Origin: Paenibacillus cellulositrophicus
GTDB taxonomy: Bacteria; Bacillota; Bacilli; Paenibacillales; Paenibacillaceae
Length of the DNA: 64,000 nucleotides
Reading direction: 5' to 3'
Assembly (NCBI RefSeq): GCF_009363095.1
Contig: NZ_CP045295.1
Span: 2,418,001-2,482,000, forward strand
A program made the position numbers and the translations under genes. The notes beneath the pieces are model-generated. The model searched no databases, was not told the origin of the DNA, and saw nothing but the letters and a program-made list of their open reading frames with translations. Positions 1 through 64,000 of this stretch are shown in pieces (the first letter of the stretch is position 1; each line of letters begins with the position of its first letter).

Positions 1-458
1 TCGGCCTCCTCCTCCGAGCCGAACTCCACTTCCAGCACCATCAGCTGGATTTGATCGTACTCATCGATCTCCACCTGCACGCCATCCCACAGCGCCGTAG
101 AACGCTTTTTGATCAAAGGAACGGCGCCATGGGCCTGAATCATCTGATCATACAAGCCGCCGGCGATGGATACCTCCACCTCTTCCCGGGCGATGCCGAA
201 CCCCCTCTTGAACGTATGCGTATACTCTACGTCTCCGCTGGCGGCGTCGGTTATTTTCCGAACCCTCAGTTCCTGATCTTCATACAGCGCAAGATACGTC
301 TGCTCGATCAGCTGCTCCTTGACGATCCGCAGTTTTCCTTCCCTAACCTGAGCCGCCGGGAATTCCGGCAGCAAAAATTTGCGTTCAATTTCTAGCGGCA
401 CCCGCTGTTCCCCCTTGAAAATGGTTAAGCCGGTACCCGGCTCTATCCATCCATTCAT
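1..458 (-). CDS. CYTH-domain protein (triphosphate tunnel family), 3' end outside window
   Basis: The gene reads leftward off the window edge, with about 152 codons visible. It begins MNGWIEPGTG, and the motif EIERKFLLPEF near residue 24 is the ExExK signature of the CYTH superfamily. Basic and acidic beta-strand patches follow (LRVRKI, YTHTFKRG, LIKKRST), as expected of a triphosphate tunnel fold. Family members act on triphosphates or adenylate in a metal-dependent way; the substrate here cannot be read. The Shine-Dalgarno site for the chosen ATG is weak and distant. The class is well supported, the substrate unknown. Confidence 0.8.
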   Translation of the reverse strand, partial: MNGWIEPGTGLTIFKGEQRVPLEIERKFLLPEFPAAQVREGKLRIVKEQLIEQTYLALYEDQELRVRKITDAASGDVEYTHTFKRGFGIAREEVEVSIAGGLYDQMIQAHGAVPLIKKRSTALWDGVQVEIDEYDQIQLMVLEVEFGSEEEA

Positions 459-602
459 TTTGATTTAAGACTTACCCCTTACACTTCATCCACAACATAG
501 CATTACCCATTATACGAACGAAACCATAGGAGGACAATCATTGGATTGCCGTTCACCCTTGTATTCCGGGATTTAGGCCTTTTATAATGTAACTATTCTT
601 TC

Positions 603-707
603 AAAGGGGTGAAGCGAATCGTGGCACTGCATTTCGTTCGAGGTATGTAATTTCCGGGCTGGGTCAAAACGCGTACCAGCTATCAAGGGACACGTCTGTC
701 CTTTGAT
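603..707 (+). promoter_or_regulatory. Structured leader with a possible 9-codon leader peptide
   Basis: Upstream of the methyltransferase, TATAAT at 583-588 could serve as a -10 box. An AAAGGGG site at 603-609 precedes a GTG mini-ORF at 621-650 that would read MALHFVRGM and stop. Two hairpins follow: GCTGG/CCAGC at 658-680, and an 11-bp stem at 682-707 (ATCAAGGGACA against TGTCCTTTGAT, one G:T pair). A translated mini-ORF plus successive hairpins resembles attenuation leaders of inducible methyltransferase genes. No ligand or antibiotic can be inferred. Confidence 0.35.
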
Positions 708-778
708 CCATTTGGAAACGAACCGGCAACGTCTGCACGCGTCACTATTCTCTTACTTTTTGAAAGGTGGAACAATCT

Positions 779-1528
779 ATGGATTCTTTTGATTATAAAA
801 AATTTTACAATGAAGTCGGCCAAATGAACGGCTGGGATTTCAGCCGATTGAGCGTGACTGTTGAAAATGCCCTGTGGAATTTTTGGAGCGAAGTTTCCTC
901 CCGCTGTAAGGCCGGAGATATTTTACTGGATATCGGCACCGGAGGCGGCGAGGCTCTGCTGCGCTTGGCGGATGCGGCCCTGCTTCTGATCGGCATCGAC
1001 CATTCGGCAGCCATGATTCATACCGCCAACCGGAACCGGGAACAATCCGGTAGGTCCAACATCCGCTTCTTGCCGATGGAAGCTTCCAAGCTCGGTTTTC
1101 CTGACCGATTCTTTCAGGTGATCAGCTGCAGGCATTCGGAGTTCAATGCGGCCGAAGTGGCCAGGGTGCTGACCGATGACGGAGTGTTCCTCACCCAGCA
1201 GGTCGGCGAAAGTGATAAACGCAATCTGGCACAAGCTTTCGGCAGAGGCCAATCCGGGAATGCCAAGCGGGGAACGCTTATGGAGCGGTATGCCGTCGAA
1301 CTGAAGGAAGCCGGATTCCGGCAGATCGATTGCCGGCAATACGATGCGTTGGAGTATTATGCGACGGCCGAAGACTTGATCTTTTTGCTGAAGCACACCC
1401 CGATCATCCCCGGCTTTGGACAGACGGAGTCGGATTTTCAGACGCTGCACCGCTTTATTGCCGAACACCAGACGCCGAAAGGAATCCAGACGAATGCCGA
1501 CCGGTTTATGATCATCGCTTATAAATGA
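779..1528 (+). CDS. Class I SAM-dependent methyltransferase
   Basis: A 249-residue protein. LLDIGTGGGEALLRLA is the glycine-rich SAM-binding motif I, followed by an acidic strand end (LIGIDHSAAM) and a motif IV-like VISCRHSEFN, giving a Rossmann-type methyltransferase. ATG at 779 is preferred over the in-frame GTG at 767 because AAAGGTGG ends about eight bases before it. It is a single gene behind the structured leader described above. The acceptor (small molecule, RNA or protein) is not recognisable from the C-terminal half. Confidence 0.8.
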   Translation: MDSFDYKKFYNEVGQMNGWDFSRLSVTVENALWNFWSEVSSRCKAGDILLDIGTGGGEALLRLADAALLLIGIDHSAAMIHTANRNREQSGRSNIRFLPMEASKLGFPDRFFQVISCRHSEFNAAEVARVLTDDGVFLTQQVGESDKRNLAQAFGRGQSGNAKRGTLMERYAVELKEAGFRQIDCRQYDALEYYATAEDLIFLLKHTPIIPGFGQTESDFQTLHRFIAEHQTPKGIQTNADRFMIIAYK

Positions 1529-1657
1529 ATGTTTATGGCTAGAATCCGTTTCTTCATCTTCATAGCCTCCTTAGCGCACAGGCAGCAGCTGATCATTATG
1601 GTCGGCTGCTGTCTTTTAACATCGTATTATTTATGCCCTCCGTTAGCGATCATCCTT

Positions 1658-2251
1658 TTAAGATTGTTCCAAAACGGGAGCCAATCCCGCCGCCACGACA
1701 ACCAGCATCTCCTGCACCATCTCCTCCGCCGGGCGATGTTCAGGGTCTCTGCTCCACTGAATGGCTGTCCCCAATATGCCCCAGCTTATGAGGAGAGCCG
1801 TGGATTCCACAGCTTTTTTTGCCTCCGGCGCCTTCGCTTCTTCGCTCAGCCATGTGAACAGGAGATGATAGAGTTCTTTATGAATGGCGCTTTCAAACAG
1901 CGGTTCATACGGACTGTTCTCCGGAGTACGAATCATATATTGCCGGGTAAGGGCAAGAAAATCAAAAACGATTTGAATCAAAGACCGCAAGCTGCTCATA
2001 TTGGATATGGAATGATTAGGTAATTCCCTCTCCAGTTTCTTTTGGAATTTTTGCCTCATCCAACACTCCAGGAAAGCATACTTATCTTCGAAATGCGCAT
2101 AAAATGTGGCCCGATTAACCGTCGCGCGATCGGTAATGTCCTGCACGGAAATGGAGTAAATATTTTTCTTTTGCTCGATCAGCTCCATAAAGGATTGCAG
2201 TAATAACTGACGCGTGCGCTTGACGCGGGGATCGTTTGGGTTTACTGGCAT
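1658..2251 (-). CDS. TetR/AcrR-family transcriptional regulator
   Basis: A 197-residue protein. The N-terminal 60 residues carry the TetR helix-turn-helix (LLLQSFMELIEQKKNIYSIS then VNRATFYAHFEDK, the recognition helix and YxHFxxK signature). The helical C-terminal part is a ligand and dimer domain of unknown specificity. Its ATG follows AAGGAGTGATAGC. It is divergent from the NmrA-like reductase gene at 2473, so it probably represses that gene and itself from the shared 220-bp region. Confidence 0.85.
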   Translation of the reverse strand: MPVNPNDPRVKRTRQLLLQSFMELIEQKKNIYSISVQDITDRATVNRATFYAHFEDKYAFLECWMRQKFQKKLERELPNHSISNMSSLRSLIQIVFDFLALTRQYMIRTPENSPYEPLFESAIHKELYHLLFTWLSEEAKAPEAKKAVESTALLISWGILGTAIQWSRDPEHRPAEEMVQEMLVVVAAGLAPVLEQS

Positions 2252-2367
2252 GCTATCACTCCTTGGACTTATAACCTAATAAACAACATAATCGTGCAGA
2301 TGTTGCCTACACAACGAAAACGGCTTGCTGCTGATTGCCTGCATGGCTGAACCAAATTAATATCATT

Positions 2368-2378
2368 TATACAGTATA
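2368..2378. promoter_or_regulatory. Candidate TetR operator in divergent spacer
   Basis: The spacer between the TetR gene and the NmrA-like gene holds the dyad TATACAGTATA (five-base arms round one central base). TetR repressors usually bind such dyads in shared promoters. It is short and in AT-rich DNA, so it is only a candidate. Confidence 0.3.
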
Positions 2379-2472
2379 GTTTAGCCGAAAATGACGCTTA
2401 AACAACACTGTTAATTAGCTGCTCTCTCTAATAAGTTGGGCCAGCCATAACCTATGAAAGGATGAATTGTTC

Positions 2473-3348
2473 ATGATAGTTATTACGACTCCCACCGGTC
2501 AAATCGGCCAGCAAGTCCTTGAACGAATCGTTGATAGCGGGAAGCCGATCCGTGTCATTGCCCGGGACCCTTCCCGGCTGCCGCAGCGGGTGCGCGACCG
2601 TGTTGAAGTCTTTCAGGGATCACACGATGACCTGGATGTCGTCTCGAAAGCATTCGCAGGTGCAGAGAGTGTTCTTTGGCTGGTGCCTCCGAACCCTCGA
2701 TCGGGGAACTCCACGGAATACTATTTGAATTTCACCAGACCGGCTTGCCAAGCCATCCAGAGCCTTGGAGTGAAAAGAGTGGTGGGCGTGTCCAGCTTGG
2801 GGCGTGGCTTCGGCAGACATGCCGGGATATTAACCGCAGCGTTTGAGATGGACGCTCTCATCGAAAGCACAGGTGTAAGCTATCGCTCACTGCGTATGCC
2901 GTACTTTATGGAAAATATGTTCCATGATCTGGAATCCATCAAAAGCCACGGGACGTTCTATATGCCTATGGCTGGAGATCAGGTGCTCCCGCTCTGCGCT
3001 ACCCGGGATATCGCCTCGACAGCAGCAGCACTCTTGCTTGATGAATCCTGGAGCGGTCAAGACAGTGTCCCGGTCGTCAGCCCCGATTCTTTAACACCCA
3101 ATGAAATGGCGCATGTCTTGTCTGAAGTGCTCGAGCGTCCGATTCGCTTTCAGCAGGTTTCCATTGCTGAGTATAAAGCTACCCTATCTCGGTTTGGAAC
3201 GGAGGCTTGGGTCAAGGATTACATGGATATGGTCATTGCCCAAAATGAAGGCATCTACAACGACGATTTACAAAAGGCACAGCCTTCGGACACCAGCTTC
3301 CGCACATGGTGTGAAGAGGTGTTCAAGCCGGTTGTACTAGCCCCCTGA
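2473..3348 (+). CDS. NmrA-like NAD(P)-binding oxidoreductase / SDR a-type
   Basis: A 291-residue atypical short-chain dehydrogenase. The N-terminus MIVITTPTGQIGQQV has the GxxGxxG dinucleotide-binding turn, and VIARDPSRL at the end of beta-2 suggests NADP(H). The central part (VKRVVGVSSLGRG, then RSLRMPYFMENM) matches the NmrA/QOR2-like group that reduces quinones or senses redox state. The ATG at 2473 has GAAAGGA ten bases upstream; a TTG at 2467 is too close to that site. It lies opposite a TetR repressor, a common arrangement for electrophile-induced reductases. Confidence 0.8.
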   Translation: MIVITTPTGQIGQQVLERIVDSGKPIRVIARDPSRLPQRVRDRVEVFQGSHDDLDVVSKAFAGAESVLWLVPPNPRSGNSTEYYLNFTRPACQAIQSLGVKRVVGVSSLGRGFGRHAGILTAAFEMDALIESTGVSYRSLRMPYFMENMFHDLESIKSHGTFYMPMAGDQVLPLCATRDIASTAAALLLDESWSGQDSVPVVSPDSLTPNEMAHVLSEVLERPIRFQQVSIAEYKATLSRFGTEAWVKDYMDMVIAQNEGIYNDDLQKAQPSDTSFRTWCEEVFKPVVLAP

Positions 3349-3387
3349 TGTCCCTTGAAAAATGACCAAAAGAAATCTATGCATGCG

Positions 3388-3417
3388 AAACCCGGCGTCC
3401 AGTGATACCGGGTTTTT
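3388..3417 (+). terminator. Rho-independent terminator
   Basis: AAACCCGG pairs with CCGGGTTT (3388-3395 with 3408-3415) and runs into a T-tract. It ends the NmrA-like gene. Confidence 0.75.
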
Positions 3418-3627
3418 ATGATGATTATAGAATTTATAAATTTCTGCGAAGCTGAACCATTCTATAATCGCAAGAAAAACTTCAGCTACATGCGGTCTGT
3501 CTTCTTTGAAGGTACGTCGATAGACGTTTTTCTTATGGGTTCGGGTGGACGAATTCGTTCAGGCCCCACGTTTTATCTCGAATTTGCCATAGAATACTAT
3601 TGTTTTCGCCGATGAATCGCCAAACGT
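3418..3627. other. Intergenic region without a supported gene
   Basis: A 65-codon open frame at 3418-3615 overlaps the end of the terminator, has no ribosome-binding site and resembles nothing I know. I treat the stretch as noncoding DNA before the next promoter. Confidence 0.5.
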
Positions 3628-3673
3628 TTGACACATCGGAAACAACGTGCTATATTTATCTTAAATTAAAGAT
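3628..3673 (+). promoter_or_regulatory. SigA promoter with MhqR-like operator
   Basis: TTGACA at 3628-3633, a 17-base spacer and TATATT at 3651-3656 form a near-consensus promoter for the dioxygenase at 3758. Overlapping the expected start point, 3658-3673 reads ATCTTAAATTAAAGAT, a dyad with one mismatched pair. Its ATCT...AGAT ends and size resemble the MhqR box that controls quinone-induced dioxygenases in Bacillus. No mhqR gene lies in this window. Confidence 0.65.
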
Positions 3674-3757
3674 TCTTTATAACAAGGAATTGGCGCAAGC
3701 CATTTCATTCATGGAAAAACAGTTTTAAGGGAAGCTTAATTATAAGGAGGAATTATC

Positions 3758-4735
3758 ATGAACGGATTAAAAGGAATTCACCACGTGACTGCGATTACGA
3801 GCAGCGCGGAAAAAAACTATCAGTTTTTCACCTATGTGCTGGGCATGCGCCTGGTCAAAAAAACGGTAAACCAGGACGACATCCAGACTTATCATTTGTT
3901 CTTTGCCGATGACAAAGGAAGCGCGGGAACCGACATGACATTCTTTGATTTTCCCGGCATTCCGAAAGGCGTTCACGGCACCAACGAAATCGCCAAAACG
4001 TCGTTCCGCGTTCCGAGCGATGCGGCACTGAGCTACTGGGTGAAGCGCTTTGACCGCCTGAACGTTCAGCATTACGGCATTAAAGAGATGTTTGGTAAAA
4101 AGACGCTCTCTTTCGTCGACTTCGACGACCAGCAGTACCAGCTCATTTCCGACGAGCACAACGAGGGTGTTCCTTCCGGAACGCCGTGGGAAAAAGGGCC
4201 AATTCCGCTGGAGTACGCCATCACGGGCTTGGGCCCGGTCTTTGTGAGAATCGCCAATTTCGATTATTTCAAAGAAATGCTGGAGAAAGTGTTCGAGTTC
4301 AAAGAAATCGGCCAGGAAGGCTCCTACCACCTCTTTGAAGTCGGTGAAGGCGGCAATGGGGCTCAGGTCGTCGTGGAATATAATGCGGTGCTGCCGCCGG
4401 CCCGCCAAGGCTTCGGTACGGTGCATCACGCGGCATTCCGCGTCGAGGACCGCTCCGTGCTGGAACAATGGATTACCCGCCTGGACGAATTCGGGTTCTC
4501 GACTTCAGGTTACGTGAATCGTCACTTCTTCGAGTCGCTGTATGCCCGGGTGGCGCCGCAAATTCTGTTCGAGCTGGCGACCGACGGCCCTGGCTTTATG
4601 GGCGACGAGCCTTACGAAACGCTGGGCGAAAAGCTGTCCCTGCCTCCATTCCTGGAGCCGAAACGCGAGCAGATCGAAAAGCTGGTGCGTCCGATTGACA
4701 CCGTGCGCAGCACGATTGAATTTACAAAAGAATAA
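3758..4735 (+). CDS. VOC-family ring-cleaving dioxygenase (MhqO/MhqA-like)
   Basis: A 325-residue two-module vicinal-oxygen-chelate protein. The first module starts LKGIHHVTAITSSAEKNYQFFTYVLGMRLVKKTVNQDD. The second has GTVHHAAFRV and ends with a metal-ligand-type glutamate strand (ILFELATDGPGF). The HH-initiated strands and final Glu are the usual iron ligands. Homologues protect against hydroquinones and catechols and are MhqR-regulated. The ATG has AAGGAGG at a normal distance. The order of modules and the length match the family closely; the real substrate is unknown. Confidence 0.85.
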   Translation: MNGLKGIHHVTAITSSAEKNYQFFTYVLGMRLVKKTVNQDDIQTYHLFFADDKGSAGTDMTFFDFPGIPKGVHGTNEIAKTSFRVPSDAALSYWVKRFDRLNVQHYGIKEMFGKKTLSFVDFDDQQYQLISDEHNEGVPSGTPWEKGPIPLEYAITGLGPVFVRIANFDYFKEMLEKVFEFKEIGQEGSYHLFEVGEGGNGAQVVVEYNAVLPPARQGFGTVHHAAFRVEDRSVLEQWITRLDEFGFSTSGYVNRHFFESLYARVAPQILFELATDGPGFMGDEPYETLGEKLSLPPFLEPKREQIEKLVRPIDTVRSTIEFTKE

Positions 4736-4749
4736 GGCGTTAGTTAAAA

Positions 4750-4785
4750 AAAGCAGCTCCTGATTTCGGTCAGGAGCTGCTTTTG
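4750..4785. terminator. Strong bidirectional terminator
   Basis: A 15-bp perfect stem (AAAAGCAGCTCCTGA with TCAGGAGCTGCTTTT), six-base loop, with T-tracts on both strands. It sits between the convergent dioxygenase and FGGY kinase genes. Its right arm contains the kinase stop codon and last codons. Confidence 0.9.
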
Positions 4786-6263
4786 TAATAGGACAGCAAG
4801 GGCTGAAGCAGGCCAAGAAAGCCTTGCTCGTACAGCTTCCGGTACATCAGATGGCGTTCCGAATCAGGTTCGTACACCTTCGCCTCGGGGTAGGTTACGG
4901 CAGCAGCCGCTTCGCGAAAGGACGGGTACAGACCGGCCCCGACGGCAGCGGCCAGGGCAGCCCCGAGCAGCGAAGCCTCCGCTGCGCCGGTCATGGTCAG
5001 GCGGACGCCTGAGACATCGGCCTTGATCTGCAGCCAGTGGCTGTTCCGGGCTCCGCCGCCGACCACGTGCATCCGCCGGATCGGACTGCCGCCGACCCGT
5101 TCGGCGCGCTCCCGCAGCAGCTCCAGCTGATAGGCGTTTCCTTCCAGCACCGCCCGGATCACGTCCCCCTTCTTATGCTTGGCGTCCAAGCCGATGAATG
5201 CGGCACGGGCGCCGGGCTCGGGATGGGGGGCGCCGCTTCCGGTCAAATACGGATAATACAAAATGCCGGTGGGCTGCCCGCCCGCCTCATCCAGCAGCCG
5301 CATCATATCCGGGTAGGACATGCCGGCATCCGATAAGGCTTCGCGGGCCCACTCCACCGAACCGCCGGACGAAGAATGTCCTCCCATCCAGTACATGCGG
5401 CCCGGCACCGGATGAATGCCGAAAGACAAGCCCGATGCATCGTCGGCATCCCCCAGGGGACGCAGGGGGAACGTCCCGACCAGCGTTTCGGCGGTTCCCA
5501 TCGAATTGTACGTGCTGTCCGGGCCGTCCGGACAGGCCAGCGAGGCGCACACATGGTCATGTCCGGCCAGGACGACCGGGGCTTCGCCGAGGCCCAGTCC
5601 GTTCATGGCCGGCAGCACCGTGCCGACCAGCGTTCCCGCCGGCTGAATGGGCGGAAACAGCTGCGGATCCAGCCCGAAGCTGCGGATCAGCGGCTCATTC
5701 CAGGCGCGGCTGTCAATCCGGTATGCGTAGGTTCTGGCCGCCAGCGTCTCATCCTCGGCGATCCTGCCGGTCAGCCGGTAAGCGATGTATGACGCGGCGG
5801 ACAGCCATACGCTTCCGTCAAAGGCGTCCGGGTACGCTTCCCGCAGCCACAGCAGCTTCGGCAGGCCGTGTTTGAACGACGGGCGCAATCCGGTCATGCG
5901 GAAGAGCTCCCGTTCATCCACCTCCTGCCTGATCCGCTCCGCCTGCGGTGCCGAGCAGGTTTCGAACCAGGGCAGCATCGGAGTGCGCGCTCTCCCATCC
6001 GCTGGATTCAGCAGCAGGCCGCTCTCCGCCATGCTCGTAATCCCGACGGCATCGATCGCTTCGTCCCGCTCTCTAAGACGCTCTACCGCCTGCTGGATCA
6101 AACCGGCCGCGGTCTCCCACAGCACATCCGGGTCATAGACAGTGGTACCGGAGGGGCCCTGCGCCTTCGGGTTCGGTGCCGAGACGACAGCCATTTCCGA
6201 GCCGTCGTTCCCGAACACCCCTGCTTTGATATGAGTCGTGCCGATATCCAAAGAAAGCAGCAT
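4770..6263 (-). CDS. FGGY-family carbohydrate kinase (gluconokinase/xylulokinase-like)
   Basis: A 497-residue two-domain sugar kinase. It begins LLSLDIGTTHIKAGVF, the phosphate-1 loop of the ASKHA fold. LAGHDHVCASLACP is the sugar-site Asp region of domain one, and GGHSSSGGSVEW plus VVGGGARNSHWLQIKADV is the FGGY signature and adenosine loop of domain two. Length fits the family. ATG at 6263 follows GGAGAGGAGGA. Gene context does not reveal the sugar: it stands alone between terminator-like hairpins, not in the operon further right. Confidence 0.85.
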   Translation of the reverse strand: MLLSLDIGTTHIKAGVFGNDGSEMAVVSAPNPKAQGPSGTTVYDPDVLWETAAGLIQQAVERLRERDEAIDAVGITSMAESGLLLNPADGRARTPMLPWFETCSAPQAERIRQEVDERELFRMTGLRPSFKHGLPKLLWLREAYPDAFDGSVWLSAASYIAYRLTGRIAEDETLAARTYAYRIDSRAWNEPLIRSFGLDPQLFPPIQPAGTLVGTVLPAMNGLGLGEAPVVLAGHDHVCASLACPDGPDSTYNSMGTAETLVGTFPLRPLGDADDASGLSFGIHPVPGRMYWMGGHSSSGGSVEWAREALSDAGMSYPDMMRLLDEAGGQPTGILYYPYLTGSGAPHPEPGARAAFIGLDAKHKKGDVIRAVLEGNAYQLELLRERAERVGGSPIRRMHVVGGGARNSHWLQIKADVSGVRLTMTGAAEASLLGAALAAAVGAGLYPSFREAAAAVTYPEAKVYEPDSERHLMYRKLYEQGFLGLLQPLLSYYKSSS

Positions 6264-6280
6264 CCCGATTCCTCCTCTCC

Positions 6281-6304
6281 AAAAAGGGCTCCTCTACGGG
6301 AGCC
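6281..6304 (-). terminator. Hairpin directly upstream of FGGY kinase
   Basis: Read leftward, GGCTCC and GGAGCC form a short stem followed by TTTTT just before the kinase ribosome-binding site. It may end transcription from the lipoprotein gene upstream. If the kinase promoter is the AT-rich stretch at about 6310-6335, the hairpin would lie in its leader as an attenuator. Confidence 0.5.
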
Positions 6305-6449
6305 TTATGTATATTTTTTTATATCCCAATCGTAGCATGTAGGATTTGAAGATAACACCCTCCCAGCCCGGGACGTGCATCACACAGCCCCACTGCCCCC
6401 AACAGCATACGCTGCCGGGGTATCCAGCATCCGCCTGGGAGAGCAGTCC

Positions 6450-7328
6450 TTACCAGGACGAGAGTTCCGTCCGCTTCCAGTTGTCTTGGGCAACGCACAC
6501 ATATACGTACTGGTCGTCCCAGGCCATTTGTCCCTGACTGCAAGGCTCGGTGGATGATTTCGGCGTATGCTTCTCACGGATGCGGAGCTTGTCTCCGTTC
6601 ACATCCAGCTTGGTGTCCGGTTTATCGGTGCCGATTCCGACATTGCCGTCGCTCCGCTGCATCGTCAGCGGGGAATCGACCACTTCGCCGTCGTCGCCAT
6701 AGCGGACGAATTGGAGGTCGGACCCTGTGTTGCCGCCCTTCTCTTTCGTGCTGTCCGCCCGTACTGCCCATCTCGGTGTCGTTTTGTTGTCTTCGCCGGC
6801 AACGCTGAACTGGAGGTCCCGGTTCGACCCGGTTTCGCCCGCAACCCGCAGGATGCCGTTCATCACATTAAAATTGGATGATTGGGTCCGGATTTCGCTG
6901 ACGTCCATGTCGTAGGGAATTTCCAGCCGCGTGAACAGCTGGTCCGCATATTGACCGTCCGGCGACATCGTCGTCTCAAACGAGAGGTGTTTATGGTCAT
7001 GCTGCTCGGGGTTATTTGCTTTGTCGTGGGAGATGATGGCGGTCTTGTCCTTCCCTTTTTCGTCGGCCCAGGCAATCGCGGGCTTGGCGCGGTCGGCCGT
7101 CCACTGCAGCCGGATCAGGTCGGACTGATGCCCTTCCTCATTAATCCACTTCTTGTCGGTGGACAAAAACAAGCGCTCATTATGCGGAACGACGATTTCG
7201 CTGCCGTTCTGTTTCGTTTGATCCAACACGCCATCTGCCGAGCTCAATGTTCGGTCGGTGCATCCGATGCCTACCAAGCAGACGCCCCCAAGTATTATCT
7301 TTGCGATCATCGACTTCGATATTTTCAT
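6450..7328 (-). CDS. Lipoprotein with tail-fibre-like C-terminal repeat motif
   Basis: A 292-residue predicted lipoprotein. MKISKSMIAKIILGGVCLVGIGC is a signal peptide with a G-C lipobox at Cys23. The middle has paired beta segments (LQFSVAGED, DLQFVRYGDDG). VGIGTDKPDTKLDVNGDKLRI near residues 232-252 matches a motif usual in phage tail fibres and in trimeric adhesin-like proteins just before the C-terminal cap. No phage gene lies nearby. The function is unknown; a surface-exposed trimeric stalk is one possibility. Its ATG follows GGAGGGATAGC. Confidence 0.65.
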   Translation of the reverse strand: MKISKSMIAKIILGGVCLVGIGCTDRTLSSADGVLDQTKQNGSEIVVPHNERLFLSTDKKWINEEGHQSDLIRLQWTADRAKPAIAWADEKGKDKTAIISHDKANNPEQHDHKHLSFETTMSPDGQYADQLFTRLEIPYDMDVSEIRTQSSNFNVMNGILRVAGETGSNRDLQFSVAGEDNKTTPRWAVRADSTKEKGGNTGSDLQFVRYGDDGEVVDSPLTMQRSDGNVGIGTDKPDTKLDVNGDKLRIREKHTPKSSTEPCSQGQMAWDDQYVYVCVAQDNWKRTELSSW

Positions 7329-7757
7329 TGCTATCCCTCCGTTATCATTTCATTCGACTTTATTCATGGAATCAGCCAAAAGCTCCGTTTGATCGTATAC
7401 TAGACCGCACACTGCGTACATCCATTTCATCAAATTTCCCGGAAAAATGATTCTTTTCGTCTATAAAATTTTAAATCCGATGTGCCGATAGCGGTTTTCA
7501 AAATAGGTCTTGCTGGTAATATTTTTCTAAAAGTACCAACACACTGCAAATTACCTCAGCTCCTCCTATTTATATGAATTTGTACCTATACGGCAGTCAA
7601 CGAGTCCAGCGGAGGGTGATCCATAAATCCGGAAGATAAGGAGGCAAGGAAAATACCAATATATTTGCATCAACTTCAATTCTCCATATTCATCGTCCAA
7701 TCGTTCTCTCATTGTTCAACATATCGTAGAACTATCAAACCAAAGGAGTTGATATGA
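7329..7757. other. AT-rich intergenic region
   Basis: About 430 bp separating divergent genes. I see no open frame with a good start and no clear hairpin. An AAGGAGG at 7637-7643 is not followed by a usable start codon. It probably holds the promoters of both flanking genes, but none matches consensus well. Confidence 0.4.
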
Positions 7758-8183
7758 TTGGCACGTATTCTCGATAAAGCCACCTCTCAGCCGCGCCGCA
7801 GATTCAGTCTGACAAACGCTTTTACGATTCGGCGTTCACCGGCAAAATCCCGGCTTGCTTCGATCACGTTACGGATTCCGGCGAACGCTCAACCTAATAG
7901 GGTAGATTTAGTAGCAACCGTAGGCGTTCGGGGTGTCACAGGTATTGCACAAGTTCTGTTTAGAGTCTTCCGCGATGGAAGAGAGATTTTCAATACGCTG
8001 CAAGGCATTGAATCCGTTGGCTCTGAACAAAACTATGTTGTGACGTTCCAAGCGGAAGATCGAAATGTAAGATCGGGTTCCCATGTGTACACGGTTACCG
8101 CCGAAAATACAACGGCAAATACAAGAGTCGATGTTGTAGGGCCGATATCGTTCAGTGGTTTAGCCGTTAAAACCAGAACTTAA
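7758..8183 (+). CDS. Small beta-rich hypothetical protein
   Basis: A 141-residue protein starting at TTG; AAAGGAG lies nine bases before it, and the nearby ATG at 7754 is in another frame and stops at once. A basic N-terminal 30 residues (RRRF, RRSPAKSR) leads into alternating hydrophobic beta strands (VDLVATVGVRGV, AQVLFRVFRDG, YVVTFQAED, HVYTVTAEN), suggesting a beta-sandwich. There is no signal peptide or membrane segment. Spore-coat or exosporium proteins can look like this, but that is only a guess. Confidence 0.55.
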   Translation: MARILDKATSQPRRRFSLTNAFTIRRSPAKSRLASITLRIPANAQPNRVDLVATVGVRGVTGIAQVLFRVFRDGREIFNTLQGIESVGSEQNYVVTFQAEDRNVRSGSHVYTVTAENTTANTRVDVVGPISFSGLAVKTRT

Positions 8184-8201
8184 TGTCGCAGCGAAAATAG
8201 C

Positions 8202-8250
8202 AAAAGCAGCTCGTTCGTCATGAGATGAACTGCTGCTTTTCTATTTTTTT
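8202..8250 (+). terminator. Rho-independent terminator
   Basis: AAAAGCAGC pairs with GCTGCTTTT (8202-8210 with 8232-8240), extended by GTTC/GAAC, then a T-rich run. It closes the small beta-rich gene, and its opposite strand may also serve the GH36-like gene ending at 8273. Confidence 0.75.
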
Positions 8251-8272
8251 CTTCAAAGCCTTCATGCGGCTT

Positions 8273-10444
8273 TTACGCCGAGACGATTTCGATCTGCACC
8301 GCTTGACCGGGCTCCCCGCAAAGAACCTCATAGAAATCACCGGGTTCGCCCCCGATCGGAGTTGCCTCTACCATCAGGCCGTTTGCGGTAACGCTTAAAG
8401 GCGCCGTTTTGGAGGCAAACACGAACCGGCCGCCTTCCCGCAAGCGGACGTTGGTTACCTTGCCTACCTCAGTACACCCGGCAACCGCCGCTGGCGAAAT
8501 GTATTTGTCAGCCAGCCCAACCGGGTTAACGCTGCCCGTAACCGGGACGACCGCATAGAGGGCGCAGCCTCCTTCCTCCAGACGGATCGGGGTCTGCTCG
8601 TCGGCACGCATCAGCCAGCCCTTGCCGGCAAAATGGTCGTACACGGCAAATTCCAAGCCGCCGAGTCCCGGCACATCGGCCGGTCCGATCGAACCCATAA
8701 CCTGAGCAGAATCCCCACTGATATGAAAGGCAGCCACAACCCCTGCGCTGCCCGCCCGGTTCCACAGTTTAAAAGGAACGTGCTCTTCGGCCGGATTCAG
8801 CAGCAGGCAGTCCGGGGTCGGATTGGCCGTCTCGTCGCAGCGGATGACGGCGCCGTCTGCATAGATCAAAGGCCAGATGCGCGACGGATCGGTATTTCCC
8901 GGAGCGTCACTGATATAGACCGGACCTCCGCTCACCGCGCGCAGCACCGCACTTTGCACGTCGTCGTGGTTTTTGGACCAGTACATATCCCAGTCTCCCC
9001 AGTAAAAGGCCCCATGGTAAAAGGAATTGTAGCCGTTCTGCAGCGCATGCTCCGGAAAACCGCGCTTCTCCTGCGGCACAAAATCGTCGCTGTTGCGCGA
9101 AACGGCCGACTTCGGCCGGTGCCATATATTTTCGGACGCCATGCCCATGCAGTTGATGATCGTCCCGTCAAAATGCAGCGCAACCGAAGCCTCCAGCGCC
9201 TCGTGCGCAGCGGCGGCAGCTTCGCCGATGGGCATACGTCCCTGCAAGTAGTTCAGAACCGCGCTTTGGCTATCCACCTTGACGAAATCGACGCCCTGGC
9301 GGCGCAAAAATCCGTGCCAGGCATGCCAGAAGGCAAAGCCTTTGCCGGCTTCCGGATAAGGGATGAGATTGCCCCGGGGCACCCGGTACAGATGGTCCGC
9401 ATACGTTCTGGCGATCGGGCTGTCCTCCAGAATGCCGCCCCAGTAACCGGCGATGGTGTGCCATACCCCGACGTGGCGGATGCCATACCGTTCCTTCAGT
9501 GCATGCACGGCACGCTTCAAACCGCCGGGAAATTTGACGGGATCCGCTTCAAAGGAAGACAGCTTGCCCGCAGAAATATCGGACCAGCCGTCGTCGATCA
9601 TCACCCAGCCGACCGGCAGCCCAAGCTGCTGCAGCTCGGCGGCTTTGGCCAGCAGCCCTTCTTCGCTGACCTGATGGTAAAAAGCATCCCAGCTGCACCA
9701 ACCGAGCTTGTCCAGCATCGCCGGAAACGGCTTCTGTTCCCTCGGCAGCGTCGGATAATCCAGCTCTTTCAGCGCGGAAGCTACATTGCGCTTGACGAGA
9801 TCGTATGGATCGCTCCCGGCCGCAAAGGCAAACACCAGCGCTTCACAGCGGGTATGCCCTTCCTCATAAGCGGATAATCGAAGCGTAATCCCTTCCTCGG
9901 ATCCGGCGGCATCCGCACGCCACACCGGTCCCGTCACCGGAAGCAGGTGGCCGTATTTGCCTGCTGTCTTCCACAGCAATGACTGCATTTTCTCCGGCAA
10001 ACCGGCCAGATCGGTGCTAAAATGAGGGCGGGTCCACCAGTCCTTATGCTGGTAGTTGGCCATCAGCCCCTCGATCTGCCCAACGGGCCGCAGCGTCAGC
10101 ATGACCGCATGCTCCCCTGCGAACGAGCGCTGCTTGCCGAAATCATTTTCATTGGCGATGCCGGCTTCCACGGATACCAGCATCGTGCCGCCTGCCTTCT
10201 CGCGCACAAAAATCCGGGCTTGAATGGACTCATCTTCGCTTCGGTAGTGAAACCGGGTCTCTTCAAAAATCTCCTTTTCCGTCGAACCTTTCTCTGTTTC
10301 TGACCCTGTCAGCTGCAGCCGAACCGCTTCCGTCCCCGATTGAAGCCGAACGGAAAGGCCAAACGGCCAGAGCAGAGCTTTCTCTACGCCGTCCGCCCCA
10401 AGGTTTTCACTGGATTGAAACGCACCTTGCCCTTCGATACTCAT
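8273..10444 (-). CDS. GH36-like glycosidase (raffinose synthase/Sip1 family)
   Basis: About 723 residues. LGWCSWDAFYHQVSEEG followed by LPVGWVMIDDGWSD is the hallmark of the raffinose synthase / seed-imbibition branch of clan GH-D. HVGVWHTIAGYWGG and VDFVKVDSQS supply later barrel strands; the latter Asp sits where the nucleophile is expected. A beta-sandwich precedes the TIM barrel and a beta domain follows. I choose ATG at 10444 (AGGGGGAA six bases upstream), not an in-frame ATG at 10501 without a good site. It has no signal peptide, so it is cytoplasmic, and probably acts on alpha-galactosides. It has its own operator and is not clearly part of the operon to the right. Confidence 0.8.
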   Translation of the reverse strand: MSIEGQGAFQSSENLGADGVEKALLWPFGLSVRLQSGTEAVRLQLTGSETEKGSTEKEIFEETRFHYRSEDESIQARIFVREKAGGTMLVSVEAGIANENDFGKQRSFAGEHAVMLTLRPVGQIEGLMANYQHKDWWTRPHFSTDLAGLPEKMQSLLWKTAGKYGHLLPVTGPVWRADAAGSEEGITLRLSAYEEGHTRCEALVFAFAAGSDPYDLVKRNVASALKELDYPTLPREQKPFPAMLDKLGWCSWDAFYHQVSEEGLLAKAAELQQLGLPVGWVMIDDGWSDISAGKLSSFEADPVKFPGGLKRAVHALKERYGIRHVGVWHTIAGYWGGILEDSPIARTYADHLYRVPRGNLIPYPEAGKGFAFWHAWHGFLRRQGVDFVKVDSQSAVLNYLQGRMPIGEAAAAAHEALEASVALHFDGTIINCMGMASENIWHRPKSAVSRNSDDFVPQEKRGFPEHALQNGYNSFYHGAFYWGDWDMYWSKNHDDVQSAVLRAVSGGPVYISDAPGNTDPSRIWPLIYADGAVIRCDETANPTPDCLLLNPAEEHVPFKLWNRAGSAGVVAAFHISGDSAQVMGSIGPADVPGLGGLEFAVYDHFAGKGWLMRADEQTPIRLEEGGCALYAVVPVTGSVNPVGLADKYISPAAVAGCTEVGKVTNVRLREGGRFVFASKTAPLSVTANGLMVEATPIGGEPGDFYEVLCGEPGQAVQIEIVSA

Positions 10445-10555
10445 CAACGATTCCCCCTGCTGCTCCCAAAATGACGAACATGCCATCTTCCAACTATCCA
10501 TACGACAAAGGCCTGAGGGCTGTGCACTTCCATGCCTTCAGGACACGAATCCTGT

Positions 10556-10571
10556 ATCACAACGTTGTGAT
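10556..10571. promoter_or_regulatory. Perfect 16-bp palindromic operator
   Basis: ATCACAACGTTGTGAT is fully self-complementary with the central CG typical of LacI-family operators. It lies about 110 bp before the GH36-like start and just after the ROK gene end. Its arms differ from the TGGGAACGTTCCCA sites in this window, implying a second regulator encoded elsewhere. A TATGAT-like -10 at about 10575 would place the site at the transcript start. Confidence 0.6.
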
Positions 10572-10588
10572 GAACCTGTTATCATATA

Positions 10589-11638
10589 TTAAAAGTTCGC
10601 CGGATCCACCTTCGGTTTCCCGGATCCGTTATTCCCTCGTTCATGCTCCCCCAGCGCGTGAAGCGCAACGGACAAGCTGGCCGCATCCCCGACATGCTCG
10701 CCGAGCTCCGACGGCAGAATCCGGCAGGCCGCGAGCGTCCCCGGCAGCGCTTCACGCCGCAGCTCCTCCAGCACGAGCGGCCGGAGCACCTGCTCCTGGC
10801 GCGCATAGATGCTGCCGATTACGATCCGCTCCGGATTGAGCGTATCGACGAGGACGGCCAGGCCCCGGCCGAGCTTGCGGCCGATGATGCCCACCGCATG
10901 GCGCGCCAGCGCCTCCCCGGCGGCGGCCGCCTCAAACACGTCCTTCGCCGTCCATGCAGCCTCCCCGCTCCCTCCGGATTGCGGGGCCATCCCTCCGGCG
11001 CCGGCGGAGGATTGCGCGGCAGTCTCTGCCGCCGCTTCCTTCAAACCGGCAAACAGGCGGGCAATGCCCCCGCCGCTGCAAAAGCCCTCAAAAGAGCCGG
11101 CCTTGCCGTAGCCGACCGGCCCCTCCTCCGCCAGGCGGATATGGCCGACCTCACCGGCCATGTCACTTGTGCCGGCATACAGCGCTCCGTTCAGGATCAG
11201 ACCCGCACCCATTCCTGTCCCGAAGGTCAGGAAGATCATGCTGGACGCGCCGCGCCCGGCCCCCCACCGCCATTCGGCGAGGGCGCAGGCGTTGGCGTCG
11301 TTTTGGAGCGCGGCGGGTACGCCGAAGCGCTCCCGGAGCGGCGTGAGGACGTCGATGCCGTCCCAGCCGGGCAGGTTCGGCGGGGAGAGAATTAGTCCCC
11401 GCCGGCTGTCAAGCGGGCCGCCGCAACTGACGCCGACGGCCGCAAGCGGCTCGCCCCCGCCGGCCGAAGCGGCCAGGCCGGCCAGCTCGTCGCACAGCGA
11501 CGCCAGCGCTTCCTCCGGCGTGTCCGGCGTCGGGAAGCTGCGCTTGCCCACGATTTCGATCCGGTCGCCTTCCGCCCTGCCAAGCACGGCTGCGCACTTC
11601 GTTCCGCCGATATCGAGGCCTCCCAGCAGCGTGCTCAT
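10589..11638 (-). CDS. ROK-family sugar kinase
   Basis: About 349 residues from the ATG that overlaps the SIS gene stop by four bases (ATGA). MSTLLGGLDIGGTK is the phosphate loop, VSCGGPLDS and LQNDANACALAEWRWGAG the sugar/ATP hinge, and FGTGMGAGLILNGALYAG the second phosphate loop. The zinc cluster is atypical: only FCSGGGIARL remains of the usual CxCGxxGC, so the metal site looks reduced. There is no N-terminal HTH, so it is an enzyme rather than a repressor. A low-complexity Ala/Gly-rich insertion (about residues 200-225) is unusual. It is the last gene of the long leftward operon. Confidence 0.8.
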   Translation of the reverse strand: MSTLLGGLDIGGTKCAAVLGRAEGDRIEIVGKRSFPTPDTPEEALASLCDELAGLAASAGGGEPLAAVGVSCGGPLDSRRGLILSPPNLPGWDGIDVLTPLRERFGVPAALQNDANACALAEWRWGAGRGASSMIFLTFGTGMGAGLILNGALYAGTSDMAGEVGHIRLAEEGPVGYGKAGSFEGFCSGGGIARLFAGLKEAAAETAAQSSAGAGGMAPQSGGSGEAAWTAKDVFEAAAAGEALARHAVGIIGRKLGRGLAVLVDTLNPERIVIGSIYARQEQVLRPLVLEELRREALPGTLAACRILPSELGEHVGDAASLSVALHALGEHERGNNGSGKPKVDPANF

Positions 11639-12264
11639 GCGAAAAATTTCTCCTCCAGCATCATGCACAGTGTATGGTAAATCGGCAGATGCCTTTCCTG
11701 GATATCCGGCGTGCCGTCGTAAGGAACGCAGACGGCAATGTCGCACAGCTCCTTCAGGCGTCCGCCGGTGCGGCCGGTCAGGCCGATCGTGGTCATCCCG
11801 AGGGATTTGGCCACCTGAACGGCACGAACCACATTCGCCGAGTTGCCGGACGTGCTGAACACGACCAGCGTATCCTCCGGCCGGCCATAGCCGTACACCT
11901 GCTGGGCCACCGCCATATCGGCGGCAACGTCGTTGATGAACGCGGTCGACAGGCCGCTCTGGCTGACGAGAGAGATGGCCGGCAGCGCACCCTGCAGCCG
12001 GTCGGCGATATAAGCGCCTTCCTCGCCGTGAATGAGCATCTTATCGCGTTCGGCCGGCGGCAAAGTCCGCTTCAGCATAAATCCCTTCATCAGCTCGCCC
12101 ACGACATGCTCGCAGTCGGCGGCGCTGCCGCCGTTGCCGGCGAGGAGCATTTTGCCTCCCCGGCGAAAAGAAGCCTCCATCGCCTCGTACGCCTGCCAAA
12201 CCGCGTCCCGGCACGGCTGAAGATCCGGATATTTCGCAAACAGCTGCTCAAAGATCGCGCTCAT
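11635..12264 (-). CDS. SIS-domain isomerase, GmhA-like (sedoheptulose-7-phosphate isomerase family)
   Basis: 209 residues. LLAGNGGSAADCEHVVGELMKGF is the GmhA/DiaA-type phosphosugar loop, with a Glu in GELMKG where GmhA has its catalytic Glu. VVFSTSGNSANVVRAV is the SIS phosphate-binding motif. QERHLPIYHTLC carries the His matching the catalytic His of GmhA. This fits isomerisation of a ketose phosphate such as sedoheptulose 7-phosphate, more than DiaA-type replication control. ATG at 12264 follows GGGGAGAG by eight bases, and the gene overlaps the kinase gene before it by 17 bases, indicating translational coupling. Confidence 0.75.
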   Translation of the reverse strand: MSAIFEQLFAKYPDLQPCRDAVWQAYEAMEASFRRGGKMLLAGNGGSAADCEHVVGELMKGFMLKRTLPPAERDKMLIHGEEGAYIADRLQGALPAISLVSQSGLSTAFINDVAADMAVAQQVYGYGRPEDTLVVFSTSGNSANVVRAVQVAKSLGMTTIGLTGRTGGRLKELCDIAVCVPYDGTPDIQERHLPIYHTLCMMLEEKFFA

Positions 12265-13777
12265 CGCAGTCACTCTCCCCATGGATGTTCATTCCCTTCA
12301 AATGTTCGATGGCTTTGACGATAAACTCAGGGCTGCCGAAGCTGCCCGATTTCAACACCAGCAGACGCGCCTTGCCGTCCAGCGACATGCAGGAGGGCAG
12401 CCCCGGCTCAATCTCTTCCAGCACCCGCAGCCCGGTGACGCCCAGCCGGCCGCATACGGCAGCAGAGGTTTCCCCGCCGGCGATGACGACCCGGCGCTGA
12501 CCGGTACGCACCGCGACATCGGCTACAGCGCCGGCCAGCTCATCCGAGACGATGCGTGAGAGCACCGTACCCGACAGGCCGAGCTCCTCCGCCCGCTTGC
12601 GGGTCGCTGCCAGCTTGCCAGCATCGTTCGATGCATGGATCAGCACATCGCGTCCGGCTGCCAGCTTCGCGCCGGCCCGCCGCACGACATCGGCGATGTG
12701 CCCGTTCTTACGTGTCGGTTCCAGCAGAAGCAAAGAATCGAGCTCGATGATCGTTACACCCGCCTCCCGGGCGCAAGCAATCTGCGCCGCGGTTTGCGGC
12801 ATCAGGCTGCCTGCCGCGAGCAGCACCCCTTCGCCCCGTGTGGCATTACCGGCTGAGCCTGCGTTGTCCTGTGAGGCGTCTGCATCTTTGCTCAGTAACC
12901 CGCTATTTTCAATAAGGTAAGCAGCCGCCCTATCAACTTGCCCGCCATCCGGCCCGGTCCCGGCAGAGGCCAAGTTCTTCCCTGTTCGTTCTTCTTCATC
13001 TGCTCCCAGGTCAGCCCTTTTGTACAGCGCCCCATTTTCCACAGGCCCGGTAGTGGATCGATCTGAGCTTTCCCGGTCCACATCCGCACGCTTCAGCAGC
13101 GGCGCGAGCTCCTCATAGAGGCCGGAACTGCCGCACAGCAGCGGCTCATCCAGTACCGCCTCGGCGATGATTCGCAGCGACTGCTGATCGCGGACGTCGA
13201 GAATCAGGTAGGCACATTCGCCCCGCATCCGGTTGATTTCCCCGCGTAGAACTTCGGCGCCCTGCTCCACCACGCCGATCGGCAGCATCGCCACCTTCCG
13301 CTCCGTCTGCGCCTGCAGGATCGCCGTCAGCTCCGACTCCTGCATCGGATGTACCGGATCATGCCGGAATTCGGATTCGGCCAGCGGCTTGCCGTGAACG
13401 TAATGGACGCCGTCCAACGTGACGCGGCCGTTCTTCGGAAATCCGAGCACGACAACCGCGAACGCGGCGGGCACCGCATCCAGCATGGCGTCGAATTCCG
13501 CTCCGATGTTGCCGCGGAAGACCGAACACGTTTTGTTGACCAGCCGTGTGCATCCAGCGGCGCGCAGGGCGACGGTAGCCGTGTACACCTTGGCGTAAGC
13601 CTGATCCGCGGTATCGAGCCGCGAGTTCGTGTCCACCACGAGCACATCCGGCTGCGGATCCGGCAGACCGTGCCGGAGCTCATCCGCCGGATACACATGC
13701 GACGTCAAGCCCGCCTTGGCGAACATGATGCCGATGTCGTTCGCCCCGGTAATGTCGTCGGCAATGACGCCGATCAT
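12248..13777 (-). CDS. DUF1537 four-carbon acid sugar kinase (OtnK/DtnK-like)
   Basis: About 509 residues. MIGVIADDITGANDIGIMFAKAG is the N-terminal signature of the DUF1537 family, which phosphorylates 3-oxo-tetronates and related acids. The C-terminal half shows VVIAGGETSAAVCGRLGVTG, the nucleotide-binding segment. Between the two domains, about residues 230-315 form a hydrophilic, low-complexity insertion (DRESSDRSTTGPVENG and onward) that the family does not usually have; typical members are 420-470 residues. The start overlaps the aldolase stop by four bases (ATGA), with GGAGG upstream. OtnK-OtnC neighbours are the standard pair in acid-sugar breakdown. Confidence 0.85.
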   Translation of the reverse strand: MIGVIADDITGANDIGIMFAKAGLTSHVYPADELRHGLPDPQPDVLVVDTNSRLDTADQAYAKVYTATVALRAAGCTRLVNKTCSVFRGNIGAEFDAMLDAVPAAFAVVVLGFPKNGRVTLDGVHYVHGKPLAESEFRHDPVHPMQESELTAILQAQTERKVAMLPIGVVEQGAEVLRGEINRMRGECAYLILDVRDQQSLRIIAEAVLDEPLLCGSSGLYEELAPLLKRADVDRESSDRSTTGPVENGALYKRADLGADEEERTGKNLASAGTGPDGGQVDRAAAYLIENSGLLSKDADASQDNAGSAGNATRGEGVLLAAGSLMPQTAAQIACAREAGVTIIELDSLLLLEPTRKNGHIADVVRRAGAKLAAGRDVLIHASNDAGKLAATRKRAEELGLSGTVLSRIVSDELAGAVADVAVRTGQRRVVIAGGETSAAVCGRLGVTGLRVLEEIEPGLPSCMSLDGKARLLVLKSGSFGSPEFIVKAIEHLKGMNIHGESDCDERDL

Positions 13778-14439
13778 CCGTCCCACCTCCTCCGCGGCCG
13801 GTAGCCGGAGCGCTCCAGGAAGTCCTGCCGGACCGGATCCGGCAGCTCCTGCAGACGTACGCCCGCATTCCCGGATTCAATCACCATCCGGCAGGCCATT
13901 TCGAGCGTCTGCAGCGCCATCCGCGCTTCCTTGATGCTGGTGTCATAGACCAGTACCCCGTGGTGCTCCAGCAGCAGCACATTGGCCTGTTTCGCCTTCT
14001 CCCTGACCGCTTCCCCCAGATCCAGCGAGCCGGGATGGGCGTACCGGACGCGTTCCACACGCTCCAGGTAGTACATCGTCTCCACAAACAAGCCAGAGGG
14101 AAGCGGAATATCGGCGCAGGCGAACAGCGTGCTGTAAAAAGGTGACGCATGCAGCACTGCCCCGACGTCAGGCCGCAGGTCATACACGGCCTGGTGCATC
14201 GGCACTTCCTTGGACGGCTTGGGCCCGGCAGCTGCCGGCGCCTCTCTGCCGTCCAGAACGCACTCGGCGAAATCTCCTTCGCCCAGTTCTCCCAGAAACG
14301 TCCCCGTGGCCGTGATCAGGAAGCTTGAATCATCCAGCCTGGCGCTGATGTTGCCCGCATTGCCCCAGGCGAGCCCCGTGTCCATCATAAATTTCCCGGC
14401 CGCCTGCAGCTCGGCAGCCGTCTCTTCGCGGCGGCCCAT
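13774..14439 (-). CDS. Class II aldolase/adducin-family protein (OtnC-like decarboxylase)
   Basis: 221 residues. GLAWGNAGNISARLDDSSFLITATG is the phosphate-binding start of the AraD/FucA fold. VLHASPFYSTLF and LLLEHHGVLVY provide the three zinc-ligand histidines, and KEVPMHQAVY the catalytic Glu. In acid-sugar pathways the OtnC branch decarboxylates 3-oxo-tetronate 4-phosphate to dihydroxyacetone phosphate, and the DUF1537 kinase overlapping it by four bases supports that role. Fuculose- or ribulose-phosphate type chemistry remains possible. Confidence 0.8.
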   Translation of the reverse strand: MGRREETAAELQAAGKFMMDTGLAWGNAGNISARLDDSSFLITATGTFLGELGEGDFAECVLDGREAPAAAGPKPSKEVPMHQAVYDLRPDVGAVLHASPFYSTLFACADIPLPSGLFVETMYYLERVERVRYAHPGSLDLGEAVREKAKQANVLLLEHHGVLVYDTSIKEARMALQTLEMACRMVIESGNAGVRLQELPDPVRQDFLERSGYRPRRRWDG

Positions 14440-14440
14440 A

Positions 14441-16870
14441 TTACAGATCCCACTCCAGAAGGCTGGTTTCTGTCACGGGAAGGCTTTTGTCCGCCGGCAC
14501 GCGGAACGTTTTGATTTCCGAGGGCTTGAAATCGGCACGGATGCTGCGCTCCCATTTCGGGAGACTGATTTCGGCCGTCGTCGCCTTTTTGTCCGTCTCA
14601 TACACGCGCAGGATCAGATCATCGTTATCCTCCGCTTTTTTCACAGCGCTGACGATGATGTTGTCCCGGTCCACCGACAGGTACGAATCCGTCTGCGGCA
14701 GCTTTCCTTCGTGATACGTTTCAATGATGGCTACCGGCTTGCAGTTCAGCTCCGCGGCCCGGCGCACGGTGCCTGCCTGCTCCCAGCCCTCTTCATGAGG
14801 AAGAAGCGAATAGTTGAACTGCTGAATGCCCTGGTCGGTAAAGGCATACTCACCGTCCGCCTCCGGCACGTAAGGATCGTGATGGGCGTAAATCGGGCTG
14901 CGCAGCACGGTCAGAGCCAGCTCCTTGTTGTGGATGCTGTAGCTGTACTTGGCGTCATTCATCAGGCTCAGCCCGTACACGCGGTTCGATCCCGGAACGA
15001 TCCCCGTATAGTCCACCCAGCTCTGGCCCGGCTCTTCCTCGCCGTTATGCTCGCGCTCGATCGTTCCGTAAGGAATTTCGTACGTATGCCGGCTGAAGAC
15101 ACAGTTGACCGGGAAGACGAGCTTCAGCATTTTGAACTTTTCCCGCCAGTCCACGGTCACGCGAACGTCGATTTGGTCCCGGTCCGGATACATCGCAAAA
15201 TCCTGCACCAGCCGCGAGCTGCCGTATTCGCTTACTACGCGGATGACCGATTTGACCGGCCCGTGCTCGATGCGCAGCACTCTCACCGCCTTGAACTGCC
15301 CTGCCGTCCGGTTAAAATGCAGCATGTCGTGGCTCCACGTATCCGAGGTGTCGTCGATGATGACCGGCCGTGCCCCTTCGCCCCGCAGCACCTCATGATC
15401 CAGCTTCTTGTCCCGCAGGCTTTTGATAAAGCCCGTGTCCTTGTCGAACTCCAGCCGCAGGCGGCTGTTTTCCAAGACGAGATCGCTGGCCGTGATCGGC
15501 TCCCCGACCGGCTTCAGCGATGCCGATTCCAGGAACAGCTTGTAGACCCGGTATCCGAGCGGCGGCAGTTCGGCCATAAAACTCAGACGGTAGCGGCCTC
15601 TGGCCGCGGCCTGCGACTTGACGGTCTGGAACGGCACCGGCTTGCCGGTATCGTCTACCAGCACGCTGTTGTCCTTGATTCCGCCAATCTCCAGCTCGAC
15701 GTTCACTTTGCTGGACCAGGCGTGCGGGTTGAACACGACGATCGGGCGCATCGTTTCATCCTGCTCGATGCCGATGTTCCAGGACAGCGACTGCACCGCA
15801 TAGTTCAGCGAGCGGTCGGCGATCGCCATCGCCTCTCCGAACAAATATCTCGCGTCCTCATACGCCGGTTCCAGGCTCGTTCCGGCTAGGATGTCATGGA
15901 ACTGGTTGAACAGCACGTTTTTCCAGGCGCGCGTGAATTCCTCAGGATACGGCTGCCCGGTGATCCATGAAGCGAGCGCGGAGAACTTCTCCGCCGCAAT
16001 CAGCCGGTTCTCCGCCTGGCGGTTCCACTGTTTGATGCCGGAATGCGCGGCATAACAGCCGCTGGCGTGATGCTGCAGGTCGTCGTGCACAACCGGAAAA
16101 TCAAGTCCGGAAGCTTCCATGTCCTTGAAGTACCGGTCAGGCGTAGCGAACTCGAGCTTCGGCAGATCCGGCTCCTCGTTCAGGCGCCGAATGCTCTCGA
16201 TATTTTCCTTGGTCGGCCCGCCCCCGTGGTTGCCCACGCCGTAGAACAGCATCAAGTCGTTCAGCGGTTCCTTGAACTCGCCGAGGCAGCGACGCACGTG
16301 ATTTTCCAGATCTTTGCCCCAAGACAGGTACTCGAACATAATGCGGAACGTCAGCACCTTGGACCCGTCGTCGGACTGCCACCAGAAGAGCCGGCTGGGC
16401 AGGCCTTTTTCGTTCGGCATCGGGCGCATCATCACGTAGTAGTCCATCCCGCTCTTTTTTAAAATTTGCGGGAGCATGGCGTTGTGGCCAAAGCTGTCGA
16501 CGTTGTAGCCGACTTTGGCGGTCACCCCGAACTGTTCTTTAAAATAACGCTGGCCGTACAAGCCCTGGCGAACGAAGGATTCGCCCCCCGGAATGTTGCA
16601 GTCGGGCTGGATCCACCAGCCGCCGACGATGTTCCACCGGCCTTCCTTGACGCGTGCGCGGATTTCCTCGAACATGGCGGGCTCGTTGTTTTCGATCCAC
16701 TCGTACATGGCCGCCGAGCTGGACGTAAAAATAAAATCCTCCGATTCCTTCATCCGGTCGAGGGCCGAGCGGAAGGTCGCTTTTGCTTCCTGGAAGCCCT
16801 CCTGCCACTGCCACAGCCACACCGGGTCGAGATGTGCATTGCCGATCATGTACAGCTTTTTGTCCTTCAT
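14441..16870 (-). CDS. GH38 alpha-mannosidase
   Basis: 809 residues, the full family length, with no signal peptide, so cytoplasmic. Zinc ligands His13 and Asp15 lie in GNAHLDPVWLW. VGYNVDSFGHN puts the nucleophile Asp at about 125, GVGNHGGGPT follows near 211-220, and QFHDILAG gives the last zinc His at about 325. The beta-rich C-terminal half is normal for GH38. It probably hydrolyses imported alpha-mannosides; close relatives accept other manno-configured sugars. One base separates its stop from the next start, so it is tightly coupled to the OtnC-like gene. Confidence 0.92.
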   Translation of the reverse strand: MKDKKLYMIGNAHLDPVWLWQWQEGFQEAKATFRSALDRMKESEDFIFTSSSAAMYEWIENNEPAMFEEIRARVKEGRWNIVGGWWIQPDCNIPGGESFVRQGLYGQRYFKEQFGVTAKVGYNVDSFGHNAMLPQILKKSGMDYYVMMRPMPNEKGLPSRLFWWQSDDGSKVLTFRIMFEYLSWGKDLENHVRRCLGEFKEPLNDLMLFYGVGNHGGGPTKENIESIRRLNEEPDLPKLEFATPDRYFKDMEASGLDFPVVHDDLQHHASGCYAAHSGIKQWNRQAENRLIAAEKFSALASWITGQPYPEEFTRAWKNVLFNQFHDILAGTSLEPAYEDARYLFGEAMAIADRSLNYAVQSLSWNIGIEQDETMRPIVVFNPHAWSSKVNVELEIGGIKDNSVLVDDTGKPVPFQTVKSQAAARGRYRLSFMAELPPLGYRVYKLFLESASLKPVGEPITASDLVLENSRLRLEFDKDTGFIKSLRDKKLDHEVLRGEGARPVIIDDTSDTWSHDMLHFNRTAGQFKAVRVLRIEHGPVKSVIRVVSEYGSSRLVQDFAMYPDRDQIDVRVTVDWREKFKMLKLVFPVNCVFSRHTYEIPYGTIEREHNGEEEPGQSWVDYTGIVPGSNRVYGLSLMNDAKYSYSIHNKELALTVLRSPIYAHHDPYVPEADGEYAFTDQGIQQFNYSLLPHEEGWEQAGTVRRAAELNCKPVAIIETYHEGKLPQTDSYLSVDRDNIIVSAVKKAEDNDDLILRVYETDKKATTAEISLPKWERSIRADFKPSEIKTFRVPADKSLPVTETSLLEWDL

Positions 16871-16921
16871 ACGTGGTTCAGCTCCAATCCATGGTTACTT
16901 GGGTGTAAGGATCCATCCGGT

Positions 16922-17851
16922 TTATTGGAAAAAGCGTCCGGCCTTTCCGGCGCTCAGCACGAAATCCTTCATCTTGTTCATGACCGTCTGCTTGACGGCT
17001 TCGCGGCCGGCAGCCAGCTGATCCGGCGCCAGTGCCCGGCACTCCGCATCCGTCATCCGCTCTTCCCGGCCCAGTGCTGCCAGCAGCGACAGTTCCAGGT
17101 CGGTCGCGATATTCACTTTGCTGACGCCGCCCCCGTTCAGGGTGAACGCCTGCTGCATCATGTCGGCCGGAACGCCCGAACCGCCGTGCAGCACCAGATG
17201 CACCGGGGTCAACGCCCGGATCGCCTTCAGGCGCGCATAGTCGACCTTCGGCTGCTTCACGTTGTAGACGCCATGCGCGGTGCCGCACGATACCGCCAGC
17301 GCGTCCACGCCGGTCAGCCGAACGAACTCCGCCGCCTCATCGGGATCGGTGTACAGCTCTTCGTCGGTTTCCGTCTCGACGAAATCGGTCGTACCGATCA
17401 TGCCGAGCTCAGCTTCAACCGAGACGCCTCTGGCATGGGCGTAGTCGGCCGCTTCTTTGGACTCGCGGACGTTGTCCTCGAACGGCTTTTCCGACGCGTC
17501 GATCATGACGGAGGTAAAGCCCGCTTCGATGGCCTCGGCGATGACCGCCATGTCCTTCGTGTGGTCCAGGTGAAGCACCACCGGAACGGTGATCTGCTGC
17601 TTCTCCAGCTGGTGGTAGAACTCCTCCGCAAATGCCTTCGGCGTAATGCCGTACCGGATCAGCTCCTTCTGCGAAATCTGGACGATCAGCGGCGAATCTG
17701 CCTCCTGCCCTGCCGCCAGAACGGCGGCGATCATGGACGTATAACGCGGTGAAAACGAACCGATCGCGTACTTTCCGGCTTCGGCGGCTTCAAGGGCCTG
17801 CTTCAGCGTCAGGACGTTGGACCGGCCCGCAGCTCCTGCTTGGGTCGTCAT
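16922..17851 (-). CDS. Class II fructose-bisphosphate aldolase-family protein
   Basis: About 309 residues from ATG 17851 (AGAGGAG ten bases upstream). Zinc-binding residues of the FbaA/GatY/KbaY fold are visible: VLHLDHTKD, VEAELGMIG, SCGTAHGVY and LVLHGGSGVP, with NIATDLELS as the phosphate site. The N-terminal GSFSPRYTSMIAAVL differs from the usual GAFNxxN motif of FbaA, suggesting a different substrate. It could cleave a ketose phosphate made by the kinase and isomerase of the same operon to dihydroxyacetone phosphate plus an aldehyde. Confidence 0.8.
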   Translation of the reverse strand: MTTQAGAAGRSNVLTLKQALEAAEAGKYAIGSFSPRYTSMIAAVLAAGQEADSPLIVQISQKELIRYGITPKAFAEEFYHQLEKQQITVPVVLHLDHTKDMAVIAEAIEAGFTSVMIDASEKPFEDNVRESKEAADYAHARGVSVEAELGMIGTTDFVETETDEELYTDPDEAAEFVRLTGVDALAVSCGTAHGVYNVKQPKVDYARLKAIRALTPVHLVLHGGSGVPADMMQQAFTLNGGGVSKVNIATDLELSLLAALGREERMTDAECRALAPDQLAAGREAVKQTVMNKMKDFVLSAGKAGRFFQ

Positions 17852-17915
17852 AGGGTAAAATCTCCTCTCGCTACTCTCTTGTAAATGTGAAAAATGGACC
17901 TTGCTTCCGTCCATT

Positions 17916-17985
17916 AAGTCTGTTCTTCAGTGAAGTCTATTCTATAGTTAAATCTGTTCAGTGAAGTCTGCTCAGCTCATTCTGT
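17916..17985. repeat. Degenerate ~15-17 bp tandem repeats
   Basis: Successive units AAGTCTGTTCTTCAGTG, AAGTCTATTCTATAGTT, AAATCTGTTCAGTG and AAGTCTGCTCAGCTC form an imperfect array in the gap before the aldolase gene, reaching into the last codons of the racemase-like gene. The composition is unlike the surrounding GC-rich coding DNA. Confidence 0.6.
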
Positions 17986-18661
17986 TCGCCGACAATTGCT
18001 CACGTACGCGCCCCATTCCGAAGGCAGGGCTGGTCAGAAAGCGGCTCCGTTCCTCCGGGGGCAGGCCTTCCACCGCCCGCGCCATCGAGGCCTGAGCCAA
18101 TACGACGATGTCGGCCGACCTGGCCATCCGGGCCAGCGTCTCGGCCAGCAGGCGCTCGTACGCGGAAGAGATCACCTCCGGCACCAGCCGGACTTCTCTT
18201 CCGAGCCGCTCTGCCTGCTGCTGCAGCAGCCGCTGCGTCGGCCCGAGCGTCGTGGCCAGCGTGGCCGCCACGCCGATGGTGCCGGCGGAGCGCACCGCAT
18301 GCTCCGCCATCGCTTCGTCGATGCGCACGATCGGCACCGCGATCTCCGGCTGTACGGCAGCGCACAGCTCTCCGATGGAAGAGCAGGCGTTCAGGATGCA
18401 GTCCGCGCCCTGCTGCTCCGCAATGTGCGCATACTGCCTCCACCGCCCGGCGATGGCTTCCACCCGCCCGCCGTTCTCTGCGAGCTCCGGCAGGATCGAG
18501 TCGTCCACCAAATTGATGACGCGGAGGCCGGGCATCAACTGCTGTGCCAGGTCCCTTAAAGGATCGACCGTGACCGGGGTCGTATGAATGACCGCCAGTT
18601 TGAAGCTTCCCCATTCCTGCGGCTGGCGCGTTGTACTTGTATCGACTATATCCATGTCCAT
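17972..18661 (-). CDS. Asp/Glu racemase-superfamily protein lacking the second Cys
   Basis: 229 residues with the duplicated racemase fold: VIHTTPVTVDPL at the start, CILNACSSIGEL with the first catalytic Cys (about residue 93), and GTIGVAATLATTLGP in the middle. The second half, where racemases have a Cys, reads VVLAQASMARA without one, so a two-base racemisation is unlikely. Members with altered second sites act as isomerases or lyases on acid substrates. The gene follows the kinase at 18669 after only a few bases. The substrate is unknown, but its place among acid-sugar enzymes suggests a sugar-acid or keto-acid step. Confidence 0.75.
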   Translation of the reverse strand: MDMDIVDTSTTRQPQEWGSFKLAVIHTTPVTVDPLRDLAQQLMPGLRVINLVDDSILPELAENGGRVEAIAGRWRQYAHIAEQQGADCILNACSSIGELCAAVQPEIAVPIVRIDEAMAEHAVRSAGTIGVAATLATTLGPTQRLLQQQAERLGREVRLVPEVISSAYERLLAETLARMARSADIVVLAQASMARAVEGLPPEERSRFLTSPAFGMGRVREQLSANRMS

Positions 18662-18668
18662 CGCAAGT

Positions 18669-20057
18669 TCACCCTTTCCTCATTTCGCTAAGCGCCGACC
18701 GGACATCGGGATAATATCCGGCCGCCGCTGCGCCGTACACGGCCGCTCCATAGGCCGCTTCCTCCTCCCCGGGCGAAAGCTCAAGCGCCAGCCTGAGCTT
18801 CGCTTCCAGCATCTCTCGGAGGAGAGGGTTCCGGCGGATGCCGTTGCCCGAACCCGCCGCAGCCGAGATGCTGCCGCGCAGCCCCGCCGGCAGCGCGCCG
18901 ACGTACTGCATCAGCTCGTCGGCCATGCCCTTCAGGAAGCCTGCGGCCAGATGGCCGGGCGTGAAATTGTCCGGCCCGATGCCGCGGATGGAACCCCGAA
19001 GGCCCGGATCCTGCCGGGTTCCGTAAAACTGGGTCTGCACTTGAAGCGGCTCATCCCCACTCTGAAGCGCCTCCCGGGCCCATTCATTCATCCGCGCGTA
19101 GATCTCGCCTTCATCCGGAGACGTGCCGAAGGCTCTTCCGACCTCTTGAAAGAACGCCAGCAGCATGGCGTAGGACTTGCCCCCGCTAAGGGGGGCACCT
19201 ACCAGCAGCGAGCCTCCTCCCGGAAACGGTCGGATTTCAAGGCCGGCCGCAGCATCCAACTCCTCCGGAGACACGTCGTTGTCCGTGTAAATGGAAATTT
19301 GCGAGCCGGTTCCGACGTTGACGAGCAGCGTCCGCTCCAGCTGCGATACCGAACCGAGGAAGCTCGCCTGGTTGTCGCCGATCGCGCATGCTACGGGCTT
19401 GCCGTCCGGCGTTCTACCGGCCGGCTCCGTGCCCTGGCATACGGGCGGCAGAATGGATACATCCATCCCGGCCCGCCGCAGCGCTCCTTCATCAAAGCAG
19501 TGCCGGCTCGCCGAGAACAATCCGATCCCGGCCGCGTTGGATGGATCCATGAGCGGTTTGGCGGCGCCCGTCAGCTGCATAGCCACGTAATCGCCGATCG
19601 TACATAAGTAAACCGCATCTTTGGGAACGTTCCCGTTTTTCACATGATGAAAGTGGGTCACCAGTCCATAGCCGCTGGCTGACGGATAACCCGTACGTTC
19701 CCGAAGATACCGTGCGTAAGAAACATCCCGGTCCTCCATCCGCTCGTCTCCCCGCCCATCCTGCCAGGTGTAGAGCGGGCTGACGCTTTGGCCATCCCCG
19801 TTGACATAAAGAATGCCGTGCATCTGGCAGGAAATTCCGACCGCGGCAACGTCCGGCCATTCCTCTTGGCACTCCGCAAGCAACCCTCGGACTTGCTCCA
19901 TAATCCGCTGCGGATCCTGCAGCCGTTCCCAGTTGTGCTCCCCACGAACCGAAGCATCGTTCGCACATGTTGCCACGCGCACCGCCCGGCCTGACGCAGC
20001 CGAAATCAGCACGGCGCTGATCGATGTCGTTCCGATATCAATTCCTGCAAATAACAT
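18669..20057 (-). CDS. FGGY-family kinase, sedoheptulokinase/xylulokinase-like
   Basis: 462 residues from ATG 20057 (GGGAGGGG seven bases upstream). MLFAGIDIGTTSISAVLI is the phosphate loop, VGISCQMHGILYVN the sugar-side strand found in sedoheptulo- and xylulokinases, ACAIGDNQASFLGS the catalytic Asp region, and NVGTGSQISIY plus AAAGSGNGIRRNPLL the second-domain ATP loops. An operator-like palindrome lies inside the coding sequence at 19622-19635, encoding NGNVPK. The presence of a GmhA-like isomerase in the same operon favours a heptulose substrate, though xylulose or another ketose is possible. Confidence 0.8.
   Translation of the reverse strand: MLFAGIDIGTTSISAVLISAASGRAVRVATCANDASVRGEHNWERLQDPQRIMEQVRGLLAECQEEWPDVAAVGISCQMHGILYVNGDGQSVSPLYTWQDGRGDERMEDRDVSYARYLRERTGYPSASGYGLVTHFHHVKNGNVPKDAVYLCTIGDYVAMQLTGAAKPLMDPSNAAGIGLFSASRHCFDEGALRRAGMDVSILPPVCQGTEPAGRTPDGKPVACAIGDNQASFLGSVSQLERTLLVNVGTGSQISIYTDNDVSPEELDAAAGLEIRPFPGGGSLLVGAPLSGGKSYAMLLAFFQEVGRAFGTSPDEGEIYARMNEWAREALQSGDEPLQVQTQFYGTRQDPGLRGSIRGIGPDNFTPGHLAAGFLKGMADELMQYVGALPAGLRGSISAAAGSGNGIRRNPLLREMLEAKLRLALELSPGEEEAAYGAAVYGAAAAGYYPDVRSALSEMRKG
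19622..19635. promoter_or_regulatory. Intragenic LacI-type operator (site E)
   Basis: TGGGAACGTTCCCG lies inside the FGGY kinase gene. With its flanks (TTTGGGAACGTTCCCGTT) it matches leader site C. It is more than 8 kb from the LacI gene and could act as a roadblock or looping site. Confidence 0.6.
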
Positions 20058-20285
20058 ACGTTGTCCCCTCCCGTATTCGTCCTGCATCTCATCTCGCCTA
20101 AGCGATTTCATGGATTTCCTTATTCTTTTTCGAGGGCATAAAGCTAGGCACCTTCAAGCCATCCGCTTTTGCGTTATGAAATCCTTGGCTCGCTGGAAGG
20201 CGATTTCGATAGGATGAAGAACGTCTACCGGCGTATTTTCATAAGGAACAGACAGCGTTTCTTTGTCTCCAGCTACCAGCTTTCG

Positions 20286-20392
20286 GTTTTCGATCCCTTG
20301 GTCTTCGAATCTGTTCTCGATCCATCAGACTTTAGATCTGCTTTGATCCTTCAATCTTCGATCTGTTTCGATCCTTTAGCCTTCGATCAGCT
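20286..20392. repeat. Four degenerate ~25-27 bp tandem repeats
   Basis: Units begin at 20286, 20313, 20340 and 20365, each of the form GNTTTCGATCC...TTCGATCT. The array fills the gap between two operon genes and runs into the last codons of the 22427 gene. With the preceding AT-richer DNA it makes a spacer of about 320 bp (20058-20375) without a gene. Confidence 0.6.
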
Positions 20393-22427
20393 CGCTCAGC
20401 CCCAGCTCCGCTGCGTATTCCGCCGCCTCCTGGGACGCGTACAGAATCAAGCCGATGCACCAGGAGTGCGACAGGGTCAGCATCATTCCTTTGGGCTGGA
20501 AGCAGTTCGTGTTGTAATAACGCTCGGTGACCATGCCTTTATAGGCATTGAAGTCCCCGTCCTCCCGCGCGATAAACTGCAGGAAGCAGGCGATATGGTC
20601 GCGGGTACGGTCCAGGTAATACCGGTCGCCGGTATGCTTCCACAACCGCAGCATTTCCGACACGCAGAATAGGCCGTAGTTGTGCAGATGCTGGTTCGAC
20701 GTGGACGCCTGATCCGCGCCGCGCGAGCGAAAATCGTACTGCGCCAGCAGGGTATGGCGTGGGAAGCACAGATTATACGTCCAGCGGAACGTCATCATCC
20801 AGTCCGCCGCGCTGGATGCGAGCTCCAGCCACTTCGGCTGCCGGTCAAACTCATACAGCAGCACATAGGCGGCGACGGCGTTATAGGCGTCTTCCGAGGT
20901 CGGCGTCAGATGCACATCCTCCGGAGCGCCGTAAATATATTCATCCCTGATAAACTTCTCGTAATAGCTGCCGGCACGCACGGCGGCTTCGGCAAACCGC
21001 GGTTCCCCGAACAAGGCCGCGCCTTCGACCAGCGCCGCGATCCACAGCATGCCGCCGGCGCCGTCCCATTCTTCGACCTCCCCGGTCTCCGCATGGTAAT
21101 AGGAACCGAAATTGCCGTCGCTCCGCTGGCAGGAAGCCGCAAAGTTCAAGTTCGACAGGGCCGCCGCTTCCCAGTCCGGATGGGATGCCCCATGTTCGCG
21201 CTCAAAATCCAGCGCCCGGACCATGAACAGCGTCGCCTCGGCCGCCGTTCTCGCCTGCAGCCAATCGGGCTTCGGATTCCAGCCGGCGGTCCAGCCCCGG
21301 CCCTCGATCCAGGACGCCCAGAAAATGCCGCTCGGCGACAAGCCTTCGGCGATTTTGCTCAGCACGTCCATGCCGGCCGCCGTATACTCGGCTATCCCCT
21401 GCCTGCGTCCGTACTGCAGCAGCGCATGCGCGTAAGGCGCTCCGCTGACCCAGCCTACGTGCATATGGGGGCGGTCCCCCTGTCCTTTAACGTTGTTGTT
21501 CAGCTCGCGGTCAAACGCCGCCGTTTCGTACAATATGCGATGCTCCGGACGATAATGCCACGTATACAGGCCATGGGCGGTCAGCTGCGCCGCCTCGTCC
21601 AGATCCATCCAAGGCCGAAGCGGATAGGCCTCGGCATGCAGCCGGTACATCCGCCGCACAAACGGGTCGTACGCGTGGGGATCGCCGGCCGCCGTATACA
21701 CCCGGTAGCGCAGCGTTACCTGCTGCCCCGGCTCAAACCGTGCGGACGCCAGATCCGCAGGGGCCGGAACCGGATCGCCGACGAACGTCACCGGCTCCTC
21801 CCGGTAAGGGAAGTTCAGCCAGACCGCCGTTCCGTCCGCATTGCCCCGAAAACCGAGGCCCGTCAAGCCCAGCTCCGACATTTCTTCCGTGCAGAGCGCC
21901 CCGCACAGCGTGTCATTCCAGGCAAACACTACCGGCAGCGCCGCCCGGTCCGAGCGGAAGGACCAATAATCCGATACCATCTGCTCCGGATCTCCGCCCC
22001 GGTAGTCATAGCGGGGATAGCGCCGCAAATTTTTCTCAAAGCGATTTTCCTTGTAGAAGGCTCCGGGGATCATCCAGTCCGGCTTCCCCGAACCGATTAC
22101 CTCTGCCCGCAGCGTCAGCCCCATATTTTTGGGAACGTTCCCGTTATACGTTAAATGAAGGGTGACGTCGTAGCCGCCACAGCTGTCCTTCACCGCTTCC
22201 CATCTCGCTTCGGCAGCAAATTCGCCCGAAGAGCCAGACATCGCCAGCCCACCATCCGTCAAGGCATCCACCCTTTCGATCGGAACCTCCAGGGTCGCCC
22301 CGTCCAGCGGGCACCATGCTTCGATCAAATGACCGAACCGCAGCGCAGCCTCCCCCTGCTCCTCACCGGGCCGATACACGTTCAGTACGTAACGCTCACC
22401 ACCGTCTGCCTCTGCCTTCCATCCCAC
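20376..22427 (-). CDS. Unclassified six-hairpin-type carbohydrate-active protein
   Basis: About 683 residues. The first 260 are beta-rich (substrate-binding sandwich-like). From about 290 on, regular helical pairs with aromatic-rich loops (LTAHGLYTWHYRPEHR, HMHVGWVSGAPYAHALL, SCQRSDGNFGSYYHAETGEVEEWDGAGGML) suggest an (alpha/alpha)6 toroid as in six-hairpin glycosidases or lyases. Acidic residues in EEWDGAGG could be catalytic. There is no signal peptide. I cannot name the GH or PL family. I prefer GTG 22427 (GGGAG six bases upstream) over TTG 22451. An operator-like palindrome lies inside at 22130-22143. Confidence 0.6.
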   Translation of the reverse strand: MGWKAEADGGERYVLNVYRPGEEQGEAALRFGHLIEAWCPLDGATLEVPIERVDALTDGGLAMSGSSGEFAAEARWEAVKDSCGGYDVTLHLTYNGNVPKNMGLTLRAEVIGSGKPDWMIPGAFYKENRFEKNLRRYPRYDYRGGDPEQMVSDYWSFRSDRAALPVVFAWNDTLCGALCTEEMSELGLTGLGFRGNADGTAVWLNFPYREEPVTFVGDPVPAPADLASARFEPGQQVTLRYRVYTAAGDPHAYDPFVRRMYRLHAEAYPLRPWMDLDEAAQLTAHGLYTWHYRPEHRILYETAAFDRELNNNVKGQGDRPHMHVGWVSGAPYAHALLQYGRRQGIAEYTAAGMDVLSKIAEGLSPSGIFWASWIEGRGWTAGWNPKPDWLQARTAAEATLFMVRALDFEREHGASHPDWEAAALSNLNFAASCQRSDGNFGSYYHAETGEVEEWDGAGGMLWIAALVEGAALFGEPRFAEAAVRAGSYYEKFIRDEYIYGAPEDVHLTPTSEDAYNAVAAYVLLYEFDRQPKWLELASSAADWMMTFRWTYNLCFPRHTLLAQYDFRSRGADQASTSNQHLHNYGLFCVSEMLRLWKHTGDRYYLDRTRDHIACFLQFIAREDGDFNAYKGMVTERYYNTNCFQPKGMMLTLSHSWCIGLILYASQEAAEYAAELGLSELIEG
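22130..22143. promoter_or_regulatory. Intragenic LacI-type operator (site D)
   Basis: TGGGAACGTTCCCG within the six-hairpin-type gene, encoding NGNVPK in the same frame as the copy in the kinase gene. It shares TTTGGGAACGTTCCCGTT with leader site C. Confidence 0.6.
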
Positions 22428-22482
22428 GATTGACTCCCGCCTTTCTTCCAATAGCCTGCTTTTTCCCGGAAACTTTTCTACA

Positions 22483-23736
22483 TTACATATCCAGCTGGTA
22501 TATCTCGATCAGGTTGTCCCGGAAAATGCGCTTGGCGAATTCCATCGCCGCCTTTTCCGTCATGCTGCCCTCCTGAACTTTCTCGGTTAACACGTCGCCC
22601 GCTAGGTTCCGTACCAGCTTCAGGTGCGCGTAGGTTCCTTCGATATGGTTGTAGTCGCCGCCGAATCCCTGGATCTTCGACTGCGGCACCATCTCGATCA
22701 TTTGATGCAGAATCTGCTTGCCGATCGTCGGCGAGATGATATGCACCCAGGTAAAGTCGGTGTAAACGTTCGGATAATTTTTCGCGATGCTCAAATACGA
22801 TTGATGGTAAGGAAAACCACAGTGCAGCAGGACGAATTTGGCGTCCCGGTACTGCGCCAGCAGCGGCAGCAACAGCTCTGCGTTCGAGTTGGTCAGGATG
22901 TTGCCGTTGCCGGACACGCTCGATTCATGATGGCCGGTGTGAATCTGGATCGGCAGCTCATAAGCGATGGAACGCTGGATGATGAAATGAATGAGGTAGT
23001 CCTGCAGCGCCAGCGTCTCTTCCTTCGACAGCCCATCCTGCAGCGTATAGCCCAGCAGCCGGTTGAAGACGATCTCCGCTTCGTGGAACGTCGGCTTAGT
23101 GCTGGCGAGGCTCCGCCAATACGCATGGCCCAGCTTCGTTGCGACCATTCCTTCCTGTTTGTATCTATGCAATAAGGCATCCACTGCTTCGAGATAGCCC
23201 GGGAACGAATGCACATGCATCCCTGCGGCGTTCTCCACGTCGTGAATATCCTTGAGTGTTCGAAGTTTAAAGGTAAAATCCATAAACATGATCGGCCGGA
23301 ACAATTCGTAATCCAATTGCGTGGTTTGGATCAGCGTGAACGCCAGGTCAATTTTTGAGCGTTCGTATAGCACCTCCCGGTACCAGTCCGGGTTATTCGT
23401 CGCCGCCTTAACTTTATCATTAACCTCCAGAATGCCTTGGACCGTCCAATCTTCAAAGCCGTACAGGTCCTTCATGGCCGTCCGGAACATGTTCGCGTAC
23501 GTGGTGTTGTTCGCGCGCTGCCAGTACTGCAGGAAGGTAGCCGCTTTCTCTTCGTCACTGCGCAGCCGGCCGCTTAAAGCCCCGCGCTGCATCCCCGCCG
23601 TAATAAAGTCGGAATCCAGGTAATGCATCAGGGAGAAAAAATCCTGCTGCTCTCTTTGTCTGATCTGCGGAGTCGCCAAATGCTCGTGTCCGTCGATGAT
23701 CCGTAGTTCGCTGATATAATCATGTATGCTGCTCAT
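22483..23736 (-). CDS. Amidohydrolase-superfamily TIM-barrel protein
   Basis: 417 residues. IIDGHEHLATP has the HxH metal motif (His17, His19). IQIHTGHHES and KFVLLHCGFPYHQS carry the later barrel histidines, and GFGGDYNHIEG a final Asp. The pattern resembles amidohydrolase-2 and uronate-isomerase relatives. ATG 23736 follows GGAAGGAGAAAG. In this operon it could hydrolyse a lactone or amide, or isomerise a uronate-like acid; the sequence does not decide. It lies just after a terminator-like hairpin, so it may be expressed at a lower level than the transporter genes. Confidence 0.7.
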   Translation of the reverse strand: MSSIHDYISELRIIDGHEHLATPQIRQREQQDFFSLMHYLDSDFITAGMQRGALSGRLRSDEEKAATFLQYWQRANNTTYANMFRTAMKDLYGFEDWTVQGILEVNDKVKAATNNPDWYREVLYERSKIDLAFTLIQTTQLDYELFRPIMFMDFTFKLRTLKDIHDVENAAGMHVHSFPGYLEAVDALLHRYKQEGMVATKLGHAYWRSLASTKPTFHEAEIVFNRLLGYTLQDGLSKEETLALQDYLIHFIIQRSIAYELPIQIHTGHHESSVSGNGNILTNSNAELLLPLLAQYRDAKFVLLHCGFPYHQSYLSIAKNYPNVYTDFTWVHIISPTIGKQILHQMIEMVPQSKIQGFGGDYNHIEGTYAHLKLVRNLAGDVLTEKVQEGSMTEKAAMEFAKRIFRDNLIEIYQLDM

Positions 23737-23762
23737 CGGGCCTTTCTCCTTCCAAAAATGGA

Positions 23763-23797
23763 GCGGCTGCTCCTCTTCTCATCCGAACAGCAGCCGC
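23763..23797 (-). terminator. Intra-operon attenuator hairpin
   Basis: GCGGCTGCT and AGCAGCCGC form a perfect 9-bp stem, followed leftward by CCATTTTT. It lies between the binding-protein gene and the enzyme genes, where partial termination or 3'-end protection usually raises binding-protein mRNA over downstream genes. Confidence 0.65.
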
Positions 23798-23834
23798 GTC
23801 TATTTATATGTCGTTTCTGCCCATGACCGGGCGA

Positions 23835-25142
23835 TCAGTCCACATTCAGCTCAGGGAAAGCGTTCTTCACTTCTTTTTTGAAATCGGTCACGACGTCGTC
23901 AAAGCTGCGGTTGTTCGTTATGCCGTCGCTGGCGACCTTTCTCCACTTGCTCAAAATCTCCTCGCCGTACTTATCCGCTTTGGCTGCCGGAATTTTCACG
24001 ACGGTTTCGTAATAAGGCTTCAAGACGTTTTCGTCGCCGAACAGCGGGGATTTAAACGTATCCAGATTGGCTTCGTACACTTTGCTGTTGCCCGGCATAT
24101 TGCCCGTTTTCTCCAGGTTGTGCTGCTGCCATTCCTCGCCGGCGATATATTTGATGAACTCATACGCCAGATCCTTGTTCTTGGATTTTTCGTAGATGCC
24201 GCGGTACGTTCCGCCAGAGTAGAAGCCTTCCGGCGTTTTAGCTACACCGTACTTGCCTTTGGCCTTGTCGTCCTTATTATCGACCATAAATCCGGCCCAT
24301 GCCGGCATCGAAGTCAGCACGACGCTGCCGTCGTTCAGCGCGTTGCCCCAGCCCGCCGACATGAACGGAAGCTTGGCGTCCACGTTGTTTTTACGGATAT
24401 CCAGCTGGGTCTGATAGATCGTCTGCCATTTCGGATCGATGTTCAGCTTGCCGTCCTTCACCCACGGCTGGGTGTTGTAGGCTTCAATGTCGAACAGGTC
24501 TCCGGCGTTTTGGATCAGGTGCACTTTGCCGCCGCTGTCCGCTGCCACCTTTTTGCCGAGCTCAATGATTTTGTCCCACGAGCTGACCATATCGCTGACT
24601 TTGTCGGGATCATCCGTACCAAGGTACTTCTTGGCTGTATCGCGCATATACCAGAAGCCGCCCGGTGAAGAGTGGTCGGAAATCGCCCGCAGCTTGCCGT
24701 CCTGGGAGCGTCCCAGCTCCTGAACGTAAGGGATGTAATCTTTCACCAGATCCTCGGCGCCCATCGCCGACAGGTCCGTCAAAAACTTCGAATCGATGAA
24801 TTTGCCGATATACCCGCGCTCCAGGTCGAAAATATCGGGAACGTCGCGGCCGGACTGCAGCGCAGTCAGCAGCTTCGTCTGGTATTGGTCGCCCGGGAAC
24901 ATTTTGACGTCTACGGTGACGCCGGGATTTTTCGCCTGAAACTGGTCGGCCATGTCCTTCACCTGGTCAAAGAACGTCCAGATGACCAAGTGGCCCTTGA
25001 GCTCGCCGGATTCGGCGGCTTTGCCCGAGTCGTCTCCGCTTGCCGTACTGCTGCTGTCCGAAGCCTTGCTTCCGCATCCGGCCAGCATGCTGCCGACCAG
25101 CAGGACGGACAGCACCATCATCAGCCATTTCTTCGTTTTCAA
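23835..25142 (-). CDS. Sugar ABC transporter substrate-binding lipoprotein (CUT1)
   Basis: 435 residues from a TTG start (AAGGGGAG eight bases upstream; the in-frame ATG at 25187 would spoil the signal peptide). MKTKKWLMMVLSVLLVGSMLAGCGS is a lipoprotein signal with LAGC lipobox. The mature part is a family-1 binding protein: HLVIWTFFDQVKDMADQFQAKNPGV, then RDVPDIFDLERGYIGKF and FIKYIAGEEWQQ. It delivers an oligosaccharide to the two permeases encoded just before it. No ATPase gene accompanies them. Confidence 0.9.
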   Translation of the reverse strand: MKTKKWLMMVLSVLLVGSMLAGCGSKASDSSSTASGDDSGKAAESGELKGHLVIWTFFDQVKDMADQFQAKNPGVTVDVKMFPGDQYQTKLLTALQSGRDVPDIFDLERGYIGKFIDSKFLTDLSAMGAEDLVKDYIPYVQELGRSQDGKLRAISDHSSPGGFWYMRDTAKKYLGTDDPDKVSDMVSSWDKIIELGKKVAADSGGKVHLIQNAGDLFDIEAYNTQPWVKDGKLNIDPKWQTIYQTQLDIRKNNVDAKLPFMSAGWGNALNDGSVVLTSMPAWAGFMVDNKDDKAKGKYGVAKTPEGFYSGGTYRGIYEKSKNKDLAYEFIKYIAGEEWQQHNLEKTGNMPGNSKVYEANLDTFKSPLFGDENVLKPYYETVVKIPAAKADKYGEEILSKWRKVASDGITNNRSFDDVVTDFKKEVKNAFPELNVD

Positions 25143-25316
25143 AACCGATCTCCCCTTTTGGTCGTGATTGAAGTGCATGCGTAACATCTGCCCGCAATTT
25201 GTAGAACGCTTTCAATTTACTGTATTATCATGGCAGTCACTGCGCCGTTTCCCGGTCATCACCTCTTTCCCTGGAGTCTGAAAGTCAAACCGGCTTGGAT
25301 AGCCTGATCCTATCGG

Positions 25317-26138
25317 TCAGCCTTTGACCGCACCTGCCGCCACGCCGTCGATAATCCGTTTGGACATGAACGAGAAGAAGACGAGGATCGGCACGACTGC
25401 AATCACGATGCCCACATACTGTGCGCCAAAGTCTGATGTAAACTGGGATTTCAAGCTCGCGATCATGACCGGCAGCGTCTGCAGGTTGTTGTCGAAGAGG
25501 ACGATCATCGGCGTGAGAAAATCGTTCCATTTGCCGATAAAAGCGAAGATCCCCAGCGTCGCAAGCCCCGGACTCATAATCGGCAGCACGATCCGGTTAA
25601 AAATCTGCCACTCGCCATACCCGTCCATCCGTCCCGATTCAATGATTTCCGTCGGCACCGAGGAATCCGCGAACTGCCGCATCAGGAAAATCCCAAAAGC
25701 ATTGTGGATCGACGGCAAAATGAGCGGCCAGTACGTGTTCAGCATGTTCAGCGAATCCATCAGCTTGAAGAAACCGATGATGCCGAGTTGGCCCGGAATC
25801 ATCATCGTGCCGAGCACAAACAGGAACAGTACGTTTTTGTACTTAAAGTTGTATTTCGAGAAGCCGTACCCGGCCAGTGCCGCAAAGTACACGTTAATGA
25901 TCGTCGATGTGACGGTGATCAGGACGGTGTTCCCGAAGCCCCGCCAAATGTTGACCGTGTCCTTCAGCCTCGCGTAGTTGTCGAGGAACTGGTCTCCCGG
26001 AATGAGCAGCAGCCTGCGCGCGATATCCGAGTTGGCATGGGTCGACGTTATGATCATGCTGTAGAAGGGCAGCAGGCATGTCGCCGCCACGGCGATGAGA
26101 AAGAGGTACAGAATGCCTCGGGTAAGTATTTTAGCCAT
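25317..26138 (-). CDS. Sugar ABC transporter permease, MalG type
   Basis: 273 residues, six predicted membrane segments. ESGRMDGYGEWQIFNRIVLPIMSPGLATL is the EAA loop that contacts the ATPase. The N-terminus ILTRGILYLFLIAVAATCLLPFYSMI is the typical first segment of CUT1 inner-membrane subunits. GGAGG lies nine bases before ATG 26138; the upstream permease gene ends 14 bases away. Confidence 0.92.
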   Translation of the reverse strand: MAKILTRGILYLFLIAVAATCLLPFYSMIITSTHANSDIARRLLLIPGDQFLDNYARLKDTVNIWRGFGNTVLITVTSTIINVYFAALAGYGFSKYNFKYKNVLFLFVLGTMMIPGQLGIIGFFKLMDSLNMLNTYWPLILPSIHNAFGIFLMRQFADSSVPTEIIESGRMDGYGEWQIFNRIVLPIMSPGLATLGIFAFIGKWNDFLTPMIVLFDNNLQTLPVMIASLKSQFTSDFGAQYVGIVIAVVPILVFFSFMSKRIIDGVAAGAVKG

Positions 26139-26152
26139 GAAGGTGGACCTCC

Positions 26153-27025
26153 TTAATCCTTCAGCTTCGACGCTTTGGCCGTAATGGCCGTAAAGAACAT
26201 GACCACAAAGAAAATTCCGTAGGCGACCGCCGCCCCGTAGCTGTAATCAAAGTTTTTGAAAGCCGTTTCATATAAGTACATGACCATCGTTCTGGAGGAG
26301 TTGCCTGGCCCGTCTCCGAGCATGAGCGGCGCATCAAACAGCTGCAGGCCGCCGATGACCGACGTAATGAACACGAACAGGAATACCGGACGCAGCAGCG
26401 GCAGCGTAATGTGCAGCGCCGTCTGCTTTTTGCTCGCCCCATCCACTTCCGCGGCTTCATACACTTCTCTCGGAATGCCCTGAAGTCCGGCGATAAAGAC
26501 GATCATGTTAAACCCGAAGTACTGCCAGCAGATGACCCCCGATGCGATGATTCTGGACCACCATGGGCTGTTAAACCAGTTGACCGGATCGTGAATGATC
26601 CCCAGACTCATGAGCAGCTTGTTGATCGTCCCGGTCTGCCAGTCGAACATGAGGGAGAAGATGACCCCCAGCGTGACCGGCGTAATGATGTGAGGAAAGA
26701 AATAGACCGCCCGGAAGAAATGCTTGCCCCGGATAAAGCGCTCGTTCAGCACCAGCGCGAGCAGCACCGATAAGATGAGCTGGGGAACGTTGGATAGAAT
26801 CCAAATAATAAGCGTGTTGCCTATCGTCTGATAAAAGAAGCTGTCGTGCAGCAGGCGTGAATAATTCGCCAGCCCCACATAGACCGGATCCGAAAATCCG
26901 TCCCATTTCATGAAGCTGAGGTAGAGCGTGTACAGAATCGGCATCAGCCCGAATACGGCAAAGCCGATGAAGAAAGGCGCCACAAAGATGTAACCGTAAA
27001 ATGACCTGTTGACCTTGGAGCCCAT
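26153..27025 (-). CDS. Sugar ABC transporter permease, MalF/UgpA type
   Basis: 290 residues from ATG 27025 (AAGGGG eight bases upstream; GTG 27034 is less likely). GYIFVAPFFIGFAVFGLMPILYTLYLSFMKWDG is the standard first membrane segment, and YEAAEVDGASKKQTALHITLPLLRPV the EAA loop. It pairs with the MalG-type protein and the lipoprotein downstream and follows the LacI gene closely. Confidence 0.92.
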   Translation of the reverse strand: MGSKVNRSFYGYIFVAPFFIGFAVFGLMPILYTLYLSFMKWDGFSDPVYVGLANYSRLLHDSFFYQTIGNTLIIWILSNVPQLILSVLLALVLNERFIRGKHFFRAVYFFPHIITPVTLGVIFSLMFDWQTGTINKLLMSLGIIHDPVNWFNSPWWSRIIASGVICWQYFGFNMIVFIAGLQGIPREVYEAAEVDGASKKQTALHITLPLLRPVFLFVFITSVIGGLQLFDAPLMLGDGPGNSSRTMVMYLYETAFKNFDYSYGAAVAYGIFFVVMFFTAITAKASKLKD

Positions 27026-27047
27026 CGTATTCACCCCTTTTTACACT

Positions 27048-28052
27048 TTACTTGGTTCCGCAAGAGTCCCGGACGATGAGCTTCGGCTTCAGCAGATGGA
27101 TCGCTTCCTCACTCTTGTCCTGGACGCCTTCAATTTGCTGAAACAATCCTTCCGCCGCTTTTCGGCCGATGGCTTCAAAGGGCTGGCGCACCGTCGTCAG
27201 CGACGGGTACACCCATTCCGAGATCGAAATGTCGTCATACCCGACGACCGACATCTGCTTGGGCACGTTCAGTCCGTGCTCCTGGATGGCCCGCAGCGCC
27301 CCGGTTGCCGCTTCGTCGTTGGAGCCGATAACGGCCGAGAAGCCTTTGCGCTCCAGCAGCTGCTGCATGGCCTGATATCCGCCTTGGCTGCTCCAGTCCG
27401 ACTCCACCACCCATTCTGGACGGTAGGTTAACCCAAGCGTTTCCATCGCCTGCAAATAACCGTTAAAACGGTGCTGGTTCGCTGCGGCATGCTGCGGTCC
27501 GGAAATGTATGCGATCTCCCGGTGGCCCAGGCTGTGCAAGTATCCGACGATATCGTAGACCCCCGCCGCATTGTCCACGTCGACTGCGAAGATGCCGTCC
27601 TTGCCGCCGTGATCCCCGATCAGCGCGATCGGATACTGCGAGTCCCTGATTCTCTCCAGGTCTTCGTCTTTGCGCTTTTGGAAGCTCACCAGGATCACTC
27701 CGTCGACCTGCCCTTCGTACAGAAGGTTGAGAAAGGATATTTCTTCGGCATAGTTGGAAGTCCAGCTCAGGAAGGTGCAATTGTATCCCTTCAGATTGGC
27801 TACTCCCTCAATGCCCCGGATGATGCCGGAATAGAAAATATTCGAAATGTTGTCGACGACGACCGCGATGCTGTTCGTTCGGTCAAGCACCAGCCTGCGG
27901 GCATTGGCGTTGCGGTGGAAATTCAGCTCCTTGATGGCTTTATCCAGCGCTTCCTGCGTTGCTTTTTTAACCTGCTGCCCGTTCAGGTAACGGGACACGG
28001 TGCTTTTGCTTGTTCCTGCCAATCTGGCGACATCGTGAATGGTTGGACCCAC
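27048..28052 (-). CDS. LacI-family transcriptional regulator
   Basis: About 334 residues. The HTH reads GPTIHDVARLAGTSKSTVSRYLNGQQVKKAT, followed by a periplasmic-binding-like effector domain (SIAVVVDNISNIFYSGIIRGIEG, GDHGGKDGIFAVDVDNAAG, VVGYDDISISEWVYPSLTTVRQP). I set the start at GTG 28052, with GGAGAGAG eight bases upstream; longer starts at 28070 or 28355 would add a non-family N-terminus. First gene of the 14-gene operon and the likely ligand of the TGGGAACGTTCCCA sites in its own leader. The inducer is probably a product of the imported glycan. Confidence 0.9.
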   Translation of the reverse strand: MGPTIHDVARLAGTSKSTVSRYLNGQQVKKATQEALDKAIKELNFHRNANARRLVLDRTNSIAVVVDNISNIFYSGIIRGIEGVANLKGYNCTFLSWTSNYAEEISFLNLLYEGQVDGVILVSFQKRKDEDLERIRDSQYPIALIGDHGGKDGIFAVDVDNAAGVYDIVGYLHSLGHREIAYISGPQHAAANQHRFNGYLQAMETLGLTYRPEWVVESDWSSQGGYQAMQQLLERKGFSAVIGSNDEAATGALRAIQEHGLNVPKQMSVVGYDDISISEWVYPSLTTVRQPFEAIGRKAAEGLFQQIEGVQDKSEEAIHLLKPKLIVRDSCGTK

Positions 28053-28155
28053 TGTTATCACTCTCTCCATGTATCGTTTCCCATGTTTCGGCCCCTTCAC
28101 TTGCCTATCCCACTGATGCGGAATCGTTGGCAAGATACAGCACGAATACCATTTT

Positions 28156-28169
28156 TGGGAACGTTCCCA
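28156..28169. promoter_or_regulatory. LacI-type operator A in operon leader
   Basis: Perfect 14-bp palindrome TGGGAACGTTCCCA, about 105 bp upstream of the LacI start and about 350 bp downstream of the promoter. In that position it could block elongating polymerase or form a loop with sites B and C. Confidence 0.75.
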
Positions 28170-28349
28170 TTTTACCAGACAGCCTAGGTCCAAGAAAAGG
28201 ACTTGTTTGGCAGGAGCTGCCATTTCTTTACCGGAAGGATTCACGGCACTAGCAGTTGGTTGTCTGTCCCCCGTCTTAGAGCTATCCATACAGCCTCTCT
28301 GAGGTTCCCGTCTTGTTTCCGTCACGGTCCTCCAATCATCCGCCGCCAA

Positions 28350-28379
28350 CTTCATTTTGGGAACGTTCCCAAAATGAAG
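28350..28379. promoter_or_regulatory. LacI-type operator B, 30-bp perfect palindrome
   Basis: The core TGGGAACGTTCCCA is extended on both sides by matching TTTT/AAAA-rich arms so that all 30 bases are self-complementary. It is the most symmetrical site in the window and probably the strongest binding site. As RNA it would also fold into a 13-15 bp hairpin. Confidence 0.8.
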
Positions 28380-28475
28380 GAAATGCCTCTCCCACCTTTG
28401 CTTCTTCAGGGTTCATGTGGACGGGAAAGGATCTAACAGAAAGCCGAATGACCGGATCAAAACCGATGAAAATTT

Positions 28476-28489
28476 TGGGAACGTTCCCG
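28476..28489. promoter_or_regulatory. LacI-type operator C near transcription start
   Basis: TGGGAACGTTCCCG, centred about 33 bases downstream of the start expected from the promoter at 28522-28550. This is the position for classical repression of promoter clearance. Confidence 0.75.
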
Positions 28490-28521
28490 TTTTGGTGCAA
28501 CAACTTGATTAAGATGGGTCT

Positions 28522-28550
28522 ATAATAGCGCTTCCAGGATGGAGTGTCAA
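28522..28550 (-). promoter_or_regulatory. Consensus SigA promoter of the 18-kb operon, with cre-like overlap
   Basis: Read leftward: TTGACA (28545-28550), 17-base spacer, TATTAT (28522-28527). On the same strand TGGAAGCGCTATTA (28523-28536) matches 12 of 14 positions of the CcpA cre consensus and overlaps the -10 box, suggesting catabolite repression on top of LacI control. Confidence 0.75.
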
Positions 28551-28713
28551 CGGGTATATCAAAAATAAAAAATAACCATTTTATGGGTGGCGTTTATGGG
28601 TGACGGCTTAACATTTTCCCTCCCCACTATTTTTTCCTAAATGAATGACATTTGCCCAAGAAGCTGAATAGGGTGAAGGAAAGCCTATATTTGCGAAGGG
28701 AGATACACCAAGG

Positions 28714-29148
28714 ATGTATTACTATACGTGGGACTATCGGGCTCCGGCCTCATCCATCGCCGATCTCGAGAAAGCCATCAACGGAGAATACTCCGCCATC
28801 GCCTGCTATGAACGGCTGGCGGGTGCGGCGCCAAGCGAAGAAGAACGCACACAGATCATGGAGATCCGTAAAGACGAAATCAGACACTATCAAACGTTTG
28901 CCGGGCTGTACACGTCCCTGACCGGAAGACAGCCGGCACCTGTCATCAATGAGCCCTGCCCCTCCGTCTACCGGGATGGCCTCCTCTTTGCCTTCAAGGA
29001 CGAACAGAACACGGTGGACTTCTACCATGAAGCCGCCGACCGGGCATCCGATCCGACCGTGAAGCAGGCCTTCCTCAGGGCAGCCGCCGATGAGCAGAAC
29101 CATGCCGTTTGGTTTTTGTACTTTCTTACAAAGCAGGCCAGGGAATAA
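28714..29148 (+). CDS. Ferritin-like (rubrerythrin-type) protein
   Basis: 144 residues in four helices. Helix pairs carry metal-type acidic/His motifs: INGEYSAIACYERLA, EIRKDEIRHYQTF, FKDEQNTVDFYHEAA and ADEQNHAVWFLYF. ExxH-like spacing within two symmetric halves is typical of di-iron ferritin-like proteins. There is no rubredoxin domain. A role in iron or peroxide handling, possibly in spores, is inferred. The ATG follows GGGAG. Confidence 0.75.
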   Translation: MYYYTWDYRAPASSIADLEKAINGEYSAIACYERLAGAAPSEEERTQIMEIRKDEIRHYQTFAGLYTSLTGRQPAPVINEPCPSVYRDGLLFAFKDEQNTVDFYHEAADRASDPTVKQAFLRAAADEQNHAVWFLYFLTKQARE

Positions 29149-29168
29149 CCCCTGGCTATTCATTTTTG
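29137..29168 (+). terminator. Terminator after ferritin-like gene
   Basis: GCCAGGG pairs with CCCTGGC around a six-base loop and is followed by a T-rich run. It overlaps the stop codon and lies between convergent genes. Confidence 0.6.
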
Positions 29169-29184
29169 GGAAACTGTCTTCCGT

Positions 29185-29907
29185 TCACCAGGCAATAGCC
29201 CGCCGTTCCCGGAAATATCCACCGCTGGGGCCGTCCTCTCCCGCAGTGGCCAGCCATACGGCCGTATCGGCCCCCTCCGCCACCGAGAGCGGAGCGTCCG
29301 TCCCGCCCATATCGGTCTGCACTCTGCCGGGGCAGACAGCATTCGTTTGAATGCCGTACGCCGCGGCTTCCTGGTCCACCAGCACCGTCAGCGCATTTAG
29401 CATCGTTTTGGAAATCCGATAAGCGGAGGAAGAACCCTTGAGCCCAAGAAGACCCTGCATCACCTCAAAGGAACCGAGACCGGACGACATGTTGACGATC
29501 CGCCCATACCCTTGCTCCTTCATCAGCGGCACCACTGCCTGGATCATGCGCAGCGCGCCGAAGAAGTTGGTCTCCAGCGTTTCTTTCATCACATCCTCCT
29601 CCACGTCCAGGACGGATACGCTCCGATCCAGAATGATGCCCGCGTTGTTAACAAGGACGTCCAGCCTGCCGTGCTCCTGCCGGATTCGATCCATCATCGC
29701 ATCAATGCTTCCCGGATCTTGCAGATCCACTGCCTGGACCTCCAGCTCAAGACCTTCCGAGCGCAGTTCGGATACGGCTTGCCACCCCTTCTCTTCGCTC
29801 CTGCAGCCGATGATCACATGCAGCCCTTTGTGCGCCAACTGTCTGGCGATTTCTTTGCCGATACCGCGATTCCCGCCGGTGACCAGCGCTACCCGCTTGC
29901 TGCTCAT
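29185..29907 (-). CDS. Short-chain dehydrogenase/reductase
   Basis: 240 residues. RVALVTGGNRGIGKEIARQL is the TGxxxGxG cofactor loop, LDVLVNNAGIIL the NNAG motif, and IVNMSSGLGSFEV with YRISKT the catalytic Ser and YxxxK. GCRSEEKGW after beta-2 suggests NADP(H). The start shares one base with the stop of the MerR gene (TGATG), so the two are translated together. Any longer N-terminus runs antiparallel to the MerR gene frame and is not credible. The substrate is unknown. Confidence 0.88.
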   Translation of the reverse strand: MSSKRVALVTGGNRGIGKEIARQLAHKGLHVIIGCRSEEKGWQAVSELRSEGLELEVQAVDLQDPGSIDAMMDRIRQEHGRLDVLVNNAGIILDRSVSVLDVEEDVMKETLETNFFGALRMIQAVVPLMKEQGYGRIVNMSSGLGSFEVMQGLLGLKGSSSAYRISKTMLNALTVLVDQEAAAYGIQTNAVCPGRVQTDMGGTDAPLSVAEGADTAVWLATAGEDGPSGGYFRERRAIAW

Positions 29908-30284
29908 CAGTAATCGCCTCCTTCCTTCAGTTGACGTCTCCAAACGGTCAGGCATTCCCGCAAATGGTCTTCCGCTTTTCGAAGCGTGTCGATCCGCTCC
30001 CCAATCTCCGCCAGCTTGGCTTCCCCCACCCGGATTGCTCCGGGCAAGCATTCCCGCCGAACCTCCTCCGATCCGGCGCACGGATAGGCATCGCTGATTT
30101 CTTTGGCGCTTAGTCCAAGGCTGAAGTACAGCTGGATGATCCGGACGCGCTCGACATCGGACAAGCTGTACTCCCGGTATCCGTTATCCAGCCGGACGGG
30201 ATGAAGCAGCTCCTTCTCCTCGTAATACCGCAGTGAGCGCAGGCTGACGCCCGTCGCGCGGGACAGCTCGCTGATATGCATCAT
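29907..30284 (-). CDS. MerR-family transcriptional regulator
   Basis: About 125 residues. MMHISELSRATGVSLRSLRYYEEKELLHPVRLDNGYREYS is the winged-helix domain, followed by a dimerising coiled coil (KLAEIGERIDTLRKAEDHL). There is no Cys-rich metal site, so it is of the drug/stress-sensing type. Start at ATG 30284 or 30281 after AAAGGAG. It is translationally coupled to the SDR gene, which it probably controls. Confidence 0.85.
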   Translation of the reverse strand: MMHISELSRATGVSLRSLRYYEEKELLHPVRLDNGYREYSLSDVERVRIIQLYFSLGLSAKEISDAYPCAGSEEVRRECLPGAIRVGEAKLAEIGERIDTLRKAEDHLRECLTVWRRQLKEGGDY

Positions 30285-30552
30285 CGTCACTCCTTTCATC
30301 GGCCTTGCAGCCATCTGTTAAAACAAGTGTAAACCCTCACATCATGTGAAGGTCAAGCGGTGGTTTACGGTATTTTTATCATCAACTCTGATCGATGGGC
30401 TGTCCGTTAATTTTTCTGGTAAGTGCACTGGAGAACGGGGCTGGTTGAGGCCATGACCTCGGTCTTTATGGAGGCTGGTTAAGATGTAATGAAGTCATAC
30501 TTTCTCGTTTTTAGGACGTCTATATTTAGGAATATCTAAACAGAAGGGACGA

Positions 30553-31485
30553 ATGATGAAGAAAATCACCATGGCCTCGATTTCATTTCTCTGTGCAGCA
30601 GCTATCATGCTGCCGGATCACAGCATCGGTACGGCAGCAGCCAGAACCAATAGTGGAACTCATGTCATCATCAATAATCAAGATCTGGCACCAAAAGATG
30701 TCCTTATAAAAAACAATCAAATATTTATTAGCTTCACTGAAGCTAAAGCGCTAGATAATATAACTTTCCAATGGAATCATGCTGCAAAACAAGTGACCGC
30801 AAAAGTCAAGGATACCCGTCTATTGCTTACCATTAACAAAACAACTGCCCTGAAAAACGGAAAAGCTGTGAAGTTGAACACGGCTCCGTTTATCTATGAT
30901 GGAAAAACGATGATCCCCCTGCGATTTGTCACGGAAACCATGGGCGGCTCTGTTACCTGGAATCCATCCACTCAGACAGCATTCATCGCAAAGGTAAGCT
31001 CATATTTGACCAGCGATCTCCTGAGTGATGAGTTAAGCGTTGCAAGGAATGCAGCAATCAATCTTCCAAGAGTGTCACTGCTGCCTAAAATAAATACTCC
31101 CACTTACGAGACTTCAAGTATCCAGTATTATTTTCCAAAAAATGTGCATGATCAATTTTTTGAAACAAACAACAATGTCATCAGTTATTTTGAAATTTCT
31201 GGTCATACTGCTTATTTGAAATGGCAAGGTCTAATCACCAATACAGCAAGTACTCAGAAGCAGCTGTATTTTATTTACGGAACGATAACCAACGAAATTG
31301 GAATACGGCCTTCCGTTAAAGACTCCACATTCGCCGCCTTCCGTTGGATGCCGCATATCGGATCGACCGGCTATAGCTTGATTCATAAGGACAAATGGAA
31401 CGATGTTGTGTTCAAGGAAACGGAAGTAGACTCAAATAACGCAAAACCAAACTATATTATTGTTCAAATTCCTGAAGAAGAATAG
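30553..31485 (+). CDS. Secreted copper-amine-oxidase-stalk-domain protein
   Basis: 310 residues. MMKKITMASISFLCAAAIMLPDHSIGTAAA is a signal peptide. Residues about 40-150 form the stalk domain called copper amine oxidase N-terminal (LLLTINKTTALKNGKAVKLNTAPFIYDGKTMIPLRFVTETMGGSVTWN), common on Paenibacillus surface proteins and not enzymatic. The C-terminal 150 residues are unrecognised. The gene is AT-richer than its surroundings and stands alone. Confidence 0.75.
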   Translation: MMKKITMASISFLCAAAIMLPDHSIGTAAARTNSGTHVIINNQDLAPKDVLIKNNQIFISFTEAKALDNITFQWNHAAKQVTAKVKDTRLLLTINKTTALKNGKAVKLNTAPFIYDGKTMIPLRFVTETMGGSVTWNPSTQTAFIAKVSSYLTSDLLSDELSVARNAAINLPRVSLLPKINTPTYETSSIQYYFPKNVHDQFFETNNNVISYFEISGHTAYLKWQGLITNTASTQKQLYFIYGTITNEIGIRPSVKDSTFAAFRWMPHIGSTGYSLIHKDKWNDVVFKETEVDSNNAKPNYIIVQIPEEE

Positions 31486-31583
31486 AAACTGGCCTAGTTA
31501 CCCGGTGGATCGAAATGTTGGACTGATCAGGCAGGATCTCCCTTCCGGAGAATCGAATTTATCGTTAACGGGAGGCGAGGATC

Positions 31584-32132
31584 ATGGCAGTTTATAGACC
31601 GGACAGTGCGAAGACACCTGACAAAATTCGCATTATCGGCTCGGTCGGCAGCGGCAAATCGACTTTGGCAAGAGCGTTGTCCGACCAATTGGGCATCCCT
31701 TATTATGAATTGGATAATATGGTGTGGAGGCGCACGGACCATGGAGACGTGAAGAACAGCTTCGAGGAAAGAGACCGCATCCTGAACGGCATTCTCGAGC
31801 AGGACCGGTGGATTATCGAGGGCGTCCATTATCAGTGGGTGCAGCGGAGCTTCGCGGACGCGGACCTGATCGTTTACGTCGATACGCCGATCTGGGTCCG
31901 CAATTACCGCATACTGAAGCGTTTTACCGTGCAAAAGCTGGGGCTTGCGCAGGGGAACTACAAGCAAACGTTCAGCATGCTCCGCAAAATGTACCAATGG
32001 AACTACCGGCACGCGAAAAAGGAAAAGCCGGAAATTATGCAGATCGTGGAGCCATACCGCGGAAAGCTGCGGATGATCCGCAATTCGTCAGTGCGGCAAG
32101 CTTTAATGCTGCCCGAAAAGGCCCGGCCCTGA
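31584..32132 (+). CDS. P-loop NTPase, adenylate-kinase/topology-modulation-like
   Basis: 182 residues. RIIGSVGSGKSTLARALS is a Walker A loop, and IPYYELDNMVWRR, RWIIEGVHYQWVQ and ADLIVYVDTPIWVRNYRILKR match the small nucleotide/shikimate-kinase-like group often annotated as FlaR or DNA topology modulation proteins. It probably phosphorylates a small molecule; the substrate is unknown. ATG 31584 follows GGGAGGCGAGG. Confidence 0.75.
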   Translation: MAVYRPDSAKTPDKIRIIGSVGSGKSTLARALSDQLGIPYYELDNMVWRRTDHGDVKNSFEERDRILNGILEQDRWIIEGVHYQWVQRSFADADLIVYVDTPIWVRNYRILKRFTVQKLGLAQGNYKQTFSMLRKMYQWNYRHAKKEKPEIMQIVEPYRGKLRMIRNSSVRQALMLPEKARP

Positions 32133-32174
32133 ATGGCCGGCAAGTCACAATAACGTAATGAGGTAAAATTCTTT

Positions 32175-32978
32175 ATGAAAAATTTCACATCTCATCATTC
32201 TTCTCCTTCAATTTGGATCTATTTTGGTTTGGTTTTTGTCTTATCTATTCCGTTTTGGTTATTAGGTATGGCGGCAAACATACAAAAGGATATCCCGATC
32301 AACCTTCCCATTAGCGCTTTGATGTTTGTATGTCCTATGATTGCTGCTTTGATCCTGGTTTATCAGAAAGATCGAACTCAAGGTGTTAAAGATTTATGCA
32401 GGAAAATACTTCGCATTAAAATAGAGCGCAAAAGCTGGTATATTCCGGTTTTTCTTTCCATGCCGCTGATCATGGTTATTTCTTACGGAGTTATGAAGAG
32501 CCTGCTACCGTCCGTACCCCCACTGTCATTTTCTCCTCTAACAGTCGTTGGTTTGTTTTTGCTTTTTTTTGTTCCTGGGCTATGTGAAGAGATTGGTTGG
32601 CAAGGATATGTATATGACAAGCTTGAAAATCGATGGAACGCATGGACTGCTAGTGTAATGCTAGGGGTCATTTGGCAAGTATGGCACGTCATTCCGCATC
32701 TTCAAACGGACCATTCTGCAATGTGGATCGTATGGCAATGTGCAAGCTCCGTCTTATTACGGGTTTTGATTGTTTGGGTCTATAAAAACACAGATAAAAA
32801 TATCATTGCGGCAGTTATTGTTCATACGATGAATAATGTTTGTTCCTTCCTGCTTCCTAATTATGATTCGAGCTACGCTACTTTTTCCGTTTTTCTTGTA
32901 ACAGCCTTAGTGGTTATGCTGATCGCTTTTTTATGGGGAAAAACATTAACACAGTATAGATTTCATTCCAAGGCGTGA
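32175..32978 (+). CDS. CPBP-family intramembrane metalloprotease
   Basis: 267 residues, about seven or eight membrane segments. FVPGLCEEIGWQGYVYDKLENRW is the EE motif (with W-Q-G where prototypes have EExxxR), WQVWHVIPH the second motif His, and IVHTMNNVCSF the third. CPBP proteins process prenylated or peptide substrates in the membrane, or serve bacteriocin immunity. The gene is markedly AT-richer than its neighbours. GAGGT lies upstream of ATG 32175. Confidence 0.82.
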   Translation: MKNFTSHHSSPSIWIYFGLVFVLSIPFWLLGMAANIQKDIPINLPISALMFVCPMIAALILVYQKDRTQGVKDLCRKILRIKIERKSWYIPVFLSMPLIMVISYGVMKSLLPSVPPLSFSPLTVVGLFLLFFVPGLCEEIGWQGYVYDKLENRWNAWTASVMLGVIWQVWHVIPHLQTDHSAMWIVWQCASSVLLRVLIVWVYKNTDKNIIAAVIVHTMNNVCSFLLPNYDSSYATFSVFLVTALVVMLIAFLWGKTLTQYRFHSKA

Positions 32979-33098
32979 GTCCCCTAAAATGTAACATAAA
33001 TGCCCCAGCCTCTTCTAAGAAGTGGCCAGGGCATGGCTGCCGGCTTATTTAAAACCCTTGACCTCGAACAGCACCCGTGCTCCCTCCCGGCGCAGTTT

Positions 33099-33467
33099 TT
33101 ACTCCTTCACCGGATAGGCCATGACGCTCATCAGCGCGTTCTCGGCCTGCGTAGAATCCAGCCGGCTGTACTGCACAAAAATCGGCGCACTGCCGGTGAC
33201 CTCCATGGCATAAGGAATCCCTTTCGGTATGTACTTCCCTTCCACGTTCAGATGGGCCGTGCGGATATGATGCGTCCGCTGCCCCCCCACAGTCGCTGTC
33301 ATGCCTAGGAGCGGTTCCCGGTCTTCGAAAAAAGCGTTGACCGTCACCGTCACTTCTTCTCCGCTTAAGTTCAGCACGCAAATCGATTCGTGGCTTTCCA
33401 GCTGGCCGCTGCTCGTCGGTGGAATGTACCCGTCGGGAATAATCCACTGTAACTGACCCTTGGACAT
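33099..33467 (-). CDS. ASRT-family protein ('sensory rhodopsin transducer' fold)
   Basis: 122 residues matching the Anabaena sensory rhodopsin transducer family along the whole length: WIIPDGYIPPTSSGQLESHESICVLN, VTVNAFFEDREPL and VGGQRTHHIRTAHLN. This small beta-sandwich forms tetramers, and many homologues occur in bacteria without rhodopsin, often near carbohydrate genes, where sugar binding has been suggested. No rhodopsin gene is in the window. It stands alone on this strand. Confidence 0.8.
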   Translation of the reverse strand: MSKGQLQWIIPDGYIPPTSSGQLESHESICVLNLSGEEVTVTVNAFFEDREPLLGMTATVGGQRTHHIRTAHLNVEGKYIPKGIPYAMEVTGSAPIFVQYSRLDSTQAENALMSVMAYPVKE

Positions 33468-33630
33468 TCGAATCCCTCTTTTCGAAAAAAGTTTTGCCGT
33501 GCCTCCTTAGCTAGGCCCATAAGACGGAGACGCGGCTTTTTTCCATTATAAACCTCTCAGGGAAGCGATTACATCCAATATTCCTTTCTTTTTGGTTAAA
33601 AAACAGGGCGCGCTGCTAAGCCGTAAATTA

Positions 33631-34791
33631 TTACTCTACGGCAGCCTGCTCCACCTGCCGCTTCGCCAGCGGTTTGCGGACGAACGCCAGAAAGATCAGC
33701 GCCGATACGGCGACGGACCCGGCGCAGACGCCGAACAGCGTATTGTACCCCGTATACTGCGACACCCAGCCCAGCAGGATGGAACCCAGGCCGATGCCGA
33801 GATCGAAGGCGGTCATGTACGAAGCGCTGGCCGCGCCCCGCCGCTCCGGATCGGCAAGCCGAAGGTTCACCGCCTGCATGGCCGGCTGAGCCGAGCCGAA
33901 GCCGATGCCGTACAGCACGGCGGCGGTGATGACGCCGGCAAGCCCACCGGCGAAGGCAAGGACGAGCAGCCCCGCCGCCGTAACGGCCAGCGCCGGCACG
34001 ATCACGTAAGCTTCGCCGAGCCGGTCGGCCAGCTTGCCGGCCACCGGCCGCGCCAGCGTCAGCGCCAGGGCGTAGACGAGAAAGAAGGTGCCGGCGTTCA
34101 CCCGGACCGATTCGGCAAAGAGCGGCAGAAACGTCGTGATCCCCCCGTAAGCTGCCGACAGGAAAAACAGTGACGAGGTGACGGGAAGCACCGATTTTTC
34201 GAAAAAGACGATTTTCCGCCGCTCCGCCTTGACCTGAAACGGAATCCGGGTCAGAAAGACGAGAATGAAGGCTGCGGCGGACAACCCGGTCGCCAGCAGA
34301 AACAAATCGTGAAATGAGCCGCTCTGGTGCACCCAGGTCCCGAGCATCGGTCCGACCGCCATGGCGATCGTCATCGCCAGGCCAAACCAGCCCATGCCTT
34401 CGCCGCGCCGCTGGACGGGAATAATGTCGGTGACCGATGTGCTCACTGCCGTGGTAGAGAGCGCCCAGCTGGCTCCATGAAGAATCCGCAGTCCGAGAAG
34501 AACGGCGATCCCGCCAACCCAGTCATACAGATACATGGACAATACGAAGAACAGCAATCCCCAAATCATGAAGGGCCTTCGGCCGTAACGGTCGAGCAGC
34601 CCGCCGACAATGGGACGAAACAGGACGGCGCTCAGCGTGAACACGCCGGTCACGAGCCCGACTTGGGATTCGTCTCCGCCCATCTCCTTGATAAAGAGCG
34701 GCATCGTTGGCAGCAGCAGATAAAACCCGGTGAAGAGCACCAGCATGCCGGCCGTGATTTGAATAAAAGACCTCGTCCAGAGCCTTTCCAT
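33631..34791 (-). CDS. MFS transporter (drug/metabolite exporter type)
   Basis: 386 residues with 12 predicted membrane segments. LLPTMPLFIKEMGGDESQVGLVTGVFTLSAVLFRPIVGGLLDRYGRRPFMIWG holds the MFS loop 2-3 motif (DRYGRRP). The second half starts at VLPVTSSLFFLSAAYGG. The type resembles YfkF/YwoG-like exporters. The PadR gene lies 120 bp upstream on the same strand, so the transporter is probably derepressed by a PadR ligand. Confidence 0.88.
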   Translation of the reverse strand: MERLWTRSFIQITAGMLVLFTGFYLLLPTMPLFIKEMGGDESQVGLVTGVFTLSAVLFRPIVGGLLDRYGRRPFMIWGLLFFVLSMYLYDWVGGIAVLLGLRILHGASWALSTTAVSTSVTDIIPVQRRGEGMGWFGLAMTIAMAVGPMLGTWVHQSGSFHDLFLLATGLSAAAFILVFLTRIPFQVKAERRKIVFFEKSVLPVTSSLFFLSAAYGGITTFLPLFAESVRVNAGTFFLVYALALTLARPVAGKLADRLGEAYVIVPALAVTAAGLLVLAFAGGLAGVITAAVLYGIGFGSAQPAMQAVNLRLADPERRGAASASYMTAFDLGIGLGSILLGWVSQYTGYNTLFGVCAGSVAVSALIFLAFVRKPLAKRQVEQAAVE

Positions 34792-34913
34792 GGATGAATT
34801 CCTCCCTAACCATAAATTAAAGTGGTTTCATGCGCTCCAAATCTTCTGGAATCATAGTGCTGGTTCAATCCCTATGGCGATATTCCTGATCGTCATCTTT
34901 CACGACATTTCCA

Positions 34914-35465
34914 TCAATCTTCCTCGGCCTGGATCCGCTCGATCTCTGCCGTGATCCAGGCTTCATCCGCCTCTCCCAGCCGTTTGCGGTAATCGAACAT
35001 CCGGAGTAGCTGTTTCCGCTGCTTGGCGGGTTCCGGCTGCTGCGATTGCAGGTACGCCTCAAACCGGGACACATACTCCCGGCTTCTTCGGATGATCTGC
35101 AGGTAATCCTCCAGACAGGCAAGGCGGACCTCCTTGGTCACGTAGCCGAAATACACCATTTTAAACCGGAAAATCAGCGCGGCCTCCGCTTCCGGATTCG
35201 GCTCAAGCGTCTCCTTCATCAGCTCTTCGAACCGCTCCCGGCCGGCATCGGTAATCGCGTATATTTTCCGGGTTCGCCCGCCCTTCGTCTCTTCTTCGAT
35301 CCGCAGATGAATCCAGCCGGCCTCCGTCATCCGCGACAGAAGCGGGTACAGCGTGCCGGAGCTAATCTTACGGCCAAGCCCCACCGCGTTATTCAAGACG
35401 TCCTGGAGCATATATCCGTGCTTCTCACCTGTCATCAGCTCGCCTAGAACGAACAATTCGTACAC
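34914..35465 (-). CDS. PadR-family transcriptional regulator
   Basis: About 184 residues from GTG 35465 (GGAGG eight bases upstream). The winged helix YELFVLGELMTGEKHGYMLQDVLNNAVG...KISSGTLYPLLSRMTEAGWI is classical PadR, and the C-terminal helical part (from about 100 on) supports dimerisation. Paired dyads in its own promoter point to autoregulation, and the MFS gene follows in the same direction. Confidence 0.88.
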   Translation of the reverse strand: MYELFVLGELMTGEKHGYMLQDVLNNAVGLGRKISSGTLYPLLSRMTEAGWIHLRIEEETKGGRTRKIYAITDAGRERFEELMKETLEPNPEAEAALIFRFKMVYFGYVTKEVRLACLEDYLQIIRRSREYVSRFEAYLQSQQPEPAKQRKQLLRMFDYRKRLGEADEAWITAEIERIQAEED

Positions 35466-35481
35466 CTCTCTCACCTCCGTT

Positions 35482-35530
35482 AAATATGTCGGTCCGATAT
35501 ATATTATATGTCGGATCGACATATTTGCAA
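35482..35530 (-). promoter_or_regulatory. PadR promoter with two overlapping operators
   Basis: Leftward promoter: TTGCAA (35525-35530), 16-base spacer, TATAAT (35503-35508). A perfect dyad ATATGTCG-GAT-CGACATAT (35506-35524) covers the spacer. A second, slightly imperfect copy, TATGTCGGTCCGATATA, lies downstream inside 35482-35505. The ATGT...ACAT form is the usual PadR site. Confidence 0.75.
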
Positions 35531-35710
35531 GTCCCTATTTTGAAATGATTACCATTATTTTTGGATAGAAAAAGACGTTTTCAGCAGAGAATCCCATATT
35601 AGGCTTCGGTCTAATAAACATGCAAAATCACGACATCAGACCATCCCAATACCGATACCCCAAAGGTTTCCGAATCGTCCCTAGGTCCCGGTCCTAGGCC
35701 TCTCCTGCCT

Positions 35711-35740
35711 GTTGACAGCGTTTCCAAAGCGATGACATAA
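35711..35740 (+). promoter_or_regulatory. Promoter of sensor kinase operon
   Basis: TTGACA (35711-35716), 18-base spacer, CATAAT (35735-35740). TGACAGCGTTTCCA within it resembles a CcpA cre site with two mismatches. Confidence 0.55.
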
Positions 35741-35782
35741 TGTTGTACAAAAATCCCGCCTAGGCGGGCGGAGGGAGTAGCC

Positions 35783-37540
35783 GTGCAGACTTGGAAGAGC
35801 CGTTTCAGGCATATGAAAATCAAGAACAAGCTGTCCATCCTGATCGCATTTATCGTTGCCATGACCTTTGCCTTTGCCCTGATTGTGCAGCAGTACGCCT
35901 TCTCGGTGTACGACGAGCAGCTGTACGTGAAGTCCTCCCGCGTGCTGTACCTGTCGTCTTCTGCGATCGAAAAAGAGCTCGAACGCCTCGAGCAGCTGTC
36001 CTTCAACATCATCACCGACACGCAGATCCAGTCCCAGCTCAAATCCATCGCCCAAAGCGACTCCGATTACGATCGCCTGACCCTGCGCAAGCACATGGTT
36101 GACAGGCTCCTCACCTATGTCGGGTCCGAGCCCTCCCTCTACTCGATTCACATGGTCGATGCGGCCGGAGCACAGCAGGATGTCGGCAGCCTGGTTCCCA
36201 TCCAGGCCGGAAAGCGGGATGTGATCCTCAGGCTGGCGGACAACGCCGAAGGCCAGGCGCGCTGGACCTTCCCCGACGCATCCGATCCGGCCCTGATCCT
36301 GACCCGTCAAGTCCGTTCCTACTCGGGCACCATGTTCGACCTGCAGGATATCGGCACCATTTTCATGCGGATCAACATGGAGCGGATCGTGCACGAGCTT
36401 GGCGCCGGGGAAGGCGACCTCATCGTGACCTCCGGGCCGGACGTCATTTATCCCTCGCAGCCGCATTTCGATCCCTCCCTCATCCAGAGCTCCATCACTT
36501 CCGAGACCGGATATTTTATCAAGGAAATTCAGGGAAAAACGTACTTTGTTGCCTATAACCGTTCTTACGCCACCGGGTGGACCTATCTGAACGTGACCCC
36601 GTTCAACCAAATTTTCCGGCAGATCGTCCTGATCAAGGAAATCGTTATCGGCGTCTTCATTCTGATATTCGCCTTCGCCATTCTGTGGGGCATCCGCTTC
36701 TCCCGGGGGTTGACCCGCCCGATCGAGAATCTGATCGCCCGCATGAAGCTCGCAGAGAAGGGGAACTTCGCCGAAGCGAACATTCTTGCCGGCGATCAGG
36801 AGCCGCCCGCGATGGACGAACTCGGCCTGCTGCACCGGACGTTCCGCCTTATGGTGGAGAGGATCAACGATCTGATCACTGAAAATTACGCCAGCCGCCT
36901 CCTGATCAAGGAGACCGAGTTCAAGGCGCTGCAGGCACAGATCAACCCGCATTTTTTGTACAACACGCTGGAGTCCATCAACTGGATGGCCAAAATCAAC
37001 AAGCAGACGCAAATTTCCCAAATGGTGCAGGCGCTGGCGTTTCTGCTCCGCAATTCGGTCAGCCTGAAGGAGCCGATCCTGACGCTGAAGGAGGAGCTGG
37101 AAATGGTGCAGCATTACATCACGATCCAGGAATTCCGCTTTGAAGAGCGACTGTCCTTCCACATGGACGTTTCCGAACGGGAGCACTTCCGGAAAATTCC
37201 GAAGCTGACGCTCCAGCCCCTGCTCGAAAACGCGATTCATTATGCGCTGGAGCCTTCCGTCGGCACGTGCACCATTTCCTTGACCAGCCGGGAGGAAGCG
37301 GACGCGTTCATCCTCATCGTCGAAGACGACGGCCCGGGCATGGCGTCAGATACGCTCGAGCTGCTGCGGGAAGGGAGGCTGACCACGGCGGGGAATGGCA
37401 TCGGCCTGCTTAACATCGACGAGCGAATCCGCTTTGCGTTCGGCGAGAATTACGGGCTCTTCATCGACAGCGCTCCCGGTCAGGGGACCCGCATTCATAT
37501 CAGGTTACCGAAAGAACTGGAGGGATCCGAGCATGTATAA
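35783..37540 (+). CDS. YesM-type sensor histidine kinase
   Basis: 585 residues from GTG (GGAGGGAG upstream). One membrane helix at about 15-37, an extracellular sensor domain of about 240 residues, a second helix at about 280-302 (IVIGVFILIFAFAILWGI), then HAMP. ALQAQINPHFLYNTLESINWMAKI carries the phospho-His of the HisKA-like family PF06580, and LLENAIHYALEP with VEDDGPGM the ATP-binding N and G boxes. In Paenibacillus this class senses extracellular glycans or binding proteins. Its end overlaps the regulator gene by eight bases. Confidence 0.92.
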   Translation: MQTWKSRFRHMKIKNKLSILIAFIVAMTFAFALIVQQYAFSVYDEQLYVKSSRVLYLSSSAIEKELERLEQLSFNIITDTQIQSQLKSIAQSDSDYDRLTLRKHMVDRLLTYVGSEPSLYSIHMVDAAGAQQDVGSLVPIQAGKRDVILRLADNAEGQARWTFPDASDPALILTRQVRSYSGTMFDLQDIGTIFMRINMERIVHELGAGEGDLIVTSGPDVIYPSQPHFDPSLIQSSITSETGYFIKEIQGKTYFVAYNRSYATGWTYLNVTPFNQIFRQIVLIKEIVIGVFILIFAFAILWGIRFSRGLTRPIENLIARMKLAEKGNFAEANILAGDQEPPAMDELGLLHRTFRLMVERINDLITENYASRLLIKETEFKALQAQINPHFLYNTLESINWMAKINKQTQISQMVQALAFLLRNSVSLKEPILTLKEELEMVQHYITIQEFRFEERLSFHMDVSEREHFRKIPKLTLQPLLENAIHYALEPSVGTCTISLTSREEADAFILIVEDDGPGMASDTLELLREGRLTTAGNGIGLLNIDERIRFAFGENYGLFIDSAPGQGTRIHIRLPKELEGSEHV

Positions 37541-39098
37541 AGTGCTATTGGTAGATGATGAACGCATCATATTGGACGGCATTTCGCAAATGGTCGACTG
37601 GCAGGCCTTCGGAACAGAGCTGACGGGAACGGCCCAGAACGGATTGCAGGCTTACGACCTGATCGCAGCCGATCCGCCGGACATCGTCATCAGCGACATC
37701 CGGATGCCCGGACTCGACGGGCTTGGACTGGTCGCCCAAACCCATGCCACCCACCCGAACGTCAAATTTGTGCTGCTGTCCGGATTCGGGGAGTTCGAAT
37801 ACGCCAACCGGGCCATGCAGTACGGGGTCAAGCACTACCTCCTTAAGCCGACCGACGAGACCAAAATCGCCGAGGCGCTGAAGGAAGTGACGGCCGAGCT
37901 GAATCAGGAACGCCGGCGTGAAGCTTTTACCCTGGACATGAAACGGCGCTTTGAGAAAGTCATCCCTCACGTCAAAGAACAGGTCCTCCGCGAGTTCGTC
38001 ACTAATAAAACCTACGGACGGCGGGATCTCGAGGAATACCGCAGCCTGCTTCCCTGCGACTTCGGGCGCCCCGTCCGGCTGCTGCTCTGCCATATTGAGG
38101 GCGAAGCCGATTATGAGCACCAATTTGCCGTGAAAAATATCGCCGAGGACCTGCTGCAAACGGCGCTGATGAGCACGACGCTGGGCGACCACGCGCTGAT
38201 CCTCATCTCCGATCCGGAGGACCAGGAGCTGCTTCACAGCCGGCTGCAGGATATCCGCCGCACCTTCCGGCTGTATTACAAAATGAACGTGACCGTCGCC
38301 GTCAGCGATCCCGGTCCAATTACGTCCGCGCGGAAGCTGTACCGCGAAACGCTGCAGTGTCTGAACTACCGCTTCTATCTGGACGAAAGCGGGATCATTA
38401 CACGGAAGGATACGTTTGTGCCCGACGGCGGCGTCAGCGAGTTTGGCTTTGACGAAGAGCGCCTGATGCTGCCCGTGCGCTCGGGTGACCGCGAGGAGGC
38501 TGGGGTCGCCCTGGCCGAGTTCATCGCCGAGCTCAAACGGGCCCAGCTCAGCATCGAAATGACGAAATCGTACGCGATTTCGATGTATGCCGCGCTGGTG
38601 CGCCTGGACGGCCCGGAACGGATGGCGGAGGCCTACAAGCGGATCTCCGAGATCGCCGACATGGGCTCGCTGCAGGCGATTCAGTCGTTCCTGGAGGAGA
38701 CGGTCCGGGATATGACCGGGCGCAACTACGAACGGAACGCGTTCAAATACAACGCCATCGTGCGGAAGGTGATTGACATCGTAGAGGAGCAGATCGGCAA
38801 CGCCTCCCTGTCGCTGAACCTCGTCGCGCACGAAATGCTGTACATGAACGCCGACTATCTAGGCAAGCTGTTCAAAAAGGAGACCGGCGAGAAGTTCTCC
38901 AACTACGTCATGCGCATCCGAATCCAGCGGGCGACCGAGCTGATGGCCGAAAATCCCGATGCCAAAATCTTCGAGATGGCCGAGCAGCTCGGCTTCGGCG
39001 ACAACCCGCAGTATTTCAGCCAGGTGTTCAAAAAACAGATGGGCTGCACGCCGTCGGAGTATATCCGGAAGCTGACGGGCGGCATCTCTGCTTTTTAA
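37533..39098 (+). CDS. YesN-type response regulator with AraC DNA-binding domain
   Basis: 521 residues. MYKVLLVDDERIILDGISQMVDW opens the receiver domain, DIVISDIRMPGLDG has the phospho-accepting Asp at about 55, and LLSGFGEFEYA...GVKHYLLKPTDE the conserved Ser and Lys. A linker of about 260 residues leads to a C-terminal AraC double HTH (LSLNLVAHEMLYMNADYLGKLFKKETGEKF, then MAEQLGFGDNPQYFSQVFKKQMGCTPSEY). It probably activates the importer encoded just downstream. Confidence 0.92.
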   Translation: MYKVLLVDDERIILDGISQMVDWQAFGTELTGTAQNGLQAYDLIAADPPDIVISDIRMPGLDGLGLVAQTHATHPNVKFVLLSGFGEFEYANRAMQYGVKHYLLKPTDETKIAEALKEVTAELNQERRREAFTLDMKRRFEKVIPHVKEQVLREFVTNKTYGRRDLEEYRSLLPCDFGRPVRLLLCHIEGEADYEHQFAVKNIAEDLLQTALMSTTLGDHALILISDPEDQELLHSRLQDIRRTFRLYYKMNVTVAVSDPGPITSARKLYRETLQCLNYRFYLDESGIITRKDTFVPDGGVSEFGFDEERLMLPVRSGDREEAGVALAEFIAELKRAQLSIEMTKSYAISMYAALVRLDGPERMAEAYKRISEIADMGSLQAIQSFLEETVRDMTGRNYERNAFKYNAIVRKVIDIVEEQIGNASLSLNLVAHEMLYMNADYLGKLFKKETGEKFSNYVMRIRIQRATELMAENPDAKIFEMAEQLGFGDNPQYFSQVFKKQMGCTPSEYIRKLTGGISAF

Positions 39099-39155
39099 AC
39101 AAACAGGTCGGTTTTTTTCCTTACCCGGATCGCCGCAAGCGTTGATAATTGGAAA

Positions 39156-39169
39156 TGTAAGCAGTATCA
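39156..39169. promoter_or_regulatory. cre-like site before second importer
   Basis: TGTAAGCAGTATCA matches 13 of 14 positions of the CcpA cre consensus TGWAANCGNTNWCA, 48 bases before the binding-protein start codon. Confidence 0.5.
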
Positions 39170-39216
39170 GATAAAGCACACCAATCTACCGTTAATCCTA
39201 TGGGGGAGGAAATGAC

Positions 39217-40557
39217 ATGAGAAAAGCGTTAAGCGCCGTTCTTCTTTTTTCCTTAATCACCGGCCTGATCGGCTGTTCCGCCGGGGGCAGCAGCGACAAA
39301 TCGGCCAGCGGAGGCGACGCCGCGCCTGCGACGACTACATCGGCCGGCGAGAGCAAAGATCCGGTCAAGCTTCGCATCGCCTGGTGGGGCGGCCAATCCA
39401 GACATGATTACACCCTGAAAGTGATCGAAATGTACGAGAAGCAGCATCCAAACGTCACGATCGAGCCCGAATACGCGCCGTTCGACGACTATTGGAAGAA
39501 GCTCGCGCCGCAAGCCGTCGCCGGCGGGCTGCCGGACATCATCCAGATGGACATTTCGTATTTGAGCCAGTACGCCAGCCGCAACCAGCTGGCCGACCTG
39601 AAGCCGTTTACCGACAGCGGTACGCTGAATGTCGCCGACGTCAGCGAGAACGCCCTGAAGGGCGGCGAGGTCGACGGCAAGCTCGTCGCCTTGAACCTCG
39701 GGGTCAACGCCCTGCAGACGACCTTCGACGTCGAGACGATGAAGGAGAACGGCATCGACATCCCGTCCAAAGACTGGACCTGGGACGATATGGGCAAGCT
39801 TGGGGAGCAAGCCAAGGCCAAAGGCTTCCAGATCGGCGGATTCGCCTATCATCACGAGGTGTTCTTCCCGTATTACCTGAGAACGATCGGCCAGAAAATG
39901 TACAGCGACGACGGGAAAACGATCGGCTATGCCGACGACCAGGCTTTTATCGATTATTTCACGCGATATCAGCAATGGTATGACAAGGGCTACATCCTCT
40001 CCCTCGACAAAGAAGCGCAGAAGAAGGGCGTCGCGGAAGAGGACGAAATCGTTCTCGGCCACTCCATCTCCGGCATCGGCTGGTCCAACCAGTTCCTGGC
40101 GGTGGCGAATCTGGTCAAGGACCGTCCGCTCGAGCTGAATCCAATGCCGGGTCCGGGCACAAAGGAAGGGCTGTTCCTGAAGCCTTCCATGTACTTCTCC
40201 ATCGCGGAATCGTCCAAGCAGAAGGAGGAAGCGGCCAAGTTCATCAGCTTCTTCATCAACGACATCGAAGCGAACAAGCTGATCAAGGGCGAACGCGGGG
40301 TGCCGGTATCCTCCAAAGTGAAGGATGCGCTGAAGCCGATCCTGACCGAGAACGAAGCGAAAATCTTTGATTATGTCACCTGGGCCGAATCGAACAGCAG
40401 CCCCGCTGACCCGCCGAACCCGATCGGATCGGTGGAAGTCGAGAAGCTTCTGCGGGATTTGAGCGAAAAGATTCTGTTCAAGAAAATTCCGATCGACCAG
40501 GCGGCGGCGGAATTCCGCAAGGAGGCCAATGCCATCCTGGCCCGCAGCCAGAAATAA
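39217..40557 (+). CDS. Sugar ABC transporter substrate-binding lipoprotein (CUT1)
   Basis: 446 residues. MRKALSAVLLFSLITGLIGCSAGGSS is a lipoprotein signal with LIGC lipobox. KLRIAWWGGQSRHDYTLKVIEMYEKQHPNVTIEPEY and LPDIIQMDISYLSQYASRNQL show the family-1 binding-protein fold. It is the first gene after the YesMN pair, whose regulator probably controls it. No enzyme gene in this cluster indicates the ligand. Confidence 0.92.
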   Translation: MRKALSAVLLFSLITGLIGCSAGGSSDKSASGGDAAPATTTSAGESKDPVKLRIAWWGGQSRHDYTLKVIEMYEKQHPNVTIEPEYAPFDDYWKKLAPQAVAGGLPDIIQMDISYLSQYASRNQLADLKPFTDSGTLNVADVSENALKGGEVDGKLVALNLGVNALQTTFDVETMKENGIDIPSKDWTWDDMGKLGEQAKAKGFQIGGFAYHHEVFFPYYLRTIGQKMYSDDGKTIGYADDQAFIDYFTRYQQWYDKGYILSLDKEAQKKGVAEEDEIVLGHSISGIGWSNQFLAVANLVKDRPLELNPMPGPGTKEGLFLKPSMYFSIAESSKQKEEAAKFISFFINDIEANKLIKGERGVPVSSKVKDALKPILTENEAKIFDYVTWAESNSSPADPPNPIGSVEVEKLLRDLSEKILFKKIPIDQAAAEFRKEANAILARSQK

Positions 40558-40583
40558 CCTGAAGGGGAATCCTCATACTGCCT

Positions 40584-40624
40584 GAAGGAGCCGGGCCCCG
40601 GTCGGGTTCGGCTCCTTCCTTTTA
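40584..40624 (+). terminator. Partial terminator between binding protein and permeases
   Basis: GAAGGAGCCG pairs perfectly with CGGCTCCTTC (40584-40593 with 40609-40618), followed by CTTTTT. It is placed to lower permease expression relative to the binding protein. Confidence 0.75.
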
Positions 40625-40715
40625 GCTTAAAAAAGCCGTGGTTTCTTCAACGGTGGGCTACTTTCGCTCACAACACCGTACGTATCCAATTTTGTAAGCT
40701 TAGGGGTTGACGATA

Positions 40716-41615
40716 ATGAAAAGGCTGCGGGATAACGAGCACCTCACCGGTTACGTGTTCACGTCTCCGTTCGTGCTGGGCTTTCTGATCTTTACGCTGT
40801 ATCCGGTGCTGTCTTCGCTGTATTATTCCTTCACCGACTACAACCTGATGGAGGCGCCGAACTGGCTCGGCCTGGACAACTACAAGCGGATGTTCATGGA
40901 AGACGATAAAATCGGCAAATCGTTTCAGGTCACCTTTACGTATGTGCTGGCCAGCGTGCCGCTCCGTCTGATCTTTGCCCTGTTCGTCGCCATGATCCTG
41001 AACGTGGCTACGAAAGCGGTGGGGCTGTACCGCTCCGCCTTCTACCTGCCGTCCCTGATCGGCGGCAGCGTCGCGGTGTCGATCATGTGGCAGCAGATCT
41101 TCGGAGATCAGGGGCTGGTGAATTCCTTCCTGAACCTGATCGGCATCCACACCTCGACCTCGTGGATCGGCAATCCGAGCACCGCGCTGTGGACCTTGAT
41201 CGCCCTGTCCACGTGGCAGTTCGGCTCGTCGATGATCATTTTCCTGGCGGGGCTGAAAAATATACCGAAAGACTACTATGAGGCAGCGGGTGTGGACGGC
41301 GCCAATGCCGTCCGGCGGTTCTTCAACATCACACTGCCGATGCTGAGCCCGATCATCTTGTTCAACCTGACGCTGCAGACGATCTCGGCATTTATGACGT
41401 TTACGCCGGCCTACATTATTTCCCGCGGGGAAGGCGGTCCGCTCGACCAGACGCTGCTCTATTCGCTGTACCTGTACCGCAAGGCGTTCTCGCACTTTGA
41501 GATGGGCTACGCTTCGGCGCTCGCCTGGGTGATGCTGCTTATCGTCGGATTTCTGACCCTGCTCATCTTCAAATCCTCGACCCGCTGGGTTCACTACGAG
41601 ACGAAGGGAGACTAA
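40716..41615 (+). CDS. Sugar ABC transporter permease, MalF type
   Basis: 299 residues from ATG 40716 (AGGGG nine bases upstream). [34 protein letters not shown] is the first membrane segment; [26 protein letters not shown] the EAA loop. Partner of the following MalG-type gene. Confidence 0.92.
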
Positions 41616-41620
41616 CGGCC

Positions 41621-42460
41621 ATGACCATGTCCACACCCAAGCGCGTTTTGTACCATGTGCTGGTCGGCATCTTCGCCCTGTTCATGATCTATCCGATTCT
41701 GTGGCTGGCGGCCAGCTCCCTGAAGCCGAACGACGAAATTTTCTCGACCGCCTACAGCCTCATTCCAAGCCGGCTGGAATTCGCCAACTACGTCTCGGGC
41801 TTCATGGGGTTCGGCGGGACGACGTTTGCGACTTTCTTCAAAAATTCGTTTATCATCGTCGTTCTGTCAACGGTCGGCGCCGTCGTCTCATCGGCTCTCG
41901 TAGCCTTCGGCCTGGCGCGTACGAAATTTTTCGGCCAGAAGTTCTGGTTCGCCGCCATGATGGCCACGATGATGCTGCCGCAGGACGTCGTCATCGTGCC
42001 GCAGTACGTCATGTTCGCCAAGTTCGGCTGGCTCTCGTCCTTCAAGCCGCTGATCGTCCCGCATTTCTTCGGCACACCGTTTTTCATCTTTCTGATCATG
42101 CAGTTTATCCGCACCATTCCGGGCGAGCTGGACGAAGCGGCGAAAATCGACGGCTGCAGCAAATACGGCGTGTTCTACCGGGTGGTCCTCCCGCTCATCG
42201 GACCGGCCTTGATCACCAGCGCGATCTTCTCTTTTTACTGGAGATGGGACGACTTCATCAACCCGCTCATCTATTTGAACAGCCCGGATAAATTCCCGGT
42301 CTCCCTTGCGCTGAAGCTGTTCCTCGACGGCGAATCGCTGAACAACTGGGGCGGCATGTTCGCTATGGCCACACTGTCGCTTCTGCCGGTCGTGATCGTA
42401 TTTTTCATCTTCCAAAAATACATCGTTGAAGGCATCAGCACCACCGGTTTGAAAGGATAA
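41621..42460 (+). CDS. Sugar ABC transporter permease, MalG type
   Basis: 279 residues, six membrane segments. [28 protein letters not shown] is the EAA loop, and the C-terminus [15 protein letters not shown] is characteristic of MalG-type permeases. Its start follows the previous stop by five bases. A terminator follows, so the cluster ends without glycosidase or ATPase genes. Confidence 0.92.
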
Positions 42461-42509
42461 CAATAATGTTTTTATAAGCATGCCGTCCACTTGCTCAAAA
42501 TAACGGAAA

Positions 42510-42545
42510 GACCGGATTCCTTAAGTAAGGATATCCGGTCATTTT
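42510..42545. terminator. Terminator between convergent genes
   Basis: GACCGGAT...ATCCGGTC stem with an inner TCCTTA/TAAGGA pairing (42510-42540), then ATTTTC. It ends the importer cluster and probably also the Rrf2 gene on the other strand. Confidence 0.75.
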
Positions 42546-42549
42546 CATG

Positions 42550-42984
42550 TTAACTTTCAATTTCTACGATTCCACTCTTCACCATAGAATCAATCGTAAT
42601 GCCCGACAATTCGTTCTCCATCGTCGTTTGGACTTTCGTATAAACTCCGTCTAATAAGTACGGCATTTTACTTCCTACCGGACAAGTCGGGTTGGTATCC
42701 CGATGAATCATAAAAATCTCCTGGTTATCTTCCATCGTAGCTCGGTATACATCCAGCAGCGTGATTTGATCCGCCTTTTGAGCCAGGCTTATCGCGGCAT
42801 TCGTTCCAAGAGTCGATGTAATAAGACCGGCTTTCGTAAGCTTTCTCATGATTCTTCTAATTACCGCCGGATTGGCGTTCACACTCATCGCAAGCAATTC
42901 GGACGTGGTTCGGCCCTTTTTATTAAATTCAAGAAAGCATAAAATATGAACCGCGACAGAGAACTGTTGGCTTCGATTTCCCAT
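42550..42984 (-). CDS. Rrf2-family transcriptional regulator (YwnA-like)
   Basis: 144 residues. SQQFSVAVHILCFLEFNKKGRTTSELLAMSVNANPAVIRRIMRKLTKAGLI is the Rrf2 winged helix. A single Cys in TNPTCPVGSKM replaces the three-Cys cluster of IscR/NsrR, so it does not hold a standard Fe-S cluster and may be a thiol or electrophile sensor. It is divergent from the alpha/beta hydrolase gene, with a perfect dyad in between. Confidence 0.85.
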   Translation of the reverse strand: MGNRSQQFSVAVHILCFLEFNKKGRTTSELLAMSVNANPAVIRRIMRKLTKAGLITSTLGTNAAISLAQKADQITLLDVYRATMEDNQEIFMIHRDTNPTCPVGSKMPYLLDGVYTKVQTTMENELSGITIDSMVKSGIVEIES

Positions 42985-43082
42985 TTTTGCAAGGTCCTTC
43001 TTTCCGATTAAAACTTATGTTTAGTGTATTGATTTTCGAAAAGCAAATCAAATTTAAAATAAATGAGGATCAAAGAGTCAGC

Positions 43083-43128
43083 TTGACTTCTTAAGGATGA
43101 ATCGTTAATATGTAACAGTAACTGTTAC
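43083..43128 (+). promoter_or_regulatory. Hydrolase promoter with perfect operator at the start point
   Basis: TTGACT (43083-43088), 17-base spacer, TAATAT (43106-43111). GTAACAGT-A-ACTGTTAC (43112-43128) is a dyad with perfect eight-base arms placed over the expected +1. The divergent Rrf2 protein is the likely binder. Confidence 0.7.
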
Positions 43129-43154
43129 TGATACTATTAATTGGAGTGGTTGAT

Positions 43155-43946
43155 ATGCATTATCATGTTAACGGCGTCGAACTTCATGTGGAAGAGCATG
43201 GGCAAGGAGACACGGCTCTTGTGTTTTTGCACTTTTACGGCGGATCCGCACGAACCTGGACTAGAATTGTTGACGTTCTCAAGGAGGATTACCTTTGTAT
43301 AACCTATGACCACCGGGGATGGGGAGACTCAGATAAGTCCGCTTCATCTTATACCATTAAAGATCTGGCCGATGATGCGCATGCGCTGATCCAAGAGCTT
43401 GGTTTAAAGCGGTATGTACTCGTGGGTCATTCTATGGGCGCTAAAACGGCGCAATTGTTGGCTTCACGTCATCCGGCCGGTTTAGAAGCTTTGGTCTTAG
43501 TTGCACCATCTCCCCCGACACCTCAAGATATGCCGCAAGAAATGAGAAATGCCATGGTTCATTTTTATGATTCGCGTGAAGGAGCGGAAATCGCTTTGGG
43601 CAATATCGCCCTGCTTCCTCTTGAAGAACATATCCGCGAAATGGTGCTTGAGGATATGCAAAGGAGCGCACCTTTAGCCCGTGCGGCATGGCCTGAAGCC
43701 GCAATGCTTGAGGATATATCTGCAGAAGTGAACAACATCCATATTCCCACCCTGGTGCTCGCCGGAGAATCTGATCCGGTAGACCGGTTGGAAACACTAA
43801 AAAGCGAGCTGCTGCCGCGCATACCACATGCAGAGCTGCACATCATTCCCCAGACCGGCCACCTTTCTCCCTTAGAAGCACCCGGCGATATCTCAGAAGG
43901 AATCTCACACTTTTTGGCCAAGCAGAAATGGGGTAATGGCGAGTGA
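43155..43946 (+). CDS. Alpha/beta hydrolase
   Basis: 263 residues from ATG 43155 (GGAG eight bases upstream). VLVGHSMGAKTAQLLA carries the nucleophile elbow GHSMG, LVLAGESDPVDRLETL the acidic-residue strand, and IIPQTGHLSPLEAP the His. YDHRGWGDSDKS is the usual oxyanion-loop neighbour. It could be an esterase, haloperoxidase-like enzyme or lactonase. Likely repressed by the divergent Rrf2 protein and induced by a reactive compound. Confidence 0.88.
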   Translation: MHYHVNGVELHVEEHGQGDTALVFLHFYGGSARTWTRIVDVLKEDYLCITYDHRGWGDSDKSASSYTIKDLADDAHALIQELGLKRYVLVGHSMGAKTAQLLASRHPAGLEALVLVAPSPPTPQDMPQEMRNAMVHFYDSREGAEIALGNIALLPLEEHIREMVLEDMQRSAPLARAAWPEAAMLEDISAEVNNIHIPTLVLAGESDPVDRLETLKSELLPRIPHAELHIIPQTGHLSPLEAPGDISEGISHFLAKQKWGNGE

Positions 43947-43953
43947 TAATGGA

Positions 43954-43995
43954 AAACGGCAGGTCAGCTGTAAGCTGAATCCCTGCCGTTTTTTT
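43954..43995 (+). terminator. Terminator after hydrolase gene
   Basis: AAACGGCAGG pairs with CCTGCCGTTT, with an inner TCAGC/GCTGA stem, then a run of seven T. Confidence 0.85.
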
Positions 43996-44084
43996 GCGCT
44001 TACACTCCTTGTGACGGAAAAGCAGAAGCTGCGCATTTATCATGCTGTTGTATGGTATGAGGTGCCTCTGCCGAGGCCTGCCGT

Positions 44085-44462
44085 TTACTTTTTCTCGAAC
44101 AGACCGTGACGGTTATTGGGCCGGCCGTTCAACCGGATTCCATCGCCATTCTTGCTGTTCTTGCGCTTGGTACCGTTCAGGCGGTCTGTCAATTCGTTAA
44201 ACCAGGCTTCGTCATAGGTGGCCAGTGCTATGTCAATCAGACTTTCGACGTTGTTCTTATCTGCAAGCGGGTTGACCGGCAGCGATCTCAGCCAGGATTC
44301 ACGTACACCGATCACGCGTCCAACCGCTTCCTCGTTGTCGGACTGAACGACGCGTACTCTCGCGATGCCTTTCTGAGCGTCCACCGTCTCAATGTATCCG
44401 TGAATAAACTCACCGTCTACCGTCTTCCCTTGGACCCAATCGCTAACTTCGAATCTCATCAT
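44085..44462 (-). CDS. IDEAL-domain protein
   Basis: About 125 residues. The N-terminal half is a small beta barrel (VSDWVQGKTVDGEFIHGYIETVDAQKGIARVRVVQSD). Residues about 75-95 (VESLIDIALATYDEAWFNELTDRL) fit the IDEAL helix pair found in Bacillales adaptor-type proteins such as the ComK and ClpC-linked group. A basic tail follows. An adaptor or regulatory role is inferred; no partner is evident. The start is one of two adjacent ATGs. Confidence 0.7.
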   Translation of the reverse strand: MMRFEVSDWVQGKTVDGEFIHGYIETVDAQKGIARVRVVQSDNEEAVGRVIGVRESWLRSLPVNPLADKNNVESLIDIALATYDEAWFNELTDRLNGTKRKNSKNGDGIRLNGRPNNRHGLFEKK

Positions 44463-44660
44463 TCCACCGCCCATCTTTAAGTATATACAAACTGTAACCA
44501 GAAAAATCACAAAATGAATATACTGTAATGATACTAAACACAGTTGGGAATGTCAAATCTGCCAACGACCATTTCGCAAACGACCGATTACATGGATGAG
44601 AAGCCACCTGCCGCCATATCCCCCATCTATAGTGTATGCAGTCAGCAGGCGATAGGTTCG

Positions 44661-44950
44661 TTACTGCCTTTGGAATGCGACCTTTAAACCTAGTCCGATA
44701 TACAGCGCTCCTACAACTTTGCCGCTAAGTCGGCCCAAACGACGGATCCATGCCGTCCGCCGTACCATCCTTCCGAGAGCAGACACACTTAATACAATTA
44801 TGGTTGTATATAGTGCACTTAATACCACAAAAATGAGTCCGAGGATCAAAAACTGCCGCCCCCCCACTGGGGCTGTCATCGTACGGGACGGGTTCATGCG
44901 CCAATCCATGAAGAAGGAACAGCCGCAAAACGCCGCCCGCCTGAAAGCCG
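44661..44950 (-). pseudogene. LysE/RhtB exporter remnant
   Basis: Only the C-terminal third of an amino-acid exporter is recognisable: GRQFLILGLIFVVLSALYTTIIVLSVSALGRM, then a basic loop and LSGKVVGALYIGLGLKVAFQ. The upstream frame is not membrane-like and has no proper start, so the first four segments are missing or scrambled. The fragment retains two helices and a stop. Confidence 0.6.
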
Positions 44951-45042
44951 TCCTTACAGGCTGACCTGTGGAACACACCGGGCTGATGCACGCTAACTGC
45001 CGATTCCCAACGGATCCAACGTGTGCATGAGCTCTCAGTTTT

Positions 45043-45645
45043 TTAATGAAGATCATCGCTGCGGCTCTGCAGCCATTGCTGGAATTCGGCGGGGGTACCC
45101 ACATTATCATCCAATACGGCCGAATAAATATCGAAGCTCTTCACTTGATTTCCATATTCGGCCCGCTTTGCCCATTCAGTTTTGATGCTTAAAATAGCAG
45201 CGGTCTTGGCAGGAGTAAGGCGTGCGGGCATCGTTTGAATATGCAGCAAATCAGGCTGTTTGTCAGGCTCGTCTACAAACCAGATATCCAGCTCCCACCG
45301 GTGGCCGCTTGCGGACCCATAGGTCAATCCAAGAAAATAACCGTCTGGGTAAGCCGGATCGGTGTTCCATTGGCCCGTATCGTTAATAAATTTCATCTCC
45401 CGTACTCCCGGATTGGACATCAGCTGCAAAGAAATTCCAGAGACAGCAGCCATATCCAGTTTGGAGCAGACCACCGTCACATCCAAGTCTCTCCAAGCCA
45501 TTAAACCTAGCGCAGCGCTCCCTACGATTACGGGCTTACCGGCTGCTGCCAGCAATGGCATCAGGTTCATTTCTTCAGCAACCGAACCCGCTTCAACCTG
45601 CAGCTGCTTTTGGCGGGCAAGCAAATCCTCTTGGTTCATCATCAT
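45043..45645 (-). CDS. Nucleotidyltransferase-fold-like hypothetical protein
   Basis: 200 residues. IVGSAALGLMAWRDLDVTVVCSKLD followed by RWELDIWFVDEP has the order GS...DxD...D of Pol-beta-type nucleotidyltransferases, such as minimal NTs and resistance NTs. The rest, including TPAKTAAILSIKTEWAKR, does not resemble a known resistance enzyme. Start at the first of three ATGs after GAGGGTGCAGGA. The function is unknown. Confidence 0.6.
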   Translation of the reverse strand: MMMNQEDLLARQKQLQVEAGSVAEEMNLMPLLAAAGKPVIVGSAALGLMAWRDLDVTVVCSKLDMAAVSGISLQLMSNPGVREMKFINDTGQWNTDPAYPDGYFLGLTYGSASGHRWELDIWFVDEPDKQPDLLHIQTMPARLTPAKTAAILSIKTEWAKRAEYGNQVKSFDIYSAVLDDNVGTPAEFQQWLQSRSDDLH

Positions 45646-45939
45646 TCCTGCACCCTCTCTATATCCGCTAAATTGGTCTTATTTTCTCCGGCTGTCAAAT
45701 TCGCCACTTCCAGCAGCATCATGTTCTTCGTCCTCTCAGGAAAAGATAGCCGGGTACCCTCCAAAATGTTCTCTTAACATCATTATAATGTTTTTAGAGG
45801 AATTTTTAGAGGAAATCGATAGATGAACTGCATGATTTGGTGAGCACGAAATGTGGTAGGATCATTATGGAAAGCTGTTGTAGTATCTGTTGTAATATAA
45901 TGTAAGAACCTTAATGAACGAATCAAAGGCGGTGAAGAT

Positions 45940-46386
45940 TTGAAAGGTCTGATTAGAGCATATAAGGTATTCATTGCCGTGTTTGCCGTCATTGTGGTTG
46001 CTGCCATTGTGATTGGGACAAGGGGGCTGAATGGGCAGGAAAATCATACTTATGTGCTGCCGGCCGGGTACACAGGATGGGTAGCGGTCATTTACAATCA
46101 AAAGGGTTATCCCGAGCTCCCGAAAGAGGGAGACGCCATTGTAAACCGCATTCCGAAAAACGGAGTTTTGAAGACGTCAAGCGCACCGACAGCCGGCGGG
46201 ATGACATTTTTTTATGCAGATGATCATGGTCAACGGACTGAAGTGGGGATGGGAATGATTCAAGGCCAGCACATGGGCACGGATACGATCCCGCGTCCGG
46301 ACGGTACGAAAGAAGAAAAAACGATCAATGCGTTTTATGTCGGCACCGAGCAGCAGTATTACGCTCATTTACAGGAGCAGCCGTGA
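45940..46386 (+). CDS. Membrane-anchored hypothetical protein
   Basis: 148 residues from TTG. One N-terminal helix (VFIAVFAVIVVAAIVIGT) anchors an extracytoplasmic domain of about 115 residues beginning YVLPAGYTGWVAVIYNQKGYPELPKEGD, which resembles a small Bacillales domain of unknown function. No catalytic motif is visible. The start is decided by GGCGGTG upstream. Confidence 0.6.
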   Translation: MKGLIRAYKVFIAVFAVIVVAAIVIGTRGLNGQENHTYVLPAGYTGWVAVIYNQKGYPELPKEGDAIVNRIPKNGVLKTSSAPTAGGMTFFYADDHGQRTEVGMGMIQGQHMGTDTIPRPDGTKEEKTINAFYVGTEQQYYAHLQEQP

Positions 46387-46506
46387 TAGATCAAACTTAA
46401 AGCCACACTGCTGTTATCCTCCAATCATCCACCATGAAGAGCAGCTGTAGCGCCTCGTCCACTGAACCCCTCCCCCAGACTCCTTCTTTTATGGAAAATA
46501 CAAATA

Positions 46507-46547
46507 ACCCACAGGAGGGTCACGGGCAAAGTGTCCTTCCTGTGGGT
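46507..46547. terminator. Bidirectional terminator
   Basis: ACCCACAGGA pairs with TCCTGTGGGT (46507-46516 with 46538-46547). It lies between the membrane-anchored protein gene and the convergent helicase gene. T-tracts are weak. Confidence 0.55.
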
Positions 46548-46598
46548 CACTGATCACAGATCATCTGCGGTCAACGTGTAAAACGTCTAAACTCCATG

Positions 46599-48095
46599 TT
46601 AATGAGACGAACTTACCTTATTTCTAGGGTCCGCCCCGCTCGGTTTCGGTCTGCGGTTCGTGCGTCCATTGGAATTTCCATTTCCATGCCCCTTGGACTT
46701 GTCGTTCGCATTTCCCTTCGAATGGCCTCCCGCATCACGCTTCAAGCTGCTGTTCGCGTTCCGATCAGGTTTGCGGGCACCGCTCACCGCCGCCTTTGGG
46801 GCACGATCCTGCTTCGGTTTGCCCCGCTGCTGCCCATCGTCCGTCCGCCCTTTACGAGCATCTCCAGCTTGCGGCTTGCGGGAATGGCCAGCTTGCGCCT
46901 TACCCGGCCGGTTTGCCGTGGAATTCCCCAATGGGCGATTTGCCGCTGCCGCTTGGGGCTCCATCGGATAGTCATGCCCCTTCACTTCGGGAATGGCCTT
47001 GCCGATCAGCTTTTCGATGTCCTTCAGGTACGGCAGCTCGTCTGCTTCGCAGAAAGAGATTGCAGACCCGCTCATTCCCGCCCGGCCCGTGCGGCCGATA
47101 CGATGAACGTACGTCTCCGGGATATTCGGAAGATTAAAGTTAATGACATACGGAAGCTCGTCAATATCGATCCCCCTGGCAGCAATGTCGGTCGCCACCA
47201 AAATGCGCGTCGTTCCGTTTTTGAAATGGTTCAGGGCGTTCTGCCGGCTGTTTTGCGATTTGTCGCCATGGATCGCCTCCGCCGTAATATTCGCTTTCTT
47301 CAGCGCGCGAGCCACCCGGTCGGCTCCCCGTTTGGTGCGGGTAAACACCAGGGCCGACTCGATCGACGGATCCTGCAGCAGTTGGTTGAGCATCTGCAGT
47401 TTGCTTCCTGCCGCCAGCAAATAAACCGACTGCTCGATCCGCTCGGCAGTTGAGGAGACCGGCGTCACTTCCACTTTTACCGGATTGACGAGCAGCGTTT
47501 GGATCAAGCCGTTGATTTCCGGAGGCATCGTCGCCGAAAAGAACAGCGTTTGTTTCCGCTTCGGCATGACAGCGATGATCCGCTTCACATCATGGATAAA
47601 GCCCATGTCCAGCATCCGGTCGGCTTCATCCAGCACGAGCATTTGAATATGCTGCAGATCGATGTGCTTCTGATGGATCAGGTCGATGAGCCGGCCTGGC
47701 GTGGCGATCACGATATCCGCGCCCTGCTGCAGCGCCCGTTCCTGCGGCTTTTGCGGAACGCCGCCGACAATGACCACCGCACGCAAATCGGTATACTGGC
47801 TGTACGCCTTCACGTTATCCATAATCTGAATGGCCAGCTCTCTCGTCGGCGTTAAAATAAGCGCGCGGACCCTGCGGCCCGCCCCCGGTTTGCGGGGCTC
47901 CCGGCTCAACAACTGTATGATGGGCAGGGAAAATGCAGCGGTCTTGCCGGTTCCCGTCTGGGCGCAGCCCAAGAGATCCCGTCCGGCCAGCACGGCCGGA
48001 ATGGATTGTGCCTGAATCGGCGTCGGCTCGGTATAGTTCTGTTTGGCCAGCGCTTTTAAAATATTCGGGTCAAGCTTCAAATCTTTAAAGTTCAT
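46599..48095 (-). CDS. DEAD-box RNA helicase, RhlE type
   Basis: 498 residues from ATG 48095 (AAAAGGAG upstream); longer starts give a non-family extension. All motifs are present: Q motif (NYTEPTPIQAQSIP), AQTGTGKTAAF, PTRELAIQ, TPGRLIDL, VLDEADRML, SAT, ATDIAARGIDI and HRIGRTGRAG. The C-terminal 120 residues are disordered and basic with K/R/N/G repeats, as in RNA-binding tails. RhlE-type helicases remodel ribosome precursors and mRNA, often in the cold. Confidence 0.92.
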   Translation of the reverse strand: MNFKDLKLDPNILKALAKQNYTEPTPIQAQSIPAVLAGRDLLGCAQTGTGKTAAFSLPIIQLLSREPRKPGAGRRVRALILTPTRELAIQIMDNVKAYSQYTDLRAVVIVGGVPQKPQERALQQGADIVIATPGRLIDLIHQKHIDLQHIQMLVLDEADRMLDMGFIHDVKRIIAVMPKRKQTLFFSATMPPEINGLIQTLLVNPVKVEVTPVSSTAERIEQSVYLLAAGSKLQMLNQLLQDPSIESALVFTRTKRGADRVARALKKANITAEAIHGDKSQNSRQNALNHFKNGTTRILVATDIAARGIDIDELPYVINFNLPNIPETYVHRIGRTGRAGMSGSAISFCEADELPYLKDIEKLIGKAIPEVKGHDYPMEPQAAAANRPLGNSTANRPGKAQAGHSRKPQAGDARKGRTDDGQQRGKPKQDRAPKAAVSGARKPDRNANSSLKRDAGGHSKGNANDKSKGHGNGNSNGRTNRRPKPSGADPRNKVSSSH

Positions 48096-48363
48096 ATATG
48101 CTCCTTTTACTTTAAACCTGTATTCTTTAATCACGAAACCTGTGTACTTTTCATCCAAGTCACCACAAGCCGTTCTTTTATGTCGTAATACATAACGATA
48201 CCACATTTGGACACCAAAAAAGAAGCGGAATCTTTCTCCGCTTCCTTAAAAATGATTCATATGGACTAAATTGGCAATAAGCTTCACGGAACTGAGCACG
48301 GATCAAGGGAATGAATGCACAATGAAAGTGTTCTACCAGCTATAATACGGATGATGGCAAAAG

Positions 48364-48405
48364 AGACCGGCAGGGTCAGCTCACCAAGCTGTTCCCCGCC
48401 GGTCT
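48364..48405. terminator. Hairpin between helicase upstream region and SLH gene end
   Basis: AGACCGGC pairs with GCCGGTCT around an inner AGCT-rich stem. It lies just beyond the stop of the giant surface-protein gene and probably ends its transcript. Confidence 0.6.
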
Positions 48406-48462
48406 TCTTGCTGTTGGATCAGTAAATAGTTGGATCGTAAATTACCGGATCGTTACCTTCGT

Positions 48463-51400
48463 TTATTTTCCCGCCTGCCCCAGCTTGGCCAGGGCGTTAT
48501 ACAAGATCTGGGCCGTTTCGGCCCGGGTGGCCTGGCCATCCGGATGAAACCGGCTAGGCCCCTGCCCTTGAATCAGTCCGGCGGCGTACGCAGACCGGAC
48601 GGCTTCCTGCGCCCATGCCGGCGAACCGGCGACGTCCGTAAACGGCGCCGTTTCCCCGCCGGTTGCGGCGGTTCCGCCCGCGGCCCGGTAGGCGCGGACG
48701 ATCATGGCCGCCGCTTCCTGGCGCTTGATCAAGGCGTCCGGCGCGAAGCTTGCGCCGCTGACGCCTTGGACGATGCCCGCCTTGGCGGCGGCTGCGACAG
48801 CTTCCGCGTACCATGCCGCGGAAGGCACATCGGTGAAGGGCGCGCTGCCGTCGCCCTTCAGGTGCAGCAGGCGAACCAGCATCGCCGCCATTTCGGCGCG
48901 GGTCACCGGCTGATCCGGCGCGAAGCTGCCGCCGCCGACGCCGTCAATGAGATGCTTCGCCGCCAGCTCCCGGATCACACCGGAAGCCCAATGTCCGCTC
49001 GTATCGGCGAAGCTTTTGGTGTACTCCAGAACGGCGTAAGCGGCATCCAGCGAGCTCACTTCGGCTTTCAGCTTGCCGCCTGTGACCGTTCCGCCGATAT
49101 ACGTGAGCACGCCTTGGCTGTTCAGGCCATACAGGCCGGTCAGCTTGGCATCCAGCCCCGAAACCACGGGGAGCTCCAGCGTTATCGGCTGCTGCAGCGC
49201 CGTGATCGGGTGAACCTGGCCATCCTTCGATATGAGGATCAGGTTGAGGGTAACGAGGCTGCTTCCTGCGCGGAGCACCGCACCTTCCGCCTGCCCGGCC
49301 TTCGCCACCCGCTCTGCGGCCTCCGTCTCCGAGGCGCGGGATGCCGCCAGCCGAATCGTGCTGCCTTCGAGCTGATCGGCGGGCACCTTGCCGCTGGCCG
49401 CCTGCAGGATGCCTGCGGGCAGCGTCAGCTTCAGGTCAGCCGCGTTCACCGTCAGCGGCTGTCCCTGGAGCAGCGAGGCGGCGCTGCCCGGCAGAATCAG
49501 CTCTTCGAAAGGCTGATTGGAATCCAATACGGCTCCGCCTTTCGCCAGAATCGCCGTCAGCTGCGCGGCGTTCAGCTTCCATTTGCCGCCTTGGCCCGGC
49601 TTTGGATCGGGCTGGGCAGGCGGAGTTACCGGCGGCTGCACCGGTACAGGAGAGCCTCCTCCACCGTTGCCTGAATTCCCTCCGTTATCTCCCCCGCCGT
49701 TACCCGGGTCGCCTCCGCCAGGGTGATCTCCCCCGCCATTACCCGGATCGCCTCCGCCTGGATTATCTCCCCCGCCGTTGCCCGGGTCGCCTCCACCAGG
49801 GTTGTCACCATCTCCCCCTCCCGGCTGCTCCGGAGCTTGAACGGTAAGTTCATACTCGGCCGACAACGATCCGTACGCGGCCGATATCACCGTCTTCCCT
49901 TCGGCCAGCGCAGTCACTACGCCCTGTTCGCTCACCGAAGCGACGTCCTCATGGCTGCTGCTGAAGGTTACACCTTCTAGCACCTGAATGCGCGTGCCGT
50001 CTGCGTAGACCGCTTCCGTTACCGTCTGATCGGTCTCCCCTTCCTTCAGCACTACTTTGCCCGTCAGCGACAACGATTCCGGTTCACCTTCCGGCACCGG
50101 GTTTACGCTGACGATCGTCTCCGCGAACAGATCCGGGTTCACCGTGCTTGCCGCCCGGATGACGGCCGTTCCCGTGCCGGCCGCCGTCAACCGGCCTTCC
50201 GGCGATACCGTCACCACTTCGCCGCCCTCCCCTGTCGGCTCGGCGCTGTAGACGGACCACGTGACGCCAGGGTCCGCTCCATCCGGCTTCACCTTGGCGG
50301 TCAGCTGCCGGGTTTCGCCGACGGCCAGCTTCACGTCCTGCTGCTCGATCTCGACCGACTCCGGAGCCGGAGCCTCCGTCTGCTTCGACAGCGTAAACTC
50401 GTCGACGGTTCGTCCGCCGACCGTCTTCGTCACAAAGTGCAGGCTGTCGCCGTCCACTTCGACCGAAGCGTACATTTGCGTCGCTTCATCGTCGGTGATC
50501 CGCTGCCAGTCCCGCTTGGTCAGCGAGTAAAATTTCGGTCCGGTTGAGCCGGCCACGACATAGGTCGTCCCCTGCCCGTCCGGGACGATCTCGTTGTTCA
50601 TCATCGGAAAGGTCCGCAGGTAAATATGATCATGCCCGTTCAGGACGAGATCGACCCGATGCCGCTCGAGCACCGGCGCCCACAGCCGCCGGATGTCGGC
50701 CGTATCGTAAATGCTGCCGTACGGGCCGCGGTGAAAGATGGCGATCTTCCATTTTTTATCCGTCCTGGACAGGTCCTGGTCGAGCCACTCCTTCTGCTCC
50801 TCGTACTGGTATTCGCTGTTCAGAACGACAAAATGAATGTCCTTGTAATCAAAGGAAAAATTGCTTCCCGTCAGGCTTGGCACACCGTTGCCCGGCTGGT
50901 TGAAATGGGCAAGGAAATCATTGTTTTCTTTCGTTCCCATCACCTCATGGTTGCCGATCGCGCCGACCAGTGTCGTGTTCAGGAACGCCTCCTGCGCTTC
51001 ACTGAACCACCACTTCCATTCCTGCTCGTTGAAGCCTTTGTCGACCATGTCGCCGACATGGACCATAAACTCGGCGTCCGGCGAATCTTCCACCGCCTTC
51101 TTCACCGTGCTGCCCCACAGCTTGAACCCTGCCAAGTCTCCCGCCTGAGAGTCGGCGAAATACAGGAACTTGGTATGATCGCCGTCAGCCTCAGCGGTCT
51201 TGAACGTGCCCTGCGGACTGTAATGACCGCTTCCGTCACCGACGCGGTACACGTATTCGGTGCCCGGCTCCAGGCCGTTCACCGTCGCCTTGTGCACCCG
51301 GACCGCACCCAGATCGAGTGTCTGGTACAGATAGCTTGTTCCTTCCGTTTTCACCGCATTCGGCTGGTCAAACCCGGTAAAATCCGCTTTTTTCACCACT

Positions 51401-54400
51401 TCAACCACGGTCTGCTCCACAGCCGGGCTCGTATGCCAGATGAATCCGCGGGATGCGGCCGGATCCTCGCCCATGCCGACGTTGATGTTGTACGGCGTTT
51501 CGGTACCGGACAGCGGCGACACCTTAAACTCCGCCACCGGGCTGTACTGGTCTCCCTTCATTGCCTGCACCTGATACGTCTTGACCTCAGCCGTCAGCAG
51601 CTTGGTGCTCAGCTCGCCCTGTGCATCGGTCGTTCCGACCGGACTGCCGTCCGCGGTGATCTGCGCGCCTTCTACCAGTTCCCCCGACTCGTCTTTGACC
51701 GAAAAGACCGTTTCGTAGCCCTGGATGTTGCCGTTCTCGTTCCAGGACAGCGACAGGGCGCTCTTGATATCCGATTTCAGCGGCAGCCCGAAAAAGGGAT
51801 ACACCACGCTGCCTGTACCGGCAAAGGTAACGTTACCGGACTCGAATCGGATTTCGTTTGTTCCGGCGGCGTCCTTTTTCACGTCAAAGCTGATTTGTCC
51901 GATCAAATCGCTGTCGGTCAGCCCCGCTTGGTCCAATTGGCTGAAGGTCAGCGCGGCCGTGCCGTCCTCGCCGATAACTGCGCTTGCCTGGGTCGCATCC
52001 AGCTTGCCGCCCGGAATAAACTTGAGATTCTCCACCTTGCTCAGGTCAAAAGCAAGCCGGAGCTGTCCTCCCTGCAAGCCGGAGGCCTTCACCCCTTTGA
52101 TATCCACCGTGTAGGTACGGCCCCCGTACAATTCCTTCGGCGTGTCATACGTCAGCTTCGAGCCGCCCGTGTCCACGTTGAAGGTCCACGCCTCGGTCGT
52201 CCGGTTGCCGGCCAGGTCCGTCACCGACACCTTGGCCTGATGCAGCCCGTCCGCCAGCGGCGTCGCCGGGGTGTAATAAATCCGGCCTTCCGGAGGATAC
52301 AGCGTGTGCTGCACGCGCTGGCCATCCAGGTCGAACCGGATCGAGTCCGGATCGATCAGCGTCGTGCCCGGATGCTGCGCCGGATCATATCCCGCGTCTT
52401 CGCCGTACACCTTGATCACCGGCTGGTTGCTGCGGATCGTCTCCCCGTCCGCCGGCGAGAAGTCCTTCAGGACCGGCGGCTCCATGTCGTCCTGATTCGG
52501 ACCGTACAAGGCTCGGATCTGATCGACGTAGATCGCCCCGGCATCCTTCTTGGCCGATGAAGTTTCCATGTAGCGCACCGGCATATCCATGATCAGCGGG
52601 AGCGTCCGGCCTTTGGGCACTTCTGCCTCCAGGTACTTCCACCCGGTCCAGTCAATGCCGATACTCTGGTCGGTAAAGTCGAGCGGTATCGTTCCCTTGC
52701 TGTCGCGCAGCTGTGCACGCAGCCAGTGGGTTTTGCCGTCCCCGTACACCCACATGCTGATCTTCTCCGGATAACCCGGGATTTGAATGGCCTCCGCCTG
52801 CGTCTTGCTCTGCAGGTAGGCGCCCGAAGTTCCCGGCGTGCCGGTAAAATCATACTCCAGCTTCAGCGAACCGCTGCCGAAACGGACCAAATCTTCATTC
52901 GTCTCGATGCTCACCTTGGACGTTTTAAACTGCGCGCCGGCCGACGGCAGGTACTTGTCCAGGCCGTTTTCGAAATCCTCCAGCACCATCGGAGGCTGGC
53001 CGATGGTCACATCCATCTGAGCTTCCACCCCCTTGTAGCTCACCACAATTTTGCCGCTCAGCTCATTGCCTCCCGCCGCGGTAAAGACGCCGGCTTCGTC
53101 GATCGAGCCGATCGGACCCTCGACGCGCCATGTCAGCAGGCGGTTGTCGGCCTGCACCATCTGGCCGTCGCGGAGCGCTGTTACCTTCAGCGTCTCCGAC
53201 TGGCTAGGCGGGAAGCTGCGCAGCTGATCGCCAAATTTCAGTTCGGTCAGCGTATCGACTACCTCGACTTTGCCGGCTCCGCTTGCGCCCCCGGACGTGA
53301 CGGCGATATCCGCCTGTCCGGGCGTGGAACCCGCCGTAAAGACGCCGCTGCCGTCGATCGTTCCGATCGCCGGGTTGACGCTCCACTCCGGCGTGCCGTC
53401 CATCGCGGCCGGATGCAGGTTGGCATCGACGCCGGCCGCCTTAAAGGCCGCCGTGGAGCCGGCCAGCACCCTCGCCAGCTGCGGCTGGACGACCAGCTTG
53501 TCCACCGGCCCTTCCGCCGCCTTGTTCACAAGCAGCAGCCCGTTGGCCGTCTTGCGCTCCCCGCCGTCCGAGGGAGAGTTCAGCAGCGTACGGCTGGTGT
53601 CGCCCGGCATGCGGGCGATAAATGTCGACGAGCCGCCGCCGTCCAGGTTGATGGCGTTCACGACGCCCATCTCCTCCATGATCTGCCCCAGCTCAGCCAG
53701 CGTCACGCCTTCGCTGAAGCCCGGCTGGCGCCCGTCGATTTCCAGCATGACGACGGAGCCGTCCGCTTTCGTACCGATCGCCGAGCGCGGATGGGCCGCC
53801 GGGTCGCTGTTCGGCTGCGCCGCCCCGTCCTTGACGAGCAGCGCGGAGCCGCCGATGGCCATCGTCACGCCGCTCCAGGCCGGCTCGAGGCCGAAGGAGA
53901 CCGATGCCGTATCGCCAACCTTAAGGCCGGCGAGCACCGCGCGCTGGCTGCCGGAAGCCGACAGGATGACCTGTCCCGGGGCTATCGACGTGCTGCCTTT
54001 GTCTTTATGGACTCCGGCTACCTTCATCCCCAGCGTCTCCCCGCTTTTGACCTCTCCCTTCACGACATCAAGAACGACTTCGTCTCCCAAATCGTTGGTC
54101 ATGGTCGTGCCGTAGAAGTCGGGTGTGTACAATACGAGATCGTTATTGCCCCGCGTCCGGTTGATGGACGTCAGCTCAGTCTTCTGTCCATCGATCTCCA
54201 GCGTCCGCGTAAGCCTCGGACTCGGTCCATATATCGTCGTGCCGTCCTCCTTGATGCCAAACGCGTACCAGTCATTGGGCGGACTCGTCAGTATTTTTCC
54301 GCTGCCCATGAAGTAACCGAGCGGGACGCCGGAGGACATATCATAAAAGTCCCCGTTGATCCCGGCGATCACCCGATTCCCCGCTTTGTCGATATCCGCA

Positions 54401-54717
54401 GCCATTTTGCTGACCGGCTGCATGCCGTATACTTTGCCGTCCGTCATGCCGGGCTCAAGCGCCAGAGCCGGATTGGACGGATCGAACTCCACCATGTGAA
54501 GCTTCTCCAACCCGCGGTCCAGCTTCATGTCCTTCCAGGTATAGACCGCGCCCGGTCCGATCTGGACCTGCCGCTCGTCGACGATGCTTCCGGCTGCCGC
54601 GGCCTGTGCGCCAGCTTCCGCCGCCAATACGGGCCGCCCGCCGGGCAGAGCCAGGGTCAGAACCAGCGTACCGGCCAGCACCGACGCCCATAGGCTCCTC
54701 GTCCGTTTTCTTATCAT
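48463..54717 (-). CDS. Giant SLH surface protein: phosphodiester glycosidase plus metallophosphatase
   Basis: 2084 residues. Signal peptide 1-32. NAGPA-type phosphodiester glycosidase domain about 115-398 (VIAGINGDFYDM, NAINLDGGGSSTF). Ig/Big-like domains about 405-573, lectin-like sandwich about 576-740, Ig-like 745-850, cohesin-like 855-975. PAP-type fibronectin domain 1072-1175, then calcineurin-like metallophosphatase 1183-1390 with FADSQ, GDMVD, GNHE, FHRGPYG and NGHDH. Two Big2 domains 1452-1627, a Gly/Asp/Pro linker 1631-1690, an unknown domain, and three SLH repeats 1903-2080 for cell-wall attachment. NAGPA enzymes remove GlcNAc from a phosphodiester and the phosphatase could then remove the bared phosphate. 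It is monocistronic. Confidence 0.88.
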   Translation of the reverse strand: MIRKRTRSLWASVLAGTLVLTLALPGGRPVLAAEAGAQAAAAGSIVDERQVQIGPGAVYTWKDMKLDRGLEKLHMVEFDPSNPALALEPGMTDGKVYGMQPVSKMAADIDKAGNRVIAGINGDFYDMSSGVPLGYFMGSGKILTSPPNDWYAFGIKEDGTTIYGPSPRLTRTLEIDGQKTELTSINRTRGNNDLVLYTPDFYGTTMTNDLGDEVVLDVVKGEVKSGETLGMKVAGVHKDKGSTSIAPGQVILSASGSQRAVLAGLKVGDTASVSFGLEPAWSGVTMAIGGSALLVKDGAAQPNSDPAAHPRSAIGTKADGSVVMLEIDGRQPGFSEGVTLAELGQIMEEMGVVNAINLDGGGSSTFIARMPGDTSRTLLNSPSDGGERKTANGLLLVNKAAEGPVDKLVVQPQLARVLAGSTAAFKAAGVDANLHPAAMDGTPEWSVNPAIGTIDGSGVFTAGSTPGQADIAVTSGGASGAGKVEVVDTLTELKFGDQLRSFPPSQSETLKVTALRDGQMVQADNRLLTWRVEGPIGSIDEAGVFTAAGGNELSGKIVVSYKGVEAQMDVTIGQPPMVLEDFENGLDKYLPSAGAQFKTSKVSIETNEDLVRFGSGSLKLEYDFTGTPGTSGAYLQSKTQAEAIQIPGYPEKISMWVYGDGKTHWLRAQLRDSKGTIPLDFTDQSIGIDWTGWKYLEAEVPKGRTLPLIMDMPVRYMETSSAKKDAGAIYVDQIRALYGPNQDDMEPPVLKDFSPADGETIRSNQPVIKVYGEDAGYDPAQHPGTTLIDPDSIRFDLDGQRVQHTLYPPEGRIYYTPATPLADGLHQAKVSVTDLAGNRTTEAWTFNVDTGGSKLTYDTPKELYGGRTYTVDIKGVKASGLQGGQLRLAFDLSKVENLKFIPGGKLDATQASAVIGEDGTAALTFSQLDQAGLTDSDLIGQISFDVKKDAAGTNEIRFESGNVTFAGTGSVVYPFFGLPLKSDIKSALSLSWNENGNIQGYETVFSVKDESGELVEGAQITADGSPVGTTDAQGELSTKLLTAEVKTYQVQAMKGDQYSPVAEFKVSPLSGTETPYNINVGMGEDPAASRGFIWHTSPAVEQTVVEVVKKADFTGFDQPNAVKTEGTSYLYQTLDLGAVRVHKATVNGLEPGTEYVYRVGDGSGHYSPQGTFKTAEADGDHTKFLYFADSQAGDLAGFKLWGSTVKKAVEDSPDAEFMVHVGDMVDKGFNEQEWKWWFSEAQEAFLNTTLVGAIGNHEVMGTKENNDFLAHFNQPGNGVPSLTGSNFSFDYKDIHFVVLNSEYQYEEQKEWLDQDLSRTDKKWKIAIFHRGPYGSIYDTADIRRLWAPVLERHRVDLVLNGHDHIYLRTFPMMNNEIVPDGQGTTYVVAGSTGPKFYSLTKRDWQRITDDEATQMYASVEVDGDSLHFVTKTVGGRTVDEFTLSKQTEAPAPESVEIEQQDVKLAVGETRQLTAKVKPDGADPGVTWSVYSAEPTGEGGEVVTVSPEGRLTAAGTGTAVIRAASTVNPDLFAETIVSVNPVPEGEPESLSLTGKVVLKEGETDQTVTEAVYADGTRIQVLEGVTFSSSHEDVASVSEQGVVTALAEGKTVISAAYGSLSAEYELTVQAPEQPGGGDGDNPGGGDPGNGGGDNPGGGDPGNGGGDHPGGGDPGNGGGDNGGNSGNGGGGSPVPVQPPVTPPAQPDPKPGQGGKWKLNAAQLTAILAKGGAVLDSNQPFEELILPGSAASLLQGQPLTVNAADLKLTLPAGILQAASGKVPADQLEGSTIRLAASRASETEAAERVAKAGQAEGAVLRAGSSLVTLNLILISKDGQVHPITALQQPITLELPVVSGLDAKLTGLYGLNSQGVLTYIGGTVTGGKLKAEVSSLDAAYAVLEYTKSFADTSGHWASGVIRELAAKHLIDGVGGGSFAPDQPVTRAEMAAMLVRLLHLKGDGSAPFTDVPSAAWYAEAVAAAAKAGIVQGVSGASFAPDALIKRQEAAAMIVRAYRAAGGTAATGGETAPFTDVAGSPAWAQEAVRSAYAAGLIQGQGPSRFHPDGQATRAETAQILYNALAKLGQAGK
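49648..49827 (-). repeat. Tandem coding repeats of the Gly-rich linker
   Basis: The DNA encodes alternating GGGDNPGGGDPGN-type units between the second Big2 domain and the C-terminal part of the SLH protein. The repeats are near identical at the DNA level and could vary in number between strains. Confidence 0.75.
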
Positions 54718-55145
54718 TCCATCCTTGCCTCCCCTTCGATCTGACAGAATTCGGGTCCTTCATAGAACGCCTTGACAGCAAAGTATAGCGGTAGCGTGTA
54801 AAGCCATCCCCCTCTCTTCGTAAAATTTTGTCAGGTTAATGTAAAATAAAATTAAATATTCACTAATAATATAAAATTATATTTCATGGCTGGATAGGAG
54901 CTTTGTAACTAAGATCGAGACAAAACCAGAGGTTTGAAGCCCTGTTTTAGCAGCAAATTTCGACAGTGAACTTGAATCCGGCAGGCGCGGCGCACCGCGA
55001 ACAAAACGAAAGCCCCCCCCAAACTCCGGTCGGATGGCCATGTACCGTCATCGAAAACGACATGCAGCTCGGACTTAACATTATTGGCCGCCTGGACAAT
55101 GGGGCTTGTGGTCGGCTGCACTGGCACACCTCCAATTTTGAACAT
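54718..55145. other. Intergenic region without a supported gene
   Basis: It holds the AT-rich upstream region of the SLH gene (54780-54900), then GC-richer DNA with a 78-codon minus-strand open frame (54909-55145). That frame starts in the T-tract of a terminator, has no ribosome-binding site and no recognisable domain. Confidence 0.5.
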
Positions 55146-55175
55146 AAAAAAGAGCCCTTTGACGGGGCTCTTTTT
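55146..55175 (-). terminator. Terminator of the coiled-coil stalk-protein gene
   Basis: AGAGCCC and GGGCTCT with A/T flanks form a strong stem followed leftward by six T, directly after the stop codon at 55179. Confidence 0.85.
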
Positions 55176-55178
55176 GAA

Positions 55179-55688
55179 TCAATCATTATTGCCGAACTTC
55201 AAACTGTATTCCAGTTCTGTAAGCTTACCTATTTGGTTCTCGAGCTCTTGCTTCATTGTAGCTAATTCGATCATTTGAACATCGGCACTGATTCCCTGTG
55301 CTTTTCTCTCATCCACTTTTTTCTGGATGTCTTCAATTTTTTGCTTGATCGATTCAATATCTGCTTTTTTACTTGCGATTTTATTTTGCAGATCAATAAT
55401 TTGTATAGAATTATCGTCAACAACTTTTTCATTTGCCTTATCAGTGCTCAAAGCGATCCCTCCACTGCTTGCACTATCAACTTTTCCACCAAAGCCATTC
55501 GTCAGATCCCGTACCGGCGCGAAGCTTTTACCTTTAATGATAATTGCGTCGCCAACAACTTTACCGTTAATCGTTACAGGGGCTTCCCCCTCTACTTTTT
55601 TACCGATAAATGATATTCCGTCGCCGAAGGCTTGGGCAGAAACCATGAACAATGCTCCAGCAATAAAACCTATTACTACCTTTTTCAT
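55179..55688 (-). CDS. Secreted stalk-domain protein with coiled coil
   Basis: 169 residues. Signal peptide MKKVVIGFIAGALFMVSAQAFG. APVTINGKVVGDAIIIKGKSFAPVRDLTNGFGGKV is a shortened copper-amine-oxidase-N-type stalk repeat. Residues about 95-165 are a heptad coiled coil (IIDLQNKIASKKADIESIKQKIEDIQKKVDERK). It lacks an anchor, so it may be secreted or associate through the coil. Function unknown; this type is frequent in Paenibacillus. Confidence 0.75.
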   Translation of the reverse strand: MKKVVIGFIAGALFMVSAQAFGDGISFIGKKVEGEAPVTINGKVVGDAIIIKGKSFAPVRDLTNGFGGKVDSASSGGIALSTDKANEKVVDDNSIQIIDLQNKIASKKADIESIKQKIEDIQKKVDERKAQGISADVQMIELATMKQELENQIGKLTELEYSLKFGNND

Positions 55689-56130
55689 ACACTCACCTCT
55701 AAGCCATTTACTCTCAGTATAGCAACCAAATTAAGGAAGTGTAAATTTTACCCTGCCCGGAGAAGAGCTCTATTCTGCCTTGAGTTGATAAATTTATATG
55801 GGCTACGTTGCTACATAGCATGATATATCATGTCTTTTCTACCGCAGCTTCCTCCTCTCCGGACTAGATTGAAAAAACAAATCCGGTATCCACGCTTGTT
55901 CGCTGCACGCAATAAAAGACATGAGCTCGCCCCTCTGCCCAGATTTGTCGGTTATACCCCAGTTTTGTCGGTTATATCCCATTTCGGCACGCTCCCGCTT
56001 CCGATTCACGCTGCTGCCATGACGAACGCCGAACCACTTTATTCAGCCTCCTCCCCATTCGCCTCATATGATATGCGCATTAAATTTACAAATAATATAA
56101 CAGCAGTTATAAAAAACTTAATTTAGTATA
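55689..56130. other. AT-rich intergenic region
   Basis: I see no gene. Short open frames (for example 55830-56126) lack ribosome-binding sites and family resemblance. CCCAGATTTGTCGGTTATA and CCCAGTTTTGTCGGTTATA occur at about 55938-55977 as a short direct repeat. Confidence 0.45.
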
Positions 56131-56179
56131 TTGACACTATACTGTTATGTCATTATATTGAGAAATGTAAGCGGTTTAT
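56131..56179 (+). promoter_or_regulatory. SigA promoter with cre-like site for the mannanase cluster
   Basis: TTGACA (56131-56136), 17-base spacer, TATATT (56154-56159). TGTAAGCGGTTTAT at 56166-56179 matches the CcpA cre consensus except at the last two bases and covers the expected start, predicting repression by glucose. A leader of more than 200 bp follows. Confidence 0.75.
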
Positions 56180-56392
56180 TTATGTGACTTTGCCTAATTA
56201 AGCAGATGAAATTGAAGAAAGGAGCAAAAACAGGGGGCCGGAGTGCAGCCAGAACGGACCGATCCACGGATCGCCTGCATTCCGAATGCAGTTGGTTACA
56301 CCGTACTTTACTTTTACGCACGGGGCCGGGACATAACGGCGGGTACACGCACCGTTCCTGTCCGGATGCTGAATGAGGGAGGTATATGAAAA

Positions 56393-57292
56393 ATGACGGT
56401 AAGCAAAAAGAAGCTTCGCGGCTGGGCCAAAGGCTATCTGTTTATTCTGCCTTCCATTATTGGCTTCAGCGTGTTTGTCGCCTATCCGCTGTTGTCGTCC
56501 ATTTATTACGCCTTAACGGAATGGAGCGGCTACGATAAGCCCCGTTTTGTCGGCTTCGACAACTTTAAATACATGTTCACGGAGGACCCGGCCTTCTGGC
56601 CTTCGGTCCGGGCGACGCTGTATTTTGTCATCATGAGCGTTCCTTTATCGCTGATTCTGGGCCTTTTGCTGGCCATGCTGCTGAACAAAAGCCTGCCCGG
56701 CATCAAATGGTTCCGCACGATTTATTACCTGCCGACCGTCGTGCCGTCCATCGCGACACTCACGCTGTGGCTGTTTATCTATCAGCCCCAGTACGGGCTC
56801 GCCAACTCGCTGCTCAGGCTGCTCGGACTGCCCGAAGGCACCTGGCTGACGAGCGAAACGACCGCGCTTCCCTCCATCGTGCTGATCGGCCTGTGGCAGG
56901 TCGGATCCGGCGTCATTATTTTCTTGAGCGGTCTGCAGTCTGTTCCCCAGGAGCTGTACGAGGCGGCCGAAGTCGACGGAGCTGTCCGCTGGCGGATGGC
57001 CCTGCACATTACGATTCCCATGATTACTCCTATCCTGTTCCTTCAGCTCATACTCGGCATCATCGGCGCCTTCCAGGCCTTCAACCAGGTACAGGTTCTG
57101 ACCGGCGGCGGCCCGAACTTCTCCACATCCCTGCTCAACTTCAAAATTTACAACGACGCCTTTAACGGCCGCATGTTCGGCTATTCGATCGCGGAGGTCT
57201 GGGTGCTGTTCGTCATCATCATGATCTTCACCGCGCTGACTTACCGGTACTCGAACCGGTTCGTGTATTACGAAAGCGACAATTCGAAATAA
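56393..57292 (+). CDS. Sugar ABC transporter permease, MalF type
   Basis: 299 residues. GYLFILPSIIGFSVFVAYPLLSSIYYALTEWSGYDKP is the first membrane segment, and YEAAEVDGAVRWRMALHITIPMITPI the EAA loop. GGGAGG lies ten bases before ATG. First gene of the mannanase cluster. Confidence 0.92.
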   Translation: MTVSKKKLRGWAKGYLFILPSIIGFSVFVAYPLLSSIYYALTEWSGYDKPRFVGFDNFKYMFTEDPAFWPSVRATLYFVIMSVPLSLILGLLLAMLLNKSLPGIKWFRTIYYLPTVVPSIATLTLWLFIYQPQYGLANSLLRLLGLPEGTWLTSETTALPSIVLIGLWQVGSGVIIFLSGLQSVPQELYEAAEVDGAVRWRMALHITIPMITPILFLQLILGIIGAFQAFNQVQVLTGGGPNFSTSLLNFKIYNDAFNGRMFGYSIAEVWVLFVIIMIFTALTYRYSNRFVYYESDNSK

Positions 57293-57307
57293 GGAGGCTC
57301 CCTGCTG

Positions 57308-58183
57308 ATGGTGATGCAAACGGAAGTACGGACAACAACCCGCAAACCCAGACGGAAATTCAGCATCCTGGACACCATCCGGTTTATCATTCTGACCATC
57401 GGTGCCATCGCCATGCTGTTTCCGCTGCTGTGGATGGTGACCATTGCCCTGAAGGGCAACAATGACGTGTTTAAAATCCCGCCCGAGTGGTTTCCCCGGG
57501 AGCTTCACTGGTCTAACTTCGTAACCGGAACGCGGGAGATCAACTTCTGGCAGACGTTCGGCAACTCGATGTTCATCGCGGTGGTGTGCACGATCGGCCA
57601 GATCGCCAGCTCCGTGCTGGTCGGCTACGGGCTTGCCCGATTAAGCTTTCCCGGCCGGAAGCTGTGGTTCTCGCTGTTTGTGGGCAGCCTGATGCTGCCG
57701 GGCTTTGTCGGCATGATCCCGCTCTTTAACCTCTACACGAGTCTGGGCTGGTACGACTCCTGGCTGCCGATCATCGTGCCTGCTTTTTTCGGGAACGCGA
57801 CATTTTCATTCCTGTACGTCCAGTATTTGAAGACAATTTCCGTTTCCTTTGACGAGGCGGCCAAAATCGACGGCGCTTCCGACTTCTACATTCTGATGAA
57901 AGTGCTCGTACCCATGACAACGCCGGTCATCATGACGATGGTTATCTTCTCCTTCCAGGGAGCATGGAACCAGTACCTCGAGCCGCTGATTTATATTATC
58001 GACCCGAGCAAATGGACGCTGTCCCTGGCGATGGCTTCCTACAAAGGCACCTATGCGACCGCCTGGAACCTGTTCATGGCCGCGGATCTCATCTACATTC
58101 TGCCGATGCTGCTCATCTTTTTCTTCGGCCAGAAGTTCTTCATGCAGGGGCTTGGCTCCGTCAATTCCGCTTCATTAAAATAA
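57308..58183 (+). CDS. Sugar ABC transporter permease, MalG type
   Basis: 291 residues. [28 protein letters not shown] is the EAA loop; six membrane segments. AAGGAGG overlaps the end of the previous gene. Partner of the MalF-type permease and the lipoprotein that follows. Confidence 0.92.
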   Translation: MVMQTEVRTTTRKPRRKFSILDTIRFIILTIGAIAMLFPLLWMVTIALKGNNDVFKIPPEWFPRELHWSNFVTGTREINFWQTFGNSMFIAVVCTIGQIASSVLVGYGLARLSFPGRKLWFSLFVGSLMLPGFVGMIPLFNLYTSLGWYDSWLPIIVPAFFGNATFSFLYVQYLKTISVSFDEAAKIDGASDFYILMKVLVPMTTPVIMTMVIFSFQGAWNQYLEPLIYIIDPSKWTLSLAMASYKGTYATAWNLFMAADLIYILPMLLIFFFGQKFFMQGLGSVNSASLK

Positions 58184-58297
58184 TTCGGCCGCCCCGGGCG
58201 GATAGGAGGTGGTGCCTGCGGCGGTGGGATCAAGGAAATGATATATCAGGTACAGGTGTCAATTGTATTCGAAATGAGATATCAGGGAGGTCTTTCT

Positions 58298-59650
58298 ATG
58301 ACAAAGGGTGCAAAAAAGTGGTTTAGCGGCATGCTCACGTTACTCCTGTTCTCCAGCCTGCTCGCCGCGTGCGGCGGTGGCGGGTCATCCGATTCCGCCG
58401 GTTCGGCGGGCACGTCCGATTCGGGTGGCACGTCCGGTTCGGAATCGTCCGGCAAGAAGGTCGAAGTAACGATGATCACCTGGGAATCGAAAGAAATGAA
58501 CGATAAAATCATGGCGGCCATGAAGCAGTTTGAGCAGGAAAACCCCGACATTACGGTGAAACTCATCCCTACCCCACTCGACAATTACGGCGTCAAGGTC
58601 AACGGGATGCTGACCGCCAAGAAGGCTCCGGACATTTTTATGACAGGCAACGACATGCTGCTGGACAACGCGTCCAAGGGACTGCTGTACGACTGGACGT
58701 CCCAGGCGGAGCAGGACAAGGAATTCATGGACGGCTTCTACAAAGGCGTCGTGGACAGCTGGCATTATGACGGCAAGCTCGTCGGTCTGCCCGGCCTGCT
58801 GAATACGTATGGCATTTTCTATAATAAAAAAGCGTTCCAGGACGCCGGTCTGACCGAGCCGAAAATCGGCTGGACTTATAACGATCTGTTCACAGCTATG
58901 GAGAAGCTGTCCAGCAAGCAGGGCGGTGTGCAGCAGTTCGGCTATTACGCTCCGCTTGATCCGTTCTATCTGTCGCTCTATTCGGTCTCCTCGGGCGCCG
59001 CTCCGTTCGCCGACTCCATCCTCAATCCGACCAAAGTGGAGATCAGCGACAAGTTCGTGGAAGGCGTGGAGAAATACAAAACCGCTATTGCAAACGGTTA
59101 CATGAATCCGCCGACCTTTGATTTGACCAACGTCATGAGCTCCTTTAAACAGGGCAAGGTGCCAATGACGCTTCAAGGCCAGTGGGTTGCGGACGATTTG
59201 ATCCGTACGGCGCCGAAAGATCTGCAGTGGGGCTTCGTGCCGATGCCGGTCGTGAACACCCAATCCGAGATTTACGACGCGGTGGGCTGGTGCAGCCCGA
59301 CAACGGTCAAAAATCCGGAAGCCGTCTGGAAAGTGCTGAAATTCCTGGACTCCAAAATGTACGAAGAAGTGCTTCCGCAAACGCCGGTCGCTCCGGCAGC
59401 GTACCAGGCATCCTCTTCCGCTTACTTTGAAGCGCTGAAGACGGCGGGCCATGCCGATGTCGGGGAAGGTATCGACCACATTTTGAAATCGCCTGATACG
59501 CAGCCGGTCCGCTTCCTCTCGTCCTGGGCAGGCAAAGCGAATCCGTTCATCGAAGCTTCCTGGAAAAACGTCCTGATGGGCAAAGCGCCGATCAGCGAGC
59601 TGAACACGATGGCGGATAAGATCAACAAGGTCATTTCGGAAGCCAAGTAA
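58298..59650 (+). CDS. Sugar ABC transporter substrate-binding lipoprotein (CUT1)
   Basis: 450 residues from ATG 58298 (GGGAGG seven bases upstream; an earlier in-frame ATG would spoil the signal). MTKGAKKWFSGMLTLLLFSSLLAACGG has an LAAC lipobox, then a Gly/Ser spacer. VTMITWESKEMNDKIMAAMKQFEQENPDITVKLIPTP opens the binding-protein fold. The neighbouring GH76 enzyme suggests alpha-1,6-mannooligosaccharides as ligand. Confidence 0.9.
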   Translation: MTKGAKKWFSGMLTLLLFSSLLAACGGGGSSDSAGSAGTSDSGGTSGSESSGKKVEVTMITWESKEMNDKIMAAMKQFEQENPDITVKLIPTPLDNYGVKVNGMLTAKKAPDIFMTGNDMLLDNASKGLLYDWTSQAEQDKEFMDGFYKGVVDSWHYDGKLVGLPGLLNTYGIFYNKKAFQDAGLTEPKIGWTYNDLFTAMEKLSSKQGGVQQFGYYAPLDPFYLSLYSVSSGAAPFADSILNPTKVEISDKFVEGVEKYKTAIANGYMNPPTFDLTNVMSSFKQGKVPMTLQGQWVADDLIRTAPKDLQWGFVPMPVVNTQSEIYDAVGWCSPTTVKNPEAVWKVLKFLDSKMYEEVLPQTPVAPAAYQASSSAYFEALKTAGHADVGEGIDHILKSPDTQPVRFLSSWAGKANPFIEASWKNVLMGKAPISELNTMADKINKVISEAK

Positions 59651-59664
59651 CAAGTCGCGGGATT

Positions 59665-59753
59665 AACGGTCCCCTCTGCCCTTCAGGCGTGTATACTCCT
59701 GCAAAACTCCTGCCTTTTATTTATCCGGACGCCGGATGCAGGCGGGGACCGTT
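59665..59753. repeat. Long-range perfect inverted repeat before mannanase gene
   Basis: AACGGTCCCC (59665-59674) and GGGGACCGTT (59744-59753) are perfect complements 69 bases apart and fill the gap between the binding-protein and mannanase genes. They may fold the transcript or serve as paired half-sites. Confidence 0.6.
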
Positions 59754-59806
59754 CATATAATCCATCGTTACAGCGTTCCACAACCACCATAAAGGAGGAG
59801 ACTTTA

Positions 59807-62800
59807 ATGACTAAGAGCAAACGCCGCATGAACCGGCTGTTGAGTGTGCCGCTGGCGGCTGCCCTCACCCTCGGCTCCGTCACCGTCTGGGGACCGGGCA
59901 CAACCTATGCGTTCAGCGCCGAGGACGGAGACACGGCCATCGAAGCGTTTAACGCCAAGTTCTGGGATCCGGCGGCCAATATGTTCTGGAGCAGCACCGA
60001 TCACAAGGATCACCAGGGGTTCTGGGTGGAAGCCGAGCTGTGGGAATTGGTGATGGACTCGTATCTCCATACGTCAGATCCCGAGCTGAAGGCGCAGCTG
60101 CGCAAGCAGATCGACGACGTGTATACCGGCACGGTAGCCAAATACGGCAGCAACTGGACGAACAACCCCTTCAACGACGACATTATGTGGTGGGCGATGG
60201 GCAGTGCGCGGGCGTACCAAATTACCGGCGACCAGAAGTATTTGGACGCGGCAAAGTACCATTTTGACTGGGTATTCAATACGCAGTGGGACGAAGACTT
60301 CGCCGGCGGCGGTATCTGGTGGCTGAACAGCGAGCATAACACCAAAAATGCCTGCATCAACTTCCCGGCGGCTGAGGCGGCGGTCTATCTGTACAACGTC
60401 ACCAAGGATCAGCATTATCTGGACGCCGCGAAGCAAATTTTCAAATGGGGCAAAACGATGCTGACCGACGGCAACGGTAAAGTGTTCGACCGGATCGAAA
60501 AGGAAAAAGGGCCGATCCCGGACGCGACGCACTACAACCAGGGTACATACATCGGGGCGGCCGTAGGCTTGTACCGCATTACCGGGGACACCTCTTATCT
60601 GGACGAAGCGGTTAAGGCGGCGGTTTTTACCAAAGATCATTTGGTCGATAACGGCGGCGTGCTGAACTTCGAGGGACCAAACGGTGACCTGAAGGGCGGC
60701 AAAACGATCCTGCTCCGCAACCTGTCCTTCCTTCAGAAGGCGCTGGACGAGCGGACCGAAAGCAAATACAAGGACTTCGGCGCACAGTTTGACGCCTGGG
60801 TCTCCTTCAATGCCGAGCTCGCCTGGACGCACCGGAACGCCGACAATATCGTCGATGGCAACTGGGCGGGACAGCTGCTCTCCGGCACTTACGAGTCCTG
60901 GTCGTCCGCTGCAGCCGTGGAAGCGCTGAATGCGCTGAAGCCTCAGGATGCCGAGATTCATTATCCGGAAAAGGACCCGTACAGCAAACTCGAAGCCGAG
61001 CGTTACAACATCGGTCAAGGCTTCATCCTGGAGGGTGCGCTGGAAGGAACGCTGCAGCTGGGCGGCATCGAGGCGGGTGACTTTGCGGCCTATAAAAACG
61101 TGAACTTCGGCACATCCGGCGCCAAAGGATTGATCGCGAGAGCGGCCAGCGGAACCGGCGGCGGCAACATCGAAGTCCACCTGGATTCGCTTGACGGGCC
61201 GAAAGCCGGAACGCTGAACGTCGAAGGTACCGGCGGGTGGAACAACTACATCGATGCCGTCACCGTGCTCAAGGATGACCAGGGCAATCCGGTTACCATT
61301 ACCGGCACGCATGACGTCTATCTCGTTTTCACCAAAACGAAAGACCAATACCTGTTCAACCTGAACTGGTTTAAATTCACCACCGGCGACCCGACCCGCA
61401 CCGATGCTTATGCCAAGCTCAAGGGCGTTAATTATGACAGCAGCGAGGGCCTGAGCAAAGCGCAGGGCGGTTTCCTCGACGCGATCCACAACAACGCCTA
61501 TGCCTCTTATAAAGGCATCGATTTCGGCTCCGGCGCCGCCGGCATAACGGCACATGTCGCCAGCGGCAATCAGGGCGGATCGATCGAGGTGAAGCTGGAT
61601 TCCCTGAACGGCCCTACCGCAGGCGTCGTGGAGATTCCGGCCCTCGGCGGCTGGGATCAATGGGTGGACATCATGGCGAACCTTGATGATAAACTCGCGG
61701 TTGGCGTGCATGACGTGTACCTCATTTTCCACGGAAAAGACGGCAGCGACTTCCCCTGCAACCTGGACTGGTTCACCTTTACGACGATGAAGGGCACGGC
61801 GAGAGATGCTTACGCCAAGCTGGAAGCTGAAAACCGGACGAACGGCGTCGGTTTCGGCACGGAAAGCGGCGGCGGCCAGACCTATCTGGCCGGCATTTTC
61901 GGTCCGAACAACGGGTACGCCATGTACAACTACGTTGACTTTGGCGACACGAGCCCGACAAAGTTCCATGTCAATGCGGCCAGCGATACGAGCGGAGGCA
62001 CGGTCGAGGTGCGCATCGATAGCCTGAACGGTCCGGTCATCGCCAGCAACAAGGTCACCGGAACGGGCGGCTGGCAGAACTTCAAAGTGTTCTCGACCGA
62101 TGTGACGACACCGGTGACCGGTAAACATATCGTGTTCCTGCTCTTTAAAGGTTCGGACTATCTGTACAATCTCGACAAATTCACCTTTGGCGATCCGTCC
62201 GTCTTTACGAAACCGAACCCGCCGACGGAACCGGTGGAAGATCACGTGCCGCCGGGCGACGTGGAGAACGTGCTCGTCAGCCGCGGTGACGGCCAGCTGA
62301 CCCTGACCTGGGACGGCCCGTACGATTTGGACGCGGACAAAGTACGGGTCACTGTGACGAGCGGCGGCCAGCAAGTGGGTGACGTTCTCGAAGTGAAGCG
62401 CGGCATTCAAAAAGCCGTCATCCCGGGCATCGAGGACGGCAAGGACTACAGCATCCTGCTCCAGGCTGTGGACAAATCAGGCAACGTGTCCAAAGGCGTT
62501 ACGGTGGACAGCAAGGTTGAGCCCGCCTTCGCCCTGACGGTGAACGGTAATGCCGTGAAGGACGGCGATACGCTGGACGACAGCGCGGTACTGTCCTTCC
62601 AGGCCGGCGGTGGCCTTGCCGCAGGCGGATCGGCCGTGCTGACGCTGGCCGGCAAGGAATACAAGGTCGATGCGCAGCAGGCTGGCGTTGACGTGGCCCT
62701 GGCCGGCAAGCTGGGCGACCAGACGGTCACCGTCGACGTTTACGGCGGCTCGGGTGAGCCGTCCCGGACGACGCTGCAGCTGCATGTGACGACCGGCCCG

Positions 62801-63064
62801 GCCTCCATCCAGCAGCTGATCGACCGCTACAGCGCCGCCGGCGACCTGGGCGGCGGACTCGTGCCGCAGCTGACCAATGCACTGAAGCAGGCGCAGCACC
62901 AATGGGACGGCAGCAAACCGGACCAGGCCGTGAAGCACCTGCAGGACTTCCTGAAGCATCTGGACAACAAAGGCCAGAGCGGCAGCGTCACAGATGACGC
63001 CAAAGCCGTGCTGACCGCGGATGTGAACGCACTGATCGCCCAATGGCAGGGTGCGGGGAAGTGA
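59807..63064 (+). CDS. Secreted GH76 endo-alpha-1,6-mannanase with three CBM6
   Basis: 1085 residues. Signal peptide about 1-36. GH76 domain about 40-380; NPFNDDIMWWAMGSA carries the adjacent catalytic pair Asp124-Asp125. CBM6 modules at about 391-526, 531-659 and 666-795, each with YxxYxxVxFG-type and LDSLNGP signatures. Fibronectin III about 813-905, an Ig-like domain, and a C-terminal helical FIVAR-like part (SIQQLIDRYSAAGDLGG). There is no SLH or sortase signal, so it is released or held by its C-terminus. It cleaves alpha-1,6-mannan backbones such as yeast mannan after side-chain removal. AAGGAGG precedes the ATG. Confidence 0.92.
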   Translation: MTKSKRRMNRLLSVPLAAALTLGSVTVWGPGTTYAFSAEDGDTAIEAFNAKFWDPAANMFWSSTDHKDHQGFWVEAELWELVMDSYLHTSDPELKAQLRKQIDDVYTGTVAKYGSNWTNNPFNDDIMWWAMGSARAYQITGDQKYLDAAKYHFDWVFNTQWDEDFAGGGIWWLNSEHNTKNACINFPAAEAAVYLYNVTKDQHYLDAAKQIFKWGKTMLTDGNGKVFDRIEKEKGPIPDATHYNQGTYIGAAVGLYRITGDTSYLDEAVKAAVFTKDHLVDNGGVLNFEGPNGDLKGGKTILLRNLSFLQKALDERTESKYKDFGAQFDAWVSFNAELAWTHRNADNIVDGNWAGQLLSGTYESWSSAAAVEALNALKPQDAEIHYPEKDPYSKLEAERYNIGQGFILEGALEGTLQLGGIEAGDFAAYKNVNFGTSGAKGLIARAASGTGGGNIEVHLDSLDGPKAGTLNVEGTGGWNNYIDAVTVLKDDQGNPVTITGTHDVYLVFTKTKDQYLFNLNWFKFTTGDPTRTDAYAKLKGVNYDSSEGLSKAQGGFLDAIHNNAYASYKGIDFGSGAAGITAHVASGNQGGSIEVKLDSLNGPTAGVVEIPALGGWDQWVDIMANLDDKLAVGVHDVYLIFHGKDGSDFPCNLDWFTFTTMKGTARDAYAKLEAENRTNGVGFGTESGGGQTYLAGIFGPNNGYAMYNYVDFGDTSPTKFHVNAASDTSGGTVEVRIDSLNGPVIASNKVTGTGGWQNFKVFSTDVTTPVTGKHIVFLLFKGSDYLYNLDKFTFGDPSVFTKPNPPTEPVEDHVPPGDVENVLVSRGDGQLTLTWDGPYDLDADKVRVTVTSGGQQVGDVLEVKRGIQKAVIPGIEDGKDYSILLQAVDKSGNVSKGVTVDSKVEPAFALTVNGNAVKDGDTLDDSAVLSFQAGGGLAAGGSAVLTLAGKEYKVDAQQAGVDVALAGKLGDQTVTVDVYGGSGEPSRTTLQLHVTTGPASIQQLIDRYSAAGDLGGGLVPQLTNALKQAQHQWDGSKPDQAVKHLQDFLKHLDNKGQSGSVTDDAKAVLTADVNALIAQWQGAGK

Positions 63065-63107
63065 TTTGCGCGTAGGTTGTGGATAGTGGTAAACGAGGGG
63101 CTGTCTT

Positions 63108-63140
63108 TCACGGAATCATCCGTGAGGGGCTGCCCCTTTG
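63108..63140 (+). terminator. Hairpin after mannanase gene
   Basis: TCACGGA-ATCA-TCCGTGA is a perfect stem at 63108-63125, followed by a second GGGGC/GCCCC hairpin. The T-tract is weak, but the place fits transcript end. Confidence 0.55.
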
Positions 63141-63286
63141 TGGTTTTGGCGAGAGAACGAGGTTGAAATCGTTGCAATCATGCAGCTATTTTGTGCGGGA
63201 GCACTAGAGGTAACCACTTCGAAATTACGAATGTCCGTGCCAGTATTTTTGTGCAATATTTTTGTGATCCATCCCGCTTTATTTTT

Positions 63287-63342
63287 GTTGACAAATCAAC
63301 AATGTAGATGCTATATTCCTCATACAACGTTGATTCATCAAC
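63287..63342 (+). promoter_or_regulatory. Promoter flanked by two GTTGA-N4-TCAAC operators
   Basis: TTGACA (63288-63293), 18-base spacer, TATATT (63312-63317). GTTGACAAATCAAC (63287-63300) covers the -35 and GTTGATTCATCAAC (63329-63342) lies at about +5 to +18. Both are perfect dyads, 42 bases apart centre to centre (four helix turns), as for a TetR- or MarR-type repressor. Confidence 0.75.
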
Positions 63343-63368
63343 CATATGAAGGGAAGGAGCTTATTTTT

Positions 63369-64000
63369 ATGAATAGGATGGACAGCACCACAATACTGCC
63401 GTTTCGCATCGAAATTGCGCAAAGTGCACTCGACGACCTGCGGGACCGTCTCGCCCGTATCCGTTGGCCTGACGAGCTGCCGGATGCCGGTTGGGATTAC
63501 GGCGTGCCGCTCGGCTATCTCAAGGAACTGGCGGAGTACTGGCTCAATTCATACGATTGGCGCAAGCACGAAAAGCTGTTAAACGGGCTGCCACAGTTTA
63601 CTGCAACCATCGACGGGGCCAACGTTCATTTCCTGCATATCCGTTCCCCGGAGAAAGATGCGCTGCCGCTGATCCTTACCCACGGTTGGCCGGGCTCGAT
63701 CGTCGAGTTCCTCGATCTCATCGGACCTCTCTCTGATCCACGGTCTCACGGCGGCGATCCGGCTGACGCTTTCCATCTGGTCATTCCCTCGATCCCAGGC
63801 TTCGGGTTCTCGGGCCCCACCCTGGATAAGGGATGGAATATGCGCCGGGTTGCCCGGACTTGGGCGGAGCTGATGAGTCGCCTCGGGTACGGCTGTTATG
63901 GCACCCAAGGCGGCGATTGGGGCGCAGGCATTTCCCGATTGTTGGCCGAATATGACAGTGAGCATGTGTGCGGCGTCCATGTGAATTATTTGCATACCGT
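63369..64000 (+). CDS. Epoxide hydrolase-like protein, 3' end outside window
   Basis: About 210 codons visible. [50 protein letters not shown] is the epoxide-hydrolase N-terminal domain, and [23 protein letters not shown] with [10 protein letters not shown] the HGWP oxyanion motif of alpha/beta-hydrolase epoxide hydrolases. [13 protein letters not shown] holds the nucleophile Asp. AAGGAG precedes ATG 63369. Expression is probably controlled through the doubled operator upstream. Confidence 0.85.

Follow-up and report, generated by a model that had tools for sequence, protein, structure and literature searches.

An SLH-bearing surface protein joining a NAGPA domain to a metallophosphatase of purple acid phosphatase fold, and its candidate substrates

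This locus raises the question of why one surface protein should carry both a domain of the phosphodiester glycosidase family NAGPA and a metallophosphatase, and on what they would act. The gene lies in the window, by which we mean the whole stretch of 64,000 nucleotides that was analysed. The original prediction held that the two enzymes are fused on one SLH-bearing chain. This is borne out by Pfam matches above cut-off, by structure models and by conservation in orthologs.

Architecture of the chain

The open reading frame encodes 2084 amino acids on the minus strand (48463-54717); a ribosome site of the GGGGAGG type precedes its ATG start codon. The modules follow one another from the N-terminus as listed, with two neighbouring features at the end. 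Open reading frames of 414, 644 and 655 aa on the opposite (plus) strand were taken as coding-strand shadows.

48463..54717, minus: whole gene, signal-peptide-like N-terminus to three SLH repeats, 2084 aa (translation, Pfam)
54619..54717, minus: signal-peptide-like N-terminus, residues 1-33 (translation read by eye)
53518..54582, minus: NAGPA catalytic domain, residues ~46-400 (Pfam, motif alignment, model comparison)
53002..53511, minus: two Ig-like strand-rich domains, residues ~403-572 (strands in model)
52483..53001, minus: CBM-type jelly roll, residues ~573-745 (model comparison, Pfam in orthologs)
52162..52476, minus: Big_13 Ig-like domain, residues ~748-852 (Pfam; 55/55 members, best 80 of 94 stretches)
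51763..52161, minus: cohesin-like domain, residues ~853-985 (Pfam, under cut-off in the window protein)
51502..51765, minus: CnaB/CarboxypepD_reg-like domain, residues ~985-1072 (Pfam, under cut-off)
51196..51495, minus: purple acid phosphatase (PAP) N-terminal, FN3-like domain, PAP_N (Pfam)
50374..51180, minus: metallophosphatase domain (Pfam, ortholog columns, model comparison)
49798..50265, minus: Big_2 domains (Pfam)
49528..49785, minus: linker rich in Gly, Pro, Asn and Asp (translation)
48493..49020, minus: three SLH repeats, residues ~1900-2075 (Pfam; motifs TRAE, KRQE, TRAE)
59807..63064, plus: neighbouring protein with GH76, three CBM6 and FIMAH (Pfam)
56393-59650: ABC transporter genes accompanying the GH76 gene

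Matches above cut-off were obtained for NAGPA (PF09992, E 8.7e-39), Pur_ac_phosph_N (4e-15) and Metallophos (6.2e-15), for Big_2 and Big_13, and for SLH (family E 4.4e-39), the last in agreement with the three repeats expected. From the sequence we infer that the 2084-residue protein is secreted and anchored.

Orthologs were compared over the best 80 of 94 stretches, to which all counts below over 55 aligned members, 71 loci or 72 rows refer. They comprise 71 distinct named loci, or 72 rows with the window. The structure alignments hold the window and 54/67 and 54/66 ortholog stretches, and alignment A1 the window and 21/29 fetched orthologs. The module first described as lectin-like is present, but is better described as a CBM-type jelly roll: its model resembles FlaA1 (Z 16.6), CBM27 (Z 12.5) and CBM11 (Z 11.5), and at E<=0.01 Pfam finds FlaA in 11/55 and CBM_11 in 5/55 aligned members. 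The predicted cohesin-like module scores 21.8 bits in the window protein against a cut-off of 24.1, which leaves it outside the family there, yet at E<=0.01 it is recognised in 39 of 55 aligned orthologs, counting the window. CarboxypepD_reg is matched in 17/55 members at the same threshold, and Big_2 in 6/55 within the Ig-like region.

The two catalytic domains

The NAGPA domain scores 133.9 bits against a cut-off of 25 and is matched in 55/55 aligned members. It contains the motifs NGDFYD, HPRSAIG, DGRQPGFSEG and LDGGGSST, of which NG.., the R of PR(S/T)AIG, DG and NLDGGGS align with 3ohg and animal NAGPA. N121, D123, R311, D328, R330 and D359GGGS are invariant in 68-69 of the 72 rows, the remainder being gaps; adjacent positions of the motifs show variation, with A for G122 in 6 rows, E for D126 in 9 and Y for H309 in 16. 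The model matches 3ohg at Z 31.5 and the animal structures at Z 26-28, guinea pig NAGPA (6pku) scoring 27.7. The same catalytic domain, with common motifs and Z 26-32, is found in the animal 'uncovering enzyme' (6pku, 6pki, 6u11) and in the DUF2233 protein BACOVA_00430 (3ohg). In contrast to these, the window domain sits on a multi-modular SLH-bearing chain with a fused phosphatase, and its activity is predicted.

PAP_N and the metallophosphatase fold are present in 55/55 members by Pfam, and the phosphatase model superimposes on kidney bean PAP (6hwr) with Z 43.9 and rmsd 2.1 over 357 aligned residues. The enzyme had been called PAP-type, which is apt for the fold but not for the metal-binding tyrosine. 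We take GDxxY, with the ligand Tyr three residues after the Asp of GD, to be the purple-enzyme motif. The window protein has GDMVD instead, and among the 69 rows with a residue at column 1226, 50 have D and 19 have E. Because Asp or Glu replaces the ligand Tyr, the phosphatase is probably not purple despite its PAP fold. Six of seven PAP metal-ligand residues are present by motif (D1189, GD1223, GN1256HE, H1329, GH1362DH1364). The key residues are invariant, like those of the NAGPA domain, in 68-69/72 rows with gaps for the remainder. Plant PAPs and PAP phytase (1kbp, 6git) share the FN3-like N-terminus and the metallophosphatase (Z 38-44), but differ in having the ligand Tyr, at 18-23% identity. 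The protein falls outside PhoD, with PhoD_N at 19 against 30 bits, and has a fold likeness of Z 29.0 to 2yeq.

Judged by sequence and model, the catalytic residues do not look degenerate. Since both domains seem intact and are retained together on a single surface chain, a two-step cut, first of a sugar-1-phosphodiester and then of a phosphate monoester, is a fair reading. The NAGPA domain would hydrolyse an alpha-sugar-1-phosphodiester, after which the other sugar would carry a phosphate monoester for the PAP-fold metallophosphatase to clear. The two-step dephosphorylation of phosphoglycans proposed earlier thus appears chemically plausible, though not with teichoic acid of the own cell as its substrate (see below).

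Distribution and published relatives

The search for the same architecture in other genomes, suggested together with the prediction, was carried out counting as carriers those genomes whose match to the 1447-residue query began at residue <=3 and reached >=1408. The gene is near full length in 47/150 genomes, own included (one with an in-frame stop), and the order NAGPA-Ig-CBM-cohesin-PAP is retained in them. Five partial or split carriers (G003, G023, G043, G063, G147) were treated as non-carriers in the main comparison of GH76 and GH92 content (see below), and leaving them out gave the same outcome. Since the near-full-length match recurs in 47/150 genomes and at 71 distinct loci, the architecture is not due to chance. 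Outside the order, NAGPA and PAP are encoded together on one protein, with no SLH found, by at least 3 members of a sample of 398 genomes of the phylum. SLH repeats occur in 57/72 rows; in the P. alvei DSM 29 ortholog, the frame stops at 1623 aa, ahead of any SLH (L098). The modules are also found separately: many relatives, with open frames of ~410-490 aa, match only query residues ~1030-1405, and some frames of 627-1619 aa match only the first ~590-812.

Fusions of this kind are already in print, a point that the original prediction missed: SLH and NAGPA are named among the domains fused to extracellular calcineurin-like phosphoesterases (PMC11488536; preprint PMC11188070), although the portion of PMC11488536 consulted makes no statement of SLH and NAGPA on one chain. 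A literature search combining purple acid phosphatase, Paenibacillus and SLH found nothing. Among the surface SLH proteins of P. alvei (SpaA, SlhA; PMC3776848, PMC6081394), SpaA is structural, whereas the window protein carries two enzymes.

What the enzyme may act on

Wall teichoic acid of the own cell was rejected as a substrate. PF04464 (TagB/F-type polymerase) has no match in the own genome, with B. subtilis matched as positive control; it is found at E<=1e-3 in 8/47 carriers, leaving 39/47 without one. Classical wall teichoic acid is therefore an unlikely own-cell substrate. Lipoteichoic acid may be one; the own genome has sulfatase-family open reading frames of 593-741 aa, a size that we take to be compatible with lipoteichoic acid synthases. 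A CsaB gene (279.5 bits, cut-off 213.1) shares a cluster with genes that Pfam assigns to the TagA and TagO types (csaB-tagA-tagO), which together with the three SLH repeats places the protein, at gene level, among those anchored through SLH to a predicted pyruvylated polymer. In addition, the wall of P. alvei CCM 2051T lacks teichoic acid (PMC6030368), and P. alvei DSM 29 has the ortholog with a shortened frame mentioned above.

The most likely target of a surface two-step enzyme, in our tentative view, is the alpha-GlcNAc-1-phosphate link that joins a wall glycopolymer to muramic acid. The secreted protein would be held by its SLH repeats on the pyruvylated polymer and would cut a phosphate bridge of a bacterial wall, either in wall turnover or when dead cells are consumed, in company with enzymes that cleave the glycan strands of peptidoglycan. 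The co-conserved active sites, the matches of the predicted folds and the csaB-tagA-tagO cluster in a genome without PF04464 are in favour. So is the gene neighbourhood, to which the original prediction had not drawn attention. SpoIID and/or GHL10 genes lie near 13/71 orthologs of the best 80 of 94 stretches, compared with 2/100 random 20-kb stretches (one-sided p 2.5e-4; 4/26 clusters at 68% identity, p 0.016); these p-values are post hoc, the family having been chosen after GHL10 was noticed among the neighbours. Flanks extended up to 10 kb a side and are incomplete for the 15/71 loci shorter than 24 kb, and of the two control hits, L177 comes from a genome whose own ortholog is ~24 kb away. 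At four loci (L050, L052, L053, L087), a SpoIID gene with a cohesin domain, carrying a GHL10 fusion at L052, L053 and L087, is directly upstream on the same strand, ending 23-127 nt ahead of the first possible start, and both it and the ortholog end in dockerin-like tails. E. coli DigH, which degrades peptide-free peptidoglycan glycans (PMC12288456), belongs to GHL10.

Several observations count against the wall linkage. Within these flanks, 58/71 loci and the window lack SpoIID and GHL10. The polymer continues beyond the link, so that an internal cut would be required, unlike the removal of a terminal GlcNAc by animal NAGPA, and according to Schaffer 2000 the P. alvei bridge is reportedly a pyrophosphate. 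There is no conserved operon, the best recurring neighbour family (by eye, a response regulator with AraC-type end) being present at 14/72 loci. Upstream of the window gene no Pho box pair of the TT[ACT]A[CT]A type was found; matches occur in 5/40 rows (window and L038-L076), three of them the same match, and a scan for promoters yielded fewer sites than it did in shuffled sequence. Regulation by phosphate was rejected on these grounds. As for the reaction itself, UDP-GlcNAc is likewise cleaved by an enzyme described in the consulted part of PMC12024695.

It is distinctly less probable that the protein is a new wall-polymer release enzyme in the full sense, with NAGPA cutting the GlcNAc-1-phosphate bridge of the pyruvylated polymer, the phosphatase clearing MurNAc 6-phosphate, and SpoIID and GHL10 digesting the bared strand. 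If so, in SLH species the protein would cut the polymer that anchors the S-layer, its own anchor included, and among the dockerin-bearing relatives this activity would be built into a small complex for wall degradation. Little seems to be known of how Gram-positives detach their wall glycopolymers from peptidoglycan; the part of PMC7831098 consulted treats attachment by LCP ligases and not release. A conserved fusion of sugar-1-phosphodiesterase and phosphatase, with relatives beside peptidoglycan-glycan enzymes, makes the question of polymer release testable.

The two domains could instead be independent, broad scavengers of sugars and phosphate at the surface, joined only by profit from the same anchor, as the separate occurrence of the modules and the lack of an operon would allow. 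The module order kept in 47/150 genomes, the recurrence of the pair outside the order and the joint integrity of both sites make this somewhat unlikely.

The GH76 gene nearby had suggested fungal phosphomannan. NAGPA would uncap Man or GlcNAc of the Man-6-P diesters, the phosphatase would dephosphorylate, and GH76 and GH92 would digest the mannan, which would make the protein a one-protein tool to strip phosphate off it. The GH76-CBM6 gene is 5 kb away, GH38 alpha-mannosidase is present in the window, and the gene of a relative with 93% identity (L038/L139, Paenibacillus sp. XY044) is flanked by GH76 to one side and, to the other, by GH92-CBM6 together with a second metallophosphatase. Carriers also have alpha-mannan enzymes more often than non-carriers (GH76 22/47 v 21/103, GH92 20/47 v 21/103; size-stratified p 0.0065 and 0.040, no rise for the control GH53), which fits phosphomannan better than the wall linkage, although four families were tried and the statistics ignore phylogeny. 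However, within flanks of up to 10 kb GH76 is near only 2/71 loci of the best 80 of 94 stretches, the two closest relatives (p 0.17), and GH92 near 1/71 (p 0.42), against 0/100 controls each and all in one lineage; the own genome has no GH92. Moreover, bacterial phosphomannan uncapping is reportedly the work of a glycosidase (Tiels 2012), which we take to be of family GH92. Phosphomannan ranks next to the wall linkage as a candidate substrate, but seems somewhat unlikely.

A weapon or envelope remodeller directed against other bacteria is improbable. According to PMC12419801, some large proteins of Bacillota combine a core of TelC and NAGPA with binding domains that diversify, and a role in biological conflict is proposed for them. 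These, too, are large modular proteins of the surface in which NAGPA has an enzyme partner, but the partner is TelC-type and not a metallophosphatase. SLH repeats, in 57/72 rows, would keep the protein on its maker, and no recurrent neighbour family is fit for immunity. We consider equally poor the prospects of a sporulation-stage phosphoesterase like B. subtilis ShfP, freeing glycerol or phosphate from teichoic acid or lipid headgroups. The sulfatase-family genes would suit it, and the window protein belongs to the same broad extracellular calcineurin-like radiation (PMC11488536, in part): ShfP-type enzymes, too, are secreted and join PAP_N/FN3 and a calcineurin-like domain to Ig-like modules, as does the window protein with its Ig/FN3 and adhesion domains, secretion being judged by eye. 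ShfP as described there combines a lamin tail domain with seven Ig domains and lacks NAGPA and SLH.

Among the other families counted near the 71 loci, GH38 is found at 0/71 v 2/100 controls, NAGPA at 1/71 v 0/100, and a second PAP-type domain at 5/71 v 0/100.

Domains, folds and active sites

The protein under study is encoded in a 7.42 Mb genome of two contigs:

48463-54717, (-): NAGPA-metallophosphatase-SLH gene, 2084 aa; ATG start, GGGGAGG site ahead

The original prediction of a phosphodiester glycosidase, a phosphatase and three SLH repeats on one chain is borne out by Pfam, since NAGPA, the purple-acid-phosphatase (PAP) N-terminal domain, metallophosphatase, Ig-like domains and three SLH repeats all score over the cut-off. 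AlphaFold gives confident models for residues 40-750 (mean pLDDT 90.6) and 745-1485 (mean pLDDT 92.9). A comparison of the first model with solved structures gives 6ozd (Z 36.5), 3ohg (Z 31.5) and 5h3k (Z 30.2) as matches, along with animal NAGPA structures (Z 25.7-27.7). The lectin-like module that had been proposed corresponds to a CBM-type jelly roll behind the NAGPA domain (FlaA1 Z 16.6, CBM27 12.5, CBM11 11.5). The cohesin module stays slightly below the Pfam cut-off. The second model matches plant PAPs (Z 36-44) and PhoD (Z 29.0). The assignment as PAP-type therefore holds for the fold, but not for the ligand Tyr of true purple acid phosphatases, which is replaced by Asp or Glu, so that "PAP-fold metallophosphatase" is the right name.

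To compare the active sites, the window protein was aligned with 71 orthologs (72 rows). Residues taken as central were N121, D123, R311, D328, R330 and D359GGGS for NAGPA, and D1189, D1223, N1256, H1257, H1329, H1362 and H1364 for the phosphatase. Degenerate catalytic residues, envisaged as an argument against the prediction, are not seen: the central residues of both domains are invariant in 68-69 of the 72 rows, the remainder being gaps in shortened frames, and variability affects some motif positions beside them.

Distribution and C-terminal anchors

The same architecture, which the prediction had proposed to seek elsewhere, is found: a query spanning NAGPA to phosphatase has near full-length matches in 47 of 150 genomes, the own genome included (one match has an in-frame stop), and partial or split copies in five more. 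Among named orthologs, identity is highest for those of P. rhizosphaerae (95%) and Paenibacillus sp. XY044 (93%), in a ranking from which records of the own or a very near genome were possibly left out. The 71 distinct named loci (from the best 80 of 94 stretches) belong to Paenibacillus (70) and Cohnella (one).

Three SLH repeats are present in 54 of the 72 rows and two in 3; the other 15 have none. Of these 15, five have a terminal cohesin and a dockerin-like tail (L050, L052, L053, L087 and L102; over the Pfam cut-off in L102 only, assigned by similarity in the others), L070 and L096 have Ig domains at the C-terminus, and eight are cut or shifted frames. Shortened or shifted frames in L098, L103, L085, L090, L092, L093, L097 and L039 represent broken genes or assembly errors. 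In a phylum sample of 398 genomes, a single chain combining NAGPA, PAP_N and metallophosphatase occurs in at least three members from outside the order; SLH repeats were not found in these chains, although one locus stops 42 residues before the frame end. With no SLH in these relatives, the combination of the two enzymes may well predate the SLH anchor.

Such domain fusions are already in print. Passages of PMC11488536 describe extracellular calcineurin-like domains fused with SLH and with NAGPA, and passages of PMC12419801 report NAGPA + TelC proteins. No assay of the NAGPA-PAP-SLH architecture was found in the literature searched; what is new here is one further member, with a testable substrate question.

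Peptidoglycan-glycan enzymes near some orthologs

The most widespread neighbour family reaches no more than 14 of 72 loci. As controls for the flanks of the ortholog loci (on average 16.8 kb scanned), 100 stretches of 20 kb were drawn at random from 20 relatives. GHL10 occurs near 11/71 orthologs versus 1/100 controls, SpoIID near 5/71 versus 1/100, and either family near 13/71 versus 2/100 (one-sided p 2.5e-4, post hoc, the families having been chosen once GHL10 had shown up among the neighbours). Counted by clusters, the figures are 4/26 at 68% identity (p 0.016) and 6/39 at 75% identity (p 0.006), again post hoc. One of the two control matches (L177) lies about 24 kb from the ortholog of the same genome. 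Neither family was found in the window itself.

In L052, L053 and L087, a single SpoIID + GHL10 + cohesin fusion protein is encoded immediately upstream, 27-127 nt from the first possible start of the ortholog. Upstream SpoIID without GHL10 is found in L050 (23 nt gap) and L096. The L052 pair reads:

L052 4027-9762: SpoIID-GHL10-cohesin-dockerin
L052 9890-15085: NAGPA-PAP-cohesin-dockerin

L052, L053, L087 and L050 have an apparent two-gene operon with dockerin-like tails on both products. The pairing suggests a small wall-degrading complex resembling a cellulosome. The glycans that SpoIID cuts are of the type degraded by E. coli DigH. DigH, which matches the GHL10 profile (E 6.2e-136), is described as breaking down peptide-free peptidoglycan glycans (PMC12288456).

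Wall glycopolymer or phosphomannan

We lean towards a wall substrate rather than phosphomannan, because the wall context recurs in several lineages and is directly upstream, operon-like, in one group. The substrate would be the phosphodiester bridge GlcNAc-alpha-1-P-6-MurNAc of a wall glycopolymer, which would be close in structure to GlcNAc-alpha-1-P-6-Man, the substrate of animal NAGPA. In the prototype case, wall glycopolymers are described as attached through a phosphodiester to MurNAc C6 (PMC7831098). Wall teichoic acid, also proposed, is disfavoured as the own substrate by the lack of a PF04464 (TagB/F-type polymerase) match in the own genome, where the CsaB gene clusters with TagA-type and TagO-type genes; the wall of P. 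alvei CCM 2051T is described as free of teichoic acid (PMC6030368).

Foreign phosphomannan is the second candidate substrate. The nearby GH76 that had hinted at it recurs at only 2/71 ortholog loci (GH92 at 1/71), but both families are commoner in the 47 carrier genomes than in the 103 non-carriers (GH76 22 versus 21, p 0.0016; GH92 20 versus 21, p 0.006; related genomes, no tree in the statistic). Stratification for genome size gives p 0.0065 and 0.040, respectively. The control family GH53 (19/47 versus 51/103) and PF04464 (8/47 versus 29/103) are not commoner in carriers.

Further genes touch on mannosides or phosphatases:

14441-16870, (-): GH38 alpha-mannosidase beside aldolase and sugar-kinase genes, a further alpha-mannoside hint
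L139 1871-14196 (XY044 island adjoining the L038 ortholog): F5/8-PA14-metallophosphatase (a second metallophosphatase), SLH protein, GH92-CBM6
L045 17714-21769: SLH protein with two PAP-type metallophosphatase domains

The XY044 island separates the ortholog from the DEAD-box gene; it is absent from the window, where the two genes stand only 256 nt apart. In L045, the ortholog lies upstream of the gene listed, with about 1.8 kb and an oxidoreductase gene in between; similar proteins occur in L046 and L049 (by similarity), and the L051 copy is broken across two frames. Two window ORFs, 20376-22451 (-, 691 aa) and 35681-37240 (-, 519 aa), have no Pfam match at 1e-5.

The own genome contains six NAGPA genes in all, and a sole dockerin match was found in it:

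L125 7820-10534 (contig C1, about 19 kb from csaB): NAGPA protein, 904 aa, Cu_amine_oxidN1 tail
L130, C1:3570371-3570517: dockerin within an 863-aa frame

The cohesin-like module might pair with this dockerin, which has a further NAGPA gene at a distance of about 17 kb. The L125 gene, one of the six, has a large SLH protein on one side and a two-component pair of the DegS/LuxR type on the other.
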